Assembly: GCF_008275125.1 (NCBI RefSeq)
Contig: NZ_CP043473.1
Location: 930,001-994,000, forward strand
DNA: 64,000 nt
Direction of reading: 5' to 3'
Source of the DNA: Chromobacterium paludis
GTDB lineage: Bacteria; Pseudomonadota; Gammaproteobacteria; Burkholderiales; Chromobacteriaceae
Shown here in pieces: positions 1 through 64,000 of this stretch. A model generated the notes under the pieces. It was not told where the DNA came from and did no database searches. It saw only the letters and a list, made by a program, of their open reading frames with translations. Position 1 is the first letter of the stretch. Every line of letters begins with the position of its first letter. A program made the translations under genes and the position numbers.

Positions 1-483
1 CCGAAGCGGATGGCGGCGGAAATCCAAGATCACGGGCAGTTTGCGTGATGCTGCTGCGGAAATCCGGAACGGCCGGCAGGGGCCAACTCCTGACCTGATG
101 CCGTTGGTCACAGCCGCAGCCAAGGTTAACTCGCTCACCGAAAAGTAGCGATGGTAATGCATTTATACGCATAACGCACTCACGAGTCTTCCATCTTCCG
201 ATGCCAAGCCAGTCGGGGGATTTTGCAGCGAAGTTTGACCCGACACGCCAGTCGATCCGCAGTGTTTGTCCCGCCCGGTAGGCGGGATCGGCGACAACGC
301 CGATGCGCCGGTTGCGCACAAAGCCGCGGGGCGGCGTGTGACCCAATCAGGAAGTAGGCTGTCATAGCAAACCTGTTTTTCTCGATCTTTACCGCGACAC
401 TTCTTTCGGAAAGCGCCCATCTTAGTCACTGGGCCGTCAAATACTGGCTGCATCCTTGCGTGAGTGCTGCGCAAGGAATGTAA
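1..483. other. Upstream region of rne, no supported gene
   Basis: I see no gene I can support here. A short + strand open frame from the left edge ends at a TGA at 46-48 and could be the tail of a gene cut by the window, but it is too short to identify. The rest probably holds the rne promoter and a long 5' untranslated leader, as rne genes often have. An AT-rich patch at about 162-175 (TTTATACGCATAAC) is the only promoter-like spot I noticed, and it has no convincing -35 partner. Confidence 0.4.
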
Positions 484-3375
484 ATGAAACGCATGTTGTT
501 CAACGCGACGCAGGCCGAAGAGCTGCGCGTCGCCATTGTCGACGGGCAAAAGCTCGTCGATCTCGATATCGAGACCGTAGGCAAGGAACAGCGCAAGGGC
601 AATATCTACAAGGGTGTGATCACCCGGATCGAGCCTTCGCTGGAAGCCTGCTTTGTCGATTACGGTACCGAACGCCACGGCTTCCTGCCGTTCAAGGAAG
701 TTTCCCGCTCCTATTTCCAAGGCTATGAAGGCGGCCGTCCGCGCATTCAAGACGTCCTGCGCGAAGGCATGGAAGTGGTGGTGCAGGTGGAGAAGGACGA
801 GCGCGGCAACAAGGGCGCGGCGCTGACCACCTACATCAGCCTGGCCGGCCGTTACCTGGTGCTGATGCCCAACAACCCGCGCGGCGGCGGCGTATCGCGC
901 CGCATCGAGGGCGAAGAGCGCCAGGAGCTGAAGGATCTGCTGTCGCAGCTGGAAGTGCCGCACGGCATGAGCCTGATTGCGCGCACCGCCGGCATCGGCC
1001 GCAATCTGGAAGAGCTGCAGTGGGACATGGGTTACCTGATGCAGCTGTGGCGCGCCATCGAAGGCGCTGCCGGCGCCCAGTCCGCGCCGTTCCTGATTCT
1101 GCAGGAAGGCAGCCTGGTGATCCGCGCGATTCGCGACTATTTCCATCCGGACATCGGCGAAGTGCTGATCGACACCGAGGAAATCCACGACCAGGCCCGC
1201 CAGTTCATGAGCCATGTCATGCCTAACATGCTGTCGCGTGTGAAGCTGTACAAGGACCATGTGCCGCTGTTCTCCCGCTTCCAGATCGAACACCAGATCG
1301 AAACCGCCTTCTCGCGCAGCGTGCAGCTGCCGTCCGGCGGCGCCATCGTGATCGACCACACCGAGGCGCTGGTGTCGGTGGACGTCAACTCGGCGCGCGC
1401 CACCAAGGGCGCCGACATCGAGGAAACCGCGGTCCGCACCAATCTGGAAGCGGCTGAAGAGATCGCCCGCCAGCTGCGCCTGCGCGACCTGGGCGGTCTG
1501 GTGGTGATCGACTTCATCGACATGGAAAACCCGAAGAACCAGCGCGACGTGGAAAACCGCCTTCGCGATGTTCTGAAGCATGACCGCGCCCGCGTGCAAA
1601 TGGGCAAGCTGTCCCGCTTCGGCCTGCTGGAGCTGTCCCGTCAGCGCCTGCAGCCGTCCCTGGGCGAGACCAGCCACGAGCCGTGCCCGCGTTGCCATGG
1701 CATCGGCTTCATCCGCGGCACCGAATCGTCCGCCTTGCACATCCTGCGCATCATCCAGGAAGAGGCGATGAAGGAAAACACCGGCGCGGTGCACGCGCAG
1801 GTGCCGGTCGATGTGGCCACTTTCCTGTTGAACGAGAAGCGCGCCGAAATCCACTCCATCGAGGAACGCCTCGACGTGGACGTGGTGCTGATCCCGAACA
1901 TCCACCTGGAAACCCCGCACTACAAGATCGTGCGCGTGCGCCATGACGACATGGCCGAGCTGGGCGAAGCGCCGAGCTACAGCCGCGTGGAAGTGCAGGA
2001 AGAGGACGTGATCACCAACTTCGGCCAGGAAAAGCCGAAGGCCGTGCGTCTGGAAGCCGCCGTCAAGGGCATCACGCCGCAACAGCCGGCGCCGACTGCC
2101 GCCCCTGCCGCGCCGGTCAAGGCTGCCGAGCCGGCGGGCTTGTTCGCCGGCATCGCCGCCTGGTTCAAGGGCCTGTTCGCCGAGCCGGAAAAGGCGGCCG
2201 AGCCGGAGAAGAAAAAGCCGGTGGCCGCAGCTTCGCGCAACGAGCAGCGCGGGAATCGCCAGCGTCAGCAGGAGCGCCGCACCGGCGGCCAGGCCCGCCG
2301 CGAGCACGAGCAGCGCCGCCAGGCCACGCCGGACGAGGGCAAGCCGCGCCACGAGCGCAAGGACGCCGAGCGCAAGGATGAGCGTCAGGAGCGCAAGGAC
2401 ACGGCTCAGCGCGAGGAGCGCAACGAGCAGCCGCGCGAGCGCGGCAACCGCCGCCGCGAGCGCGAAGGCCGCGAGCCGCGCGAAGCCAAGGAAGTCCGCG
2501 AGCAGGCGCCGCGCGAAGAGCGTGTGAACGTCGAGAAGCAGGACAAGCCGCAGCAGGAGCCGCGTCGCCGCCAGGCGCCGGTTGCCGCGCCGCTTGAAGC
2601 CGACAAGCCGCTGGTGCCGGATGAGGTTCGCGTTGAGGCAGCGGACGGCGTGGAGGGCGATCTGGCCGAGCAGCAGGAGCGCAGCGAACGCCGCCGCCGC
2701 CGCAGCCGCCGCGATCGTCGCCGCGACAATCCGGAAGTCCAGGCGGAAGGCGCAGTTGCCGACGCGGGCGCCGAAGGTCAAGCCGTTGAAGCTGCCGGCA
2801 TCGCTGCCGCCGCTGCCGTGACGGTCGCCGCCGTCGAGGCCGTGGCCGAAACGGTGCAAGGCCAGCCGCAAGCCGAGCCGGTAGTGGAGGCCAAGCCGGT
2901 TGAGGTCGTAGCCGCTATTGAGCCGGTGGTCGAAGTTCAGGCTGAAGCCGCGGTTGAGGCAGCTGTGGCCGAGGCGGCCCCGCAGGCGGAAGCGCCGGTG
3001 GTGGAGGAAGCCAAGGCCGAGGCCGTTGATGTGGAGCCGGTTGTCGTGGCCGCGCCTGTGGTCACCGAAGCGGCTCCGGCTGAAGCGGTTGAAGCTGAGC
3101 CTGTTCCGGCTGTTGTGGAAGCCGTGGCGGAAGCGCCTGCGGTCGAAGCGCCTGCCGTTGTGGCGGCGGTTGCCGCGCCGGTGGTGGAAGAGGCCAAGCC
3201 GATGGACCTGGGCGGTCTGGTGATGGTGTCGACCAAGCCGGCTGCCGAGCAGGCGCCTGCCGTGGTCGAGCCGGTCGTGCCGCAAGGCCCGCGTCGCCGC
3301 GATGTCGTGTCGCAAGGCGCGGCCGAGCCGGAAGCGCCGGTGCAGCTGATGCAGGTGGAAACCCGCCAGGGTTGA
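484..3375 (+). CDS. rne: Ribonuclease E
   Basis: This 963-residue protein is the endoribonuclease that starts mRNA decay and rRNA/tRNA processing and scaffolds the degradosome. The N-terminus ([16 protein letters not shown]) and the S1 RNA-binding region (about 36-120) are typical. Asp300 (VDVNSARAT) and Asp343 (VIDFIDM) keep the 43-residue spacing of the two catalytic Asp residues of E. coli RNase E. C401-P-R-C404 is the zinc-link motif that joins dimers into the tetramer. From about residue 520 the protein becomes low-complexity: first an Arg/Glu/Gln-rich stretch (about 580-760), expected to bind RNA, then an Ala/Val/Glu/Pro-rich tail to the end. The long tail separates it from the shorter RNase G. 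It stands alone, with a terminator hairpin just after the stop. Confidence 0.95.
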
Positions 3376-3383
3376 TGCCGTTG

Positions 3384-3410
3384 GCGCGGCGCGGTCTGCG
3401 CCGCGCGCTT
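3384..3410 (+). terminator. Candidate terminator of rne
   Basis: A perfect 9 bp GC stem (3384-3392 with 3398-3406) with a 5-base loop lies 9 bases after the rne stop. The following GCTTGG is a poor U-tract, so termination may be partial or Rho-assisted. Confidence 0.5.
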
Positions 3411-3419
3411 GGTCAACTA

Positions 3420-3448
3420 TTGACGAAAGAGGCTGGGTGGGTTACTAT
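3420..3448 (+). promoter_or_regulatory. Sigma-70 promoter of the tRNA-Asn gene
   Basis: TTGACG (3420-3425) and TACTAT (3443-3448) are separated by 17 bases, an almost ideal sigma-70 promoter. The predicted start is about 7 bases downstream, just before the tRNA at 3464. Confidence 0.75.
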
Positions 3449-3463
3449 CCTTTTCTCTGATGT

Positions 3464-3539
3464 TCCCTGATAGCTCAGTTGGTAGAGCGACGGACTGTTA
3501 ATCCGCAGGTCGCAGGTTCGAGCCCTGCTCGGGGAGCCA
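3464..3539 (+). tRNA. tRNA-Asn (anticodon GTT)
   Basis: The 76-base cloverleaf has a 7 bp acceptor stem (TCCCTGA with TCGGGGA, one G-T pair), a T-loop with GGTTCGAGCC, anticodon GTT at 3497-3499 in the loop CTGTTAA, and an encoded CCA at 3537-3539. It has its own promoter and terminator. I saw no partial copy of its 3' end nearby that would mark an integrated element. Confidence 0.97.
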
Positions 3540-3550
3540 AGCATACAGAA

Positions 3551-3579
3551 AAGCCCGCATCGCAAGATGCGGGCTTTTT
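3551..3579 (+). terminator. Rho-independent terminator after tRNA-Asn
   Basis: A 10 bp stem AAGCCCGCAT / ATGCGGGCTT (3551-3560 with 3567-3576) with a 6-base loop runs into a T-stretch. It begins 11 bases after the tRNA. Confidence 0.9.
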
Positions 3580-3728
3580 GCATGGCGCGGCGAAAAGAGC
3601 GGTTATGTCGAATGGGTTTGTTTAATCTGCTTGGAACAAAAACTTCACAATTGCGACTAAAACCGCATCCCCACTTTAAATGATTGGCAACAGCGGCCTG
3701 GCGCCGTTTTGTCCGATTAGCCATGGCC

Positions 3729-4325
3729 ATGCTCGAAAACGTCAATGAATCCCTATTCCTGCTGATCAACGCCACGCCGGCCAGCTCGTCCTACGCCCTC
3801 CAGCTGGCAACGTTCATCGCGCGCGATCTGATGCGTCTGTTGCCCATCCTGCTGCTCGTGTTATGGCTGTGGGGCAGACCCATGCTCCGCGCTACCATAC
3901 TCAAGGCCTTGCTGTTCACCGGCGTCGCCCTGTTGGGCAACTGGCTGATCGGCCTGGCCTGGCCCCATCCGCGCCCCTTCGCCATGCCTGTAGGCCATGT
4001 TTTTCTCGCGCACGACGCCACGCCGTCCTTCCCCAGCAATCACGGCACGATTTTCGCCATGATGGCGCTGTGCTGGTGTTTCAGCCCTGCGCGCGGCTGG
4101 GGGGGGCTGCTGGCCGTGATCGGGGTGGCCGTCGCTTGGTCGCGCGTGTACTTGGGCGTGCATTTTCCGCTGGACATGCTGGGAGCCTTGCTGGTTTCGC
4201 TGGCTTGGTATGCGGCCCTGGTTCCGTTGTGGGCGCGGCTGGAGAACGGTTGGCTGCGCATGGCGGAAGCCGCCTACCGATGGGCATTGGCTCGGCCTAT
4301 CGCTGCCGGCTGGGTGAAGCCTTGA
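3729..4325 (+). CDS. ybjG: PAP2-family undecaprenyl-diphosphate phosphatase (YbjG/BcrC type)
   Basis: An integral membrane phosphatase of about 198 residues, expected to convert undecaprenyl diphosphate to the monophosphate so that the lipid carrier for peptidoglycan and other envelope polymers is recycled. The PAP2 signature is complete: a basic residue followed by PHPRPF, then PSNHGT, then SRVYLGVHFPLD with the catalytic His. Several hydrophobic segments fit the usual helices. Both ends resemble E. coli YbjG from memory (start MLENxNxSLFxLINATP, end GWV). I chose the ATG at 3729 because it gives that start. ATGs at 3723 and 3684 are in frame, and none has a clear Shine-Dalgarno. It stands alone. 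Confidence 0.85.
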   Translation: MLENVNESLFLLINATPASSSYALQLATFIARDLMRLLPILLLVLWLWGRPMLRATILKALLFTGVALLGNWLIGLAWPHPRPFAMPVGHVFLAHDATPSFPSNHGTIFAMMALCWCFSPARGWGGLLAVIGVAVAWSRVYLGVHFPLDMLGALLVSLAWYAALVPLWARLENGWLRMAEAAYRWALARPIAAGWVKP

Positions 4326-4457
4326 GTGGCTGGTTTGGACTGGGAATGATGGACGGGTTTGGGTAGCTTATTTTTTAAGCACACATGGCGGCGACTTGAT
4401 GGTAAAGTAAGAAAAAGTTATTTGTTTATATGAATTCGCTTGGTGTCGGGAATGAGC

Positions 4458-5750
4458 ATGTCTGAACGCGAAATGAGTTTGTGGCCGGAATTCGTCAAGG
4501 CCTTGAAACAAGAAGTGGTGCCGGCCTTGGGCTGTACCGAGCCGATCTCGCTGGCGCTGGCCGCCGCGCTGGCGACACGCGAGCTGGGCAAAACGCCGGA
4601 ACGCATTGATGCCTGGGTATCGGCCAATCTGATGAAAAACGGCATGGGCGTGACCGTGCCGGGCACCGGCACCGTCGGCCTGCCGATCGCGGCCGCGGTC
4701 GGCGCGCTGGGCGGCGACCCGGACGCCAAGCTGGAAGTGCTGAAAAACCTGACTGTGGAGCAAGTGGCGGCCGGCAAGCAGATGCTGGCCGACGGCAAGA
4801 TCAAGCTGGGCGTGGCCGCGGTGCCGAATATCCTGTACGCCGAGGCCTGTGTCTGGCACGGCGACGAGTGCGCCCGGGTGGCCATCGCGGACGCCCACAC
4901 CAATGTGATCAAGATCGAGCGCAATGGCGAGGTCTTGCTCAAGCGCGAGGCGGCCGACGCCAAGCCGGCGGAAAGCTACGAACTGGGTGACGCCACCGCG
5001 CGCGATGTCTATGACTTCGCCACCCGCGCGCCGTTGGAGATGATCGCCTTCATGCATGACGCCGCCGTGCTGAACAGCGCGCTGGCCGATGAGGGCATGA
5101 GCGGCAAGTACGGCCTGCACATCGGGGCCACGCTGCAACGGCAGATCGAGGCGGGTTTGCTGTCCGAGGGCCTGCTGTCCCGCATCCTGACCCGCACCAC
5201 CGCCGCGTCCGACGCGCGCATGGGCGGCGCCACGCTGCCGGCGATGAGCAATTCCGGGTCCGGCAACCAGGGCATCGCCGCGACCATGCCGGTGGTGGTG
5301 GTGGCCGAGCACGTCAAGGCGGACCAGGAAACGATGATACGCGCGCTGGTTCTATCGCACCTGATCGCGGTTTATATCCACACCCGCCTTCCCAAGCTGT
5401 CCGCGCTGTGCGCCGTCACCACCGCGTCCATGGGCGCGGCGGCCGGCATGGCTTACTTGCTGAATGGCGGCTACTCCGCGGTCAGCATGGCGATTTCCAG
5501 CATGATAGGCGACTTGGCCGGCATGATTTGCGACGGCGCGTCCAATAGCTGCGCGATGAAAGTGTCCACCTCGGCCGGTTCCGGCTTCAAGGCGGTGCTG
5601 ATGGCGCTGGACGGTACCCGCGTCACCGGCAATGAGGGCATCGTCGCTCATGATGTCGACGTGTCCATTGCCAACCTGGGCAAGCTGGCCACTCAAGGCA
5701 TGGCGCAGACCGACACCCAGATCCTGCAAATCATGATGGACAAGCGCTGA
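4458..5750 (+). CDS. cyuA: L-cysteine desulfidase / UPF0597 family (CyuA, YhaM)
   Basis: This cytoplasmic protein of about 430 residues belongs to the serine dehydratase-alpha-like UPF0597 family, whose E. coli member CyuA (YhaM) breaks cysteine into pyruvate, ammonia and sulfide using an Fe-S cluster. Family marks are [11 protein letters not shown] (Cys26), [12 protein letters not shown], the Gly/Ser-rich [10 protein letters not shown] and [14 protein letters not shown] with two more conserved cysteines, which probably hold the cluster. The ATG at 4458 has CGGGA six bases upstream; the ATG at 4452 would be too close. No cyuR- or cyuP-like partner lies beside it, but the sulfate uptake operon follows in convergent orientation, so the neighbourhood is sulfur-related. 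Confidence 0.85.
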
Positions 5751-5774
5751 GGCCGCCTATCGCGTCATGAAACG

Positions 5775-5802
5775 GGCCCGGCATTGCCGGGCCTTGTCTT
5801 TA
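5775..5802 (+). terminator. Terminator between cyuA and cysB
   Basis: A perfect 8 bp stem GGCCCGGC / GCCGGGCC (5775-5782 with 5786-5793) with loop ATT is followed by TTGTCTTTATT. It lies between two convergent genes and mainly suits cyuA on the plus strand. Confidence 0.75.
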
Positions 5803-5817
5803 TTCAGGGGGGCGAAC

Positions 5818-6747
5818 CTACTCCTGCAGCACCGGGCTCAGCGCCTGGCGCACGCTGGCCTCGCTCAGCGCCGGCGCGCACAGTTCCAGGAAGCGATAGG
5901 CGTAGCTGCGCAGGTATTGGCCGCGGCGGATGGCGATGCGGCTGGTCTGCTGGCCGAACAGCGGCGGGCCTTCCACCACTTTGACGCCGGCGTCGCGGCG
6001 CGGGTCCACCGCCATGGAGGCGACGATGCCCACGCCCAGGTCCAGCTCGACATAGGTTTTGATCACGTCAGCGTCCAGCGCCGCCATCACGATGTCGGGC
6101 GCCAGGCCGGCCTCGGCGAAGGCGTTGTCTATTTTGGCCCGGCCGGTGAAACCCTGGTGGTAGGTGACGATGGGGTGCTCGGCCAGCGCTTCCAGCGTCA
6201 GCGGCTCCTGGTGCAGCGGGTGCTCGGGCGGGGCGATCACGCAGTGATGCCAGCTGTAATAGGGGAAGGAGACCAGGTCGGCCACCTCGGTCACGGCCTC
6301 GGTGGCGATGCCGATGTCGGCCTCGCCCTCCAGCAGCAGCTTGACCAGCTCGGCCGGGCTGGCCTGGTGCAGCACCAGGTGCACGCGCGGGAAGGCGCGC
6401 TTGAACGCCGTCACCACCTGCGGCAGCGCGTAGCGCGCCTGGGTGTGGGTGGTGGCGATGGTCAGCTGGCCTTCGTCGCGCAGGCTGAACTGCTGGGCCA
6501 GCCGCTTGATGTTGCCGGCGTCCAGCAGCATGCGCTCGACGATGGTCAGCAGCTCCTTGCCGGGGTCGGTCAGGCCCAGGAAGCGCTTGCCCTTGCGCAC
6601 GAACAGCTCCACGCCCAGCTCGTCCTCCAGGTCTTTTATATGTTTGCTGACGCCGGACTGGGAGGTGAACAGCGCGTTGGCCACCTCGGTCAGGTTGAAG
6701 CCCTGGCGCACGGTTTCGCGGATGATGCGCAGTTGCTGGAAATTCAT
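5818..6747 (-). CDS. cysB: LysR-type regulator CysB
   Basis: A 309-residue LysR-family activator of sulfur assimilation. The N-terminus [13 protein letters not shown] and the helix-turn-helix (about 18-40, [21 protein letters not shown]) are typical of the CysB/Cbl group, which uses N-acetylserine as inducer and senses sulfate or thiosulfate. The C-terminal two-lobed effector domain contains [11 protein letters not shown] and GIATEAV, also CysB-like. Its ATG overlaps the cysA stop in an ATGA, so it is the last gene of the cysT-cysW-cysA-cysB operon. The regulator is therefore made together with the transporter it is expected to control. CysB is preferred over Cbl because of this linkage and the absence of a second copy. 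Confidence 0.9.
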
Positions 6748-7823
6748 GCCCCGCCTCCTTGCGCGTCCGCGGCGAATACGCGGGCGGCGCGCGCGCGCAG
6801 CCGCACGTCCTGGCCGGCGGCCAAGGTGGCCAAGAGCGGCGCGTCGGCCGGCAGTTCGGCGTCGAAAGACAGCCCGGCCAGTTCGCCGCGGCCTTCCAGC
6901 TCGATACGGGACAGGCCGCCCAAGGTCAGCACCCGCAGCACCCGCGCAGGCAGGCCGGCGCCGTCCGGATCCGGCTCGATGGACAGGTCGTGCGGGCGGA
7001 TGAAGGCCTCCACCGTCTGGCCGAGCGGCAGCTGGTGTTCGGCGTCCAGCATATGGCCGTCCACCGCGATGGCGCCGTCGCGGCTGACGCCGCGGATGCG
7101 GTTGGCGCTGCCCAGGAAGCCATAGACGAAGGCGCTGGCGGGGCGGGCGTAGACTTCGGCCGGCGAGCCTATCTGCTCTACCTTGCCATGGTTCATCAGC
7201 ACCACCCGGTCCGCCACTTCCAGCGCTTCTTCCTGGTCATGGGTGACGAAGAGGGAGGTGATATGCAGCTCGTCGTGCAGCTTGCGCAGCCAGCGGCGCA
7301 ATTCCTTGCGCACCTTGGCGTCCAGCGCGCCGAAGGGCTCGTCCAGCAGCAACACGCGCGGCTCCACCGCCAGCGCGCGGGCCAGGGCGATGCGCTGGCG
7401 CTGTCCGCCGGACAGCTGGGCTGGCATGCGGTCGGCCAGCCAATCGAGCTGCACCAAGTCCAGCAAGTCATGCACCTTGCGGGCGATGTCTGCTTCGGAC
7501 GGGCGTTCGCGGCGCGGCTTCATCCTGAGGCCGAAGGCGACGTTTTCAAACACGGTCATGTGGCGAAACAGGGCGTAATGCTGGAACACGAAACCCACTT
7601 GGCGCTCGCGCACATGGGTGGAGGAGGCGTCCTGGCCGTCCAGCAGCACGCGGCCGGCGTCGGCCTGCTCCAGGCCGGCGATGATGCGCAAGAGCGTGGT
7701 TTTGCCGCAGCCGGAGGGGCCCAGCAGCGCCACCAGCTCGCCGCCGGGGAAATCCAGGCTGATGTCGTTCAGCGCGACGAAGGCGCCGAAGGCTTTGCTT
7801 ATGTTTTTGACTTGTATGCTCAT
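6744..7823 (-). CDS. cysA: Sulfate/thiosulfate ABC transporter ATPase CysA
   Basis: A 359-residue ATP-binding subunit. Walker A (GPSGCGKTT) is at about 35-43, followed by the Q-loop (VFQHYALF), the signature LSGGQRQR, Walker B ([11 protein letters not shown]) and the H-loop (THDQEEALE). The C-terminal third (about 240-350) is the regulatory TOBE-like domain of the CysA/MalK type. It energises sulfate and thiosulfate import with CysT and CysW and the periplasmic Sbp. It starts 1 base after the cysW stop and overlaps cysB by 4 bases, so it is co-translated. Confidence 0.95.
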
Positions 7824-7824
7824 C

Positions 7825-8706
7825 TCAGTTTTCCTTGACGCCGCGCCATTCCACCCAGCTCTTCAGCGTGAGCGTGACCAGGGCCAGCAAGGCCAGCAGG
7901 GACGCCACGGCGAAGGCCGCGGCGAAATTGTACTCGTTGTAGAGAATTTCCACGTGCAGCGGCAGCGTATTGGTTTCGCCGCGGATATGGCCGGACACCA
8001 CCGACACCGCGCCGAACTCGCCCATGGCCCGCGCGTTGCTGAGGATCACGCCGTACAGCAGCGCCCAGCGCACATTGGGCAGGGTGATGTGCCACAGCAC
8101 CTGCCAGCCGCGCGCGCCCAGCACCACCGCGGCCTCTTCTTCCTCTCGGCCCTGGGCTTCCATCAGCGGGATCAGCTCGCGGGCGACAAAGGGCACGGTG
8201 ACGAACAGCGTGGCCAGCACGATGCCGGGCACCGAGAAAATGATCTTGATCCCGTATTCCGCCAGCCATGGCCCCAGCCAGCCCTGCTGGCCGAACACCA
8301 GCACGAAGATCAGGCCGGCGACGACCGGAGACACCGAGAACGGCAGGTCGATCAAGGTGATCAGCAGCTGTTTGCCGTGGAAGTCGAAGCGGGTGACCGC
8401 CCAGGCGGCGGCGATGCCGAAGGCCAGGTTCAGCGGCACCGACAGCGCCGCCGCCAGCAGCGTCAGCCGCACCGCCGCCAGCGCGTCGGGTTCCGCCAGC
8501 GCGGTCAGGTAGGTGGTCCAGCCTTTGGCCAAGGCCTCGACGAATACGGCGATCAGCGGCAGAAGCAGAAACACGGCGAAGAAGCCTAGCGACAGCGTCA
8601 GGATGGTGCATTTGACGGCGCGCGTTTCGCGGGTGGCGGCGCGGGATTCCAGCTGAGCGGCCTTGCCTGCAGTAGGGCGAGAATGGGTAAGAACGGCGCT
8701 CATCAT
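7825..8706 (-). CDS. cysW: Sulfate ABC transporter permease CysW
   Basis: A 293-residue inner-membrane permease with about six hydrophobic segments after a cytoplasmic start of about 30 residues. The EAA loop (about 190-215, [23 protein letters not shown]) contacts CysA. Motifs such as [10 protein letters not shown] and [25 protein letters not shown] are typical of CysW. The ATG overlaps the cysT stop as ATGA. It forms the channel with CysT. Confidence 0.95.
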
Positions 8707-9554
8707 CGCCCCCCCGCGCGGCGGCGCGCGCTCCAGAACTGCAGGCCGTTGATCGCCAGCAAGAGCAGGAAGGACGCGGCCAGCATCACGCTGGCGATGG
8801 CGGCGGCGCCGGCGTAGTCGAACTGCTCCAGTTTGCTGATGATCATCAGCGGGGTGATTTCCGACACCATGGGCACATTGCCGGCGATGAAGATCACCGA
8901 ACCGTATTCGCCGACCGCGCGGGCGAAAGCCAGCGCGAAGCCGGTCAGCAAGGCCGGACGCAGCGCCGGCAGGATCACATGGCGGAAAGTCTGCCAGCGG
9001 CGCGCGCCCAGGCAGGCGGCAGCTTCTTCCAGTTCCGACTCCAGATCTTCCAGCACCGGCTGCACGGTGCGCACCACGAAGGGCAGGCCGATGAAGATCA
9101 GCGCCACCAGCACGCCCAGCGGGCCGAAGGCCACCTTGAGGCCCAGCGGCTCCAGGTATTGCCCCAGCCAGCCGTTGCCGGCGTACAGCGCGGTCAGCGC
9201 GATGCCGGCCACCGCCGTCGGCAGCGCGAAGGGCAAGTCCACCAGCGCGTCCACCAGGCGCTTGCCGGGAAAGCGGTAGCGCGCCAGCGACCAGGCCAGC
9301 AGCAGGCCGAACACCGTGTTGATGGCGGCGGCGGTCAGCGCCATGCCGAAGCTGAGCCGGTAAGACGCCAGCACGCGCGGCGAGGCGGCGGCCTGCCAGA
9401 AGCTTTCCAGCGGCTGGCCGGCGGCGCGCAAGGCCACTGCGGCCAGCGGGATCAGCACCAGCAGCGATAGATAGCTGACGGTGAAGCCCAGCGATAGATT
9501 GAAGCCGGGCAGGACGCGCGGAGGGCGGGGCGGCGGAGCGAGTGTCGCGGACAT
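8703..9554 (-). CDS. cysT: Sulfate ABC transporter permease CysT (CysU)
   Basis: A permease of about 283 residues and partner of CysW. It begins, after a short Pro-rich tail, with [21 protein letters not shown], very close to E. coli CysT, and carries the motif [19 protein letters not shown] and an EAA loop ([21 protein letters not shown]). The open frame reaches 9620, but the extra 22 residues (rich in Ile, Tyr and Cys) do not fit the family. I chose the second of two adjacent ATGs (9554; the other is at 9557) because GGAATCC lies at better spacing. It is the first gene of the operon. Confidence 0.93.
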
Positions 9555-9577
9555 CATGGATTCCAATTCATATAATC

Positions 9578-9637
9578 GAATAAACGATATCTGCATGCAC
9601 GTTATTCCAAAAATAAGCATTTCTTCGTTGCTTATTC
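9578..9637 (-). promoter_or_regulatory. Operator/promoter region of the cysTWAB operon, candidate CysB sites
   Basis: This AT-rich stretch just upstream of cysT holds two inverted repeats: GAATAAACG...CGTTATTC (9578-9586 with 9600-9607) and AATAAGC...GCTTATT (9612-9618 with 9630-9636, 11-base spacer). CysB is known to bind AT-rich sites near -35 of its target genes, so these are good candidates. The assignment rests on symmetry and position only. The 9-mer AAACGATAT (9582-9590) also occurs upstream of sbp at 11181-11189. Confidence 0.45.
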
Positions 9638-9740
9638 GAAATTATGCAAAGTGGGCGAGGGGTGAAAGAGAACCGCCCGCGGCGGGGCGGACGGTCTGGG
9701 TGTGATGGAAACCCTGGTGTTTTCACGATCTTTCTGGTTT

Positions 9741-10070
9741 TGAATCCGCTGCGCAGATGATGTTTTTCATTGCCGGGGCTGCCCGGCGGGCAGGGAGGGG
9801 ATATTTGTCTGACTCACGGCTTGGTCAAGTATCCCGGCCACCCTCAAGCCTGGCCTTCGGCTTCCCGCCGGGCCCCGTCAGTCCCGAGGCGCGGCTGAGC
9901 GCTCTGCGTGCGAATCCATCACTGGGCGGGGCAAGACCTCGCACGTAGGGATTCGCTCAGCGATGCGCGCTAACGTCGCGGGGCTCGAACAAGCAGCCGC
10001 TTAAAACCCCGGGTCTGCCGCCCGGCGGCAGGCTTGCAGGGGATTGGGCGCGTCGATTACGTGCTTGTTT
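9741..10070 (+). repeat. Dispersed intergenic repeat, copy A (about 330 bp)
   Basis: The 549-base gap between cysT and sbp holds no gene. Most of it is a repeat also found at 19142-19411. Shared blocks, in the same order, are TGAATCCGCTGCGC, GCCGGGGCTGCCCGGCGGGC followed by AGGGAGGGGATATTTGT, GGCTTCCCG.CGGG, CCCGAGGCGCGGCTGA, GCTAACGTC, CAGCCGCTTAAAAC, GGCAGGCTTG and GGGCGCGTCG. This copy is longer, with extra sequence in the middle (about 9895-9980). It reads from downstream of sbp towards cysT. I do not recognise the family. Confidence 0.75.
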
Positions 10071-10103
10071 CTCGCAAAATTATTCAGCTCCAAGAAATGT
10101 ACC

Positions 10104-11099
10104 TTAGCGCGCCACAATCTGGTCGAACACCCCGCCGTCGGCGAAGTGGGTTTTCTGCGCCTTCTGCCAGCCGCCGAAGGTCTGGTCTATGGTGAACAGC
10201 TTCACCTTGCTGAACTGGCCGGCGTACTTAGCCGCCACCTTGGCGTCGCGCGGGCGGTAGTAGTGCTTGGCCGCCAGCTCCTGGCCTTCCGGGCTGTACA
10301 GGTAGTGCAGATAGGCTTCGGCCGCCTTGCGGGTGCCGCGCTTGTCTACGACCTTGTCCACCACGCTGACCGGCGGCTCGGCCAGGATGGAGACGGACGG
10401 GGTGACGATGTCGAACTTGTCCGGCCCCAGCTCCTTGGTGGCGAGGAAGGCCTCGTTCTCCCACGACAGCAGCACGTCGCCGATGCCGCGCTGGGTGAAG
10501 GTGATCAGCGAGCCGCGCGCGCCGGAGTCCAGCACCTTGACGTTGCCGTACAGCTTTTTGACGAAGTCCTTGGCCTTGGCGTCGTTGCCGCCGGGCTGCT
10601 TCAGCGCGTAGCCCCAGGCCGCCAGGTAGTTCCAGCGGGCGCCGCCGCCGGTCTTAGGGTTCGGCGTCACCACTTCCACGCCGGGCTTGGCCAGATCGTT
10701 CCAGTCCTGGATGCGCTTGGGATTGCCCTTGCGCACCAGGAACACGATGGTGGACGAGTAGGGCGACGCGTTGCGGGGCAGCCGCTGCTGCCAGTTGGGC
10801 GCGATGGACTTGGCCTGGCTGGAGATCTCATCGATGTCGTAGGCCAGCGCCAGCGTCACCACGTCGGCGTCCAGGCCGTCTATCACCGAGCGCGCCTGTT
10901 TGCCGGAGCCGCCGTGCGACTGCTTGACGGTGACGGTTTCGCCGGTCTTGGCCTTCCAGTATTTGGCGAAGGCGGCGTTGTAGTCCTGGTAGAACTCGCG
11001 GGTCGGATCGTAGGAGACGTTGAGCAAGGTGACGTCGGCGAAGGCGGAGGTGCTGCCAGCGAGTAGCAGGGCGATGGCGAGGCGGTGCAGTGGGCGCAT
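10104..11099 (-). CDS. sbp: Periplasmic sulfate-binding protein
   Basis: A sulfate-binding protein of about 331 residues that delivers sulfate to CysTWA. It has a signal peptide ([21 protein letters not shown], cleavage near 21) and then [17 protein letters not shown], the typical start of mature Sbp/CysP proteins. [43 protein letters not shown] and SRGSL-like DSGARGSL match the anion-binding loops of Sbp. The frame opens at 11213, but the ATG at 11099 starts the signal peptide and has GGAAAG upstream. It is separated from cysT by the intergenic repeat, so it may be transcribed from its own promoter. Confidence 0.93.
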
Positions 11100-11308
11100 G
11101 ATGCTTTCCATGGTGATTTTTTGAGTGGCGGCAGTCACTGTAGGCGGCGAGGGGATGTTGCCGGAAGCAAGAAATTCAGCAAACGATATGCAAAAGATGG
11201 CAAAAGCCGTCATTTCTAGAAAGTCGATAGGCTTATCGGCAAATCGTATATGACCTTGTCACGCCCGGGGCTATAGTGGCGCCAGTTTTCAGCAACCGGG
11301 TTTCACTC

Positions 11309-12184
11309 ATGAAACGATTCAAGCCCGCCAAGGCGCTTCCAGCCGGCTTCACGCCCGCCATGCTGGCCGCTGGCCAGCGATTGCTGCAAGCGGAAGGCGT
11401 GCAGATCAAGCTGCAGTGGAACGAGCAGGAAGTTTTCGCCAGCTTCGACGGCTGGTGGCTGTGCAGCGGCTTCATCCCGCAGGCTAGGGTGCGCGACGAT
11501 CGCTGCCAGTTGCTGCAGTACGCGGCGCGGCTGCGCATCTATGGCCAGTTTGGCCAGGTTTTGCCCGCCAATTGGCTGTTCGCGATGAATTACGGCGAAA
11601 GCAAGGCGGTGGCGTTGCTCAAGCTGATCCGCGTATTGCATGTGCTCAACCATCTGGGACGCAACGGCCGCCATCTGCCGCTGCGGATAGACGTCGACCC
11701 GCGCCTCTGCCACGCCTACAGCGACCGCATCGTCGATTTCACCTCAAGGCTGCTGGATGCGCTGGAGTTTCCGGCGCATCAGGCGCAGATGCTGCTGTTG
11801 CTGGACGAGCGCACCGCTGAGCTTGGGCTGTCGCTGCTGCGGCGCTACCGCCAGCACGGCCACAGGCTGGCGCTGGGCGATTTCGGCGCCGGCGCCCAGG
11901 ATTTGCTGCGCTTGTGGCGGCTGGAGCCGGACGGCCTGGCGCTGGCGCCGGGTTTCATGGGCCGCGCCATCATGTACCCGCGCGTGCGCGACCAATTGTT
12001 GGCGTTGATGCCGCAACTGGCGAGGCAGGGTTTCGCATTGGCCGTCGACGATATCGTCTGCGACAACATGCTGGCGGTGGCCAGGCGGATGCAAGCGGAT
12101 TACGGCTCTGGTCCGCTGCTGTCGGAAAGGCTGAAGCGGCAGCGAGCCGAACGCGAACTGGATGGTTATGACATTGCCTGTTAG
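11309..12184 (+). CDS. Degenerate EAL-domain protein
   Basis: A protein of about 291 residues with a fold like the EAL (cyclic-di-GMP phosphodiesterase) family. The late part reads RLALGDFGAGAQDLLRLWRLEPDGLALAPGFM, which lines up with the family's DDFGTGxSSLxxLxxLPxDxLKIDxxF segment but with GDF in place of DDF and LAP in place of KID. No intact E-A-L motif is visible near residues 40-70. Key metal ligands therefore seem lost and catalysis is unlikely. Such proteins usually act by binding partners or by sensing c-di-GMP. The start is uncertain: ATG at 11309 or GTG at 11276, with no clear ribosome site. It is divergent from sbp. Confidence 0.65.
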   Translation: MKRFKPAKALPAGFTPAMLAAGQRLLQAEGVQIKLQWNEQEVFASFDGWWLCSGFIPQARVRDDRCQLLQYAARLRIYGQFGQVLPANWLFAMNYGESKAVALLKLIRVLHVLNHLGRNGRHLPLRIDVDPRLCHAYSDRIVDFTSRLLDALEFPAHQAQMLLLLDERTAELGLSLLRRYRQHGHRLALGDFGAGAQDLLRLWRLEPDGLALAPGFMGRAIMYPRVRDQLLALMPQLARQGFALAVDDIVCDNMLAVARRMQADYGSGPLLSERLKRQRAERELDGYDIAC

Positions 12185-12224
12185 GATTTTGGCATGTTTC
12201 CATTTTGTTTAGGAGGGAGAGGCA

Positions 12225-12425
12225 ATGAAGCATTTGGCATGGGCAATGATGTGCGCGCTGGGCCTGTCGGCCTGCGTGATCGGCAATGCTGACAGTTACC
12301 GCGACGCGGCGCAGTTGCAGCGCATGACGGACCAGGCGGTCAAAACCTGCGGCCAGGGCAGGGTCAAGGCGGTGAGCTACAGCAACTTCAGCTGCGCGGT
12401 CGGCGATGCGCAGGAAACAAAATAA
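12225..12425 (+). CDS. Small putative lipoprotein
   Basis: A 66-residue protein with a strong ribosome site (AGGAGGGAGAGG ending about 4 bases before the ATG). The N-terminus MKHLAWAMMCALGLSAC is a lipoprotein signal with lipobox L-S-A-C17. The mature part of about 50 residues has two further cysteines (CGQGR and FSCAV), possibly one disulfide. I do not recognise the family. It is directly followed, with no gap, by the GNAT gene, so they are probably co-transcribed. Confidence 0.7.
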   Translation: MKHLAWAMMCALGLSACVIGNADSYRDAAQLQRMTDQAVKTCGQGRVKAVSYSNFSCAVGDAQETK

Positions 12426-13403
12426 ATGCAGGCATGCGATCAAAACGGATCGCTGACGCTCCGTTTATTGGGCGCGAGCGACGCCGCGGCTTATCAGGCC
12501 ATACGCGTGGCCGCCGCCACGCATGATCCGGCGGCCATGCACGCCAGCGCGGAAGAGGTCGCCGCGCTGAGCCTGGAAGCCATCCGGCAGCAGATCGAAC
12601 CCAGCGACACGCAGAAGGTGCTGGGCATGTTCCGCGGGGGCGAATTGATCGCCGTCGCCGCTTTGCGGCGCGAAACGCGGGCCAGGGCCCGCCATCGCGC
12701 CATGGTGCAGGGCGTGTTCACCCGGCCGGAGCATCGCGGCAAGGGAATCGCGCGCCGCTTGCTGCTGGCGGCGCTGGACGAGGCGGGCCGCATGCCGGGG
12801 CTGCTGTTGCTGGAGCTGGCGGTGCATGCGCAAAACGCGCCGGCCAAGGCCTTGTATCAATCCTTAGGATTCCGCCGCGCAGGTTTCTTGCCCGGCTCGC
12901 TGATGCTGGATGGCCGGCTGCTGGACGAGGAGTTGATGCAGCGTCCGCTGGCGGCGGCTCCCGCCCCGCTTGAAGCGGCCGCCCTGCCGGAGCCGGACGA
13001 TTACGAGCTGATCGAGGCGACGCCCGCTGTCGCCGACTACCGCCGCTTGCGCGCGGAATCCGGCCTCAGCCCCAAGACCGAAGAGGCGGCCCGCCGAGGG
13101 CTGGCCGGCACTTTGTTCGCGGCGCAGCTGCTGCATGACGGCGAGGTCGTGGGCATGGGGCGGGTCATAGGCGATGGCGGCAGTTTCTACCAAGTGGTGG
13201 ACATCGCCGTGCTGCCGGCGCACCAGGGCAGGGGACTGGGCAAGCGCATCATGGCGGCGATACGCGGCTATATCGACCGTGAGCTGCCCGTCAGCGCCTA
13301 CGTCAGCCTGATCGCCGACGGCGACGCCAGGCATCTGTACGCCCAGTTCGGCTTCGAACCCACCGCGCCGCGCTCTGAGGGCATGGCGCTGTTCAAACGT
13401 TGA
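12426..13403 (+). CDS. Tandem GNAT-family N-acetyltransferase
   Basis: A 325-residue cytoplasmic protein made of two GNAT domains. The first (about 10-170) has the acetyl-CoA loop GVFTRPEHRGKGIARRLL and a closing LYQSLGFRRAGF. The second (about 195-325) has DIAVLPAHQGRGLGKRIM and LYAQFGFEPTAPRSEGM. The first resembles acetyltransferases acting on small amines or antibiotics, the second small aminoalkyl-type GNATs. The substrate is unknown. It lies convergent to phnM, and PhnO of some phn operons is a GNAT aminophosphonate acetylase, but PhnO is single-domain and nothing here proves such a role. Confidence 0.8.
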   Translation: MQACDQNGSLTLRLLGASDAAAYQAIRVAAATHDPAAMHASAEEVAALSLEAIRQQIEPSDTQKVLGMFRGGELIAVAALRRETRARARHRAMVQGVFTRPEHRGKGIARRLLLAALDEAGRMPGLLLLELAVHAQNAPAKALYQSLGFRRAGFLPGSLMLDGRLLDEELMQRPLAAAPAPLEAAALPEPDDYELIEATPAVADYRRLRAESGLSPKTEEAARRGLAGTLFAAQLLHDGEVVGMGRVIGDGGSFYQVVDIAVLPAHQGRGLGKRIMAAIRGYIDRELPVSAYVSLIADGDARHLYAQFGFEPTAPRSEGMALFKR

Positions 13404-13427
13404 TTCCGGATGGGGCCGCGGCCCGCA

Positions 13428-14570
13428 TCAGAACACCCTCAGACCGGCATTCCATACCTTTTGCACCAGCGGCACATCGCCGCGCGCCGTCATGGCCACC
13501 AGATCGGCGCGCTGGCCGACGGCGATGCTTCCGCGGTCGGCGAGGCCCACCGCGCGCGCCGGATTCAGGCTGACGGCGGCGACGGCGCGCGGCAGGCTCC
13601 AGCCCGCCTGCGCGTGCAGCAGCCAGGCGGCGTGCAGCAGGCTGGCCGGCACGTAGTCGGACGACAGGATGTCCAGCAAGTCATGGCGGGCCAGCTCTAG
13701 CGCCGCCACATTGCCGGAGTGGGAGCCGCCGCGCACCACATTGGGCGCGCCCATCACGGTGGCGAGGCCATGCCGCCTGGCGGCCGCCGCCGCTTCCAGC
13801 GTGGTGGGGAATTCCGAGATCGCCACGCCGTCGCGCAGCGCTTCCGCGATGTGCGCCTCTTCGGTATCGTCGTGGCTGGCCAGCGCGATGCCGCGCGCCT
13901 GGGCCAGCTCCACCACCGCCTGCTTGTGGCGGCCGGCGTATTGCGCCTGCTTGGCCTTGCGTTCTTCGACGGCGGCCAGGAAGGTGTCTTGGTTCCAGCT
14001 GACTTTCTTCTTGCCGTAGTACTTCTTGTATTGCTCCAGGTCGCGGTATTGGCGCTGGCCCGGCGTGTGATCCATCACCGATACCAGCTTCACCGCCGGG
14101 TGGGCGATCAGCGGCTCCAGTTTGGCCAGCAGCCCCGGATAGGCCAGCTCGCAGCGCAGGTGGAACAGGTGGTCGGCGCGCAGCGCGTCCTCGTCCATGC
14201 CCTGGTTGATGGCGGCGAATGCGCTGTGCAGCGTGTCCAGCCGCACGCTGTCGCCCTCCAGATCGCCCACCGACAGCGCGTCCAGCACGGTGGTGATGCC
14301 GGCGGCCACGCATTGGGCGTCGTGAGTAATCACCGCGGGCAGAGCGGGCCACAGCACGCCGTTGCGCGGCATCAGGTGTTTTTCCAGATTGTCGGTGTGG
14401 ATTTCCACCAGTCCGGGCAGCAGCAGCGCGCTGGCCAGGTTTTCGCCTTCGGTCAGCGGCTGCTCGTGGATGGCGGCGATCAGGCCGGTCTCGATGTCTA
14501 TTTGAAGCGCGCCGTTTTCGATGACGCGGTCGGCCAGCACGATGCGGGCGTGGTTCAGAATCTGTTTCAT
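13428..14570 (-). CDS. phnM: Ribophosphonate triphosphate hydrolase PhnM (C-P lyase pathway)
   Basis: A 380-residue amidohydrolase-fold enzyme that removes pyrophosphate from 5-triphosphoribosyl-1-phosphonate to give the monophosphate substrate of PhnJ. Marks are LLPGLVEIHTDNLEKH (metal-binding H-x-D region), HDAQCVAAGITTVLDALSVGD, VSVMDHTPGQRQYRD, ALASHDDTEEAH and the final GQRADLVAM typical of amidohydrolases. The open frame extends to 14915, but the ATG at 14570 overlaps the phnL stop as ATGA and starts the family sequence. It ends the phnGHIJKLM operon. Confidence 0.95.
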   Translation of the reverse strand: MKQILNHARIVLADRVIENGALQIDIETGLIAAIHEQPLTEGENLASALLLPGLVEIHTDNLEKHLMPRNGVLWPALPAVITHDAQCVAAGITTVLDALSVGDLEGDSVRLDTLHSAFAAINQGMDEDALRADHLFHLRCELAYPGLLAKLEPLIAHPAVKLVSVMDHTPGQRQYRDLEQYKKYYGKKKVSWNQDTFLAAVEERKAKQAQYAGRHKQAVVELAQARGIALASHDDTEEAHIAEALRDGVAISEFPTTLEAAAAARRHGLATVMGAPNVVRGGSHSGNVAALELARHDLLDILSSDYVPASLLHAAWLLHAQAGWSLPRAVAAVSLNPARAVGLADRGSIAVGQRADLVAMTARGDVPLVQKVWNAGLRVF

Positions 14571-15274
14571 GCTGCGGTTTCCGTGTGTTGCGCCAGCGGG
14601 ACCTGGAACACGCGGCTGGCGATGGCGTCGCGGGTGGGCGCGTCGTGGAAGATGCCGATTAAGGCCGCGCCGCGGGCCAGCGCCTCGCGCATCAGCTGCA
14701 CCACCACGTCGCGGTTGGCGGCGTCGAGGGATGCTGTCGGCTCGTCCAGCAGCAGGATGGGGCGCGGCGCGATCATGCCGCGCGCGATGTTGACGCGCTG
14801 CTGCTCGCCGCCGGAGAAGGTGGCCGGCGGCAGGCTCCACAGCCGTTCGGCGATGTTCAGCCGCGCCAGCCATTCGCCGGCCGCCAGCCGCGCCTCGGCG
14901 TCGGCGGCGCCCCATTCGCGCAGCGGTTCGGCGACGATGTCCAGCGCCGACACCCGCGGGATCACCCGCAGAAACTGGCTGACATAACCCAGCGTGTGGC
15001 GGCGCACGGCGGCGATTTCATGCGGCAGCGCGCGGGCCATGTCCAGCCATGCGCCCTGGTGGAAGACGCCGATGCGGCCGCCATCGACCAGATAGTTGGC
15101 GTACAGCGCCTTCAAGAGCGTGCTCTTGCCGGCGCCGGACGGGCCGGACAGCGCCACGCATTCGCCGGCGGCCGCCTGCAGCGAAACATCGGTCAGCACC
15201 GGCAGCCGCAGCCCGCCCTGCTGGTGCAGGGTGAAGGTCTTGCTCAGGTTTTGCGCGTCTATCAATAGATTCAT
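14567..15274 (-). CDS. phnL: C-P lyase ABC-type protein PhnL
   Basis: A 235-residue ABC ATPase-like subunit. Walker A is SGPSGAGKST (about 43-52), the signature FSGGEQQRVNIARG and Walker B ILLLDEPTASLD. The segment RRHTLGYVSQFLRVIPRVSALDIVAEPL is characteristic of PhnL. PhnL is needed for phosphonate use and binds the C-P lyase core with PhnK rather than driving transport. It lies 4 bases after the phnK stop and overlaps phnM by 4. Confidence 0.95.
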   Translation of the reverse strand: MNLLIDAQNLSKTFTLHQQGGLRLPVLTDVSLQAAAGECVALSGPSGAGKSTLLKALYANYLVDGGRIGVFHQGAWLDMARALPHEIAAVRRHTLGYVSQFLRVIPRVSALDIVAEPLREWGAADAEARLAAGEWLARLNIAERLWSLPPATFSGGEQQRVNIARGMIAPRPILLLDEPTASLDAANRDVVVQLMREALARGAALIGIFHDAPTRDAIASRVFQVPLAQHTETAA

Positions 15275-15278
15275 GATT

Positions 15279-16052
15279 TCAGGCCTGCAGGATGGAAGAC
15301 ACCAGAAGCTGGCTGTACGGGTGTTGCGGGTCGTCGAGGATCTGATCGGTGAGGCCGGCCTCCACCACGCGGCCTTTTTGCATCACCAGGGTGCGCTGAG
15401 CCAATAGCCGCGCCACGCCCAGATCATGCGTCACCATGATGACGGCGATGCCGGCGTCGCGCACCAGGCGGCGGGTGAGGTCGAGAAAGCGCGCCTGAAC
15501 CGACACGTCCAGGCCGCCGGTGGGCTCGTCCATGAATACCAGCCGCGGCTGCGTGACCAGATTGCGGGCGATCTGCAGCCGCTGCTGCATGCCGCCGGAA
15601 AAGGCGGACGGCTTGTCGTCCAGCCGCGCGCGGTCTATCTCCACCTTTTCCAGCCAATCGCCGGCGGTCTGCCGCAGCCGGCCGTAGTGGCGTTCTCCCA
15701 GCGCCATCAGCCGCTCGCTGACGTTGGCGCCGGCGGAGACGCCCATGCGCAGGCCTTCGCGGGCGTGCTGGGTGACGAAGCCCCATTCGCTGCGCGCCAG
15801 GCGGCGCCGTTCGGCTTCCGGTAGGTGGGTCAGCTCGTGCGCCGCGCCGTCGCGGTCGGCGAAGCGCACGCTGCCGGCGTCCGCGGCCAGGCGGCCGGCC
15901 AGGGTGGACAGCAGCGTGGACTTGCCGGAGCCGGATTCGCCGACGATGCACAGCACCTCGCCCGGATACAGCTGGAAATTCACGTCGAAGCAGCCCTGGC
16001 CATTGCCGTAGTCCTTGCTCAGCCCGCTCACGGTAAGAATGGGCGCCATCAT
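15279..16052 (-). CDS. phnK: C-P lyase ABC-type protein PhnK
   Basis: A 257-residue ABC protein that docks on the PhnGHIJ core next to PhnJ. Walker A is GESGSGKST, with the Q-loop region FVTQHAREGLRMGVSAGANVSERLMA (typical of PhnK), signature FSGGMQQRLQIARN, Walker B LVFMDEPTGGLD and the H-loop THDLG. The end (DDPQHPYSQLLVSSIL) resembles oligopeptide-type ATPases, as expected for this family. Its start overlaps the phnJ stop by 4 bases. Confidence 0.95.
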   Translation of the reverse strand: MMAPILTVSGLSKDYGNGQGCFDVNFQLYPGEVLCIVGESGSGKSTLLSTLAGRLAADAGSVRFADRDGAAHELTHLPEAERRRLARSEWGFVTQHAREGLRMGVSAGANVSERLMALGERHYGRLRQTAGDWLEKVEIDRARLDDKPSAFSGGMQQRLQIARNLVTQPRLVFMDEPTGGLDVSVQARFLDLTRRLVRDAGIAVIMVTHDLGVARLLAQRTLVMQKGRVVEAGLTDQILDDPQHPYSQLLVSSILQA

Positions 16053-16891
16053 GCTTGTTTCTCCCGCTGGCAGTAGTCGGTGTCCGAACAGACGAATAGC
16101 CGGCTGCCGGCGTCGTCGGTGACGATTTCATCCAGATAGCTCACGCGCGAACCGCACAGCGCGCAGCCTTGCTCCCAGCTTTGGGCCGTAAACGGATGAT
16201 CGTCGAAGGCCAGGCTTTCCACCTTGGTGTAGGGCGGAATCGCGTACAGCCGCTTCTCGCGGCCGGCGCCGAACAATAGCAGCGCCGGGTTCATGTCCAG
16301 CTTGGGATTGTCAAATTTCGGAATCGGAGACGGCGAAGCCAGGTAGCGGCCATTCACCATCACCGGGTAGTCGTAGCTGGCGGCGATGTGGCCGAAGCGG
16401 GCGATGTCTTCGTACAGCTTGACGTGCATCAGGCCGTATTCCTGGTGCGCGTGCAGCTTGCGCGTTTCCACCTCGCTGGCTTCCAGCGTGCGCAGCGGTT
16501 CCGGCTCCGGCACCTGAAAGATCATGATCTGGCCGGGCTGCAGCGGTGTTTCCGGGATGCGGTGACGGGTCTGGATCAGCGTCGCGTCGCGGGTGGCCGT
16601 GGTGGTGGCCACGCCCGCCACGCGGCCGAAGAAGCGGCGGATGTTGACGGCGTTGGTGGTGTCGTCGGCGCCCTGGTCGATGACTTTCAGCACGTCGTCG
16701 CGGCCGATCACGCTGGCGGTCACCTGGATGCCGCCGGTGCCCCAGCCGTAGGGCAGCGGCATTTCGCGGCTGCCGAACGGCACCTGGTAGCCGGGTATCG
16801 CCACCGCTTTGAGCAGGCCGCGGCGCAGCATGCGCTTGGTGTTCTCGTCGAGGAAGCCGAAGTTGTAGCGGTCGTTGCGGGAATCAGTCAT
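16049..16891 (-). CDS. phnJ: C-P lyase radical SAM subunit PhnJ
   Basis: A 280-residue enzyme that cleaves the carbon-phosphorus bond of 5-phosphoribosyl-1-phosphonate through a radical SAM mechanism. The iron-sulfur cysteines are C243, C246, C268 and C274, giving C-x2-C-x21-C-x5-C, the spacing known for PhnJ. The start (YNFGFLDENTKRMLRRGLLKAVAIPGYQVPFGSREMP), the PYGWGTGGIQ and the HAHQEYGLMHVKLYED segments are hallmarks. It overlaps phnI by 8 bases and phnK by 4. Confidence 0.97.
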   Translation of the reverse strand: MTDSRNDRYNFGFLDENTKRMLRRGLLKAVAIPGYQVPFGSREMPLPYGWGTGGIQVTASVIGRDDVLKVIDQGADDTTNAVNIRRFFGRVAGVATTTATRDATLIQTRHRIPETPLQPGQIMIFQVPEPEPLRTLEASEVETRKLHAHQEYGLMHVKLYEDIARFGHIAASYDYPVMVNGRYLASPSPIPKFDNPKLDMNPALLLFGAGREKRLYAIPPYTKVESLAFDDHPFTAQSWEQGCALCGSRVSYLDEIVTDDAGSRLFVCSDTDYCQREKQA

Positions 16892-17969
16892 CGGCCTTCT
16901 CCTGGTCGGCGGCGGCGCGCAGCTGGCGGATCAGCGCCAGCTCGGCCTGGAAGTCCACGTAATGCGGCAGTTTCAGGTGCTGGACGAAGCCGGAGGCTTC
17001 GACATTGTCGCTGTGATACAGCACGAATTCGCCTTGCTGCGCCGGCGCGTGGGCGGTTTCGCCCAGCTCCTCGGCGCGCAGGCTGCGGTCCACCAGCGCC
17101 ATCGCCATCGCCTTGCGCTCGGCCTCGCCGAAGCTCAGGCCGTAGCCGCGGGTGAACTGCGGCGGCGCGGTCTTGCTGCCGGCGAACTGGTTGATCATCT
17201 GGCATTCGGTCAGCGTGATCTCGCCGATGTCGATCTCGAAGCCCAGCTCTTCCGGGCACACCATCACGCTGACCTCGCCCATGCGGATTTCGCCGGCAAA
17301 CGGGTGGCTCTCGGCGTAGCCGCGCTGGGTGGAGTAGGCCAGGCCCAACAGCCAGCCTTCGTCGCCGCGGGCCAGGTTCTGCAGCCGCGCCGGGCGGCTG
17401 GCGGGGAACATCAGCGGCTCGCGGGTCAGGTCCACCGGCTCCGGATCGCCCTCGGGCGGCAGGTCGGCTTCGATCAAGCCTTCGCGGTCCAGCAGCTGCA
17501 GCACGCCGGGCAGCATGTCCGGCAGCGGCGCGGCGGCTTGTTCCGGTTCGACTTTTTGCGAGGTCTCCATCAGGCTGAAATCCAGCAGGCGCTGGGTGTA
17601 GTCGGCGGTGGGGCCGAGGATCTGGCCGCCCGGCACGTCCTTGAAGGTGCCGGACACGCGGCGGCGCACCCGCATCGCGGCGGTGTTGAGCGGCAGGCTC
17701 TGGCCGAAGCGCGGCAGCGTGGTGCGGAAGGCGCGCAGCAGGAACACGGCCTCGATGCTGTCGCCGCTGGCCTGCTTCAACGCCAACGCGGCCAATTCCT
17801 CATCGTACAACGAGCCTTCCTGCATCACGCGGGCCACGGCCAGGCGCAGCTGTTGGCGGATTTGGGCGATGGTCAGCTCCGGCGCGGCCTCGTCGCCGCG
17901 GCGCGCGGCGGCCAGCAGGTTCCAGGAGCGGGCGATGGCGGTTTCCCCGCCTTTCACGGCTACGTACAT
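16884..17969 (-). CDS. phnI: C-P lyase core subunit PhnI
   Basis: A 361-residue subunit which, with PhnG, PhnH and PhnL, moves the phosphonate onto the ribose of ATP with loss of adenine. The start MYVAVKGGETAIARSW and the blocks QLRLAVARVMQEGSLYDEELAALALKQA and HPFAGEIRMGEVSV are typical. The length matches the family. The gene starts directly after the phnH stop and its end runs 8 bases into phnJ. Confidence 0.95.
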   Translation of the reverse strand: MYVAVKGGETAIARSWNLLAAARRGDEAAPELTIAQIRQQLRLAVARVMQEGSLYDEELAALALKQASGDSIEAVFLLRAFRTTLPRFGQSLPLNTAAMRVRRRVSGTFKDVPGGQILGPTADYTQRLLDFSLMETSQKVEPEQAAAPLPDMLPGVLQLLDREGLIEADLPPEGDPEPVDLTREPLMFPASRPARLQNLARGDEGWLLGLAYSTQRGYAESHPFAGEIRMGEVSVMVCPEELGFEIDIGEITLTECQMINQFAGSKTAPPQFTRGYGLSFGEAERKAMAMALVDRSLRAEELGETAHAPAQQGEFVLYHSDNVEASGFVQHLKLPHYVDFQAELALIRQLRAAADQEKADD

Positions 17970-18548
17970 TCAACCCTCCCGGATGCGGGCGCTGCGCGGC
18001 AGCCCGGCGATGTGGGTGTTGGCAATCAGCACGGCGTCCACGCCCAGCGGAAAGCGGGCGTGATTGCGCTGCCATTCGCGCCAGAAGCCTTTAGGCAGGC
18101 CGGCGGCGCCGAAGTGGCGCGGCGCGGCGAAGCCGGGGCCGCCGCCTTCCACCTGGTCCGCGCCGAAATCATCCACTTCGATCAACAGCGTGGCCGAGCG
18201 GTCCGGGTATTCGGCGCTGCCGGCTTTCAGGCTCATGATATCTGGCAGCGGCATGCCGGCGGCGATGACGATGAAGTCCGCTTGTTCCGGCAGATCGGTC
18301 ATGCGCATGCCGGTGTGGAAGCGCAGGCTGGAAATGGTTTCATCGGGCAGCGCCGGCAGCCAGACGCTCACGCCCTGGTCTGCCAGCGTGTAAAGCAAAG
18401 CTGCGGTGCCGGCCTGGAGACCGGGCAGGGCCGGCGGCAACACCGGCAGCGCGCGTGGCAGCAAGGGTTCTGCCATCGCGGACAGAACCGCGCGGAACGT
18501 TTGCTGGGCGTCATCCACCGGCTGGGAAAAAGCGCTGCGCATGGTCAT
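17970..18548 (-). CDS. phnH: C-P lyase core subunit PhnH
   Basis: A subunit of about 192 residues of the PhnGHIJ core. The start SAFSQPVDDAQQTFRAVLSAMAEP, the middle LLYTLADQGVSVWLP and the end GPGFAAPRHFG...FPLGVDAVLI match PhnH. The open frame reaches 19217, but the ATG at 18548 overlaps the phnG stop as ATGA and gives the family length. A second in-frame ATG sits at 18542. Confidence 0.93.
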   Translation of the reverse strand: MTMRSAFSQPVDDAQQTFRAVLSAMAEPLLPRALPVLPPALPGLQAGTAALLYTLADQGVSVWLPALPDETISSLRFHTGMRMTDLPEQADFIVIAAGMPLPDIMSLKAGSAEYPDRSATLLIEVDDFGADQVEGGGPGFAAPRHFGAAGLPKGFWREWQRNHARFPLGVDAVLIANTHIAGLPRSARIREG

Positions 18549-18979
18549 TCCCCCCGCAGCATGGTGAAGAATTCGACCTTGCTGGCGGCGGCTTCGCGCG
18601 AACGGGCGGCGCGGCGCTCGGCCAGCTCGCTTTCCAGCGGCGCAATCCAGGCCTTCATCAGTTCGCCATGGCGGGCCGGGTCTTGCAGCAGCGCGTCGGC
18701 CTGGGCGATCAGCTCGGCATGGCGGCCGTCGGTGCCGCGCACCCAGCCGTGGCCGATATGATCGCCTATCTGGCAGCTGGCGCGGCTGACGCTGATTTCG
18801 CCCAGGTTGAAACGGGCGCCGCTGCCGCCGCTGCGGCCTTGCAGCATCATCAGGCCGGTTTCGGCGCGGCGCAGCCAGCGCGTCTCGGCGGGCAGATCCG
18901 GCGGCAGCAGGGCCTGCAGCCGTTCGATGGGGCTGTTGGCCAGCGCGGAAAGCCAGCGCTGTCGGGTGGAGGTGTCCAT
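18545..18979 (-). CDS. phnG: C-P lyase core subunit PhnG
   Basis: A subunit of about 144 residues and first gene of the phnGHIJKLM operon. TRQRWLSALANSP at the start, LRRAETGLMMLQGRSGGSGARFNLGE and ASKVEFFTMLRGE at the end match E. coli PhnG as I remember it. I preferred the ATG at 18979 (GAGG at suitable spacing, start like E. coli) to that at 18991. The candidate PhnF operator lies about 37 bases upstream. Confidence 0.92.
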   Translation of the reverse strand: MDTSTRQRWLSALANSPIERLQALLPPDLPAETRWLRRAETGLMMLQGRSGGSGARFNLGEISVSRASCQIGDHIGHGWVRGTDGRHAELIAQADALLQDPARHGELMKAWIAPLESELAERRAARSREAAASKVEFFTMLRGE

Positions 18980-19008
18980 CGTGTGCCTCATGGTTCAAGA
19001 AATATTCA

Positions 19009-19030
19009 TATAAACGTATAGACGTATGCA
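19009..19030 (-). promoter_or_regulatory. Candidate PhnF operator before phnG
   Basis: On the minus strand this reads TGCATACGTCTATACGTTTATA. Its core GTCTATAC (19016-19023) fits the operator pattern published for HutC-subfamily GntR regulators, GTMTAKAC, and PhnF belongs to that subfamily. The same GTCTATACGT followed by YTA occurs before phnS at 29003. Its place just upstream of phnG suits repression of the operon. Binding is inferred. Confidence 0.6.
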
Positions 19031-19141
19031 TGATAATGGCGGGCAACGATGGCTTAACAGCATGCGGCGATGAAGGTTTTGTGACGTTTTCAAGGCGGGC
19101 GCAGACGATTGCTTTAGCGCTGCGGTGATCAACATGTTTTT

Positions 19142-19411
19142 TGAATCCGCTGCGCGGATGATGCTTTTCATAGCCGGGGCTGCCCGGCGGGCAGGGAGGG
19201 GATATTTGTGTGGCCAAATATCCCCCCCACCCCTAAAAGCCACCCTGCAAGCCTGGCCTGCGGCTTCCCGTCGGGTCTCGCCAGGCCCGAGGCGCGGCTG
19301 AACTCGCGATTTGCTAACGTCAAATCGCTCAAACAGGCAGCCGCTTAAAACCTCGGGCCTGCCACCCGATGGCAGGCTTGAAGGGATCTGGGCGCGTCGG
19401 CCCCGTGTTTG
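19142..19411 (+). repeat. Dispersed intergenic repeat, copy B (about 270 bp)
   Basis: The 484-base gap between the divergent phnG and phnF genes contains no gene besides the operator near phnG. Most of it is a second copy of the repeat at 9741-10070, in the same orientation, shorter in the middle but with both ends conserved. This copy also contains GGGGATATTTGTGTGGCCAAATATCCCC (19198-19225), an inverted repeat that is broken in copy A. Confidence 0.75.
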
Positions 19412-19463
19412 CTATTTGCAGATCCAGGCGAAAACGTCGTTTAAGAAACGCGAAAGGATAGGA

Positions 19464-20186
19464 ATGATAGAGAGAGGCTCCGGCGTCGCCGTGTGGCGGC
19501 AGATCGAGGAGGCATTGGCGGCCGACATCGCAGGCGGCGCCTTGCAGGCGGGCCAGCAGCTGCCCACCGAGCTGCAGCTGGCGGACCGGTTCGGCGTCAA
19601 CCGCCACACCATACGCCGCGCGGTGGCCACGCTGGTGGAGCGCGGCCTGCTGAGGGTGGAGCAGGGGCGCGGCACCTTCGTGCAGGACAATGCGATCGAC
19701 TACGCCATCAGCAAGCGCACGCGCTTTTCGCAGAACATGGCCAAGCAGAACCTCAGCTCCGATGTGGACATTTTGAACAGCGACACGGTGCCGGCCAACG
19801 CCGAGCTGGCGGAGCTGTTGCAGCTGGCCGTGGGCGATACGCTGTTCCGCATCAAGACCCTGAGCAAGGTAGAGGGACGGGTGGTGGATTACGCGACCCT
19901 GTTCTTTCCCGCTTCCCGGCTCCCAGGCTTGCCGGAAGCCTATCTGCGACACCGCTCGGTGACGCGCGCGCTGGCCGACTGCGGCGTGGCGGACTATACC
20001 CGCCGTTTCACCCGCGTCACCGCCCGGCTGCCGGATGCGGAGACGGTCGATTACCTGGGCATCCCCAAAAACCGGCCGGTGCTGCATGTGAAGTCCTTGA
20101 ACGTCGATGCAGCCGGCGCGCCGGTGCAGTACGGCGTCACCTGCTTCAACGGCGACCTGGTGCAATTGGTGATGGAGCAGGAATGA
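19464..20186 (+). CDS. phnF: GntR-family (HutC type) regulator PhnF
   Basis: A 240-residue regulator. The winged helix (about 10-75) contains GQQLPTELQLADRFGVNRHTIRRAVATLVERGLLRVEQGRGTFV. The C-terminal UTRA ligand domain (about 95-240) ends in VLHVKSLNVDAAGAPVQYGVTCFNGDLVQLV, typical of PhnF. It is expected to repress phn genes until a phosphonate-derived ligand or phosphate shortage relieves it. The ATG at 19464 follows AAAGGATAGGA, so the longer frame from 19311 is not used. It overlaps the next gene as ATGA and is divergent from phnG. Confidence 0.92.
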   Translation: MIERGSGVAVWRQIEEALAADIAGGALQAGQQLPTELQLADRFGVNRHTIRRAVATLVERGLLRVEQGRGTFVQDNAIDYAISKRTRFSQNMAKQNLSSDVDILNSDTVPANAELAELLQLAVGDTLFRIKTLSKVEGRVVDYATLFFPASRLPGLPEAYLRHRSVTRALADCGVADYTRRFTRVTARLPDAETVDYLGIPKNRPVLHVKSLNVDAAGAPVQYGVTCFNGDLVQLVMEQE

Positions 20187-20881
20187 CGCGCTATGCCGTT
20201 TATTACGCCCCCCGACCGGATAGCGAGCTGTGGCGCGCCGGCTGCGAATGGCTGGGCATGGATGCCGTCAGCGGGGAGACGGCGGAACAACCTCCGCTGG
20301 ATGGCATGGACGCGGAGACGCAAGCCGACCTGACCCGCGCAGCTGCCCGCTACGGCTGGCACGCCACCTTGAAGGCGCCGTTTGCGCTGCGGCCGGATGT
20401 CGATCAGGACGCTTTGCTTGGTGGAACGGCTGCGCTGGCTCAGACATTCCGGCCCTTCGCCTTGCCGCTGCAAGTGGACTGGCTGGGCGATTTCCTGGCC
20501 TTGCGGCCACAGAGGGTATCGCCTGAGCTGGACGAACTGGCCGCCGCCTGCGTGGCGACATTGGCGCCGCTGGCGGATCGCGCCGCGCCGTTGAAGGCCA
20601 GGGCCGGTTTGAATGACAGGCAGCAGGCTTTGTACCGGCGCTGGGGCTATCCCTATGTGTTCGAGCAGTTTCGCTTTCACATGACGCTCAGCGACAGCCT
20701 GGCTCGCGGTTCGCAAATGGCCGATGCGCTGGAGCAGGGCGCGCGGACACACTTTGCCGGACAATTGGGTGCGGTGGAGATCGCCGGCATCGCGCTGTTC
20801 CTTGAGCGCGAGCAGGACAGGCCGTTCCGCTATCTGGCCTACTGCGGTTTTGACGGCGAGGTGGCGCGTTATGACCGTTGA
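20183..20881 (+). CDS. DUF1045 phosphonate-metabolism protein (2H phosphoesterase fold)
   Basis: A 232-residue cytoplasmic protein. The start TRYAVYYAPRPDSELW and the two H-x-T motifs, HATLKAP (about 56) and HMTLSDS (about 163), mark the 2H phosphoesterase superfamily, and DUF1045 members are commonly linked to phn genes. A plausible role is opening the cyclic ribose phosphate made after C-P cleavage, a job done elsewhere by PhnP plus a phosphatase; no phnP is in the window. That role is inference. The ATG overlaps the phnF stop, and its end overlaps phnN by 11 bases. Confidence 0.85.
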   Translation: MTRYAVYYAPRPDSELWRAGCEWLGMDAVSGETAEQPPLDGMDAETQADLTRAAARYGWHATLKAPFALRPDVDQDALLGGTAALAQTFRPFALPLQVDWLGDFLALRPQRVSPELDELAAACVATLAPLADRAAPLKARAGLNDRQQALYRRWGYPYVFEQFRFHMTLSDSLARGSQMADALEQGARTHFAGQLGAVEIAGIALFLEREQDRPFRYLAYCGFDGEVARYDR

Positions 20882-21467
20882 AACGGGAACGCTGTGGTAT
20901 GTGATCGGCCCGTCCGGCGCGGGCAAGGACAGCCTGCTGGCTTACGCGAGGCAACGGCAGCCCGGCGGCGTGATGTTCGCCCACCGCTATATCACGCGGC
21001 CGGCCAATGCCGGCGGCGAGAACCACGTGGCGCTGAGCGCGGAGGAGTTTGACACCCGCGAGGCCAGCGGCTGCTTCGCGCTTTGTTGGCGGCGGCATGG
21101 CCTGGCTTACGGCCTGGGTGTGGAGGTGGATGTGTGGCTGGCGCAGGGCATGGATGTGGTGGTGAATGGCTCGCGCTCCAGCCTGGAGCTGGCGCAGTCG
21201 CATTTCCGCACGCTGCGGCCGCTGTGGATTACGGCCAGTCCGGAAGTGCTGGCCGCGCGATTGGCCGGCCGCGGCCGCGAGTCGGCGGAGGAGATTGCGC
21301 GGCGCCTGCGCGAGGCGGGCAGCTTCGCGCTGCCCCCTGGCTGCGAAGTGCTGTGGAACGACGGCGAGCTGGCGGAGGCCGGCGAACGTTTTCTGGCCTT
21401 GCTGTCGCGTCGCGAATTCAGCCATCCACCACGAAACGACGCATCTGGGCCTGCAGCGCGGCGCTGA
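20871..21467 (+). CDS. phnN: Ribose 1,5-bisphosphokinase PhnN
   Basis: A 198-residue guanylate-kinase-like enzyme that phosphorylates ribose 1,5-bisphosphate to PRPP, the last step that returns the ribose from the C-P lyase pathway. The P-loop is GPSGAGKDS (about 13-21), followed by [23 protein letters not shown] and the lid-like [16 protein letters not shown]. The last 16 or so residues (after LLSRREF) overlap the 3' end of the convergent chemoreceptor gene by 50 bases. Confidence 0.92.
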
Positions 21468-23052
21468 CTTCCTGCAGGCGGCCGCTGCCGTGACGGGCGT
21501 CCTGGCTGGCCTTGAGGCTCTCGTCGGCGGAGCGGGCGATTTCCGACACGCTGCCGGCAATGGCCTGGCTCTCCCGCACTTGCTCCGCGATGTCCGTCGC
21601 CAGCCGGTCCAGTTCGCCCACGGTGGCGGTGGCGCCCTGTTTCAGCTCGGTCAGCGGCGCCACGATTTCGCCTATCAGCGCCACGCCGCGCGCCATTTCC
21701 CGCTGGCCTTGCTCGATGCGCGCCATGGCGTCCGAGGTTTGCGCGTCCATGTCGCTGATGACCTGATTGACCTCGCGCGTGGCCTGGGCGGTGCGCGCGG
21801 CCAGGTTGCGCACCTCGTCCGCCACCACGGCGAAGCCGCGGCCCATTTCGCCGGCGCGGGCGGCTTCGATCGCCGCGTTCAGCGCCAGCATATTGGTTTG
21901 CTCGGCGATGTCGGTGACGGCTTCTATCATGTCGTGCATGGAGTTGGCGCGTTGGCGCAGCGCGTCCACCGATTCGGCGCTGCCGCGTATCTGGCCGGCG
22001 ATCAGGCCGATCTCGCGCGAAGCGGTTTCGATCAGGCTTTGTCCGCGGTCAGCCAGTTGCGCCGCGCTGCGGGCCTGCTGCTGGGCCTGGCCGGCGGTGG
22101 CGGCCGCGCGGTCCAGCTTGGCTGAAAAGGCGCCGACCACGCCGTTGATCTGGTGGATTTCCGCCTGCTGCCGCTCCACGCCGCCGGCCACTTCGGCCGC
22201 GCTGCCGCGGGTGGCGGCGGCCGTGTCGGCCACGACATCGGCGCTGGCGCGCAGCTCCTTGACCAGCTGGGCCAGCCCCGATTGCATGGTTTCCATCTGG
22301 CGCAGCATCTGCGCCGTCTCGTCGCGGCCGTCGGCGCGGACCCGGCTGCGCAGGTCGCCGCGCGCCATCGCGCCCAGCACGGTGACGCTGTGCGCCAGCG
22401 GCCCGGTGATGCTGCGGGTCACGGCCCAGGCCAGCAACAGGCCGATCAGCACCGCGGCGGAGCTGAAAGCCAGCAGCAGGCCGCGCGTGGCGCCCATCAG
22501 CGACAGCACTTCGGCCATTTCCGCGTTCATATGGCTTTGCTGGGCGGCGGACAGTTCGGCGGTGGCGGCCAGCAGCGCCTGCAGCGCGGGACGGGTTTGG
22601 CTGCCGTATTGCTTGGCCAGCGCCGCCGGATCGTCCGCTTCCACCAGGTCAACGGTTTCGCCGAAGGCCTTGAGGTAGGCGGCGCGCAAGTCGGCCAGAT
22701 TTTGCAGCGTACCGGCCTGCGCCGAGCGCCAGGGCAGTGCTTTCAGTTTCTGCAAGGCGTCGTTGGCCTTATGGTTGGCTTCGTCCATGGCGGCGTACAA
22801 GGGCACGCGTTGCGGTCGTTCCGGCGTGGCGACGATCTGCAGCAGCAGCAAGGCGGCGCTTTGCGAGTGGCGGTCCAGATCGGCTGCCGCCTGCTGTTTG
22901 CTGGCGTCTTCGTCGACGATGACGCGGGCGGCCTGCTCGATATGGGCCAGCCCGCTCCAGACGCTGGCGGAAATGGCCAGCAGGATGGCCAGCAGCACGG
23001 TGAAGGATACGGCCAGGCGCGGGCCAACCTTGATGGTCTGCAGTTGCCTCAT
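21418..23052 (-). CDS. Methyl-accepting chemotaxis protein
   Basis: A 544-residue chemoreceptor. TM1 is at about 12-32, the periplasmic four-helix-type ligand domain at about 33-188, TM2 at about 190-212 and HAMP at about 213-266. The signalling tip contains the conserved hairpin [38 protein letters not shown] (about 385-422). The ligand is unknown. It has no C-terminal NWETF-like CheR/CheB tether. It lies downstream of phnN, tail to tail with a short overlap, and next to two other sensory genes. Confidence 0.92.
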
Positions 23053-23125
23053 GAAAGTGTCTCTCTTCTCGGAAAACCGTTGGTCGGGACGCGTTGCGGG
23101 TTATGACGCGCGGGCGCGCGCTTGT

Positions 23126-24733
23126 TTATAGCCTGATGGTTTCCTGGCCGCTGCGGCCAGTTTTTTTGACGCGGTACATCGCCTGGTCCGCCGTCTGCAG
23201 CAGCTGGTCCGGGGTGCTGTCGCCATTGCCGATGGCGATGCCGATGGATATGCCCAGGCGCAGCTTCAGCCTGTCCACCAGGAAGGGATCGGCGATGGCT
23301 TGCTGGCACTTGGCGGCGACCGTCCGCGCGACGTCTTCGACATCGTCTTCCAGATTGCCCAGCAACAGCACGAACTCATCGCCGCCCATGCGCGCCAGGG
23401 TGTCGGACTGGCGCGTGATGGCGCTTAGGCGCTGCGCGACCAGGCGGAGCACTTTGTCGCCCATTTCATGGCCGTGGCTGTCATTGATGAGCTTGAATCC
23501 ATCCAGATCCATGAACAGCAGCGCCAGCGAGGACTGCTTGCGTTGCGCCTGGGCCAGCGTCATCTGCAGCCGGTCGGTCAGCAGCGACCGGTTGGGCAGG
23601 CCGGTCAAGGGGTCGTGGTGAGCCTGGTGCGCCAGTTCCAGATGGTGTTTGTCCAGTTTGCTCAGCAGGCGATTGAAGGCGCCGATCAAATGCCCCACCT
23701 CGTCGTTGCGCGGGATGGGCATAGGCTCCAGGGGGCGTTCGCCTCTCGTCATCTTGTCGGCATGGCTGGCGGCTTGAAACAGCGGGCGCAGCACCAGGTA
23801 CATGCCCCCGCCTATGAACACGGCAAAGATGGTCAGGGCGATGACGGTGTTGCGCAGCGCCAGGCGCCTCAATCGGTTCAGCGTGCCGAAGGCATCCTCG
23901 CTGGGGAGGCGCGCGACCACGAACCAGCCGGCGCTGGGCACAGAGGCGACGCCGCTGATTTCCTCCTCGCCCTTGGCGTTGACGGTGGTGCCATAGCCGC
24001 GCCAGCCGCCCATGGCCTTGTCGTGCAGCCGATTCACGCCGGGCGCGGGCAGCGGCGTCAATATCATGCTGGGCTCGGAAGCGGAAACGAACTGGCGGTC
24101 GCGCGGGGAGATCAGCAGGAAGCTGTTGTGATTATCGCCGATGCGGGTGCGCTGCAGCAGATCGAGAAAGTTTGGCGCGCCCAGCGCGGTGAGGCCGGCC
24201 AGGACCGCCAGGACGCGGCCGTCAGCATTGCGAATGGGCGCGCCCATGGGCAGCACCGGCACGCCGGCGGCGCGTCCGATGATGGCGCGGCCGATGTAAG
24301 GCTGGCCGGCGAGGCCGGCGCGCACGTAGTCGCGGTCCCGGTCATCGGCGGCTAGCCGCGGGCCACGGGGCGGGTAGTCGGCTATGACCCTGCCGTCGCG
24401 GCCGAGCACAAGCATGCCGACGGAAAAAAACGGCTGGTAGTCGTAGCGTTCGCGCAGCCATTGGCGCAAGCGGTCCGGGTCATCCAGCAGCGTGGGCGGC
24501 AGGGCGCGCGCCAGGCCGTTCAACAGTGCCTGGCGCTGAGACACTTTCTGGTCGATGTCGCGGGCGACGTAGCTTGCCAGCGCCAGTTGCTGTTTGCCCA
24601 CCACCTGGCTCAGGTCTTGGTACAGAAAATCGCCCAGCACGTAGTAGCGTACGACCACCCCCGCGGTGATGATCAGCAGGGTCAGAACCAGCAGGCGGGT
24701 GATGATGCTGTCGAATAGGCGTGGCAGGCTCAT
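23126..24733 (-). CDS. Membrane diguanylate cyclase with sensor domain and HAMP
   Basis: A 535-residue protein that should make cyclic-di-GMP. It has TM1 (about 11-31), a Cache-like extracytoplasmic domain (about 35-290, with RDYVRAGLAGQPYIGRAIIG), TM2 (about 295-317), HAMP (about 318-372) and a GGDEF domain. The active site is intact (GGDEF at 450-454). The inhibitory I-site RxxD (R441-D444) sits five residues upstream, so product feedback is likely. The signal is unknown. It lies between the chemoreceptor and the hybrid kinase, all on the minus strand, but gaps of 73 and 49 bases leave operon status open. Confidence 0.9.
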   Translation of the reverse strand: MSLPRLFDSIITRLLVLTLLIITAGVVVRYYVLGDFLYQDLSQVVGKQQLALASYVARDIDQKVSQRQALLNGLARALPPTLLDDPDRLRQWLRERYDYQPFFSVGMLVLGRDGRVIADYPPRGPRLAADDRDRDYVRAGLAGQPYIGRAIIGRAAGVPVLPMGAPIRNADGRVLAVLAGLTALGAPNFLDLLQRTRIGDNHNSFLLISPRDRQFVSASEPSMILTPLPAPGVNRLHDKAMGGWRGYGTTVNAKGEEEISGVASVPSAGWFVVARLPSEDAFGTLNRLRRLALRNTVIALTIFAVFIGGGMYLVLRPLFQAASHADKMTRGERPLEPMPIPRNDEVGHLIGAFNRLLSKLDKHHLELAHQAHHDPLTGLPNRSLLTDRLQMTLAQAQRKQSSLALLFMDLDGFKLINDSHGHEMGDKVLRLVAQRLSAITRQSDTLARMGGDEFVLLLGNLEDDVEDVARTVAAKCQQAIADPFLVDRLKLRLGISIGIAIGNGDSTPDQLLQTADQAMYRVKKTGRSGQETIRL

Positions 24734-24782
24734 GTTCTAACACAAAAAGTGTCCAAACCAACCATTATAGCTGATTTGTATT

Positions 24783-27700
24783 TCAACCATGGCTTAACTC
24801 GCGCGGGATGCCGCGGTTGGCCAGCCATTGCTCCACATCCAGGCAGGCGGCTTCCAGTTGCAGCATCAGTCTGGGCACGGCGTCGGCCAGCTGGGAGGCG
24901 GCGGCCTGTTCCATGTGCTTGGCCGCTTCGCCGATGGCGCGGGCGCCGATCTGCACGGCCTCGGCCTCGATGTCGCGGGCGGTGCCGGCGATCAGCGGCA
25001 GATTGTCGCTGATGATGGCGTCGCGGATGCGGGCGATGTTGCGGCGGGTGTTCTTGAGGAACTCGCGCAGCAGGCGGTTTTCCAGCTTGGGGCTTTTGCC
25101 GCCGCGCTCGCGCAGTACGAACAGATCCAGCGGCGCGGAGCTGTCAGGCGGCGCGGGCAGGGGCGGGTTGGCGGCGGCGGGCGCCCCTTGCAGCCACTTT
25201 TCCAGCGTGGCGGCCAGGGTGTCCAGCGCCAAGGGCTTGACCAGGTAATCGTCCATGCCGGCGTCGCGAGTCTTTTGCAGCTCCTCCGCCGCGGCGTTGG
25301 CCGTGCAGGCGATGATGGCCGCGCGCGGACGGACGGGGTGCTCCGCCTCGTAGCTGCGGATCAGCCTGGCGAGTTCAAAGCCGCCGATATTGGGCATCAG
25401 GCAGTCGGTCAGCACCAGATGGTAATGATTGTGCCGCCATTTTTCGAAGGCCTGGGCGCCGTCTTCGGCGGTGTCGGGCCGATAGCCGAGCTTTTCCAGT
25501 TGCTTGGTCGCCAGCTTGAGATTGGTGGGATTGTCTTCCACCAGCAGGATGCGCTTTTCCGCATGGATCAAGGCGGAGGCCGGGGCGCCGGTCGCCGACC
25601 GTGCCTGGCGTTCCGCCACTTCCGCGCGGATATGCAGCGAAACCCGCGTGCCGCGTCCCAGTTCGCTGGCTATCGTCACCTCCCCGCCCATCAGCTCGGC
25701 CAGGCGGCGGCAGATGGCCAGCCCCAGTCCGGTGCCGCCGTAGCGGCGGGTGGTGTCGGTGTCGCCTTGACTGAAAGGCTGGAACAAACCCTGCAGCTGT
25801 TCCGGCGGAATGCCGATGCCGGTATCCATCACGTCGAAGCACAGGTTTTGCCAGCCGGTGGCCTCCTCTTTTACCTGCACGCGCAGGATGATGCTGCCGG
25901 TGGCCGTGAACTTGACGGCGTTGCTGAGCAGGTTCTGCAGGATTTGCCGCAAGCGCAAGGGGTCCAGCAGCAGCACGGGCGCGAGCAGGGGGTCGATCTG
26001 CAGGTCGAAGTCCAGGTCCTTTTTCTCGACGGTCTGGGAGTAGAGGCTGAGCACTCTTTGCAGCAGCGGCCAGATGTCGGTGGGCGTCTTGACCAGTTCC
26101 AGCTGGTTGGCTTCGATTTTGGAGAAGTCCAGCACATCGTCGATCAGCAGCAGCAGGGTGCGGGCGGAGTCGCGCGCGGTGTCCAGCGTGTCTTGCTGCT
26201 CGGCGTCCAGCTGGCTCAGCTGCAGCAGCTCCAGCATGCCCAGCACGCCGTTCAGCGGCGTACGGATCTCATGGCTGATGGTGGCCAGGAAGGCGCTCTT
26301 GGCCTGATTGGCGGCATCGGCCTGCTCCTTGGCGCGCCGCAATTCCCGCTCCGCCGCCTGGCGGGCGGTGATGTCGCGCATGGTCAGGTTGTAGCAGTCG
26401 CTGCCGGTGTCCGGCATGCGCGTCAGCGCCAGCTCCATGGGAAAGGGCGTGCCGTCGGCGCGCAACGCGGTCAATTGCAGCAGGCTGCCCAGCTTGATGT
26501 CGTCGCCATTGAGCAGCGGCTGCAGCGCGCGCCGGCTGTCCGGCTCCAGGCAGTCCTGCAAGGCGGTGCCGATCAGGCCGCCTCGCGGCAGGCGGAACAT
26601 CTGTTCCGCCACATGGTTGGCGCTGGTGAACAGCCCGTTCTCGTCCAAGGTGGCGATGCCGTCTATCGAGGTTTCGATGACGGCGGTGAGCAGCATTTGC
26701 TGCCGCGACAGCTGCAGCTGCGTCTGCTCCAGCGTGCGTTGATCCTGGCTGGCCAGAATCAGCTGGGCCAGGGTGTTCATCAGCGGGACCGGAAAGTCAT
26801 TGCCGCGTTCCGGGGCGACCGGGTGGGGGTAAAACAGTGTGAACACGCCGATGACCCGGCTCGCCAGCATGATGGGAACGCTTAGGAAATGGTAGTCCTC
26901 GCGCAGCGGGCCGGCCGCGCTTTGCTGCAACGCCAGCAGCTGTTCCTGCTGGCGGTACAGGCAGCGTTGCAGCAACTGGGCGGCGTCCATTTGCGGCGGC
27001 GGACTCAGGGCCGGCGTGATGGGGTGGAATTGGGGCTGCTTGGCCGGGCTGAGCACCTCGCACAGGAATCCGTGCTCGGCTTCGAACCACAGCAGCAGGA
27101 TGTCCCGGGCGTAGCTGAACATGGTGTCGGGATGGGCCTTGCCGATGAACAGGCTCTGCAGGTAATTGATGGCGTCCAACACTTTTTCCTGACGTCGCAG
27201 ATGCTGTCCGCTTTGTTCGGCCTGGTTCAGTGCCGCCTCCAGCCGGGCGCGGTCATGCGCCAGCTGGATGGACATTTGGTTGAACAGCTGGCCGGTGCGG
27301 GCCAGTTCGTCCTTGCCCCGCACAGGCACCTGATAGCCCAGCTCGCCGTCGGCCATGCGGGTGGCGGCTTGCTGCAGCGAGTTCAGCTGGCGCGTGAGGT
27401 AGAGCCCCAGCAGCAGGGAAAACAGCGCGGACAGCGCCAGTTCCGACACGGCGAGCAGCAGGCCGTTCTGCCGCGCCTGCTGCATCAGCTGCTGGTGGGC
27501 GGCGACCGAAGTGCCCAGCTCCACGCGGCCGTAGTGGATGCCGCCGACGCGGATGTCCCGCTTGATGGTAAGCGGCTGGCCGGGCGGCAGCCGGTCGATG
27601 TCCTGGCTGGGCGAGGGCGGCAAGGCCAGCGCCATCGGGTCGCCAGCCTCGGCCAGCAGCCGGTTGCGGCTGTCGTATACGCGGGCGTAGACGATGCCGG

Positions 27701-27926
27701 CGGACTTCACCATTTGTTCCACCGCATTCTGCAGCGTGGCCAGGTCGGTGCTGAGCACGGCGTTCTGATTGGCCTGGGCAAATTGCTCAGCGATGATCTG
27801 CCGCCGCTTGAGCAGCTCGCGCGCGCTGGTGTCGTGCAGCAGGCCCAGGCCGAAGTGCAGCAGAATGCCCAGCATGATCATTTCGATCAGCGCGATGCCC
27901 AGTATGGTCTTGAGGCGGAACGACAT
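24783..27926 (-). CDS. Hybrid sensor histidine kinase with receiver and degenerate Hpt domain
   Basis: A 1047-residue membrane kinase. In order: TM1 (about 7-29), a periplasmic part, TM2 (about 155-178), HAMP (about 180-233), a GAF-like region (about 250-400), PAS (about 405-525), HisKA with phospho-acceptor His552 in [11 protein letters not shown], HATPase with [10 protein letters not shown] and DTGIGIP, and a receiver with Asp841 ([10 protein letters not shown]). The C-terminal stretch (about 950-1040) aligns to Hpt domains, but where the phosphorylated His is expected the sequence is [13 protein letters not shown], with Arg984 instead. It is therefore built like BarA/ArcB but cannot relay through that site. 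The gene lies 3 bases after a PhnD-like binding-protein gene, which probably feeds it a periplasmic signal. Confidence 0.9.
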
Positions 27927-27929
27927 GGT

Positions 27930-28790
27930 TTAGCGCTCCGCCGGCGCCTGGTAGCGTATGCCCAGGCGGCGGATGTCGTTCCAGTCCTCGTCCCGCGCCG
28001 CCGTCAGCGGCTTCAGGTTCACGTGCTGCAACAGGGCCTGCCCCTCAGGCGTGTCTGGCAGATGGGTCATGGCTTGCAGCAGGCATTGGCGCTGCGAGTC
28101 GGGCATGCCCGGCCGGGTGGCGAAGGCATGCGGCGTGTGCGGCGGCGTTTGCCACAGGATGCGCAGCTCCTGGCGCACGGCGTCGGGCTGCTGGCTCCAG
28201 GTGCGGTTGATGCCGCCGCCGGCCGGGAACAGCCCTTGCCGGACGGCGAGATAGACCGAGTCGTGGGAGCCGACATAGCGGACGCCGACGTGGACGCCCA
28301 TGGCGTCGAGTTCGGCCCGCGGCAACACGCTGGCGGCAAAGGCCTCCGGCGCGGGCAGGGCCAGCGTCTTGCCTTCCAGCTGGCGCACATCCTGGATGGG
28401 GCTGTCCTTGCGCACCACGATCAGGCCAACCAGCTTGGTGTCCTTTTCCCGGGCCAATGCCTGGTAGCCGACGCTGTCATGGAATTGCACGTAATGCAGG
28501 GGGTTGAAATACACCAGATCGTATAGGCCCTTGGCAACGCGCCGCTCGAACGAGGGGATGTCTGGCGCCGTCTCGAATTGCAGATCCAGGGCGCAGGGCC
28601 GGCCCAGGTATTGCAGCAATGGCCCCCAGCTGCGCGCCAGGGCCAAGGCGGATTGCTGCGGCACGATGCCGACATGGATGACGGGTTTGTCGGCCCGGGC
28701 GGGAGAGCACAGCAACAGCGCCGCCGGGAGCAGCAGGGCGGCGAAGGCCAGGCGGGTGCTGTTGGGGCGGGGCGGGCGGGGTGCGGCCAT
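27930..28790 (-). CDS. PhnD-like phosphate/phosphite/phosphonate-binding periplasmic protein
   Basis: A 286-residue secreted protein. A signal peptide (about 1-33, hydrophobic LAFAALLLPAALLLCSPARA) is followed by HVGIVPQQSALALARSW, DLVYFNPLHYVQFH and KDSPIQDVRQLEGKTLALP, all typical of the PhnD/PtxB/phosphonate-binding family. There is no permease or ATPase of this type beside it. Instead the hybrid kinase starts 3 bases after its stop, so I infer it is a sensor subunit that presents a phosphonate-like ligand to the kinase. The ligand is not shown by the sequence. Confidence 0.8.
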   Translation of the reverse strand: MAAPRPPRPNSTRLAFAALLLPAALLLCSPARADKPVIHVGIVPQQSALALARSWGPLLQYLGRPCALDLQFETAPDIPSFERRVAKGLYDLVYFNPLHYVQFHDSVGYQALAREKDTKLVGLIVVRKDSPIQDVRQLEGKTLALPAPEAFAASVLPRAELDAMGVHVGVRYVGSHDSVYLAVRQGLFPAGGGINRTWSQQPDAVRQELRILWQTPPHTPHAFATRPGMPDSQRQCLLQAMTHLPDTPEGQALLQHVNLKPLTAARDEDWNDIRRLGIRYQAPAER

Positions 28791-28928
28791 GCTTTCGTCT
28801 CTCCGGCGCGAAAGGGCGGCAAAATGGCGCAGCCCATGATTGTCAATATAGATATAACTGCGGAGGCCGCTGACCGCGCGACAGGCTCTGCGGGAATGGT
28901 CTAGCCGGGCAAAGCAAGCTTCATGTCG

Positions 28929-28962
28929 ATTTCACCGTCCTGTCATCGCCTGGCGGCATAGT
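28929..28962 (+). promoter_or_regulatory. Candidate Pho box and -10 before phnS
   Basis: ATTTCAC-CGTC-CTGTCAT (28929-28946) matches two direct 7-base Pho half-sites with the usual 4-base spacer; the second half is perfect and the first matches at 5 of 7. Ten bases downstream lies CATAGT (28957-28962), an acceptable -10. This is the layout of PhoB-activated promoters, where the Pho box replaces the -35. It is inferred from sequence only. Confidence 0.45.
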
Positions 28963-29002
28963 GGCCGCAGTTTTCTAGGTACGGTGGGGTATGGGCATAT
29001 TT

Positions 29003-29018
29003 GTCTATACGTCTAAAC
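29003..29018 (+). promoter_or_regulatory. Candidate PhnF operator before phnS
   Basis: GTCTATACGTCTAAAC contains GTCTATAC, the same GTMTAKAC-type core as at 19016-19023 before phnG, followed by a weaker second unit GTCTAAAC. It lies about 40 bases after the candidate -10 and just before the ribosome site of phnS, a position suited to repression. Confidence 0.6.
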
Positions 29019-29033
29019 ATAGGAGTGTTGTCG

Positions 29034-30056
29034 ATGAAGAAGCAATTGGCTGTCGCATGTTGTCTTGTCCTGAGCGGCCTGCTGTCGCCTTTGGCCCAGG
29101 CCAAGACGGTGCTGACGGTTTACACCGCGCTGGAAGCGGACCAGGTCAAGGATTATCAGGAGGCGTTTCAAAAAGTGAATCCGGACATCGAGATTCGCTG
29201 GGTGCGCGACTCCACCGGCGTGATCACCGCCAAGCTGCTGTCGGAAAAGAACCATCCGCAGGCCGACGTGGTATGGGGCCTGGCCGCCACCAGCCTGATG
29301 ATCCTGGATCAGCAGGGCATGCTGCAGGCCTACTCGCCCAAGGGCGTGCAAAAGCTGAATCCGCAATTCGTGGACAAGGCCCAGCCGCCCAAGTGGACCG
29401 GCATGGACGTGTGGGCCGCCACCCTCTGCTTCAACACCGTGGAAGCGGCCAAGAAACATCTGCCCAAGCCGCAAAGCTGGGCCGATCTGACCCAGCCCAT
29501 TTACAAGGATCAGATTGTGATGCCGCATCCTGCCTCGTCCGGCACCGGCTATCTGGATGTGTCCGCCTGGTTGCAGATGATGGGCGATAAGCAAGGCTGG
29601 GCGTATATGGACAAGCTGCACGGCAATATCGCCCAGTATGTCCACTCCGGCTCCAAGCCGTGCAAGATGGCCGCGGCCGGCGAGTATCCGATCGGCATCT
29701 CGTTTGAATACCGCGGCGCGCAGCTGAAGGAGAAGGGCGCGCCCATCGACCTGATCTACCCGAAGGAAGGCCTGGGCTGGGATCTGGAAGCCACCGCGAT
29801 CATGAAGGGCACCAAGAATCTGGAAGCGGCCAAGAAGCTGGCCGACTTCTCGGTCAGCCTGGACGCGATGAAGCATTACGAGCAGAACTACGCCGTGCTG
29901 GCGATGCCGGGCGTGGCCAAGCAGAACCCTTTCATCCCGGTGGATTACGCGCAGCGCCTCGCCAAGAACAACTTCGGCTGGGCCGCCAAGCACCGCGACG
30001 CCATCCTGAAGGAGTGGTCGCGCCGTTATGAAGGCAAGGCCGCGCCCAAGCAATAA
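29034..30056 (+). CDS. phnS: 2-Aminoethylphosphonate-type ABC transporter binding protein
   Basis: A periplasmic binding protein of about 340 residues. A signal peptide (MKKQLAVACCLVLSGLLSPLAQA, cleavage near 23) precedes KTVLTVYTALEADQVKDYQ. The blocks RDSTGVITAKLLSEKNHPQADVVWGLAATS, MPHPASSGTGYLDVSAWLQ and GYPIGISFEYRGA-like GEYPIGISFEYRGA are those of the putative 2-aminoethylphosphonate-binding PhnS/PhnV system family. The ATG at 29034 has AGGAG 8 bases upstream, so the longer frame from 29001 is not used. It heads an operon with the ATPase and the fused permease, and its leader carries candidate PhnF and PhoB sites. Confidence 0.85.
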   Translation: MKKQLAVACCLVLSGLLSPLAQAKTVLTVYTALEADQVKDYQEAFQKVNPDIEIRWVRDSTGVITAKLLSEKNHPQADVVWGLAATSLMILDQQGMLQAYSPKGVQKLNPQFVDKAQPPKWTGMDVWAATLCFNTVEAAKKHLPKPQSWADLTQPIYKDQIVMPHPASSGTGYLDVSAWLQMMGDKQGWAYMDKLHGNIAQYVHSGSKPCKMAAAGEYPIGISFEYRGAQLKEKGAPIDLIYPKEGLGWDLEATAIMKGTKNLEAAKKLADFSVSLDAMKHYEQNYAVLAMPGVAKQNPFIPVDYAQRLAKNNFGWAAKHRDAILKEWSRRYEGKAAPKQ

Positions 30057-30070
30057 ACGGCCGCCATCGC

Positions 30071-30100
30071 GCCGCCTCCGCCTTGCGGGGGCGGCTTCGT
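30071..30100 (+). terminator. Hairpin between phnS and phnT
   Basis: An 11 bp GC-rich stem with one T-G pair (30071-30081 with 30085-30095, loop CTT) is followed by TTCGTTTC. It starts 15 bases after the phnS stop. It may be a partial terminator that makes binding protein more abundant than the membrane parts, as is common in ABC operons. Confidence 0.55.
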
Positions 30101-30134
30101 TTCATGCTTTTTTATCTGGCCATTGGAGCATCCG

Positions 30135-31235
30135 ATGAAACCCGTCGACAGCCTATGCGGTTTTGCCGAGCACTTGTCCGCCCAGGGGCTGACCCGCCGG
30201 TTTGGCGCCTTCACCGCGCTGGACGCGGTTTCCCTGTCCATCCGCAAAGGCGAGTTCGTCTGCCTGCTGGGCCCTTCCGGTTGCGGCAAGACCACCTTGC
30301 TGCGGCTGATCGCCGGTCTGGACATGCCGGACGCCGGCGCCATCCACCTGTCCGGGCGCGACATCACGCGCGAGGCGCCGGCCAAGCGCGACTACGGCAT
30401 TGTGTTCCAGAGCTACGCGCTGTTTCCCAATCTCAGCGTGGCCGACAATATCGCCTACGGCCTGAAGCCGCGCCGCGACCAGGCGGGCCATGCCCGCCGC
30501 GTGCGCGAGCTGCTGGACATCGTCGGCTTGCCCGGCGCCGAGGCCAAGTATCCGTCCCAGTTGTCCGGCGGGCAGCAGCAGCGGGTGGCGCTGGCGCGCG
30601 CGCTGGCCACTTCGCCTGGCCTGCTGCTGCTGGACGAGCCGCTGTCGGCGCTGGACGCCAAGGTGCGCGACAAGCTGCGCGAGGAGCTGAAGGGCCTGCA
30701 GAAGCGTCTGGGCGTCACGACCTTGATGGTGACGCATGACCAGGAGGAAGCGCTGGCCATCGCCGACCGCGTGGTGGTGATGCATGCCGGCCGCATCGAG
30801 CAGGTTGGCACCCCAGCCGAAATCTACCGCCAGCCGGCCAGCCGTTTCGTGGCGGATTTCGTCGGCGAGGCCAACTGGCTGCCGGCGACGCGCCGCGGCG
30901 AGCGCGAAGTGCTGGTCGGCGGCCGCCGGCTGAGCTTGGCGCAAGACTTGCCGGAGGGCGAGGCGCTGATGCTGTTCCTGCGGCCGGAGGACATCATCGT
31001 CAAGCCGCGCTGGGAGCCGGGGCCGAATACCGTGCTGGCGCACGTGCAGGAAGCCAGTTTCGGCGGCGCGATGACCCATCTGAGGCTGTTGCCGGAAGGC
31101 ATGCCGGGCGTCACGCTACGCGCCCAGGTCTGTCCATCCATGCTGAACCGGCAGCCCTTGCTGCCGGGCGAGGTGGTGCCGATTGAGCTGCCGGCCGCTT
31201 TGCTGCGCGCGTATCCGCGGGAGGCAGCGTGCTGA
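30135..31235 (+). CDS. phnT: 2-Aminoethylphosphonate-type ABC transporter ATPase
   Basis: A 366-residue ATPase with Walker [11 protein letters not shown]-loop VFQSYALFPNLSV, signature LSGGQQQRVALARA, Walker B LLLLDEPLSALD, H-loop [12 protein letters not shown] and a C-terminal TOBE region (about 270-360) starting near FLRPEDI. It resembles spermidine/iron-type ATPases as well as PhnT; assignment rests on the neighbouring genes. The ATG at 30135 has GGAG at 6 bases. Its end overlaps the permease by 7 bases. Confidence 0.87.
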   Translation: MKPVDSLCGFAEHLSAQGLTRRFGAFTALDAVSLSIRKGEFVCLLGPSGCGKTTLLRLIAGLDMPDAGAIHLSGRDITREAPAKRDYGIVFQSYALFPNLSVADNIAYGLKPRRDQAGHARRVRELLDIVGLPGAEAKYPSQLSGGQQQRVALARALATSPGLLLLDEPLSALDAKVRDKLREELKGLQKRLGVTTLMVTHDQEEALAIADRVVVMHAGRIEQVGTPAEIYRQPASRFVADFVGEANWLPATRRGEREVLVGGRRLSLAQDLPEGEALMLFLRPEDIIVKPRWEPGPNTVLAHVQEASFGGAMTHLRLLPEGMPGVTLRAQVCPSMLNRQPLLPGEVVPIELPAALLRAYPREAAC

Positions 31236-32935
31236 GCGTGGCGCGGAAAATAGCCCGTTCCGGCGTCGGCTTGCGGCTGGATGGCGAAAAATGGGTCGCC
31301 ATCGGCTTGGTGTGGGCGCTGGTTGGCTTGCTGGCGCTGGCATTGGGCTTGCCCTTGCTGTTCATTCTGGGCAAATCCGCGCTGACCATGGAAGGCGATT
31401 TCGCCGGGCTGGCCAATTTTGCCGAGGTATGGCATTCACCCGGCTTGATGCGCGCCACCGGCAATAGTCTGCGGCTGGCGCTGACCGTATCGGCGCTGGT
31501 CCTGCCGCTGGCCTTTGCCTTTGCTTGGGCCTGCTGCCGCAGCCGGGCCTGGGGACGCGGCTTGTTCCGCCAGATCGCGCTGTCGCCGCTGCTGGCGCCT
31601 TCCTTGATGCCTGCGATCTCCCTGGTCTACCTGTTTGGTCATCAAGGCGTGCTGAAGGGCTGGCTGCAGGGAGGCAGCGTCTACGGCTTCTGGGGCATCG
31701 TGCTGGGCGAGGCGTTCTACACCTTCCCCTATGCCGTGATGATTCTGTGCACGGCGCTGGCGGCCGCCGACGCGCGTCTGTTCGAAGCCGCTCGAACGCT
31801 GGGCGCCGGCGCCTGGCGCCAGTTCTTCACCATCACCTTGCCCGGCGCGCGCTACGGCCTGGTGTCGTCGGCCCTGGTGGTCTTCACGCTGGTGATCACT
31901 GATTTTGGGGTGCCCAAGGTGGTGGGCGGCGACTGCAATGTGCTGGCGGTGGAGGCCTACAAGCAGGTGGTGGGCCAGCAGAATTTTTCGCGCGGGGCCG
32001 TGGTGGGGCTGATGTTGCTCCTGCCCGCCGTGCTGTCCTTCTTTGTCGAGCGCGCCATCGCCAAGCGCCAACAGGCCGCCCTGACCGCGCGCGCCATATT
32101 GTATGCGCCGGCGCCGGACTGGCAGCGCGACGCGGCGGCCACCGCGCTGCTGGCCTTGCTCGCCTTGCCCTTGCTCGCCATGCTGGGCATGGGCGTGGCG
32201 GCATCCTTCATTCGCTATTGGCCGTATGATATGTCGTTCACGCTGGCGCATTATCGTTTTGATGACGTGGACGGCGGCGGCTGGGCTTCGTATTTCAACA
32301 GCCTGCAGCTGGCCGGGGCGACGGCCCTGATCGGCAGCGCGCTGGTTTTCCTGGGCGCTTACGCTTGCGAGAAACTGCCGGCGGCGGCGCTGGGCCGCAG
32401 CCTGCTGCGTTTGCTCGCCATGTTGCCGATGGCGGTGCCGGGGCTGGTGCTGGGTTTGGGCTATGTGTTTTTCTTCAACCATCCGGCCAATCCCCTGAAT
32501 GTCCTGTACGGTAGCATGGCCCTGATGGTGGTCTGCACCGTGGCGCACTTCTACACCACGGCCCACCTGACCGTGGCGGCGGCGCTGAATCAGCTGGATC
32601 GGGAATTCGAGGCAGTGGCCGCCTCGCTGAAGGTGCCGTTCTGGACCACGCTGCGCCGGGTGACGCTGCCGGTCAGCCTGCCGGCGCTGCTGGAGGTGGC
32701 GCGCTTCCTGTTTGTCTCGGCCATGACCACGCTGTCGGCGCTGATTTTCATCATCAGCCCGGGCAAGGGGCTGGCGGCGGTGGCCATTGTCACCATGGAC
32801 GATGCCGGCGACACCGCGGCGTCGGCGGCGATGTCCACGTTGATCGTGCTGAGCTCGATAGTCGCTTCCGTGTTGCTGCAGTGGCTGGAGCGCCTGCTGG
32901 CGCGCCGCCACCAGCGCTGGCGCGGTGGGGGCTGA
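31229..32935 (+). CDS. Fused two-domain ABC permease, 2-aminoethylphosphonate type
   Basis: A 568-residue protein with two permease halves in one chain. The first half (about 20-275) has an EAA loop EAARTLGAGAWRQFFTITLPG, the second (about 300-560) has EAVAASLKVPFWTTLRRVTLP. About 12 membrane segments are visible. In Salmonella the two halves are separate genes, phnU and phnV; the fused form is known in other proteobacterial phosphonate and iron transport systems. The GTG at 31229 has GGGAGG five bases upstream. A role in 2-aminoethylphosphonate import is inferred from phnS and from the shared PhnF-type operator. Confidence 0.85.
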   Translation: MLSVARKIARSGVGLRLDGEKWVAIGLVWALVGLLALALGLPLLFILGKSALTMEGDFAGLANFAEVWHSPGLMRATGNSLRLALTVSALVLPLAFAFAWACCRSRAWGRGLFRQIALSPLLAPSLMPAISLVYLFGHQGVLKGWLQGGSVYGFWGIVLGEAFYTFPYAVMILCTALAAADARLFEAARTLGAGAWRQFFTITLPGARYGLVSSALVVFTLVITDFGVPKVVGGDCNVLAVEAYKQVVGQQNFSRGAVVGLMLLLPAVLSFFVERAIAKRQQAALTARAILYAPAPDWQRDAAATALLALLALPLLAMLGMGVAASFIRYWPYDMSFTLAHYRFDDVDGGGWASYFNSLQLAGATALIGSALVFLGAYACEKLPAAALGRSLLRLLAMLPMAVPGLVLGLGYVFFFNHPANPLNVLYGSMALMVVCTVAHFYTTAHLTVAAALNQLDREFEAVAASLKVPFWTTLRRVTLPVSLPALLEVARFLFVSAMTTLSALIFIISPGKGLAAVAIVTMDDAGDTAASAAMSTLIVLSSIVASVLLQWLERLLARRHQRWRGGG

Positions 32936-33135
32936 GCGGGGCGGCCTGTTTTGCCGTGGGCCGCGCTCGCCGTGAGCGGAAGTTTCCTTAACAAGCTTTT
33001 CCCGCCTTTACTAAATCGCATCCCCTATCCGATATTGAAATAAAGCCTCTGACACGGGGCGAGACAGTGAGGTTCGGTCAGGCCAGCAGTTATCTCCAGT
33101 TCATGCGAGGGGGCGGCCCTTGAGGCCGGCGGGAC

Positions 33136-36100
33136 ATGATAGACACTCCGGAAGCCAAACTCGGATTGGGCAAAAGCAGGTCTTTTTTCACGACAACGCG
33201 CTGGGTGTTGGCGGGCCTATTCCTGGCCCTGCTGGGGCTGGCCGTGTCCTTGTTTCTGAACGAGGTGCATACCTCGCGCTTTCAGGCATGGTTTTTCAGC
33301 CATGCCGTCAGCGGCGCCACCTACAAAGTGGAGCCAGGACGAAGCCGGGACATGCGTTACCCGATCAATGGCGGACCCTACGATGTGCGCCTGGGCTACG
33401 CGGGCCTGCCTTCGTTTCTTGACCGTCTCCAGCGCCGCGGCTTCGAGATCACGTCCCAAGCCAGGCAATCGCCCAAGCTGATCCGGCTGATGGACGATGG
33501 CGTGGCTGCGCCTTGGTTCAAGCTGGGCGTTTTTCCGCCCTACCGCGAAAAAGACCAGAGCGGGCTGCTGCTGTATGACGGCTACGGGCGGCCCATTTAC
33601 CATGCGCAGTATCCGCAGCGGGTGTATCCCAATTTCGAGTCGTTGCCCAGGCTGCTGGTGAGCGGCCTGCTTTACATCGAGAACCACACGCTGCTGGATG
33701 AGGAGAATCCTCAGCAGAATCCGGCAGTCGAGTGGTCTCGCTTCGGCAAGGCACTGGCGGACGAGTCGCTGCATCTGTTCCGACCCGGCTACCATTCCGC
33801 CGGCGCCAGCACCCTGGCCACCCAGATAGAGAAATTCCGCCACTCTCCCAACGGCCGCACCGGCACGCCCAAGGAGAAGCTGCGCCAGATGCTGTCGGCG
33901 TCGGCCAGGGCGTATGCGCAAGGGCCGGATACCAGCATGGCGCGGCGCCAACTGGTGCTGGCCTACCTGAATACGGTGCCCTTGGCCGCGCGGGCCGGAT
34001 TTGGCGAGATATCCGGCATGGGCGACGGCATGTGGGCATGGTATGGCCGCTCATTCGACGAAGTGAACGGGATACTGTCCGATAGCGCGCCGCACTCGGT
34101 CGCGGAGCAGGCAACGGTGTTCAAGGAGGCCTTGAGCTTGATGATCTCCCAGCGCAGCCCGTCGTTTTATCTGAACGGCGATATGAAGCTGCTGGAAGAC
34201 CTGACCGATTCCTATCTGCGGCTGATGGCGCGCGACAAAGTCATCACGCCGGAGCTGCGCGATGCGGCGCTGCGCGTGTCGCTGCGTCAGCAAAGGGAGA
34301 GGGCCAAGCCCGCGGCTGTGTCGCTGGTCGAACGCAAAGGCGCCAACGCGGTGCGCGTCAAGCTTTCCACCATGCTGGGCATGCCGCGCATGTATGACCT
34401 GGATCATCTGGACCTGACCGTACGCAGCACGCTGGACTCCAAGCTGCAACAGGAAGTGACGGACCTGCTGCTGAAACTGCGGGATCCGGAATATGCCAAG
34501 TCAGTGGGGCTGGGCGACAAATTCCTGCTGCAACAGGGCGAGCCAGGCGGCGTCACCTATAGTTTCACGCTGATCGAGCGCACCCCCACCGGCAATCAGG
34601 TGCGAGTGCAGGCCGACAACTTCGATCAGCCTTTCGACATCAACGAAGGCACCAAGCTGGACCTGGGGTCTACCGCCAAGTTGCGCACGCTCGTCTGCTA
34701 TCTGGAGGTCATTGCCGACCTGCATCGCCAGTACGCCGGCTTGAGCCGCGAGGAACTGCTTGCGATCAAGCCTACCGAGCACGAGCCGGTGTTGCGGCGC
34801 TGGGCCATAGACTATCTGAAGCAGGCCGATGATCGCACCCTGCCGGCCATGCTTTCTGCGTCAATGGAACGCACCTATAGCGCCAATCCTGGGGAGAGTT
34901 TCTTCACCGGAGGCGGTCGGCATACCTTCGAGAATTTCGAGAAGAGCGACAATAACCGCATCCTGACGCTGCGGGAGGCGACGCAGCGTTCGGTCAACCT
35001 GGTTTATATCCGCCTGATGCGCGACATCGTGCATTACTACATGTATCCGCCGGGCTACGACCGCGTCGTGATGAACGACAAGGAAGACCCGCGCCGGCTC
35101 GAATATCTGCAGCGCTTCGCGGATCGGGAAGGTAGAACCTTCATGGCGGGGTTTTATCACAAATACCACGGCAAAACGCCAACGCAAATCGATGACTTGC
35201 TGGTGGAAAAGGCCCGCCGCAGCACCAAGAGGCTGGCTGTGATTTTCCGCAGTGTCTATCCCCAGGCTGACCAGGCCGCCATGGAGGCCTTCATCGCCAA
35301 GCATCAGGAACCGCCGGCCAAGGTAGAGGCCAAAACCTTAAGCAAGCTATACGACGAGATGGGGCCGGACCGATTCAATCTGGCCGATCGGGGCTATTTG
35401 GCGGGCATCCACCCACTGGAGCTGTGGATGGCGGCCTATCTGCATGCGCATCCCGCCGCGGGCTGGAGCGAGATGGTGAAAGCCAGCGCCGCGCAGCGGC
35501 AAGAAGTCTATCAATGGCTATTCAATAGCAAGCACAAGGGCGGGCAGGATACACGCATCAAGGAAATACAGGAAATTGATGCCTTCAAGAAAATTCATGC
35601 TGAATGGAAGCGAATGGGTTATCCCTTTGACTCGCTGGTGCCGTCCTATGCGACGGCGCTGGGCGCATCGGCCGACCGGCCGGCCGCATTGGCGGAGCTG
35701 ATGGGCATCATTTCCAATGACGGGGTGCGCCTGCCCACCGTCTACGTCGACAAGATGCACTTCGCCAGCGGCACGCCTTACGACACCTCGCTGGAGCGGC
35801 CACAGGCCAAGGGCGTGCGCGTATTGCCGCCGGAAATCCCGCAACTGGTGAGGCAAGTGCTGTCCGAGGTGGTGGACAGGGGAACGGCGCATCGCGTGTC
35901 CGGCGCCTTTGATCGCAAGGGACAGCATATCCTGATAGGCGGTAAAACCGGTACCGGCGACAATCGCTTCAAGACTTTCTCGAGAGGCGGCGGCTTGACC
36001 TCTGCCCGTGTGGTCAGCCGTTCCGGGGCATTTGTGTTTTATCTGGGAGATCATTACTTCGGCACCATCGTGGCTTATGTGGCGGGTCCCAAGGCCGCGG

Positions 36101-36390
36101 ATTACAAGTTCACCAGTGCCTTGCCGGTGCAGGTGCTGAAAGTGCTGGCGCCCACGCTGCTGCCAAGGCTGGACCTGTCTCCGCGCGAAACCAGCCGTGG
36201 CGCGGACGCCGCGGCCGAAGGCATGCCTGATGTCGGATTGCCGCCAGGCACCCCGCTGTGCCTGGTGCCTGGCATGCATGGTGTGTGCCAGATGGCAAAA
36301 CAGCCGCACCAAAATGGCGGCCATCCATGGCGCAAAACCGATGCATCCCAGGAGTGGGGCGCAGGCCTGGATGCCAGCAACGCCGGCTGA
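33136..36390 (+). CDS. Large class A penicillin-binding protein (transglycosylase/transpeptidase)
   Basis: A 1084-residue bitopic inner-membrane protein with one TM (about 22-44). The GT51-like region (about 165-320) has YIENHTLL at the first catalytic Glu, then GASTLATQIEKF (usual GGSTITQQ) and LVLAYLNTVPLA. The transpeptidase domain has S512-T-A-K515 as nucleophile motif, S619-V-N621, and K937-T-G-T-G. The roughly 315 residues between SxN and KTG are far more than usual, so a helix-rich insert (about 660-880) sits inside the catalytic domain. The end has a short Cys-containing, Gly/Pro-rich tail. It probably polymerises and cross-links peptidoglycan, but it is not PBP1a or PBP1b; it may be a specialised or poorly active form. 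The ribosome site is weak. Confidence 0.8.
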   Translation: MIDTPEAKLGLGKSRSFFTTTRWVLAGLFLALLGLAVSLFLNEVHTSRFQAWFFSHAVSGATYKVEPGRSRDMRYPINGGPYDVRLGYAGLPSFLDRLQRRGFEITSQARQSPKLIRLMDDGVAAPWFKLGVFPPYREKDQSGLLLYDGYGRPIYHAQYPQRVYPNFESLPRLLVSGLLYIENHTLLDEENPQQNPAVEWSRFGKALADESLHLFRPGYHSAGASTLATQIEKFRHSPNGRTGTPKEKLRQMLSASARAYAQGPDTSMARRQLVLAYLNTVPLAARAGFGEISGMGDGMWAWYGRSFDEVNGILSDSAPHSVAEQATVFKEALSLMISQRSPSFYLNGDMKLLEDLTDSYLRLMARDKVITPELRDAALRVSLRQQRERAKPAAVSLVERKGANAVRVKLSTMLGMPRMYDLDHLDLTVRSTLDSKLQQEVTDLLLKLRDPEYAKSVGLGDKFLLQQGEPGGVTYSFTLIERTPTGNQVRVQADNFDQPFDINEGTKLDLGSTAKLRTLVCYLEVIADLHRQYAGLSREELLAIKPTEHEPVLRRWAIDYLKQADDRTLPAMLSASMERTYSANPGESFFTGGGRHTFENFEKSDNNRILTLREATQRSVNLVYIRLMRDIVHYYMYPPGYDRVVMNDKEDPRRLEYLQRFADREGRTFMAGFYHKYHGKTPTQIDDLLVEKARRSTKRLAVIFRSVYPQADQAAMEAFIAKHQEPPAKVEAKTLSKLYDEMGPDRFNLADRGYLAGIHPLELWMAAYLHAHPAAGWSEMVKASAAQRQEVYQWLFNSKHKGGQDTRIKEIQEIDAFKKIHAEWKRMGYPFDSLVPSYATALGASADRPAALAELMGIISNDGVRLPTVYVDKMHFASGTPYDTSLERPQAKGVRVLPPEIPQLVRQVLSEVVDRGTAHRVSGAFDRKGQHILIGGKTGTGDNRFKTFSRGGGLTSARVVSRSGAFVFYLGDHYFGTIVAYVAGPKAADYKFTSALPVQVLKVLAPTLLPRLDLSPRETSRGADAAAEGMPDVGLPPGTPLCLVPGMHGVCQMAKQPHQNGGHPWRKTDASQEWGAGLDASNAG

Positions 36391-36974
36391 TATCGGTTTA
36401 TTGCACTATTGATATGAGTTTTTTGCGTGTTCAGCGCGGCAAACTCCATGCATGAAGCGTTGCTCCTGCAGAGGCTGTTGACTGGTGTAGCCAAGCCGCT
36501 AAGTCAGACTCTAGTTTTTCTCGTGGTATGGGTCAGGATTTACTCTTTGTTTTTATTGATAAAGTTTGGAGCCTGCTTAGCGTCGAGGGGAGCCGGGCAT
36601 GGCGCGAAATCTTGCAGGATGCTCAAGGCCATGCATCTCAATGAGGAAATAACATATGACTCAACGTGCAGCCGAAGATGTGCTTTCTTCATTAATCATG
36701 TAAATTTTGACATTTCACAAAATTAAACACGTTAAATTTGATTTTTATATATTTATCTGTAAAATGTCGATTGAATGAATTGTCTGCCTGATGGCGAGGA
36801 TTCATCTACCCCTTTGCGGCCGCCCCTGGCGGCTTTTTTTATTGCCCCGCCAGCGGTTGCGCGACATGAGCATGCCATCGCGCGTGAGATGCATCGCGCA
36901 AGCAGGCTACGCAGAGCCAGCAGAAGCTGTGGACGTCTATTGAGGCGTGGCGAAAGGCGGAGTTGGCCACACTG
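36391..36974. other. Intergenic region before the IS zone
   Basis: This 584-base region contains no gene I can support. A 15-codon frame at 36656-36703 follows a good ribosome site (GAGGAAAT) and could be the start of a lost gene. AT content rises at 36700-36780. A terminator hairpin at 36819-36840 follows. The rest shows nothing I recognise. Confidence 0.5.
36819..36840 (+). terminator. Terminator-like hairpin with T7 tail
   Basis: GCCGCC / GGCGGC (36819-36824 with 36828-36833), loop CCT, then seven T. It is a textbook Rho-independent shape, but it is 430 bases from the end of the penicillin-binding-protein gene, so it may belong to a lost gene or a small RNA. Confidence 0.7.
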
Positions 36975-38034
36975 GGCGCCATTGCATAAATCTTGAACAT
37001 GGCCCCCTTCCCAAAATGGATTTAGGCCACCGCCACCGTGCATGGACGGCCCAGCATGCTGAAGCGGTTCAAGATGGCAGCACGTACCTGCAGCTCTGCC
37101 ACTTGGCCATCGAAACACCGGGCTGTCACCCTCTCTCCCAGCCGTTTAAAGCAATACATTTTGGTTTCCACCAAGCTGCGGCGATGGTAGCTGCTCCAGC
37201 GTTTCCAGATCGCCCGGCCGAGTCGCTTGGTCGCCCGCAGAGTCTCATTCCGAGCCAGCACACCCAGAGAATTTCCTTTCCACGGCCTCGCATTCTTGCG
37301 GGTTGGGATGCACCCGATCGCGCCCCGTGCGGCAATCACCTCGTGACATGCCTTGGTATCGAAAGCCCCTTCGCCGCTCACGGAGGCTATCGGCTCATCG
37401 GCCGGAATTTGCGTTAATAACGAAGGCAACATTTGCGCATCGCCCTGGCGGTTATCTGTCACCTCGATGGCGCGGATTTGTAGGGTTTCCGCATCGATGC
37501 CCAGATGCACTTTGCGCCATTGCCGACGATATTCCGCGCCGTGCTTCTTGGTTATCGCTGAACGAATCTAAAGATTCGCACGCAGCCCACTCGCCTTCGC
37601 CCAGCGTCTTGATGCCTGTGCTATCCACCAGCAGGTGCAGCGCGCCTGAGCTTTTCTGGTAGGGAATCTTGACCTGCAGCGTCTGCTGCCGCCTGGATAG
37701 CGTGCTGTAGTCGGGGACGCCCCAGTCCAGACCCGCCAACTTGATCAGGCTTTGCATGAAACCGATGGTTTGCCGCAACTCCAGTCCAAACAGGTTTTTG
37801 ATGGTCAGGTAGAATGGAATGGCGGCATCGCTATAGGTCTACGTCCGTCCGCGTTTGCCTTGAGGAGCCGCCTGCCATGACATGCTCGTGTCCAGCCGGA
37901 CGGACAGCGAGCCGCGTTGGATCAGGGCTTGGTTGTAGGCTTTCCTGTTGGTGGTTCGGTAGCGTTTTGGTGCGGGCTTGGTCATGCCACTATCTTACCA
38001 AGCCGCAGGACAGGCGGATTTGTGCAACAGCGCC
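36975..38034 (-). mobile_element. Decayed IS5-family element (about 1060 bp)
   Basis: The ends are imperfect inverted repeats: GGCGCCATTGCATAAATC at 36975-36992 and, on the other strand, GGCGCTGTTGCACAAATCC at 38016-38034. They enclose one broken minus-strand transposase. No matching target duplication is visible (ACTG on the left, TTTC on the right), which fits an old copy. Confidence 0.8.
37022..37985 (-). pseudogene. IS5-family transposase remnant
   Basis: The reading starts at the ATG at 37985 (MTKPAPKRYRTTNRKAYNQ), hits an in-frame TAG at 37839-37841, continues as TYSDAAIPFYLTIKNLFGLELRQTIGF and the DDE region with LVDSTGIKTLGEGEW, and is then broken by an inserted stretch near 37556-37590. 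It resumes in another frame with KKHGAEYRRQWRKVHLGIDA and SGEGAFDTKACHEVIAARG to the stop at 37022. With a stop and a frame-changing insertion it cannot make an active transposase. Confidence 0.85.
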
Positions 38035-38050
38035 TTTCTTCCTGCAAAGC

Positions 38051-38117
38051 TGGTGGATCGCCCCTTCGGGGCATCCACTCTACGAGCTTCGCGATATCCG
38101 GGGAACGCGGTACGGGC
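38051..38117 (+). repeat. REP-like hairpin repeat, copy 1
   Basis: GGTGGATCGCCCC-TTC-GGGGCATCCAC forms a long near-perfect hairpin, followed by a conserved tail (CTACGAGCTTCGCGATATCC, then GGGGAACGCGG). Copies 2 and 3 are at 39015 and 39532, all in the same orientation. This one ends 4 bases from the stop of the minus-strand membrane gene at 38122. Confidence 0.8.
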
Positions 38118-38121
38118 CTTT

Positions 38122-38808
38122 CTAAATAAAAATACAAAATAGGAAAAGACCACCCAATCCTAAAATAGAAAAAACATACAACACAATTTTATGAAAATAC
38201 AATCCAAGCACACCGAGACGTGGCAATTTTAACTTAAAAGCGCCCCTAACAACGAAATCAAACCCATATTTAAAAAACAAAGCATAGACAATCACAAATG
38301 AAAGAAATGAAACCACAGGCTGCCATTCAAAACCCTTTAATATATGAAGGTAATCCACAAGAATTATATCTGGAATTAGCACGTAAGCAGGAAAGCCAAG
38401 CCGCCACTGACTAGTTTTTCTTTCCAACATCCACGCAGGAAAATAAAACCAAATACTTACTCCAACACCCAAGACCCTCATCAGCATATAGCCATCATTC
38501 GCAAATAACCCCATGCTGATTATAAAAATTAATTTTAACGTATAGAAATACCAAAAACACCTCAACCACCAAAAATGCTGCCTGGCAAAATCTTCTATAA
38601 AATTAGTAAAAAATATACCAAGGAAAACTGAAGAAATAAGGAAAAACAATAACAAATAACCCTGAAATACTAGATAGTCGAATCCTTTGAAATGAGGGCG
38701 TGTCACAGCGCAACAAATAATCCCCAAAAGAAATGAAGCTGAAAATAAAAACACACAACTCAAAATATATAAAACAACCTTTATATTTACACCTTTAGCA
38801 TAAACCAT
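38122..38808 (-). CDS. Hypothetical AT-rich membrane protein
   Basis: A protein of about 228 residues with some six to seven hydrophobic segments and many Phe, Leu, Ile and Trp residues. I do not recognise the family. The ATG at 38808 has AAGGA 9 bases upstream, so it is preferred to a TTG at 38814. The gene is far more AT-rich than the surrounding chromosome and is isolated between IS remnants, which suggests transfer. It is on the same strand as the T6SS effector/immunity genes further right, so an orphan immunity or toxin-associated membrane protein is possible, but that is a guess. Confidence 0.6.
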   Translation of the reverse strand: MVYAKGVNIKVVLYILSCVFLFSASFLLGIICCAVTRPHFKGFDYLVFQGYLLLFFLISSVFLGIFFTNFIEDFARQHFWWLRCFWYFYTLKLIFIISMGLFANDGYMLMRVLGVGVSIWFYFPAWMLERKTSQWRLGFPAYVLIPDIILVDYLHILKGFEWQPVVSFLSFVIVYALFFKYGFDFVVRGAFKLKLPRLGVLGLYFHKIVLYVFSILGLGGLFLFCIFI

Positions 38809-38936
38809 GAGCAATAATCCTTGCGAAGCCGGCAGGTAGATTCAGCTAAACCAAACCTCTTGAAATGACAAACAATTATACACTATCACCTTTGCCTGTG
38901 GGTGACCCTGTGCGCAACCGCCGCAGGGCAATGACA

Positions 38937-38964
38937 AAGCGCCTCTTGCTGGAGGCGCTTGTTT
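38937..38964 (-). terminator. Hairpin terminator downstream of the 39044 gene
   Basis: A perfect 9 bp stem AAGCGCCTC / GAGGCGCTT (38937-38945 with 38952-38960) with a 6-base loop. T-runs are short on both strands (TTGTTT on plus, TTTGTC on minus). It lies between the two orphan minus-strand genes. Confidence 0.5.
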
Positions 38965-39014
38965 GGTTCTGCGATGATATGGGCGGCTGTCATTGCGCTT
39001 TCATCCTGCAAAGC

Positions 39015-39077
39015 TGGTGGATCGCCCCTTCGGGGTATCCACCCTACGAGCTTTGTGACACCAGGGGTACGTGGTCG
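39015..39077 (+). repeat. REP-like hairpin repeat, copy 2
   Basis: GGTGGATCGCCCC-TTC-GGGGTATCCACC with the tail CTACGAGCTTTGTGACACC. Its right half supplies the stop codon and last residues of the minus-strand gene 39044-39451, so it inserted into or arose at that gene's 3' end. Confidence 0.8.
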
Positions 39078-39451
39078 ATCTCGAGTATATCTGGGGGCGA
39101 ATCTGATAGGACACTGACACAGTGATTTTGCCCGGCCACAAAATACTCTGGCAAATTCGGATTTGTTTCGCGGCAAAGAAATCCTTCTCGTTGGAACTCC
39201 TGATCTTTCCATCCACCCGACAGGATCCTGAAGATTCGGCCATTTTGGCTAGAGCAAACCGGCCAGAACTCAAGTAAGTCACCCTCATCAAGAACCCTTA
39301 GCCCAATCGCACCATCAAAATGAATGCGCCAGCGATTTCTAGATGAACCCGACTGAACGACAACATCCACGCCGCTACAGGTAAAAGTGGTGGAAAGAAC
39401 CTCTATGTCATGTGGCAAAACAGGAATCGTTTCAAGTCGTTCTGCGAACAT
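39044..39451 (-). CDS. Hypothetical protein with REP-derived C-terminus
   Basis: A 135-residue soluble protein, rather acidic, with no signal peptide or membrane segment. I do not recognise a catalytic motif. Its size, composition (DGAIGLRVLDEGDLLEFWP, LPEYFVAGQNHCVSVLS) and place beside T6SS cargo genes resemble small immunity proteins, but no family can be named. The last ten or so residues (about DHVPLVSQSS) and the TAG lie in REP copy 2, so the natural C-terminus may be lost. There is no strong ribosome site before the ATG. Confidence 0.55.
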   Translation of the reverse strand: MFAERLETIPVLPHDIEVLSTTFTCSGVDVVVQSGSSRNRWRIHFDGAIGLRVLDEGDLLEFWPVCSSQNGRIFRILSGGWKDQEFQREGFLCRETNPNLPEYFVAGQNHCVSVLSDSPPDILEIDHVPLVSQSS

Positions 39452-39531
39452 GAATCTATACCTAATCTAGTAATTAATCACTCGGATATCGAGTTCCAAT
39501 CTATAGCCTTACCTGTCTTTCAGTCAACAAG

Positions 39532-39591
39532 CGGTGGATCACCCCTGTGGGGCATCCACCCTACGAGCTTCGCGATATCCGGGGTACGCGG
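39532..39591 (+). repeat. REP-like hairpin repeat, copy 3
   Basis: GGTGGATCACCCC-TGT-GGGGCATCCACC with the tail CTACGAGCTTCGCGATATCC and GGGGTACGCGG. The ISAs1-family element is inserted in the final GGTACGCGG, which is duplicated on its far side. Confidence 0.8.
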
Positions 39592-40789
39592 CAGGGCAAT
39601 CGCACCTTCACGTCATAAAGGCGACATGCCCAGCAACTCAGCCAAGGCCTCATCATCCCAGCCGGCACGCTTGCGTCGCACCCGCATGCTTTTCTTGGCC
39701 TGATACGGCGAACTACGCAGCAGGTTGAGCGCGAATTTCAGCAGCAGCGCAAAATTCTGCGGTCCATGATCTTCGCGCAATGGGCAGTTATCTTCCCGAA
39801 AAATCACATCCAGACACCAATGCAGGCCGTTTTCGATCGCCCAATGACGGCGCACCGCCTGCGCCAGCTCTTCCGCGCTCAACGCGCGCGACGACAAATA
39901 ATAGCGCTGCTCCAGCGCCGATTGTCCGCGACCATCCAGCCGCACCGAATCCACGCGACCCACTGTTTGGCAGCCGGGCCAGGCCTGAGCGTCGACAATG
40001 CCGTCCGCCCGGGCTGTCACCACATGTTGCAACACCGTGCGGCCATGCCCTTTTTGCGCGCTGGCCACTCGCTCGGTGGGATGGTCATGCAGCGCGCACG
40101 CTACGGCCTGACGTAGCTTGGGCTGGTTCTCCTTCACCGCCAGCAAATAGTCCGCTTTACGCGCCACGATGGTCTTGGCAACCTCTTTCTGGCAGCCCAT
40201 CGCATCCAGGCTGACCAGACAGCCCTCCACATCCAGTGCGGCCAGCAACGCCGGAATCGCAGTGATTTCATTGCTTTTGTCGGCGACTTTCTCCTGCCCC
40301 AGCGCCAAGCCCAGTTCGGTGGCGAAGGCGCTGACCATGTGCACCGGGCTGTGCGCGCCGCGAGCGGTGCCGCGCAGGCATTTGCCATCGATGGCGATCT
40401 GCTGGAACGAGCCCAGCAGTCCTTGCGTCCAGCTGCGGAAGGCGTTCTCGAACTGCTTGGGATCCAGCAGTCGGAACACGCGGTTGACGGTATCGTGAGA
40501 AGGAATGCCATTCTTCAACGGCAGGAAGCGCCGCAGCCAAGCTTCCTTAACCTCAGCCCACTCGACCGCCTCCACAAAGCTCTCCGCCCCCGCGAAGATG
40601 GCGCACACGGCAATCACCAGAATTTCGTCCAGCGGATGGGCGATGTAGCGCCCGGTCCTCGGCTCGGGCACCTCGGCCAAATGTTCCATCAACGTTCCCA
40701 TCCCGCACCGGTAAAACCTGGGAGTTCACCTCAAGTCTGGGTGGGTTGGCAAGTCTGTTTGCTTATGACAATAAGGTGCGATTGCCCTG
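39592..40789 (-). mobile_element. Intact ISAs1-family insertion sequence, 1198 bp
   Basis: The ends CAGGGCAATCGCACCTT (39592-39608) and AAGGTGCGATTGCCCTG (40773-40789) are perfect 17 bp inverted repeats. The 9-base target GGTACGCGG occurs at 39583-39591 and again at 40790-40798. With one full transposase inside, this is a recent, probably active copy. Confidence 0.95.
39613..40701 (-). CDS. ISAs1-family transposase
   Basis: A 362-residue DDE transposase, full length and uninterrupted. Marks are DPRxxR-like EVPEPRTGRYIAHPLDEILVIAVCAIFAGAESF at the start, AIDGKCLRGT (first Asp), SLDAMGCQKEVAKTIVARKADYLLAVKENQPKL (second Asp) and RRHWAIENGLHWCLDVIFREDNCPLREDHGPQNFALLLKFALNLL (Glu region), all typical of ISAs1. 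An alternative ATG is at 40689. Confidence 0.95.
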   Translation of the reverse strand: MGTLMEHLAEVPEPRTGRYIAHPLDEILVIAVCAIFAGAESFVEAVEWAEVKEAWLRRFLPLKNGIPSHDTVNRVFRLLDPKQFENAFRSWTQGLLGSFQQIAIDGKCLRGTARGAHSPVHMVSAFATELGLALGQEKVADKSNEITAIPALLAALDVEGCLVSLDAMGCQKEVAKTIVARKADYLLAVKENQPKLRQAVACALHDHPTERVASAQKGHGRTVLQHVVTARADGIVDAQAWPGCQTVGRVDSVRLDGRGQSALEQRYYLSSRALSAEELAQAVRRHWAIENGLHWCLDVIFREDNCPLREDHGPQNFALLLKFALNLLRSSPYQAKKSMRVRRKRAGWDDEALAELLGMSPL

Positions 40790-40798
40790 GGTACGCGG

Positions 40799-41612
40799 TG
40801 CTGCCGTTCACGAAAGCCGGCGTGTCATAGCCCTTGTCCGCGCCGACGGTGCTGCCTTTCTTGGCATTGCGCAGCAACAGGTTCAGCGCTTCGATGTTTT
40901 CGGCGTGGCCATTGACCTCGGACACCGAGACGTCCACCACCAGACCGTTGCGGTTCTCGGTCAGGATATGGGCCATATGGCACAAGCGGCTGGCGTCGCC
41001 GGCGCTCTTGCGGGCCAGTCGCGCTTCCGGATCGGTTCGCGATTGATGCGTCTGGTTGCTTCGCTTCTCGCCCCGGAAATCGACGTCCGGGTTGCGCCCT
41101 GCGGGTGGGGACGTGTCGTCATCCTTGTGAACAAAGCTTTTGTGCGAAGCCCAGGCATCGATCAGCGTGCCGTCGACGCTGAAATGTTCGTCGCTGGTGA
41201 GCTTGCCCCACTCGGCCAGGCTGCGTACGCGAATGAAGAAGGCGCGGGCGACGTCTTCGGTAAACAAGCGGTCGCGATTTTGCGAGAAGGTCGAGTGATC
41301 CCATACGCGGGGATCGGCGGAAAGGCCGACGAACCAGCGAAACAGCAGGTTGTAGTCCAGTTGCTCGACCAGCAGCCGCTCGGAGCGGATGGTGTAGAGC
41401 ACTTGCAGCAGGGAGGCGCGCAGCAGATGTTCGGGCGGAGTCGAAGGCCGCCCGACTCGGGAATACAAGCTATCGAAGATGTCATTCATCGAGCCGAGCA
41501 CCAGGTCGACCATCTGGCGGATCTTGCGCAGCGGGTGATTGGCCGGGATGCGATCTTCCAGCTGCACATAGCTGAACAGGTTCGTCTGACTGTCGTTGCG
41601 GACGCCTCTCAT
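40799..41612 (-). pseudogene. Truncated IS5-like transposase
   Basis: The minus-strand reading starts MRGVRNDSQTNLFSYVQLEDR and has the N-terminal dimerisation-like part, DEHFSVDGTLIDAWASHKSF (first Asp) and VGADKGYDTPAFVNG (second Asp), then stops matching. The 3' third with the catalytic Glu is missing: at about 40799 the gene joins the tail of REP copy 3, later split by ISAs1. The frame runs on to 40731 through the end of ISAs1, so the protein would end in foreign residues. It is inactive. Confidence 0.85.
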
Positions 41613-41708
41613 CGGGTGCTTTCGCGGCTCGTTGGATGTTGATAATTATACCAAATGAATGGCTGTTGGTTTTTCAACGGCCTGCTAGTCTTTCATGGGT
41701 ATTTATTT

Positions 41709-42269
41709 TTAATTATGTTTATTTATTTGCAAAGCATTATACATGCGCTGCTGTTGAGCTAGTGGCAGTTTTTTTACATAATCTACAGGCTTTTGACCAT
41801 ATTTGTCTTGCTCGTCTAGAGATGCTCCATGATTAACTAAGAAAGATGTTATGGTAGGTGTTGATTTTAAAATGGAAAACATGAGCATTGTTATTTCAGA
41901 GGTGCGTGTGTATGCGTTTGTGTTCGCGCCATGTGCAATTAAGAGCTTTGCTATGTCGATGTCTTTAATGTTTATCGCGTAGTAAAGGGGAGTTTTCCCA
42001 TCGTAACCATCATAATTTACGTCGCCTCCAGCATTAATTATGGCAGAACTGGCATCTTTGTTTCTTGCCTCTATGGCATATACTAGTGGAGTTTTAGATA
42101 GATTGTCTAACTCTTGATTAATGTCGCACTTTTCGTTTTTTATGTAATTTGCTACAGATTGTGCTGTCCCATTTTTTAGTAACGTTTTCCATTCGGATGG
42201 ACTGCACGCGGAAATAGCATTTTGGATGTTGAAAATCATAAATGCCATTAGAATAATTCTGAATTTCAT
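41709..42269 (-). CDS. Secreted ankyrin-repeat protein, candidate immunity protein
   Basis: A 186-residue protein with a signal peptide (MKFRIILMAFMIFNIQNAISA, cleavage near 21) and about four ankyrin repeats (TPLVYAIEARNKDASSAIINAGGDVN, TPLYYAINIKDIDIAKLLIAHGANTN and so on). The ATG overlaps the displaced stop of the effector gene upstream as ATGA (see 42266-42529). Tight coupling to a putative peptidoglycan-active T6SS effector and a periplasmic address make it the likely immunity protein that protects the producer's cell wall. It is AT-rich, as is the end of the effector gene. Confidence 0.7.
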   Translation of the reverse strand: MKFRIILMAFMIFNIQNAISACSPSEWKTLLKNGTAQSVANYIKNEKCDINQELDNLSKTPLVYAIEARNKDASSAIINAGGDVNYDGYDGKTPLYYAINIKDIDIAKLLIAHGANTNAYTRTSEITMLMFSILKSTPTITSFLVNHGASLDEQDKYGQKPVDYVKKLPLAQQQRMYNALQINKHN

Positions 42270-42529
42270 TCTGAAAAACTCCTAAAGTACTTTATCCATG
42301 TATCGTAAGGTCTGCTATTCTGAACTGGAAAATATGTCCAAGGGGTGTATCTAAGTTTTGCATATTCAGATGCAGTTCGAGCAGTGTATAAATATCCCTT
42401 CTTCATTTCATTTGAATCTTCTTTGCTTATTTTTACGCCGTTTTTTCCAACAGCATTTTCCTCGGCGGATTCTGGGTCGTAATTTATTGGAAATGAGACT
42501 ATTTTATTTTTTCCTTCATCAAATTTTTT
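42266..42529 (-). other. Displaced 3' end of the T6SS effector gene
   Basis: After the A6 tract (plus strand T6, 42524-42529) the effector frame ends within 13 codons. If one A is added, the reading continues for 87 codons (KFDEGKNKIVSFPINYD ... YLYTARTASEYAKLRYTPW ... WIKYFRSFSE) to a TGA at 42266-42268 that overlaps the ankyrin ATG. The composition and the clean overlap show this is the natural C-terminus. Confidence 0.8.
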
Positions 42530-44025
42530 CGATATATTTTTGCAGACTTTTCAATAGATTCGGCAATGCCCATTGATGAAGGTGCACCGCCTGGCCCTAC
42601 TCCCATTAATTTATTGTAACCGCCCCTTTTGGCCCAGCCTTGTTCTTGTTTCATTGTTGCTAGTAGAACCTTTGGGTTCAGCTTGTAGTTTTGCGCTGCC
42701 TTGAAAACGAGCACATCAGCTTTGTAGCTTTCAACTAACACTGGATTATTGGCTGTAATAATCTTAGTGATTTGATCCTGACTCAGTGCATTACAATCCT
42801 CGAACTCTTCATCCGGGATTGGCATTTCCAAAGGGTTTCTATCCTTTGGTACTTCAACTTTGGATACGGGTTTGCGCTTTTTGTTATGGTGTTTATGTGT
42901 CTTAGATTGAGTATGGTCAATATCTGGTTCGTGATGATCTGAATCCGGCCGTGACATGCCATCGCACAATATTTTTGGGCTTATCACGCATAGGTATTTG
43001 TGAAACACGCTCTCTTCTGCCTGCACAGATGGTAGCTTCTTGGCATCACCTACCGGCCCCTTCACCTTTACGCTGATCTTGTTCTTGGGATCGTGGCCAT
43101 ATAGCGCACCGGTGTCGCCATCTTGGTCGGTTTTCCCGGTGATGGTCTGGTCGCCGTGACGGATTTCATACCAGACATCGATCATCGGTTGAAGAATGCG
43201 ATCAAGAAATTTAACCTGGATTTTGGTCTCGTCTGCGATCTGGTGACCATCCAGCAGCGCGTAGACCACGGCGCGTTTTCCATCAGTTGCCGGTTTTGCG
43301 ACTAACTCGTTATTGACGGTACCGGCCAAGCTGTAATCTTGCTCCAAGATTTTCAACAGTCGAATGTAGTTATCCAGGCCCTTTACCGTTTGGCAGCCTT
43401 CGCTCCAATTGCTGGTGCGGTTGTTCGGGCCTTCGCCACCGTAGTGAATGTTGTGCTCGTAGGTTGTTGATGGAGCGTTGGGCTGGTCCGGGCTGAATTC
43501 ATATGTCGGAGCCTTGGAGCTGCCAGTGTTTTGGGCACGGAAGGCTAGTCCCTTGACTATCCTTAGTGCTCGGTAGTTGTGGCGCTGGGCGAAATGGTGT
43601 GTCCTCTGCATTTCTGCGAGGCTGGCATGGTCGTGGTAGGACGATATCTTGTGATTGCCTAGCCGGTACTGATACAGGCCATTGATCAGCACCCGGCCTG
43701 CCAGCTGGCCGTTCTGTTTACTATAGGGTTCAGTGTTGAATTCGAACTCGGCGACTTTTTTCTGCCCAGACTCATCCTTATAGACGACGAACAGCGTGTC
43801 GTCGAAGACCTTGTTGCTGTCTTTGACTACCTTGCCGTGGTCGAAGCCGCGCGCGCCTATCAGATTGACTCGACTATTGGCGGTCTCGAATGCAAAGCCG
43901 TCGACATTGTTCTTGCCGTTGGCGGCGGCATGATGTTCGAACAGCCGATGCAGGATATCGTACTTTTGTTCTTCGCTGTATTTGCCGAAGTCGAAGTCCT
44001 TGTACTTTTCTACTTGGTTGCCCAT
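42499..44025 (-). CDS. Putative T6SS peptidoglycan-active effector (3' frameshift)
   Basis: As read, the protein has 508 residues. The N-terminal half (about 1-230) contains HYGGEGPNNRTSNWSEGCQTVKG, an S-x-G-C-Q-type motif known from cell-wall peptidases and L,D-transpeptidase-like enzymes. The middle (about 240-330) looks like a beta-rich linker with IADETKIQVKFLDRILQPMIDVWYEIRHG and DGDTGALYGHDP. A His/Lys-rich low-complexity hinge follows (about 355-385). The C-terminal part (about 405 on) resembles lysozyme/glucosaminidase folds: FKAAQNYKLNPKVLLATMKQEQGWAKRGGYNKLMGVGPGG. It lies in the vgrG1 cargo operon, so delivery by VgrG1 is likely. No signal peptide is present, as expected for T6SS cargo. 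The start has GGAGG and overlaps the gene before by 16 bases. The end is altered by a one-base slip. Confidence 0.7.
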   Translation of the reverse strand: MGNQVEKYKDFDFGKYSEEQKYDILHRLFEHHAAANGKNNVDGFAFETANSRVNLIGARGFDHGKVVKDSNKVFDDTLFVVYKDESGQKKVAEFEFNTEPYSKQNGQLAGRVLINGLYQYRLGNHKISSYHDHASLAEMQRTHHFAQRHNYRALRIVKGLAFRAQNTGSSKAPTYEFSPDQPNAPSTTYEHNIHYGGEGPNNRTSNWSEGCQTVKGLDNYIRLLKILEQDYSLAGTVNNELVAKPATDGKRAVVYALLDGHQIADETKIQVKFLDRILQPMIDVWYEIRHGDQTITGKTDQDGDTGALYGHDPKNKISVKVKGPVGDAKKLPSVQAEESVFHKYLCVISPKILCDGMSRPDSDHHEPDIDHTQSKTHKHHNKKRKPVSKVEVPKDRNPLEMPIPDEEFEDCNALSQDQITKIITANNPVLVESYKADVLVFKAAQNYKLNPKVLLATMKQEQGWAKRGGYNKLMGVGPGGAPSSMGIAESIEKSAKIYRKNLMKEKIK

Positions 44026-45260
44026 TGCGCCTCCTGATGGCCGGCTGGGCCGTAGATGCTCAGCTGGTAGCCGTCCTTGTAGGGTGTGAACTGCGGGCGG
44101 GCGTAGGCGAAGAAGAAGTAGGGGCTGGCTTGGGGCTGAAGATAGGCTTTGTCGAAGCCGTCAGTCCGATTGGCGAGAAACGCTTGGGTCAGCGCCAGAC
44201 CAGACAGCGCCTGCAACTGACCTCCGGCATTCTTGCCGAGAATCAGCTCATTGTTCGCCACGTCGGCCGCTGACAGACGTAGCCGTCTGTTGTTTCCAGT
44301 GCCGCTGGCTTGCGCATCGCGTAGTGCGATTGCGAATGGAACCTGGTATTGCCGGCTTGCCGGGTCCTTTCGGCTCAGGATGACATCGTCGACGCCCTGG
44401 TCGGCCTGACCTTGCTGCAATTTCGCGGCCTGGCTGGTACAGGCGTGATTGCTTAGCAGGGGCCAGGGGTTTTCCTCGGTGTAAACCAAGCAGTGCGAGG
44501 CTCCCACTAGCTGCTTGGAGGCCTTGTCCAGATTGCGCGTGATGAAGCGGGCCAGTCGGAATTCGGCGCTGCTCTGGTCTGCTTGTCGGTCTAGCAGCCG
44601 GAGCTTGCTGACGGCGACATCCGTAAATTTCGCTCCCGGCTCGATGGCGGAAATCTTCAGCTCTAGTTTGGCGATTTGGGCACCGCCAGCATTGACCAGC
44701 AGCAGGCGTTCTGCCGAGTTCAGCGCATTGTCCGATTTGCCAGTGATCTTGTCGTCGGACTGATTGCTGAAGGCCACCGTTTTCAGCTCCCGCTGCAACT
44801 GCGGCAGCGAATATTCGCGCGCATGGTAGCTGAGGGCGAAGCGGCGCGTTTCGAACGGCTTGTCCTCATGCGACCGGTACAGGCTGATGGTGACACTCTT
44901 CGGCGAAGCGTTCTGGAACTGGGTAGCCGCCGATTTGGCGTAGCCCGGCGTCAGCGCGACGGCGAACAGCGAGCTCGGCTTCATCAGCGTCAGTGTCAGT
45001 GTTGCCGGATTGGCGATCTGTTCAGAGTCGCGGGATATCGGCTCTCCGTGGAAAACCCAGGCCTTGGCCGGGCTGGGGTCGAACAGGTTCTTCGCCGAAT
45101 ATTGCACCGGCGTCGAGCCTGCCAGCGTCTGGCTGGCATGAAGCTGCAGCATGTTCCAGCCCAGGTTGACCGAAACGTCTTCCGCCTGGTTGGCAGCGTC
45201 GGCGGGGGGAGTAGACAGCGCCAGCGTAGCGATGGCGATAAAAGCATAGCGATGGTTCAT
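44010..45260 (-). CDS. Periplasmic discoidin-like protein of the vgrG1 cargo operon
   Basis: A 416-residue secreted protein with a signal peptide (MNHRYAFIAIATLALSTPPADA, cleavage near 22). The region from about 30 to 200 (ASQTLAGSTPVQYSAKNLFDPSPAKAWVFHGEP ... FAVALTPGYAKSAATQFQNASPKSVTISLY) looks like the discoidin-type beta-sandwich called the NADase-type glycan-binding domain. The rest is not recognised. Its ATG overlaps the vgrG1 stop by one base (TAATG), and its end overlaps the effector start. A place between vgrG and effector suits an adaptor or an immunity protein; the signal peptide favours a periplasmic protective or glycan-binding role. Function unknown. Confidence 0.65.
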   Translation of the reverse strand: MNHRYAFIAIATLALSTPPADAANQAEDVSVNLGWNMLQLHASQTLAGSTPVQYSAKNLFDPSPAKAWVFHGEPISRDSEQIANPATLTLTLMKPSSLFAVALTPGYAKSAATQFQNASPKSVTISLYRSHEDKPFETRRFALSYHAREYSLPQLQRELKTVAFSNQSDDKITGKSDNALNSAERLLLVNAGGAQIAKLELKISAIEPGAKFTDVAVSKLRLLDRQADQSSAEFRLARFITRNLDKASKQLVGASHCLVYTEENPWPLLSNHACTSQAAKLQQGQADQGVDDVILSRKDPASRQYQVPFAIALRDAQASGTGNNRRLRLSAADVANNELILGKNAGGQLQALSGLALTQAFLANRTDGFDKAYLQPQASPYFFFAYARPQFTPYKDGYQLSIYGPAGHQEAQWATK

Positions 45261-48106
45261 TACAGGATTTCCCATTCACCGGACCCGATCAGAGTCTTGA
45301 TGTTGTTGACGCCGGGCAGATGGAGGCGGTCGGTCATGCCGCTGCTGTTCAGCGTGCCGGACGCGATTTTCTTGCCGGTATCGGCGGAGTAGTAGACGTA
45401 TTTTTTGCCGCTGAACTCGGGATGCGCCTCAGTTAGCAACTGGGCATCGATCTGCTCGGTGCAGACGATCTTTTTGTACTGCGGTTGTGACCAATCCATG
45501 CAGGCTGGGCCATCGAGTGTATGGCTGGCGCCCTTTACCGTTACTTTGCCGGGGGCATGGACCTCGATATTGCCGCCCTTGATGCGAATGTAGGCGCCGC
45601 CGGCGGTCAGCAAGATTTCGTCGCCGGCGTGGACGATAATCTTGTCCTTGCATGAGGTGATGGTGACATCCTTATCCGCCGTCAGCTCCATCGCGTCGCT
45701 CTGCGCCTGCACCTGCACTTTGCCCTTGGCGGCGATCAGCTTCAGCGCCACCTTGTCTTTCACCCCGGCCACGAACAGGCTGATGTGCTGGCCCACGTTG
45801 TGCAGCCAGCGCCGGCCCGTGGTGTGGTTGGCGTCGCGCTGGGCGACCAGGTTGAGGTTGGTCCCTGCAGAGACGGTTTGGCTTTGTTCGGTCAGGGAGG
45901 CGATGCCGGCCGGGCCGGACAGGATCAGCAGCGGCTGTTGGCCGGCTTGTTCTTTCGCGGTTTTGCCGTCTTTGTCGGTGTTGCTGCCGGCTTCCCAGGC
46001 TTTGAGCGCGTCGACGTGGTGCTGCAGGTGCCCATCTGGCTTTTTGCCGGTTTTGGCGTTGTCCGGGCCGATTTCGTCGGGGCCGGTTTCCATGGTGTCG
46101 GCGAGCTGCCCGCTGGCGGTTTCGGCCAGCGCTTGGCTGAGCGACAGCGCCGCGTCGAGTTGGGATTGGGCGTGTTCGCGCGCCAGCTGTTTGCCGCCGG
46201 CGCCGTTCTGCGCTTCGGTGGACAGCAGCAGGCCGTGGGCGGCGCGGATGGCGCCGTGCTGGTCGGTGCGCAGCTCGAAACCATCGCCGCGCGGCTGGGC
46301 TTTGCCGTGGCTGCGCGGATGGGTGAGGAAGCCCTGATTCAGCTGGGTCTTGCCGGATTCGCTGGATAGTTTGGCGCGCACTTCGCCGGGGGTGTCGTCG
46401 AACAGCAGCTCGTTGTAGCCGCCGCCCTGGTGTTCTTTCGATTTGATGCCGGACAGCGTTTTGTTGGCGGGCAGCGCGCCGGCGCCGCTGAAGTCCGGCG
46501 TCGGGTGGCTGCCGTTGTACAGCACGCCAGTGATCACGGGGCGGTCAATGTCGCCTTCGATGAAGTCGACCAGCACTTCCTGGCCGATGCGCGGGATGAA
46601 CTGGTGGCCGAAGCCGGCGCCGGCGCTGGGCATGGCCACGCGCAGCCAGCAGCTGGATTTGTCGTCGAGGTTGGCGCCGAACTGGGCATGTTCCTGCGGC
46701 CGTTGCCAGTGGAACTGCACCTTGATGCGGCCTTGGGCGTCGGTGTAGATCTCGTCGGCGGCTTGGTCCGTCGGTTCGGCCGGGCCGACCACGGTGGCGG
46801 TTTGCACGCCGAGCGAGGTGGGTTTGGCCTGCGCGGTGTGGGCGTAGGCCGGGGTTAGCGGGATGCCGCGGCGCTGGGCCTGGATGCGGGTGGTGAAGGG
46901 GCTCTCGCTCGCGGCGAGACGCCCCCTCTCCCCCTGCCCCTCTCCCGCGAGGGGAGAGGGGAGGAAACGACCCTTGCCAGCGCCGTTCTCTTGCAAAGCG
47001 GCGTCGGTGGCGAGCCCTGCCGCCAGCAGGCCCGGCGCGGCCAGGCTCAGTTGCTGGGCCAGGTCGGCCGGCAGGTTGTTGCGGGCGTGAAGGGTTTGGC
47101 CGGTGACGACGAATTCGCGGTCTTGCGCGCTGTCGGTTTCGTGCGCCGGGTGGTCGTCCAGGCGGAACCACTGGCCGGCGGTCAGGCCGCGCAGGGTGCC
47201 GCCGCCTTCAAATTGTTTGGCTTGCAGGTCGTAAGCCTGCTGCCGCAGCTGGGCGTAGCGGGAGAGCGGTTCGGCGCCGCCGGCGTAATACAGGCCTTGC
47301 GGGTCGTAGTCCTGCAGGGTGGATTGCAGCGCGGCGCCATCCTGGCCTTGCTCGATGCGGCTTTGATCGCCCACCTGCTGGGTGGACACCGGCTGGTAGT
47401 CGAAAGTGGCCAGCGCCACCTGGCCGGGCACGATCTGGCGCGCGGCCTGCCAGTCGGTCAGGCCGTCTTCTTCCTCGGTGGCGTCGGCGCGGTGGAAACG
47501 CGCGCGCTCGATCTGGGCCGGCGGCAGGCTGTAGACGTCGTCGAACACCACCAGCTTGACCTGGGGCGCGTCGCCGTCCACATGCTCGAAGCGCCAGGCG
47601 TAACCCTCTTCGTGCATCAGTCGCACGATGAAGTCGTAGTCGCTCTCGCGGTATTGCAGGCAGTAGCTGCGCGCATCGGCCTGGCCCACTTGCAGCGCCA
47701 GCGCCTGGCCGCGGGCGAAGGCGGGGTTGGCTTGCTGATGCTCGGTCAGGATCTGCTCGATGATCTGCGGAACGGTCAGGTCCTGGAACACGCGCGAAGT
47801 GCGGCGGTGGCGCAGCAGGGCGAACGGCGGTTCGATGGTCAGCGCGTACTTGGCGAAGCCGCCGTCCGCGCCTTCCAGCTTGGCCTGGCTGACCACGCCG
47901 CAGCGGATGGACTCGCCGCCCTGGGCGTCCTCGATGCCGATGCGGGCCGGCAGGCCAAGCAGGGTCTTCAGCTCGATGGCGCCGTCCGGCGACAGGCAGC
48001 GGACGGTGAAGCGATACGGCCGGGACACCCCTTCCTCGCCGTCCAATGCCAGCGGCGGCAGCTGTTCGGCGGCGGTCCTGGGTGAAGGCGGAGGCGAAGC
48101 TGGCAA
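45260..48106 (-). CDS. vgrG: VgrG1, T6SS spike protein (altered N-terminus)
   Basis: The protein of 948 residues, read from a TTG at 48106, forms the trimeric T6SS puncturing spike. The gp27/gp5-like body includes RRTSRVFQDLTVPQIIEQIL, YCLQYRESDYDFIVRLMHEEGYAWRFEH, the OB-fold with GRIKVQFHWQ and IPRIGQEVLVDFIEGDIDRPVITG, and the DUF2345 region. The C-terminal 90 or so residues are private and look like a transthyretin-type adaptor (KKYVYYSADTGKKIASGTLNSSG). Compared with vgrG2, 38 bases are missing between two GCCGCC repeats near 48070, so the native ATG at 48125 (MDLSTLLASFASAFTQDRR) is out of frame with the body. Either a TTG start loses about 30 residues, or the gene is off. It is downstream of tssE and leads the cargo operon. 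Confidence 0.85.
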   Translation of the reverse strand: MPASPPPSPRTAAEQLPPLALDGEEGVSRPYRFTVRCLSPDGAIELKTLLGLPARIGIEDAQGGESIRCGVVSQAKLEGADGGFAKYALTIEPPFALLRHRRTSRVFQDLTVPQIIEQILTEHQQANPAFARGQALALQVGQADARSYCLQYRESDYDFIVRLMHEEGYAWRFEHVDGDAPQVKLVVFDDVYSLPPAQIERARFHRADATEEEDGLTDWQAARQIVPGQVALATFDYQPVSTQQVGDQSRIEQGQDGAALQSTLQDYDPQGLYYAGGAEPLSRYAQLRQQAYDLQAKQFEGGGTLRGLTAGQWFRLDDHPAHETDSAQDREFVVTGQTLHARNNLPADLAQQLSLAAPGLLAAGLATDAALQENGAGKGRFLPSPLAGEGQGERGRLAASESPFTTRIQAQRRGIPLTPAYAHTAQAKPTSLGVQTATVVGPAEPTDQAADEIYTDAQGRIKVQFHWQRPQEHAQFGANLDDKSSCWLRVAMPSAGAGFGHQFIPRIGQEVLVDFIEGDIDRPVITGVLYNGSHPTPDFSGAGALPANKTLSGIKSKEHQGGGYNELLFDDTPGEVRAKLSSESGKTQLNQGFLTHPRSHGKAQPRGDGFELRTDQHGAIRAAHGLLLSTEAQNGAGGKQLAREHAQSQLDAALSLSQALAETASGQLADTMETGPDEIGPDNAKTGKKPDGHLQHHVDALKAWEAGSNTDKDGKTAKEQAGQQPLLILSGPAGIASLTEQSQTVSAGTNLNLVAQRDANHTTGRRWLHNVGQHISLFVAGVKDKVALKLIAAKGKVQVQAQSDAMELTADKDVTITSCKDKIIVHAGDEILLTAGGAYIRIKGGNIEVHAPGKVTVKGASHTLDGPACMDWSQPQYKKIVCTEQIDAQLLTEAHPEFSGKKYVYYSADTGKKIASGTLNSSGMTDRLHLPGVNNIKTLIGSGEWEIL

Positions 48107-48125
48107 GGAGGGTGCTGAGGTCCAT
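45665..48125 (-). repeat. Long inverted repeat, left arm (vgrG1 body)
   Basis: From its ATG down to the codons for TADKDVTITS this copy matches 60350-62847 on the opposite strand with only scattered single-base changes plus the 38-base deletion. In the protein I saw only Pro for Leu (AAEQLPPL) and Leu for Ile (RRWLHN). Sequence on either side differs. Confidence 0.9.
46922..46964 (-). repeat. Palindromic GC repeat embedded in vgrG1
   Basis: A 43-base block of C- and G-runs with the palindrome CCCCTCTCCC-GCGA-GGGGAGAGGGG-like core is read in frame as LPSPLAGEGQGERG. This kind of sequence and peptide is widespread as an intergenic repeat in proteobacterial genomes, so here it seems to have inserted into a coding region. 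Confidence 0.7.
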
Positions 48126-48144
48126 GATGTTTTGAGCGGGCGGT

Positions 48145-48621
48145 TTAGCCCTGTACTTTGTAAACGTTGGAGGAAAGCTGCAGCGTGGCGTCGAATGTCA
48201 CCGGCGGTTTGTGCGGATGCACCTTGAGCACCGCGTCCACGCGGAAGCGCAGGTGGCGTTCCATCTCGCGCGGCGCGTCCAGGCTGACGCGCACGCGCGA
48301 CAGTCGGGGCTCGTGCAGCTCGATGGAGCGGCGCAGCTGTTCGCGCAGCAGCTCCCGGTCGTCCGGATTGAGCAGGCTGATGCCGGACAGGTCCGGGATG
48401 CCGTAGCTGAGCAGGCTGTCGCGGACGTGGGGGAAGGGGTCCAGCGCGTCCAGTGGCATCAACCGGGTATTGAGCAGGGCTTCCAAATCGCGCGCCAGCG
48501 CCCGTTTGAACTGGGCCAGTTCAAACAGGCTGATGGATTCGATGTGGCTCTGATCCGGCTCGTCGTCCAGCAGCCGGTCCAGCACCGATGGCAGGATCTG
48601 CGCGTGGCGATTGCCGCTCAT
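48145..48621 (-). CDS. tssE: T6SS baseplate protein TssE
   Basis: A 158-residue gp25-like baseplate wedge protein. PSVLDRLLDDEP at the start, RDLEALLNTR followed by SLLSYGIPDLSGIS, and IELHEPRLSRVRVSL are typical of TssE. The ATG at 48621 overlaps the tssL stop as ATGA; the longer frame to 48717 is a shadow of tssL. It is followed 20 bases on by vgrG1, so the minus-strand operon is tssJ-tssK-tssL-tssE-vgrG1 and cargo. Confidence 0.92.
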   Translation of the reverse strand: MSGNRHAQILPSVLDRLLDDEPDQSHIESISLFELAQFKRALARDLEALLNTRLMPLDALDPFPHVRDSLLSYGIPDLSGISLLNPDDRELLREQLRRSIELHEPRLSRVRVSLDAPREMERHLRFRVDAVLKVHPHKPPVTFDATLQLSSNVYKVQG

Positions 48622-49319
48622 AGCCCGAACACGGCGGCCGCCTGGCGGCCCAGCATCCAGCGGAAGGCGACGAAGATGCCGGCGCCGGCCACGGCCAGCA
48701 GCGCGAAATACAGCCACAGCGGCAGCTCGTGCCGCACATAGGCCTGGAAGCGTTGCGGCAGCTGCCAGTGCGGGGCGAAGTCAGCCTTGCCGCCGCGCAC
48801 TTGCTGGATTTCCTGGCCCAGCTTGTGCACCAGATAGCCCAGCTTCTCCTGGCCCTCCAACAGGTATTTGCCCTGGAAGCCCAGCAGCAGGCAGGTATAG
48901 AACACTTCCAGCGCTTCCACGTGGGCGGCAGGATTGTCGCGCAGCTGTTCCAGGCGATTGAAGAAGCCTTCGCCGGCCAGGTGCTCGCCGAACAGGCGCA
49001 GCTGCAGCGGCATGCGTTCCCATTCGTCGCGCAAGGCGAAGTCCGAAGACAGGATGATTTCGTCCATCAGCGCGCAAAACGCATACTTGGCGTGGCCGAT
49101 GGCACTGGCGTCCTTGCCGAAGTTGCGCGCGTTGCGCTCGAACTGGCTCAGGAAATGGTCCACGCGGCGGTTGAACTCCACCGCGCTGCTGGGCGCGTTG
49201 CCTTCCTTCAGCAGGAACAGCAGATAAATGCCGTCCTCCAGCATTTCTCGCAGATTGGGAGCGGAGGGCGCGGCGACGTCGATGACGCGTTCCGCGGTTT
49301 GGGTCAGGGTTGTGTTCAT
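48618..49319 (-). CDS. tssL: T6SS inner-membrane protein TssL (DotU family)
   Basis: A 233-residue protein with a cytoplasmic DotU domain (LREMLEDGIYLLFLLKEGN, KYAFCALMDEIILSS, FFNRLEQLRDNPAAHVEALEVFYTCLLLGFQGKY) and a single C-terminal membrane anchor (about 205-225). It forms the T6SS membrane complex with TssM and TssJ. It has no fused OmpA-like peptidoglycan-binding domain; the OmpA-like lipoprotein at 59793 may supply that. It starts 6 bases after tssK and overlaps tssE by 4. Confidence 0.93.
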   Translation of the reverse strand: MNTTLTQTAERVIDVAAPSAPNLREMLEDGIYLLFLLKEGNAPSSAVEFNRRVDHFLSQFERNARNFGKDASAIGHAKYAFCALMDEIILSSDFALRDEWERMPLQLRLFGEHLAGEGFFNRLEQLRDNPAAHVEALEVFYTCLLLGFQGKYLLEGQEKLGYLVHKLGQEIQQVRGGKADFAPHWQLPQRFQAYVRHELPLWLYFALLAVAGAGIFVAFRWMLGRQAAAVFGL

Positions 49320-49325
49320 GGTGTG

Positions 49326-50672
49326 TTAGCGGAAGACCGCGATCAGTTCTATTGAAATATTGGCCAGGGTTTGCGGCACGTAGATGCAGACGCTGCGCGA
49401 TTGCAGCATGCGGCTGTAGATCTCGCTGTGCGGCTCAAAGGCGAAATAGTGATTGCCCACGCGAACCGGAATGGCGGACGGGGTTTGGGCGGTGTAGTCC
49501 AGGCTGACGCCGCGCATGGCGGAGTTAAGGATGCGTTCCACATCGTCCGGGGCGCCGATTTTCAGCTTGAGCGGCACGCTCTCGATGATCTGGGCGGCCG
49601 GCAGATCGCTTTGCACCGATAGGTAGAAGTCCACGTTTTCCAGCAGGCGGTCGCTTTCCAGGCGGCCGATGTGGAAGGATGGGCGCGGCGAGTGCAGCGG
49701 GATCACCTTGTAGCGCGCGGAGACCACGGTTTCCAGCAGCTCGCGGATTTGCAGGTCCAGCGGCGGGAACACCTCGTGCAGCTTGTCATGGCGATAGGCC
49801 GGGATGTCGGACAGCGTGTAGAGCGTGGTGAAGGTTTGCAGCTCGCCGCAGAACTCCGCCAGCGCCATGTACAGCTCTTCCGGGTGCAGGGGCTGACACT
49901 GCGACAGGTGGCGCAGGCGCGCGAAATTGCGGTTTACCGTGTGCAGCAGCCAAAACGAGCTGATGTCGGCGGAGCCGAACTCCATCACGCTCTTGGCGCG
50001 CTCGCGGTGCGCGCCGGCCAGGGCCTGGCTCTTCACCAGCAGGATATCCAGCAGGCGGCGCAGCATCTGCATCATTTCGGCCGAGCCTTCAATCGCCAGC
50101 AGGGGAGGCAGGTAGTCCTTGGCCACGGTCCATTGTCCGGTGGCGTCCTTTTCCAGCTGGCACAGCGCGATGGCGTCGTAGCCGTCGCGGTTTTCTTCTT
50201 CCAGCATCAGCTTCACGTCCAGTTGCAGCGTGGACAGGTCCGCCGGTAGCGCCTGGGTGTACAGGTCTGCCGTCTCGGCGTGATCGCTGTGGAAGCGGGT
50301 GGGGCGGGCGCCGGCTTCGCCATTGCGGGTATTGCCGCCATAAGGCTGCAACTGGGCCAGGCAGGCGTAGAGCGTGGTGCGGATGCCCAGCTGCGGCAGC
50401 GTGGACAGGTCGCGGCTCAGCGGCAGCGGGCCATTGCTGGGAGCCTGATACAGGGTGCCGTCACGAAACAGCAGGGCCAGTTCGTCAGCCCGGATCTGTC
50501 CGCCTTTGAGCGCGGCCTCGTCCAGGGTCAGGCGATGCACCCCCCAGGCATGGCGATGGGTCAGCTGCAGCAGGCTGGATTGCGTCTGCTCCTGAAACAG
50601 GGCTTGTTGCTGGAAATGCTGAGGGCGAAGAAACATGCCCTCGCCCCATAAAATTCTATTTGCATGAAGCAT
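49326..50672 (-). CDS. tssK: T6SS baseplate connector TssK
   Basis: A 448-residue trimeric protein that ties the baseplate to the membrane complex. The start ANRILWGEGMFLRPQHFQQQ is the family hallmark, and HPEELYMALAEFCGELQTFT and YFAFEPHSEIYSRMLQSRSVCIYVPQTLANISIELIAV near the end also match. Length is normal. Confidence 0.95.
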   Translation of the reverse strand: MLHANRILWGEGMFLRPQHFQQQALFQEQTQSSLLQLTHRHAWGVHRLTLDEAALKGGQIRADELALLFRDGTLYQAPSNGPLPLSRDLSTLPQLGIRTTLYACLAQLQPYGGNTRNGEAGARPTRFHSDHAETADLYTQALPADLSTLQLDVKLMLEEENRDGYDAIALCQLEKDATGQWTVAKDYLPPLLAIEGSAEMMQMLRRLLDILLVKSQALAGAHRERAKSVMEFGSADISSFWLLHTVNRNFARLRHLSQCQPLHPEELYMALAEFCGELQTFTTLYTLSDIPAYRHDKLHEVFPPLDLQIRELLETVVSARYKVIPLHSPRPSFHIGRLESDRLLENVDFYLSVQSDLPAAQIIESVPLKLKIGAPDDVERILNSAMRGVSLDYTAQTPSAIPVRVGNHYFAFEPHSEIYSRMLQSRSVCIYVPQTLANISIELIAVFR

Positions 50673-50717
50673 TGCGAAATAAACCTTAGCGTGCGATTTT
50701 TAATAATGCCATTGTGA

Positions 50718-51251
50718 TTATTGACCGGTGCCGGGGCATTCTATTTTGCCGCTGTTCGGTTGATCCGGCAGGGCGATGGATTCAGGTTTTATGGCCTTTA
50801 AATAGCACTCGCCAACTTTGAATTTAAGGTCTTTGCTGCGCACTCTTCCCGCGTCATAAAGCAAGCGCCAGAAATGAGAATTGGGCTGGCGAAAGAAGGC
50901 GATCACGCCAACATAATTGGCATTCTCCAGAATGGTTAAATCCAACTCTTTTTTGTCACCTGGCAAAAAGGTCAGGTCCTGACTCGATAAAACATCAGAC
51001 CCCAGCATGTCTTGAATTGGTTTGCCACTGGCCAAAAGGTCAGGTGTCAGCAGTTTGAAGGCCTGGTCGCTTTTGAGTTGGTACACCTGAACCTGTACGG
51101 ACAAGGGTTTGCCTTGCCTGTCCAGGTTCAGCCTCGGGCTTGCCTCGCTTGCCAGGGTGATATTCTTCGGGCCGGCGCAGCCATTGAGCAATGCTAATGC
51201 CGCGGCCAATGGAAGAAGAATGAATTTGTGCCAGAAGGTGTTGTGATTCAT
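50718..51251 (-). CDS. tssJ: T6SS outer-membrane lipoprotein TssJ
   Basis: A 177-residue lipoprotein with signal and lipobox L-L-N-G-C25. The mature part is the beta-sandwich that binds TssM: SVQVQVYQLKSDQAFKLLTPDLL, VGVIAFFRQPNSHFWRLLYDAG and the closing KIECPG, as in the family. It heads the minus-strand T6SS operon and is divergent from tagX, with about 170 bases of shared promoter region. Confidence 0.93.
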   Translation of the reverse strand: MNHNTFWHKFILLPLAAALALLNGCAGPKNITLASEASPRLNLDRQGKPLSVQVQVYQLKSDQAFKLLTPDLLASGKPIQDMLGSDVLSSQDLTFLPGDKKELDLTILENANYVGVIAFFRQPNSHFWRLLYDAGRVRSKDLKFKVGECYLKAIKPESIALPDQPNSGKIECPGTGQ

Positions 51252-51425
51252 ACAATCTGAGCCAGGAAAGTAGGGGTTGGAAATAAGAATGTCAGATGCA
51301 AATTAATCATGGCCTCGCCATATTGCCCGTTTGGCATTTTAATATGGGGGCTTGACTTCTTCGCAAAACAAATCAAGCATATCGCGTTATTCGGATTCAC
51401 ATCAATCTTTCGTATAAATTTTTCC

Positions 51426-52283
51426 ATGATGGTTTTGGCGCCGCTTGCGGTGGTTTGCGTCGTACTGCTTTTGCTGTGGCTGGGTTGGCGGTTTTTCCTT
51501 GGCGGAGCAAGGCTTCGCGTAGAGCAGTCGTCGATTGCAAATCCCCTGAATATGACCTGCGAGCCGGTGGAAATAAACCCGGCGCATCCCCCTATTTTTC
51601 GTCGTCTCAAGGGGGGGTATGACTTGCTTGCGGAGTGGTGGGGCAGGGCGATGCCATGGCTGCTGCCGCTGTTGTCGTTGGGATTGGTCAGCTTGGTTGT
51701 TGTAATTACGCTGCACTTTGCCGGGTATCACCAAGATTCACAGCTGCAACCGCAAAGTTATGCAAACGGCAATCAGATACGGCAGGCGCTGACTGAGGAA
51801 AAGCTGGTCCCGCCGCCGCCGGTGGCCGCCGAGGTGTTCCGCGACGCAGTGGCGGAGAGGCCCCAGTTGGCGTTGGATAAGGCCGACCGGGACTGGGGCC
51901 ATATGGATCAGGCCTTTGTGCAGGACGTGCTCCGCGTGATGGAGCGCATGAAGACGCGTGGATTCCCGATGGTGTTGCTGGAGGGTTACCGCAGCGCCGA
52001 TCGGCAAAACCACCTGGCGGGCGGCAGCGTCAAGGTGACGCAGGCCAAGGGCGGCGAGAGCAAGCACCAGTATGGCCTGGCCGCCGACCTGGCGCCGGTG
52101 CGCAACGGCAAGGTGGTGATTTCCGAGCGCGATGAGTGGGCGATGCAGGCCTACACGGCGCTGGGCGAGGAAGCCAAGGCCCAAGGTTTGGGCTGGGGCG
52201 GCGATTTCAGTTTCCGCGATTACGGCCACATCGAGCGGGCCGGTTCGCTGCGCGCGCTGTTGGCGCGGCGCGCCAAGCAATGA
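51426..52283 (+). CDS. tagX: TagX-like T6SS-associated peptidoglycan peptidase (M15 family)
   Basis: A membrane protein of about 285 residues with two hydrophobic segments (about 3-26 and 78-102) and a C-terminal M15/VanY-like domain (about 160-280). Zinc-binding elements are visible in SKHQYGLAADLAP (His and Asp) and RDYGHIE (His). TagX of Acinetobacter is a peptidoglycan hydrolase thought to open the wall for T6SS assembly, and the position here beside tssM fits. The start is uncertain: 51426, 51429 or 51309, none with a clear ribosome site. Its first segment and basic loop resemble a signal anchor. Confidence 0.8.
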   Translation: MMVLAPLAVVCVVLLLLWLGWRFFLGGARLRVEQSSIANPLNMTCEPVEINPAHPPIFRRLKGGYDLLAEWWGRAMPWLLPLLSLGLVSLVVVITLHFAGYHQDSQLQPQSYANGNQIRQALTEEKLVPPPPVAAEVFRDAVAERPQLALDKADRDWGHMDQAFVQDVLRVMERMKTRGFPMVLLEGYRSADRQNHLAGGSVKVTQAKGGESKHQYGLAADLAPVRNGKVVISERDEWAMQAYTALGEEAKAQGLGWGGDFSFRDYGHIERAGSLRALLARRAKQ

Positions 52284-52317
52284 ATTGTTTTAAAAGTTCC
52301 TAGGGGAAGGTGATTTG

Positions 52318-55300
52318 GTGTCTAACAAGGGTTGGCTACGCAATGCCAAAATTGCTTCGGCGATCGGGTTTCTGATCCTGATCGCGCTGATCTGGTGGGT
52401 AGGGCCATGGCTGGGCTTGCAGTCGCTGGAGTCGCGCCTGGGCTGGATCGTGGCGGTCATGATGGTCTGGGTCGTCGCTTTGCTGATCGGCCAGGCGTTG
52501 GCCAAGCGCGCAGGCGGCATGCTGGAAGGCATGCTGCGCCGCCAGGCGGATGATGCGGTGATCAACGCCAGCGCCGACAAGCGCGCGGAAGTGACGCTGT
52601 TGCGCCAGCGTTTGCTGGGCGCCATCGACACGCTGAAAAAATCCAATATCGGCAACGCCCGCGGCAGCGCGGCGTTGTACGAGCTGCCGTGGTACATGAT
52701 CATCGGCCACCCGGCGGCCGGCAAGAGCTCGGCCACCCGGCGGCCGGCAAGAGCTCGGCCATCCTGCAGTCCGGCCTGAGCTTCCCGTTCAGCGACAAGA
52801 GCGGCATCCAGGGCATAGGCGGCACCCGCAACTGCGACTGGTTCTTCTCCACCGAGGGCGTGCTGCTGGACACCGCCGGCCGCTACGCCACGGAGAGCGA
52901 GGACCGCGGCGAATGGCTGGCCTTCCTCAAGCTGCTTAAGAAATACCGCGCCAAGGCGCCGGTCAACGGCATCATGGTGGCCATCAGCCTGCCGGAATTG
53001 GCGCAGCACAATAGCGAGGGCTTCGTGTTGTACGCCCGCCAGGTGCGCGAGCGCATCCACGAGGTGTGCAACACCTTCGGCCTGATGGTGCCGATTTACC
53101 TGGTATTCACCAAGCTGGACCTGCTGGGCGGCTTCTCCCAGTTTTTCGCCGAAGCGGGCGAGGAGGAGCGTTCCCGCGTCTGGGGCGCCACGCTGTCCGC
53201 CGACCAGGGCACCGGTTTTGACGCCGCCGCCGTGGTGTCCAAGCAGTTCGAGCAGCTGTACCGCGGCTTGGTGCAGATGGGCGAAGAAAAGCTGGTGGGC
53301 GCGCGCGGCGACGCGGTGAAGTCCGCGCACTTCGCCTTCCCGATCGAATTCCATGGTTTGCAGGAGGCGGTGGTCAAGTTCGTTCGCATCCTGTTTGAAG
53401 AAGACCCGTACCATTCCCGTCCGCTGCTGCGCGGCTTCTATTTCACCAGCGCCTTGCAGGAAGGCGTGCCGCGCATCGTGACCGCCGGCCGCGTGCAGGG
53501 CCAGTTCGACCTGTCCTCGTCCAGCCTGGACAAGAACCAGACGCCGGCTTCCTACAGCTACTTCCTGCGCGGCCTGTTCCGCGAGGTGCTGTTCCCGGAC
53601 CAACATCTGATCTTCCAGCAAACCAAGCCCGGCGGCAGCCGCCTGCGCCTGGCGGGCATGGTGGCCGGCGTGCTGAGTCTGGCCGTCGTGGCCGGGCTGT
53701 GGACCTGGTCCTATATCGGCAACCAGCGGATGATCGCCCAAGTCAGCGCGGAGCGCGTCCAGTCACAGAAACTGGCGGCTTCGGGCCAGCTGTATGATCG
53801 GCTGAACAGCCTGCTGATCCTGCAGCGCCGGATCGAGCAGTTGCAATCGTACCGGCGCAACGGCGCGCCGTGGCAGGTCGGCCTGGGCCTGTACCAGGGC
53901 GAGGCGCTGGAGCGCAATCTGCGCAAGGCTTATTTTGCCGGCGTGAAGGACGTGATGCTGCAGCCGGTGCAGAAGAACCTGGAAACCACGTTGGCGGCTT
54001 TGAAGCCCGGCGCGGTGCAGCCGGCGAAAGTCATCGAGGCGCCCAAGCCCGAGGCCAAGCCGGAGCCGAAGCCGGTCAAGCCCAAGGCCAAGCGCCATGG
54101 CCTGCCCAATATCCAGCTGGGCTGGCTGGAGCTGCCGCAGCGCGCCACGGCGGGCAAACTGGACCCGTCCGCGCCGGCCCTTGCCGGCGACGAGCAGAAA
54201 CAGCCGCAACTGGATGTGGCCTACAACGCGCTGAAAACCTATCTGATGCTGCACGATCCCAAGCGCATGGAAGAGGCGCATCTGGCCGACCAGCTGCCGC
54301 GCTACTGGCGCCCGTGGCTGGAGAGCCAGCGCGGCGAATATCCGGTGAGCGAAGTGATGGGTCTGGCCGAGCAGGTGCTGGCCTTCTACATCAGCCAGAT
54401 CAAGGAAGCGGACCTGCCGCTGATCGACAACGATCCCAAGGTGGTGACGGACGCGCGCGAAGTGCTGCGCGGCTCGTTCAAGCAGCTGTCCGCGCAGGAA
54501 CGCGTGTTCAACGAGATCAAGGCGCGCGCCAATACCCGCTTCGCGCCGCTGACCGTGGCTCGCATCCTGGACAACCGCGACATGGACATCATGGCCAGCA
54601 GCCAGATGGTGGAAGGCGCTTACACCCGCGAGGCGTGGAACAGCTATGTGCGCGCCGCCATCGACGATGCCAGCAAGGGCACGATACGCAGCGACGACTG
54701 GGTGCTGGCGTCCAGCACCCAGGATGACCTGGGCAAGGACGGCAACGTGGAGAAAAACCGCGCCGCGCTGGAGGCGCTGTACCGCGCCCAGTACATCGCC
54801 GCCTGGCACAAGTTCCTGGCCGGCGTGGTAGTGCGCGACATCACCAATCCGGCGCAGTCCGCCTCGGCCATGACGCGTTTGTCCGACAAGCAGAACTCGC
54901 CGATCAAGCTGATCCTGGCGCGCGCGGCGCAGGAAACGTCCTGGGACAACCCGTCCGAGCTGAACCGTTCGCTGGAAACCGCCAAGCGCTCCGTGCTGGA
55001 GAAAACCACGGAATTCTTCAAGAGCGGCGACAGCCAGCCGGAGGCCAAGGTTGAAAAGCAATATGGCGTAGTGGGCGCGCACTTTGCCGGCGTGGCCGCG
55101 CTGGTGAAGGGCGACAACGCGCCGATCAACGGCTACCTGGACCAACTGGGCAAGCTGAAGATGAAGATGGCGGCCATCGCCACCACCGATCAACCGGGGC
55201 CGCAGGCGCGCGCCGCGCTGCAGGCCACGCTGAACGGTTCCGGCTCGGAGCTCGGCGATACCCAATCCTATGTCGACAACACCCTGCTGGCCGGCGCCGG

Positions 55301-56096
55301 CGCCGACACCATCGAGATGGTGCGTCCCATGCTGGTGCGTCCGCTGACCCAGTCCTACGGCGCGCTGCTGGGACCGGTGGCGCAGGACATCAACCAGGCC
55401 TGGGCCAACGAGGTGCTGCCGCAATGGAAGCAGCTGGCCGGCAAGTATCCGTTCAGCGACTCCAGCACCAGCGCCTCCGTCGCGGAAATCAACCGCTTCG
55501 TCAAGGCCAACGACGGCACGCTGGACAAGTTCATCAACAAATACCTGACCGGCCTGGTGCAGAAGCAGGGCGACAACCTGGTGCCGCGCGCCTGGGGCAG
55601 CCAGGGCGTCCGCTTCAATCCTGAATTCCTGAACAGCGTCAGCCGGCTGAGCGCGCTGGCCAGCAGCCAGCTGCAGGACGGCGAGAACAGCCGCTTCGAG
55701 TTGCAGCCGACGCCGACGCCCGGCCTGTCGGAGATCGTGCTGAGCATAGACGGCCAGGAATTGCGCTACCGCAACGGCCCGCAGCCGTGGCAGCCGTTCA
55801 ACTGGCCGGGCAATGCCGGCGACGGCGGCGCGCGCATCCAGGTGGTGAACTACGCCGGCGCGAGCACCGTGGTGGGCAACCAGCACGGCCGCATGGGCCT
55901 GATGCGCCTGCTGGCCAGCGCCAAGGTCAATCAGGACGGCGCGGAGGGAACGGCCCAACTGGTCTGGACCCTGCCCAAGGGCAGCGGCGCCGAGGGCCAG
56001 ACCGTGCGTTTCAATTTCCGCATGCTGGGCGGCGTGAACCCGCTGCAGTTGAATCGGCTTTACAAACTGACGTTGCCTGAACGCGTGACGTTGTAA
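52318..56096 (+). pseudogene. tssM: T6SS membrane-complex protein TssM, frameshifted in the P-loop
   Basis: Two frames together encode a full TssM (IcmF) of about 1251 residues once a duplicated 26 bases is removed. The first part (52318-52779) has TM segments (about 15-33 and 42-62) and reaches GHPAAGKSSA, the Walker A motif (about 130). The second (frame open from 52689 to 56096) repeats GHPAAGKSSA and continues with ILQSGLSFPFSDKSGIQGIGGTRNCDWFF, a third TM (about 440-460) and the large periplasmic domain that binds TssJ and spans the cell wall. As written, translation stops at about residue 154, which should abolish the T6SS membrane complex. A GTG at 52318 follows GGGGAAGG. The stop overlaps tagF by one base. 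Confidence 0.85.
52704..52755 (+). repeat. 26 bp tandem duplication in tssM
   Basis: Two perfect 26-base units (52704-52729 and 52730-52755) start CGGCCACCCGGCGG and end AAGAGCT. They encode the Walker A motif GHPAAGKSS. As 26 is not a multiple of three, the extra unit shifts the frame. Confidence 0.95.
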
Positions 56097-57127
56097 TGGA
56101 GAAGAAGGTCATGGCGTTCAATTTCAAGCGCGCGCAGGAGGTGCCTCCGCAATTCTGCATCTTCGGCAAGCTGCCCCGGCGCGCGGACTTTGTCCGCGTC
56201 AACGCCACCCACCCGGCGGCGATGCAGCTGGACCAGCTCTTGGCGCAAAGCCTACAGCGGCTGGAGGCGGGCGAGGAGGCCACGCGGCGCTATCTGGCGA
56301 TGCCGCCCACCTCGTTTGTGCTGAAAACGCGCGACCAGCAATGGCTGTCGCTGGGCGTGATCCAGCCCAGCCGCGACGAGGGCGGCCGCAACTACCCCTT
56401 GGTGGCGGCCTCGCTGGTGGCGCTGGACCCGGCCCTGCCGCCGACGGCCATTCTGCTGCTGGCCAATGAGTTGTTCTTCACCGGGCTGAAAGACCAGCTG
56501 GCCAGCGCCATCGACAACTCGGTGGAGATGCTCGCCTGCAAACAGTTTTTGGAAGAGCAGCTGCGCTTTGGCGCCTCGTCCGTCGCGGACATCGAACTGG
56601 CGCAGCAACTGCTGGAAAAGCATCTGGCGGTGACGCCGGCCTCCAGCCTGGCGCATAGCCTGGCTGCCGGCGGCCGCGGCGACCTGGAAACGGTGCTGCT
56701 GGCCTTTGTGTTCCATCACCGGCTGCTGAAGAAATTCCGCGACAGCCTGCCGGTGCAAGCCTACTTCCTGCCGCTGCCGGCGGTGGAGGGGGAAAACGTG
56801 CTGGCCGCCGTCACCTGGCTGGCGCTGTATCACGCCGCGACCGACGGCAACGGCGAGCTGGAGCAATGCCTGATCCTGCGCCGTCCGGAAGGCCATGTGC
56901 TGGCGCTGCTGCCGGCCGGGCTGAACGAGCCGATCGCGGCGCAATGCTGGGGCGCGGCGCTCGACCCCAAGCACGTGGTGGACGTGGACGACGCCAAGGC
57001 GCCGTGGCGCAGTCATCAAGCTTACGCGGAGGCAGCCTATGTCTTGGGCCGCCAGCTGAACGATCCCGGCCTGTCGCTGGCGCAGTTGCGCGGCGTGCTG
57101 GCCAGTTTGTCGCGCAACATCGCGTAG
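56096..57127 (+). CDS. tagF: T6SS-associated protein TagF
   Basis: A 343-residue protein of the TagF (DUF2094) family. FCIFGKLPRRADFVRVNATHPAAMQLDQLLAQSLQ is the typical N-terminal block, followed by VIQPSRDEGGRNYPLVAA. In Pseudomonas TagF represses T6SS assembly post-translationally. No PpkA kinase, PppA phosphatase or Fha protein is in the window. It overlaps tssM by one base (TAATG). Confidence 0.9.
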   Translation: MEKKVMAFNFKRAQEVPPQFCIFGKLPRRADFVRVNATHPAAMQLDQLLAQSLQRLEAGEEATRRYLAMPPTSFVLKTRDQQWLSLGVIQPSRDEGGRNYPLVAASLVALDPALPPTAILLLANELFFTGLKDQLASAIDNSVEMLACKQFLEEQLRFGASSVADIELAQQLLEKHLAVTPASSLAHSLAAGGRGDLETVLLAFVFHHRLLKKFRDSLPVQAYFLPLPAVEGENVLAAVTWLALYHAATDGNGELEQCLILRRPEGHVLALLPAGLNEPIAAQCWGAALDPKHVVDVDDAKAPWRSHQAYAEAAYVLGRQLNDPGLSLAQLRGVLASLSRNIA

Positions 57128-57165
57128 TCGTTTTGAACTTTTTTTGAACATTCTAGAGATGAGCC

Positions 57166-57681
57166 ATGGGTAAAGAGAGCACTCAGAAAAAACTGTCGAG
57201 GGTCCGCCCGCCGCGCGTGCAGATCACCTATGACGTGGAGATCGGCGACGCGATCGAAACCAAGGAACTGCCCTTCGTGCTGGGCGTGCTGGGCGACTAT
57301 TCCGGCCACAGCAAGGAACCGCTGCCGAAGATGAAGGAGCGCAAGTTCGTCCAGATCGACCGCGACAACTTCGACGAAGTGCTGAAGGGCATGGCCCCGC
57401 GCCTGGCGATGAAGGTGGACAACGCGCTGAAGGACGACGGCAGCCAGCTGGGCGTGGAACTGGAGTTCCAGAGCCTGTCCGACTTCGAACCGCAAAACGT
57501 GGTGCGCCAGATCGAGCCGCTGAATCAGCTGCTGGAGGCGCGCACCCGCCTGGCCGACCTGCGCAACAAGCTGTCCGGCAACGACAAGCTGGAAGAGCTG
57601 CTCGACGAAGTGGTGCGCGACACCGAGAAGCTGCGCCAGATCGGCCAGCAAGCCGGCAAGCAGGAAGGAGGCGAACAGTGA
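57166..57681 (+). CDS. tssB: T6SS sheath small subunit TssB
   Basis: A 171-residue sheath protein. ESTQKKLSRVRPPRVQITYDVEIGDA and LPFVLGVLGDYSG are hallmarks, followed by RDNFDEVLKGMAPRLAMKVDN. With TssC it forms the contractile sheath recycled by ClpV, whose gene is not in the window. It overlaps tssC by 4 bases. Confidence 0.96.
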   Translation: MGKESTQKKLSRVRPPRVQITYDVEIGDAIETKELPFVLGVLGDYSGHSKEPLPKMKERKFVQIDRDNFDEVLKGMAPRLAMKVDNALKDDGSQLGVELEFQSLSDFEPQNVVRQIEPLNQLLEARTRLADLRNKLSGNDKLEELLDEVVRDTEKLRQIGQQAGKQEGGEQ

Positions 57682-59156
57682 GCGCGGAACTGCAACAACA
57701 GGCCGCTCCGGCCGCCGCCGATGCCTCCAGCCTGCTCGACAACATCATCGAGCAGAGCCGCATTGCCTCCAATGAGAGCGAAAAGAGCCACACCCGCGAC
57801 TTGATCGGCGAACTGGTGGACCAGGTATTGCAAGGCAGCGTCACCGTCTCGCGCGACCTGTCGGCCAGCATAGACGCGCGCATCGCCGAGATCGACCAGC
57901 TGATCTCCGACCAGCTGAACAATGTGATGCACCATGCCGACTTCCAGAAACTGGAAGCGTCCTGGCGCGGCCTGAACTATCTGGTGATGCAGTCTGAGAC
58001 CGGCACCCAGCTGAAGATCAAGGTGCTGAACGCGTCCAAGAAGGACCTGGTCAAGGACTTCAAGTCCGCCGCCGAGTTCGACCAGAGCGCGCTGTTCAAG
58101 AAAATCTACGAAGAAGAATACGGCACTTTCGGCGGCGCGCCTTATGGCGCCCTGGTGGGCGACTACGAATTCACCCGCCATCCGGAAGACTTCTACCTGA
58201 TGGAAGAGCTGTCGCACGTGGCCGCTTCCGCCCATGCGCCGCTGATCTCATCGGCCGCGCCGGGCCTGTTTGGCCTGGAAACCTTCGCCGATATCGGCAA
58301 GCCGCGCGACCTGAGCAAGATTTTTGACACCGTCGAGTATGCCAAGTGGAAATCTTTCCGCGAATCGGAAGACTCTCGGTATGTCGGCCTGGTGCTGCCG
58401 CACGTCCTGGGCCGCCTGCCGTACGGCCGCGACAACGTGCCGGTGGAGGCGTTTGACTTCGAGGAAAACGTCGACGGCAGCAACCACGACAAATATCTGT
58501 GGACCAACGCGGCTTACGCCTTCGCCGCGCGTCTGACCGACGCCTTCGCCCAGTATGGCTGGCTGGCCGCCATCCGCGGCGTGGAGGGCGGCGGCCTGGT
58601 GGAAGGCCTGCCGGCTCACACCTTCAAGACCGACGACGGCGAAGTGGCGCTGAAGTGTCCGACCGAAGTCGCCATTACCGACCGCACGGAAAAGCTGCTG
58701 TCCGATCTGGGCTTTATCTCGCTGGTGCACTGCAAGAACACCGACTACGCGGCCTTCTTCGGCGGCCAGTCTGCGCAAAAGGCCAAGACCTACAACACGG
58801 ACTCGGCCAACGCCAACGCGCGTCTGTCCACGCAGCTGCCTTACATCTTCGCCGTGTCCCGCATCGCGCATTACATGAAATCCATCATGCGCGACAAGAT
58901 CGGCAGCTTCGCCTCGCGCCAGAACGTGCAGGACTACCTGAACACTTGGCTGTCGCAGTACGTGCTGCTGGACGACTCCGCCAGCCAGGAGGCCAAGGCG
59001 AAATACCCGTTGCGCGAAGCGCGCGTGGACGTGGTGGAAGTGCCGGGCAAGCCCGGCGTCTATCGCGCCGCCGCCTTCCTGCGTCCGCACTTCCAGCTGG
59101 ATGAGCTGACCATTTCTCTGCGTCTGGTGGCCGAGTTGCCGCAACCGGCCGGCTAA
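57678..59156 (+). CDS. tssC: T6SS sheath large subunit TssC
   Basis: A 492-residue sheath protein starting at a GTG (57678) that overlaps the tssB stop, with GGAGG upstream inside tssB. Typical blocks are LNNVMHHADFQKLEASWRGLNYLV, LVGDYEFTRHPEDFYLMEELSHVAA, LPYGRDNVPVEAFDFEE and the C-terminal LRPHFQLDELTISLRLVAELP. Length is normal. Confidence 0.96.
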   Translation: MSAELQQQAAPAAADASSLLDNIIEQSRIASNESEKSHTRDLIGELVDQVLQGSVTVSRDLSASIDARIAEIDQLISDQLNNVMHHADFQKLEASWRGLNYLVMQSETGTQLKIKVLNASKKDLVKDFKSAAEFDQSALFKKIYEEEYGTFGGAPYGALVGDYEFTRHPEDFYLMEELSHVAASAHAPLISSAAPGLFGLETFADIGKPRDLSKIFDTVEYAKWKSFRESEDSRYVGLVLPHVLGRLPYGRDNVPVEAFDFEENVDGSNHDKYLWTNAAYAFAARLTDAFAQYGWLAAIRGVEGGGLVEGLPAHTFKTDDGEVALKCPTEVAITDRTEKLLSDLGFISLVHCKNTDYAAFFGGQSAQKAKTYNTDSANANARLSTQLPYIFAVSRIAHYMKSIMRDKIGSFASRQNVQDYLNTWLSQYVLLDDSASQEAKAKYPLREARVDVVEVPGKPGVYRAAAFLRPHFQLDELTISLRLVAELPQPAG

Positions 59157-59171
59157 CGCATTGCTCGCTAG

Positions 59172-59193
59172 GGGGGAAGCCTCCCCCATTTTT
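59172..59193 (+). terminator. Hairpin between tssC and hcp
   Basis: A 6 bp stem GGGGGA / TCCCCC (59172-59177 with 59182-59187), loop AGCC, then ATTTTT. It probably acts as a partial terminator or mRNA-stabilising element, letting hcp be expressed separately and strongly. Confidence 0.6.
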
Positions 59194-59217
59194 GAACCTT
59201 GTTAAGGAGAAGTACTA

Positions 59218-59715
59218 ATGGCTTTTGATGCATTCCTGAAGATTGATGGCATTCCGGGCGAAAGCGGTGACGACAAGCACAAAGACTGGATCGAAATCCA
59301 GTCCTTCAACCACAAGCTGGAGCAGCCGGCCCAGGTTTCCGCCAGCACCGCTGGTGGCGCCACCGCCGAGCGCGTGAACCACAGCATGTTTGAAATCACC
59401 CACTTCCTGGACAAAGCCAGCCCGAAGATCTACGAAGCTTGCTGCACGGGTAAGCACATCAAGGAAATCACCATCGAGCTGTGCCGTTCCGGCGGCGACA
59501 AGCTGAAGTACATGGAAGTGAAGATGGAGCAAGTTCTGGTTTCCAAGGTTGAGCCGCAAGGTTCCGCCAACGACACCGGCTTCCCGTCTGAAAAAGTGAG
59601 CTTCAGCTACGGCAAGATCAAGTGGACCTACACCCAGCAGAAGCGTGCCGACGGCCAAGGCGGCGGCAACGTCAGCGCGGGTTGGGACCTCACCGCCAAC
59701 AAGACCATCGCCTAA
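59218..59715 (+). CDS. hcp: T6SS tube protein Hcp (TssD)
   Basis: A 165-residue Hcp ring protein. AFDAFLKIDGIPGESGDDKHKDWIEIQSFNHKLEQP is the classic start, with EITHFLDKASPKIYEACCTGKHIKEITIELCRSGGDKLKYMEVKM in the middle. The ribosome site AAGGAG lies 8 bases before the ATG. It is flanked by two hairpins, consistent with high separate expression. No C-terminal effector extension is present. Confidence 0.97.
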   Translation: MAFDAFLKIDGIPGESGDDKHKDWIEIQSFNHKLEQPAQVSASTAGGATAERVNHSMFEITHFLDKASPKIYEACCTGKHIKEITIELCRSGGDKLKYMEVKMEQVLVSKVEPQGSANDTGFPSEKVSFSYGKIKWTYTQQKRADGQGGGNVSAGWDLTANKTIA

Positions 59716-59734
59716 TTCCAACCATGGAATGACG

Positions 59735-59759
59735 ACCCGCCCGCCTTCGGGCGGGTTTT
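59735..59759 (+). terminator. Terminator after hcp
   Basis: A 9 bp stem ACCCGCCCG / CGGGCGGGT (59735-59743 with 59748-59756), loop CCTT, ends in TTTT and is followed closely by another T-run. It starts 20 bases after the hcp stop. Confidence 0.85.
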
Positions 59760-59792
59760 ATGCCTTTTTTTAGTCAAGTGGGAAAATCTGTC

Positions 59793-60236
59793 ATGAAACG
59801 TTTGTTGACCGCCGTGCTTGTTTCCGCGCTCTGCGCCGCCTGCGCTACGCCCAAGAAAACGGAGCCAGCCGCAAGCCAGGCTGCCAAAGCCACCCAGGCC
59901 GCTGCCAATGATCCCAAAGTGCTGATCGCCAAGCAGGCCGCCGCCAACTACGCCGCCGACGCAACCCTGATTCCGTTCGACAAGATGAGCGCCAAGCTCA
60001 GCCCGGTGGGCGAGGCCCAGCTGGATCTGCTGGTGCCCAAGCTGAAAACCGCCAAATCCATCCTGGTGCGCGGCCATTGCTACCGCCGCGACATCGGCAA
60101 CGCCAAAGCCGCCGCTCAAACCCGCGCCGTCGCCGTGCGCGAATATCTGGTGGAAGCCGGCGTGCCCTCCAGCCGCATCGTGATGCGCTACGACACTGAG
60201 CGCTCGCTGCATGCCGTGCGCCTGGTTGTCCGCTAA
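59793..60236 (+). CDS. OmpA-family lipoprotein of the T6SS cluster
   Basis: A 147-residue lipoprotein. The signal has lipobox C-A-A-C18 (MKRLLTAVLVSALCAAC). An Ala-rich linker leads to an OmpA-like peptidoglycan-binding domain (LIPFDKMSAKLSPVGEAQLDLLVPKLKT, VRGHCYRRDIGNAKAAAQTRAVAVREYLVEAGVPSSRIVMRY), although the usual G-H-x-D reads G-H-C-Y. T6SS clusters often carry such a protein (TagL/Lip type) to anchor the membrane complex, which fits a TssL lacking its own OmpA domain. The ATG at 59793 is preferred to an earlier in-frame start at 59760. Confidence 0.8.
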   Translation: MKRLLTAVLVSALCAACATPKKTEPAASQAAKATQAAANDPKVLIAKQAAANYAADATLIPFDKMSAKLSPVGEAQLDLLVPKLKTAKSILVRGHCYRRDIGNAKAAAQTRAVAVREYLVEAGVPSSRIVMRYDTERSLHAVRLVVR

Positions 60237-60349
60237 TAATCGCAATATGTCAGTCTGCCGTCCGCAGACTCTTTGCCGCAAGGGCGGCAAGGAGAGCGGG
60301 CGGCGAATACGGCTCTCGTCACGTATCTTGATGGATTTGCCCTAAAGCC

Positions 60350-62847
60350 ATGGACCTCAGCACCCTCCTTGCCAGCTTCGCCTCCGCCTTCACCCAGGAC
60401 CGCCGCCAGCTCACGCTGTCGCTCGGCGCCGGCAGCATCGCCGCCGAACAGCTGCTGCCGCTGGCATTGGACGGCGAGGAAGGGGTGTCCCGGCCGTATC
60501 GCTTCACCGTCCGCTGCCTGTCGCCGGACGGCGCCATCGAACTGAAGACCCTGCTTGGCCTGCCGGCCCGCATCGGCATCGAGGACGCCCAGGGCGGCGA
60601 GTCCATCCGCTGCGGCGTGGTCAGCCAGGCCAAGCTGGAAGGCGCGGACGGCGGCTTCGCCAAGTACGCGCTGACCATCGAACCGCCGTTCGCCCTGCTG
60701 CGCCACCGCCGCACTTCGCGCGTATTCCAGGACCTGACCGTCCCGCAGATCATCGAGCAGATCCTGACCGAGCATCAGCAGGCCAACCCCGCCTTCGCCC
60801 GCGGCCAGGCGCTGGCGCTGCAAGTGGGCCAGGCCGATGCGCGCAGCTACTGCCTGCAATACCGCGAGAGCGACTACGACTTCATCGTGCGACTGATGCA
60901 CGAAGAGGGTTACGCCTGGCGCTTCGAGCATGTGGACGGCGACGCGCCCCAGGTCAAGCTGGTGGTGTTCGACGACGTCTACAGCCTGCCGCCGGCCCAG
61001 ATCGAGCGCGCGCGTTTCCACCGCGCCGACGCCACCGAGGAAGAAGACGGCCTGACCGACTGGCAGGCCGCGCGCCAGATCGTGCCCGGCCAGGTGGCGC
61101 TGGCCACTTTCGACTACCAGCCGGTGTCCACCCAGCAGGTGGGCGATCAAAGCCGCATCGAGCAAGGCCAGGATGGCGCCGCGCTGCAATCCACCCTGCA
61201 GGACTACGACCCGCAAGGCCTGTATTACGCCGGCGGCGCCGAACCGCTCTCCCGCTACGCCCAGCTGCGGCAGCAGGCTTACGACCTGCAAGCCAAACAA
61301 TTTGAAGGCGGCGGCACCCTGCGCGGCCTGACCGCCGGCCAGTGGTTCCGCCTGGACGACCACCCGGCGCACGAAACCGACAGCGCGCAAGACCGCGAAT
61401 TCGTCGTCACCGGCCAAACCCTTCACGCCCGCAACAACCTGCCGGCCGACCTGGCCCAGCAACTGAGCCTGGCCGCGCCGGGCCTGCTGGCGGCAGGGCT
61501 CGCCACCGACGCCGCTTTGCAAGAGAACGGCGCTGGCAAGGGTCGTTTCCTCCCCTCTCCCCTCGCGGGAGAGGGGCAGGGGGAGAGGGGGCGTCTCGCC
61601 GCGAGCGAGAGCCCCTTCACCACCCGCATCCAGGCCCAGCGCCGCGGCATCCCGCTAACCCCGGCCTACGCCCACACCGCGCAGGCCAAACCCACCTCGC
61701 TCGGCGTGCAAACCGCCACCGTGGTCGGCCCGGCCGAACCGACGGACCAAGCCGCCGACGAGATCTACACCGACGCCCAAGGCCGCATCAAGGTGCAGTT
61801 CCACTGGCAACGGCCGCAGGAACATGCCCAGTTCGGCGCCAACCTCGACGACAAATCCAGCTGCTGGCTGCGCGTGGCCATGCCCAGCGCCGGCGCCGGC
61901 TTCGGCCACCAGTTCATCCCGCGCATCGGCCAGGAAGTGCTGGTCGACTTCATCGAAGGCGACATTGACCGCCCCGTGATCACTGGCGTGCTGTACAACG
62001 GCAGCCACCCGACGCCGGACTTCAGCGGCGCCGGCGCGCTGCCCGCCAACAAAACGCTGTCCGGCATCAAATCGAAAGAACACCAGGGCGGCGGCTACAA
62101 CGAGCTGCTGTTCGACGACACCCCCGGCGAAGTGCGCGCCAAACTATCCAGCGAATCCGGCAAGACCCAGCTGAATCAGGGCTTCCTCACCCATCCGCGC
62201 AGCCACGGCAAAGCCCAGCCGCGCGGCGATGGTTTCGAGCTGCGCACCGACCAGCACGGCGCCATCCGCGCCGCCCACGGCCTGCTGCTGTCCACCGAAG
62301 CGCAGAACGGCGCCGGCGGCAAACAGCTGGCGCGCGAACACGCCCAATCCCAACTCGACGCGGCGCTGTCGCTCAGCCAAGCGCTGGCCGAAACCGCCAG
62401 CGGGCAGCTCGCCGACACCATGGAAACCGGCCCCGACGAAATCGGCCCGGACAACGCCAAAACCGGCAAAAAGCCAGATGGGCACCTGCAGCACCACGTC
62501 GACGCGCTCAAAGCCTGGGAAGCCGGCAGCAACACCGACAAAGACGGCAAAACCGCGAAAGAACAAGCCGGCCAACAGCCGCTGCTGATCCTGTCCGGCC
62601 CGGCCGGCATCGCCTCCCTGACCGAACAAAGCCAAACCGTCTCCGCCGGGACCAACCTGAACCTGGTCGCCCAGCGCGACGCCAACCACACCACGGGACG
62701 ACGCTGGATTCACAACGTGGGCCAGCACATCAGCCTGTTCGTGGCCGGGGTGAAAGACAAGGTGGCGCTGAAGTTGATCGCCGCCAAGGGCAAAGTGCAG
62801 GTGCAGGCGCAGAGCGATGCGATGGAGCTGACGGCGGATAAGGATGT
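60350..62847 (+). repeat. Long inverted repeat, right arm (vgrG2 body)
   Basis: This arm is the partner of 45665-48125 in the opposite orientation. The match starts at the ATG and ends at the codons for TADKDVTITS. The 12 kb between the arms carries the T6SS core genes. Confidence 0.9.
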
Positions 62848-63244
62848 GACCATTACCTCGGTCAAACAGAAAATCCAGTTCAACGGCAAACAGGAAATCC
62901 TGCTGACCAGCGGCGGCGCTTATGTGCGCATCAAGGGCGGCAAGATCGAGTTGCACGCGCCGGGCACCGTCAGCTTCAAGGGGGCGAGCCATGATTGGAG
63001 CGGCGGAACGAGTTTGGGTCAGATGTTTAATTCGATGCCCGATGCCAAGTTTGATAATAAATACCAAATTCTTGATGAGCATACGGGCCAGCCATTGATA
63101 AATCAGAAATACAAAATAATTCGTCAGTCAGGAGAGGCGGAACTGGGCATCACGGATAGCAATGGTTTTACTCATGTTGTCAAAAATCCTGATGTGGCGG
63201 AGAAATTGCAACTGCACTTGGTCATGTCAAAAAAGAAGAGTTAA
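60350..63244 (+). CDS. vgrG: VgrG2, T6SS spike protein
   Basis: A 964-residue VgrG with an intact start MDLSTLLASFASAFTQDRRQL. The body matches VgrG1 almost residue for residue, including the in-frame LPSPLAGEGQGERG insert near 400. After TADKDVTITS (about 832) it differs: DUF2345 continues as KQEILLTSGGAYVRIKGGKIELHAPG, then a private tail of about 90 residues with a transthyretin-like repeat (YQILDEHTGQPLINQKYKIIRQSGEAELGITDSNGFTHVV). Such tails bind the cognate effector. The next gene, 44 bases on, is the candidate cargo. Confidence 0.93.
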   Translation: MDLSTLLASFASAFTQDRRQLTLSLGAGSIAAEQLLPLALDGEEGVSRPYRFTVRCLSPDGAIELKTLLGLPARIGIEDAQGGESIRCGVVSQAKLEGADGGFAKYALTIEPPFALLRHRRTSRVFQDLTVPQIIEQILTEHQQANPAFARGQALALQVGQADARSYCLQYRESDYDFIVRLMHEEGYAWRFEHVDGDAPQVKLVVFDDVYSLPPAQIERARFHRADATEEEDGLTDWQAARQIVPGQVALATFDYQPVSTQQVGDQSRIEQGQDGAALQSTLQDYDPQGLYYAGGAEPLSRYAQLRQQAYDLQAKQFEGGGTLRGLTAGQWFRLDDHPAHETDSAQDREFVVTGQTLHARNNLPADLAQQLSLAAPGLLAAGLATDAALQENGAGKGRFLPSPLAGEGQGERGRLAASESPFTTRIQAQRRGIPLTPAYAHTAQAKPTSLGVQTATVVGPAEPTDQAADEIYTDAQGRIKVQFHWQRPQEHAQFGANLDDKSSCWLRVAMPSAGAGFGHQFIPRIGQEVLVDFIEGDIDRPVITGVLYNGSHPTPDFSGAGALPANKTLSGIKSKEHQGGGYNELLFDDTPGEVRAKLSSESGKTQLNQGFLTHPRSHGKAQPRGDGFELRTDQHGAIRAAHGLLLSTEAQNGAGGKQLAREHAQSQLDAALSLSQALAETASGQLADTMETGPDEIGPDNAKTGKKPDGHLQHHVDALKAWEAGSNTDKDGKTAKEQAGQQPLLILSGPAGIASLTEQSQTVSAGTNLNLVAQRDANHTTGRRWIHNVGQHISLFVAGVKDKVALKLIAAKGKVQVQAQSDAMELTADKDVTITSVKQKIQFNGKQEILLTSGGAYVRIKGGKIELHAPGTVSFKGASHDWSGGTSLGQMFNSMPDAKFDNKYQILDEHTGQPLINQKYKIIRQSGEAELGITDSNGFTHVVKNPDVAEKLQLHLVMSKKKS
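61549..61591 (+). repeat. Palindromic GC repeat embedded in vgrG2
   Basis: The same 43-base block as at 46922-46964, identical in both vgrG genes, so it was there before the genes duplicated or was spread by gene conversion. Confidence 0.7.
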
Positions 63245-63288
63245 AGGCGAGATGCCTGGCATCAGCAAGCCATGAGAGGAGTGAAGTG

Positions 63289-64000
63289 ATGGGCGCTGCC
63301 AATACTGCAGGACAGAGTTTGTATGAAGACTCTCTTAAATCTTCTAACTCTGGCAAGCCTAATGTAACTATCATCAAAGTGCCGCGTAAGATAACTTTAT
63401 TGACCCCGCTGCATGATGGTTCAAAGAACGATGGGTCTGGAGAAAAATTCCAGAAGGCAATGATTTATGACAATAAATATGAGTTTGCTGTAACGTTGAT
63501 GAATGGGGATGAGCCTGCGAATGGTGGGCAATATTGCTGGGCTATCGAGTATGAAAGTCCTGACACATCAAAAGGTCAGATGGTCAGGAAAGAGCTGGGA
63601 AATCTAGGTAGCAAGGCGAAGATAGAAATCGATGATCCTGATTTTTGTGGTTGTGATTTGACAGTCAAAGCTTATCTGGATGATCCCGATCAGAGCTGTG
63701 AACTGGTCCAGTTTGTACATAATCGCTTCCGCTGGTTTGACTCAAAGCGTGTACAGACGCAAGTTCAGGAGCGGATGCAAGAGCCATGGCGGATTGATCA
63801 GGGTAGTAGTAGTTTGTGCGGGATGGCCGCGCTGTATTATGTGACGATTAAGAGAAGTCCGGATCGATATAGAAAAATTGCGCATGAGTTACATCGGACT
63901 GGGTTGTGCAAGATCGATGATTTTACTATTAAGCCATCTGATTCTATGTATGAGATCAAGCCGAAGGATAGTGATTACGAACACATGAGCATGTGGGAGG
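63289..64000 (+). CDS. Putative T6SS effector, papain-like cysteine protease (cut by window edge)
   Basis: The open frame starts with ATG at 63289 (GAGGAG eight bases upstream), 44 bases after vgrG2, and runs off the right edge after 237 codons. The start is MGAANTAGQSLYEDSLKSS. Residues about 60-150 look beta-rich (YEFAVTLMNGDEPANGGQYCWAIEY, DLTVKAYLDD). At about 172 comes IDQGSSSLCGMAALYYVTIKRSPDRYRKIAHELHRTG: the Q-G-x4-C-G-M-A pattern resembles the catalytic Gln and Cys helix of papain-like (C39/C58-like) toxins. A later catalytic His would lie beyond the window. The gene is AT-rich, unlike vgrG2. The position directly after a specialised VgrG tail marks it as VgrG2 cargo. Family assignment is tentative. 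Confidence 0.65.
   Translation, partial: MGAANTAGQSLYEDSLKSSNSGKPNVTIIKVPRKITLLTPLHDGSKNDGSGEKFQKAMIYDNKYEFAVTLMNGDEPANGGQYCWAIEYESPDTSKGQMVRKELGNLGSKAKIEIDDPDFCGCDLTVKAYLDDPDQSCELVQFVHNRFRWFDSKRVQTQVQERMQEPWRIDQGSSSLCGMAALYYVTIKRSPDRYRKIAHELHRTGLCKIDDFTIKPSDSMYEIKPKDSDYEHMSMWE

What the first reader, a model, noticed from the sequence alone, without database searches (positions are those of the whole stretch)
52690..52780. tssM is broken by a perfect 26 bp duplication inside its Walker A motif
The unit 52704-52729 is repeated at 52730-52755, so GHPAAGKSS is encoded twice and the frame shifts; removing one unit gives a single frame of about 1251 residues, normal for TssM. Since all other T6SS genes from tssJ to hcp look intact, the lesion seems recent. 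It could be an assembly error, a knock-out, or a reversible on/off switch in which a population gains and loses the unit by slippage.
Basis: partly seen in the sequence, partly recalled or inferred. Interest (0 to 1): 0.72.

Follow-up and report, generated by a model that had tools for sequence, protein, structure and literature searches.

The report
Short duplication breaks a tssM gene
In one Chromobacterium genome, a 26-letter stretch written twice in a row splits a gene for the anchor of a bacterial spear-like weapon; it looks like a recent, ordinary slip of DNA copying that may be easily undone, but no switching is shown.

Summary
A perfect 26-bp tandem duplication (52703-52754, plus 7 bp of a third copy to 52761) lies in the Walker A codons of tssM in a Chromobacterium type VI secretion cluster. 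It splits the gene into a 5' frame (52318-52779) and a 3' frame (open 52554-56096); GHPAAGKSS is encoded once in each. None of 94 distinct related sequences has two units; 14 of 18 same-genus genomes hold an uninterrupted orthologue. Both pieces show purifying selection like neighbouring T6SS genes, without further stops, so the lesion is young or an assembly error. The 7-bp repeats bounding the unit point to slippage or microhomology-mediated duplication. Best reading: a recent loss-of-function mutation that could revert like other short tandem duplications. Nothing shows an evolved switch: no multi-copy array, the repeat pair is mostly not conserved, and no second isolate could be compared. 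An A6 run in the frame overlap makes recoding conceivable but unlikely. In-ORF tandem duplications as on/off switches are already reported for pneumococcal capsule genes.

The parts
52703..52728 (+). first 26-bp unit (Walker A codons of tssM)
52729..52754 (+). second, identical 26-bp unit
52755..52761 (+). 7 bp of a third partial copy: the short direct repeat that bounded the unit before duplication (inferred)
52318..52779 (+). frame A: tssM 5' piece, 153 codons from GTG 52318 (TTG 52315 is the alternative start), with the N-terminal hydrophobic stretches and Walker A, then a 14-residue tail unlike the family and a stop
   Evidence: (TIGR03348 positions 2-129)
52554..56096 (+). frame B: open stop to stop; holds the second Walker A copy and the rest of TssM (PF14331, PF06761, PF21070, PF06744); its first start codon, GTG 52689, has no visible ribosome-binding site
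52636..52641 (+). A6 run (two AAA codons of frame A) inside the stretch where both frames are open; the only homopolymer of 5 or more there
50718..51251 (-). tssJ, open
49326..50672 (-). tssK, open
48618..49319 (-). tssL (DotU), open
48145..48717 (-). tssE (gp25), open
51309..52283 (+). M15-family peptidase gene between tssJ and tssM
56096..57127 (+). tagF, open
57166..57681 (+). tssB, open
57678..59156 (+). tssC, open
59218..59715 (+). hcp (tssD), open
60350..63244 (+). vgrG (tssI), open

Best explanation
A recent spontaneous tandem duplication, made by replication slippage or template misalignment between two 7-bp direct repeats 26 bp apart, knocked out tssM of the main T6SS in the sequenced Chromobacterium isolate, either in nature or during laboratory passage. 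Shown: the exact duplication, the 7-bp partial third copy, the split frames, single-unit alleles in the 94 related sequences examined, and selection on both pieces. Inferred: that the DNA is as assembled, that the gene product is non-functional, and that the two-unit allele can collapse back like other short tandem duplications.
For: The array of 2 x 26 + 7 bp is exactly what misalignment on a 7-bp direct repeat leaves. 0 of 94 distinct related sequences have two units and none has an open frame under 1150 aa at this site. 14 of 18 same-genus genomes carry an uninterrupted orthologue. dN/dS against four named relatives is 0.127-0.200 for the 3' piece and 0.080-0.089 for the 5' piece, within the 0.042-0.248 range of eight neighbouring genes (two of the 32 neighbour values could not be computed), and neither piece has a further stop. 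In the nearest named relative (C. sinusclupearum, L002) the same spot has a 10-bp repeat pair at 26-bp spacing, one of the two longest out-of-frame pairs (spacing 10-100) in its tssM. A passage in PMC10268840 speaks of the essentiality of VasK/TssM for sheath assembly.
Against: No raw reads and no second isolate could be examined: the genome collections hold one genome per species, and the protein database is clustered at 90%, so a conspecific could be hidden in the window's own cluster (2 member sequences, 1 contig). An assembly or library artefact is therefore not excluded. Rescue by recoding or reinitiation was not tested by experiment.
Confidence: 0.66

Rival explanations
1. Reversible on/off switch: the population is a mixture of one-unit and two-unit cells, interconverting by slippage, so T6SS firing is bet-hedged at the tssM locus.
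For: In-ORF tandem duplications causing capsule phase variation are reported for pneumococcus (Waite 2001 and 2003, seen only as titles in the reference list plus one passage of PMC4022640). A 2026 review describes reversible microhomology-mediated tandem duplications in fungi (PMC13207564 passages). 14 of 94 related sequences have a 7-11-bp repeat pair at the same 26-bp spacing, because the codons for I-G-H-P and S-A-I-L resemble each other one base out of frame (read).
Against: Only two copies, not a contingency-locus array. 80 of 94 related sequences have less than 7 bp of repeat there, and 0 of 94 show two units. The nearest named relative's tssM has 18 out-of-frame repeat pairs of 7 bp or more at spacings of 10-100 bp, so such pairs are common. 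No population data. A literature search on T6SS, phase variation, tandem and duplication listed 15 of 19 papers, none of whose titles or abstract openings described such a switch.
Confidence: 0.12
2. Assembly or sequencing artefact: the cell has one unit and an intact tssM.
For: No other sequence examined shows the two-unit form (0 of 94; the truncated 5' frame was found only in the own contig among 33 hits, of which 10 were read), and both frames are otherwise free of stops and under selection.
Against: A clean 26-bp duplication bounded by microhomology is a typical biological signature. No other perfect tandem duplication of 12 bp or more occurs in the 123 kb of this genome examined, so there is no sign of systematic duplication errors. 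Sequencing method and coverage are unknown.
Confidence: 0.15
3. The gene is still used through recoding: slippage at the A6 run at 52636-52641 or reinitiation yields some TssM, as poly-A transcriptional frameshifting does for Citrobacter rodentium tssM1.
For: Both frames are open from 52554 to 52779, and an A6 run lies in that overlap. In C. rodentium an interrupted tssM1 is rescued at an A11 run with about 20-25% efficiency (PMC4256274 abstract and Discussion). Sequencing of transcripts in PMC6260861 found insertion rates below 1% at T6, T7 and A7 runs (passage), and a ribosome can slip at tandem AAA codons (recalled, dnaX-like), so low-level recoding cannot be ruled out.
Against: With reporters, E. 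coli RNA polymerase showed no detectable slippage below eight A (PMC6260861 passages). A runs of 6 or more also occur within the 90 nt upstream of the motif in 9 of 94 related sequences, none of which has two units, so the run need not be a compensation. GTG 52689 has no visible ribosome-binding site, and later in-frame starts of frame B would lack Walker A.
Confidence: 0.05

Closest known systems
Spontaneous in-ORF tandem duplications causing pneumococcal capsule phase variation (Waite et al. 2001, 2003)
   Same: A short duplication inside one reading frame abolishes a function and is in principle reversible.
   Different: There, switching is reported by the titles (reference list of PMC4022640; the papers themselves not read); here only one sequence is known and no reversion has been seen.
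Interrupted tssM1 of Citrobacter rodentium rescued by poly-A transcriptional frameshifting (PMC4256274)
   Same: Same gene, premature stop, and an A run upstream of it in a stretch open in both frames.
   Different: A11 a few bases before the stop and a missing C-terminal domain there; here A6, and the break is at Walker A near the N-terminus, caused by a duplication.
Microhomology-mediated tandem duplications (reviewed in PMC13207564, passages)
   Same: Two copies bounded by short direct repeats, described as inherently unstable.
   Different: Described there for fungi; here a bacterium, with no rate measured.
Main T6SS cluster of Chromobacterium violaceum ATCC 12472 (PMC9430734, passages)
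   Same: Genus, two divergent gene blocks, core tss genes and tagF.
   Different: C. violaceum has a single, active T6SS; the present genome has two T6SS clusters and a split tssM in the main one.

Membership tests
TssM / IcmF (T6SS membrane-complex subunit) | NCBIfam TIGR03348 over its cut-off, and IcmF domains PF14331, PF06761, PF21070, PF06744 | tested here: met
   3' piece 615 bits against a cut-off of 388 and all four Pfam domains; 5' piece 78.8 bits (below the whole-protein cut-off) to TIGR03348 positions 2-129
TssM / IcmF (T6SS membrane-complex subunit) | one continuous reading frame of about 1250 codons | tested here: not met
   split into frames A and B; 14 of 18 same-genus genomes have it open
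Microhomology-mediated tandem duplication | two perfect copies bounded by a short direct repeat present before the event | tested here: met
   2 x 26 bp plus 7 bp; single copy in 94 of 94 related sequences
Phase-variable (contingency) locus | interconversion of alleles within a population | not testable with these tools
   needs reads or colonies; collections hold one genome per species
Phase-variable (contingency) locus | conserved unstable repeat at the site in related genomes | tested here: not met
   7-bp or longer pair at 26-bp spacing in 14 of 94; two-unit alleles in 0 of 94
Recoded tssM (C. rodentium type) | A/T run long enough for efficient RNA polymerase slippage in the frame overlap | tested here: not met
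   longest run is A6; at least 8 A needed for detectable reporter activity with E. coli RNA polymerase (PMC6260861 passages); the host's own polymerase was not tested
Recoded tssM (C. rodentium type) | two length variants of the protein made | not testable with these tools
   needs protein data

The most novel reading that the evidence does not exclude
Chromobacterium and its neighbours carry, by accident of the codons around Walker A, a 7-11-bp repeat pair that makes tssM a recurrent site of reversible 26-bp duplication, so that single cells gain and lose the whole T6SS1 membrane anchor by slippage: a genetic, rather than regulatory, on/off control of a T6SS.
Probability: 0.08. Interest if true: 0.6.

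Novelty: new member of a known kind. Interest (0 to 1): 0.3.

Why it matters
If the duplication is real and fixed, this isolate has probably lost its main T6SS and should not be used as a T6SS1-active reference; annotation would show two fragments. If it flips, it would be a DNA-level on/off control of a T6SS, which could explain isolates with complete clusters but no activity, and amplicon length could test it directly.

Tried and rejected
Chance repeat: rejected. Systematic duplication errors in the assembly: no sign in 123 kb, but a single local error is not excluded. Strong hairpin driving the duplication: the single-strand DNA fold of 52690-52775 is not better than shuffles (z -0.53). Old pseudogene: made unlikely by dN/dS and by the absence of further stops. 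A conspecific second genome with either allele: none seen, but the tools could hardly show one (one genome per species; protein clusters at 90%). The same lesion in other truncated TssM pieces: of 33 hits to the 5' piece I read 10, one of them the own piece; the other nine end or lose frame elsewhere and none shows this tail. A solved TssM structure covering the N-terminal part: the four PDB matches begin at residue 503 or later of the 3' piece. Species name: genus Chromobacterium from relatives; a guess from recall that it is C. paludis was not confirmed. First regular expression for Walker A was wrong and found nothing; corrected. In one search the line labelled frame C was given the wrong offset and repeats frame A; it was not used. 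Literature searches gave no paper on a bacterial case like this in their listings, apart from the leads cited.

Full report
OBSERVATION. Bases 52703-52728 are repeated without mismatch at 52729-52754, and 7 bases of a third copy follow to 52761. A run of 33 matches at one offset is expected about 2e-12 times over the window by a simple base-composition estimate. It is the only perfect tandem duplication (unit 12-1000 bp) in the 123 kb of this genome held here. A scan of 83 loci, 1,066,376 bases (80 from relatives, 3 own; units 12-300 bp), found 15 perfect duplications, 14 with units of 12 or 13 bp and one of 18 bp. Loci L083-L111 were left out of that scan because several copy the same genomes.

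WHAT IS BROKEN. The gene is tssM, the IcmF-like membrane-complex subunit of a type VI secretion system. The 5' piece (frame A, GTG 52318 or TTG 52315 to the stop at 52777-52779) matches TIGR03348 positions 2-129. The 3' piece (frame B, open from 52554 to 56096) carries PF14331, PF06761, PF21070 and PF06744 and scores 615 bits against a cut-off of 388. The Walker A sequence GHPAAGKSS is read once in each frame. After the break, frame A adds a 14-residue tail unlike the family and stops. The first start codon in frame B is GTG 52689, with no recognisable ribosome-binding site before it; later in-frame starts would lack Walker A.

SURROUNDINGS. In the window tssJ, tssK, tssL, tssE, tagF, tssB, tssC, hcp and vgrG are open, and tssF, tssG, tssH and tssA follow outside it. 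An M15-family peptidase gene lies between tssJ and tssM. A PAAR gene was not sought. The genome is one contig of 4,279,774 bp. It has a second T6SS cluster at about C1:2,255,700-2,274,700, with genes matching TssA, B, C, Hcp, E, F, G, K, L, VgrG, a Clp-type ATPase in the place of TssH, and an open 1350-residue divergent TssM (PF14331 137 bits; TIGR03348 95 bits, below its cut-off; no PF06761 or PF06744 match). A TssJ for it was not assigned. So the break concerns the main cluster only, and the cell may still have a T6SS.

RELATIVES. Of 18 same-genus genomes, 14 hold an orthologue with 75-92% identity and an uninterrupted frame of 1246-1308 codons, one (G017) is divided between two contig ends, one (G011) has only distant matches, and two (G003, G008) have none. 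Of loci L001-L111, 2 are the window itself, 102 show the Walker A site (94 distinct sequences) and 7 (L010, L105, L107-L111) do not show it in the DNA held; 0 of the 94 have two units and none has a frame under 1150 codons. These collections hold one genome per species, so conspecific isolates could not be compared. In the protein database, clustered at 90%, the 3' piece falls in its own cluster of 2 member sequences on 1 contig and the next hit is 88% identical. The truncated 5' frame was found only in its own contig among 33 hits. Of ten of those hits read, the nine others end or lose frame at other places, so broken or partial TssM pieces exist elsewhere (or are sequencing errors), but none with this tail.

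AGE. Taken as two separate pieces and compared with four named relatives, tssM shows dN/dS of 0.127-0.200 (3' piece) and 0.080-0.089 (5' piece). Eight neighbouring genes give 0.042-0.248, with two of their 32 values not computable. No further stop was found in either piece. The lesion is therefore young, or not present in the cell at all.

MECHANISM. An array of two full units plus 7 bp is what misalignment between two 7-bp direct repeats 26 bp apart leaves behind. In relatives the same two spots show 7-11 identical bases in 14 of 94 sequences, 10 in the nearest named relative, because codons for I-G-H-P and S-A-I-L happen to resemble each other one base out of frame (read). In that relative's tssM there are 69 repeat pairs of 7 bp or more at spacings of 10-100 bp, 18 of them out of frame; this one is among the two longest out-of-frame pairs. 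The site is thus mildly predisposed, but such pairs are common. The single-strand fold of the region is unremarkable.

SWITCH OR KNOCK-OUT? Any short tandem duplication can collapse again (general knowledge; reviewed for fungi in PMC13207564, passages). In pneumococcus, spontaneous duplications within capsule genes are reported to cause phase variation (Waite 2001, 2003; seen as titles in the reference list and one passage of PMC4022640). Here there is one sequence, no reads, no second isolate, no array, and the repeat pair is shorter than 7 bp in 80 of 94 relatives. I therefore rate a functional switch at 0.12 and a plain recent mutation at 0.66.

RECODING. Frames A and B are both open from 52554 to 52779, and the only homopolymer of five or more there is A6 at 52636-52641. 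Citrobacter rodentium tssM1 is rescued by transcriptional slippage at A11 (PMC4256274, abstract and Discussion). With reporters, E. coli RNA polymerase did not slip detectably below eight A, although transcript sequencing in the same paper found insertions below 1% at T6, T7 and A7 runs (PMC6260861 passages). A runs of 6 or more occur in the 90 nt upstream of the motif in 9 of 94 relatives that have no duplication. Rescue is possible in principle but unlikely to be efficient.

ARTEFACT. A local assembly error cannot be excluded without reads; the rest of the examined DNA gives no hint of such errors.

LITERATURE. Searches on tssM with frameshift (25 of 36 papers listed), T6SS with phase variation, tandem and duplication (15 of 19 listed) and short tandem duplication with phase variation (1 of 1) showed, in titles and abstract openings, no report of a tssM broken by a tandem duplication. 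These searches cover only the open library.

VERDICT. A real sequence feature, most simply a recent duplication that inactivates the main T6SS of this isolate: a new example of a known kind of mutation. Interest is modest and rises only if population data show flipping.

Noticed in passing
own genome C1:2255732-2274698 (L113, L114): Second, divergent T6SS cluster with its own open TssM of 1350 residues, which has no PF06761 or PF06744 match at E 0.001; tssJ not assigned.
   Followed up: partly
51309-52283: M15-family peptidase encoded between tssJ and tssM; by recall, the Acinetobacter T6SS-associated hydrolase TagX has a related role. In two of four relatives compared (L003, L007) its aligned region contains one stop.
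   Followed up: no
45260-48106 and 60350-63244: Two long VgrG genes with DUF2345 regions, one on each strand: the first in the minus-strand block beyond tssE, the second in the plus-strand block between the OmpA-like gene and tssF.
   Followed up: no
39613-41612: Two adjacent transposase-like ORFs (DDE_Tnp_1 matches), next to an ankyrin-repeat gene (41709-42269).
   Followed up: no
44010-45275: Gene beside the minus-strand vgrG with an NADase-type glycan-binding domain match (NF047619); a possible VgrG-linked gene.
   Followed up: no
59760-60236: Small OmpA-like protein gene between hcp and vgrG.
   Followed up: no
protein P0132, related TssM piece from another contig: A related TssM 5' piece loses frame right at the Lys-Lys codons that correspond to the A6 run here; either an indel in the A run or a sequencing error.
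   Followed up: no
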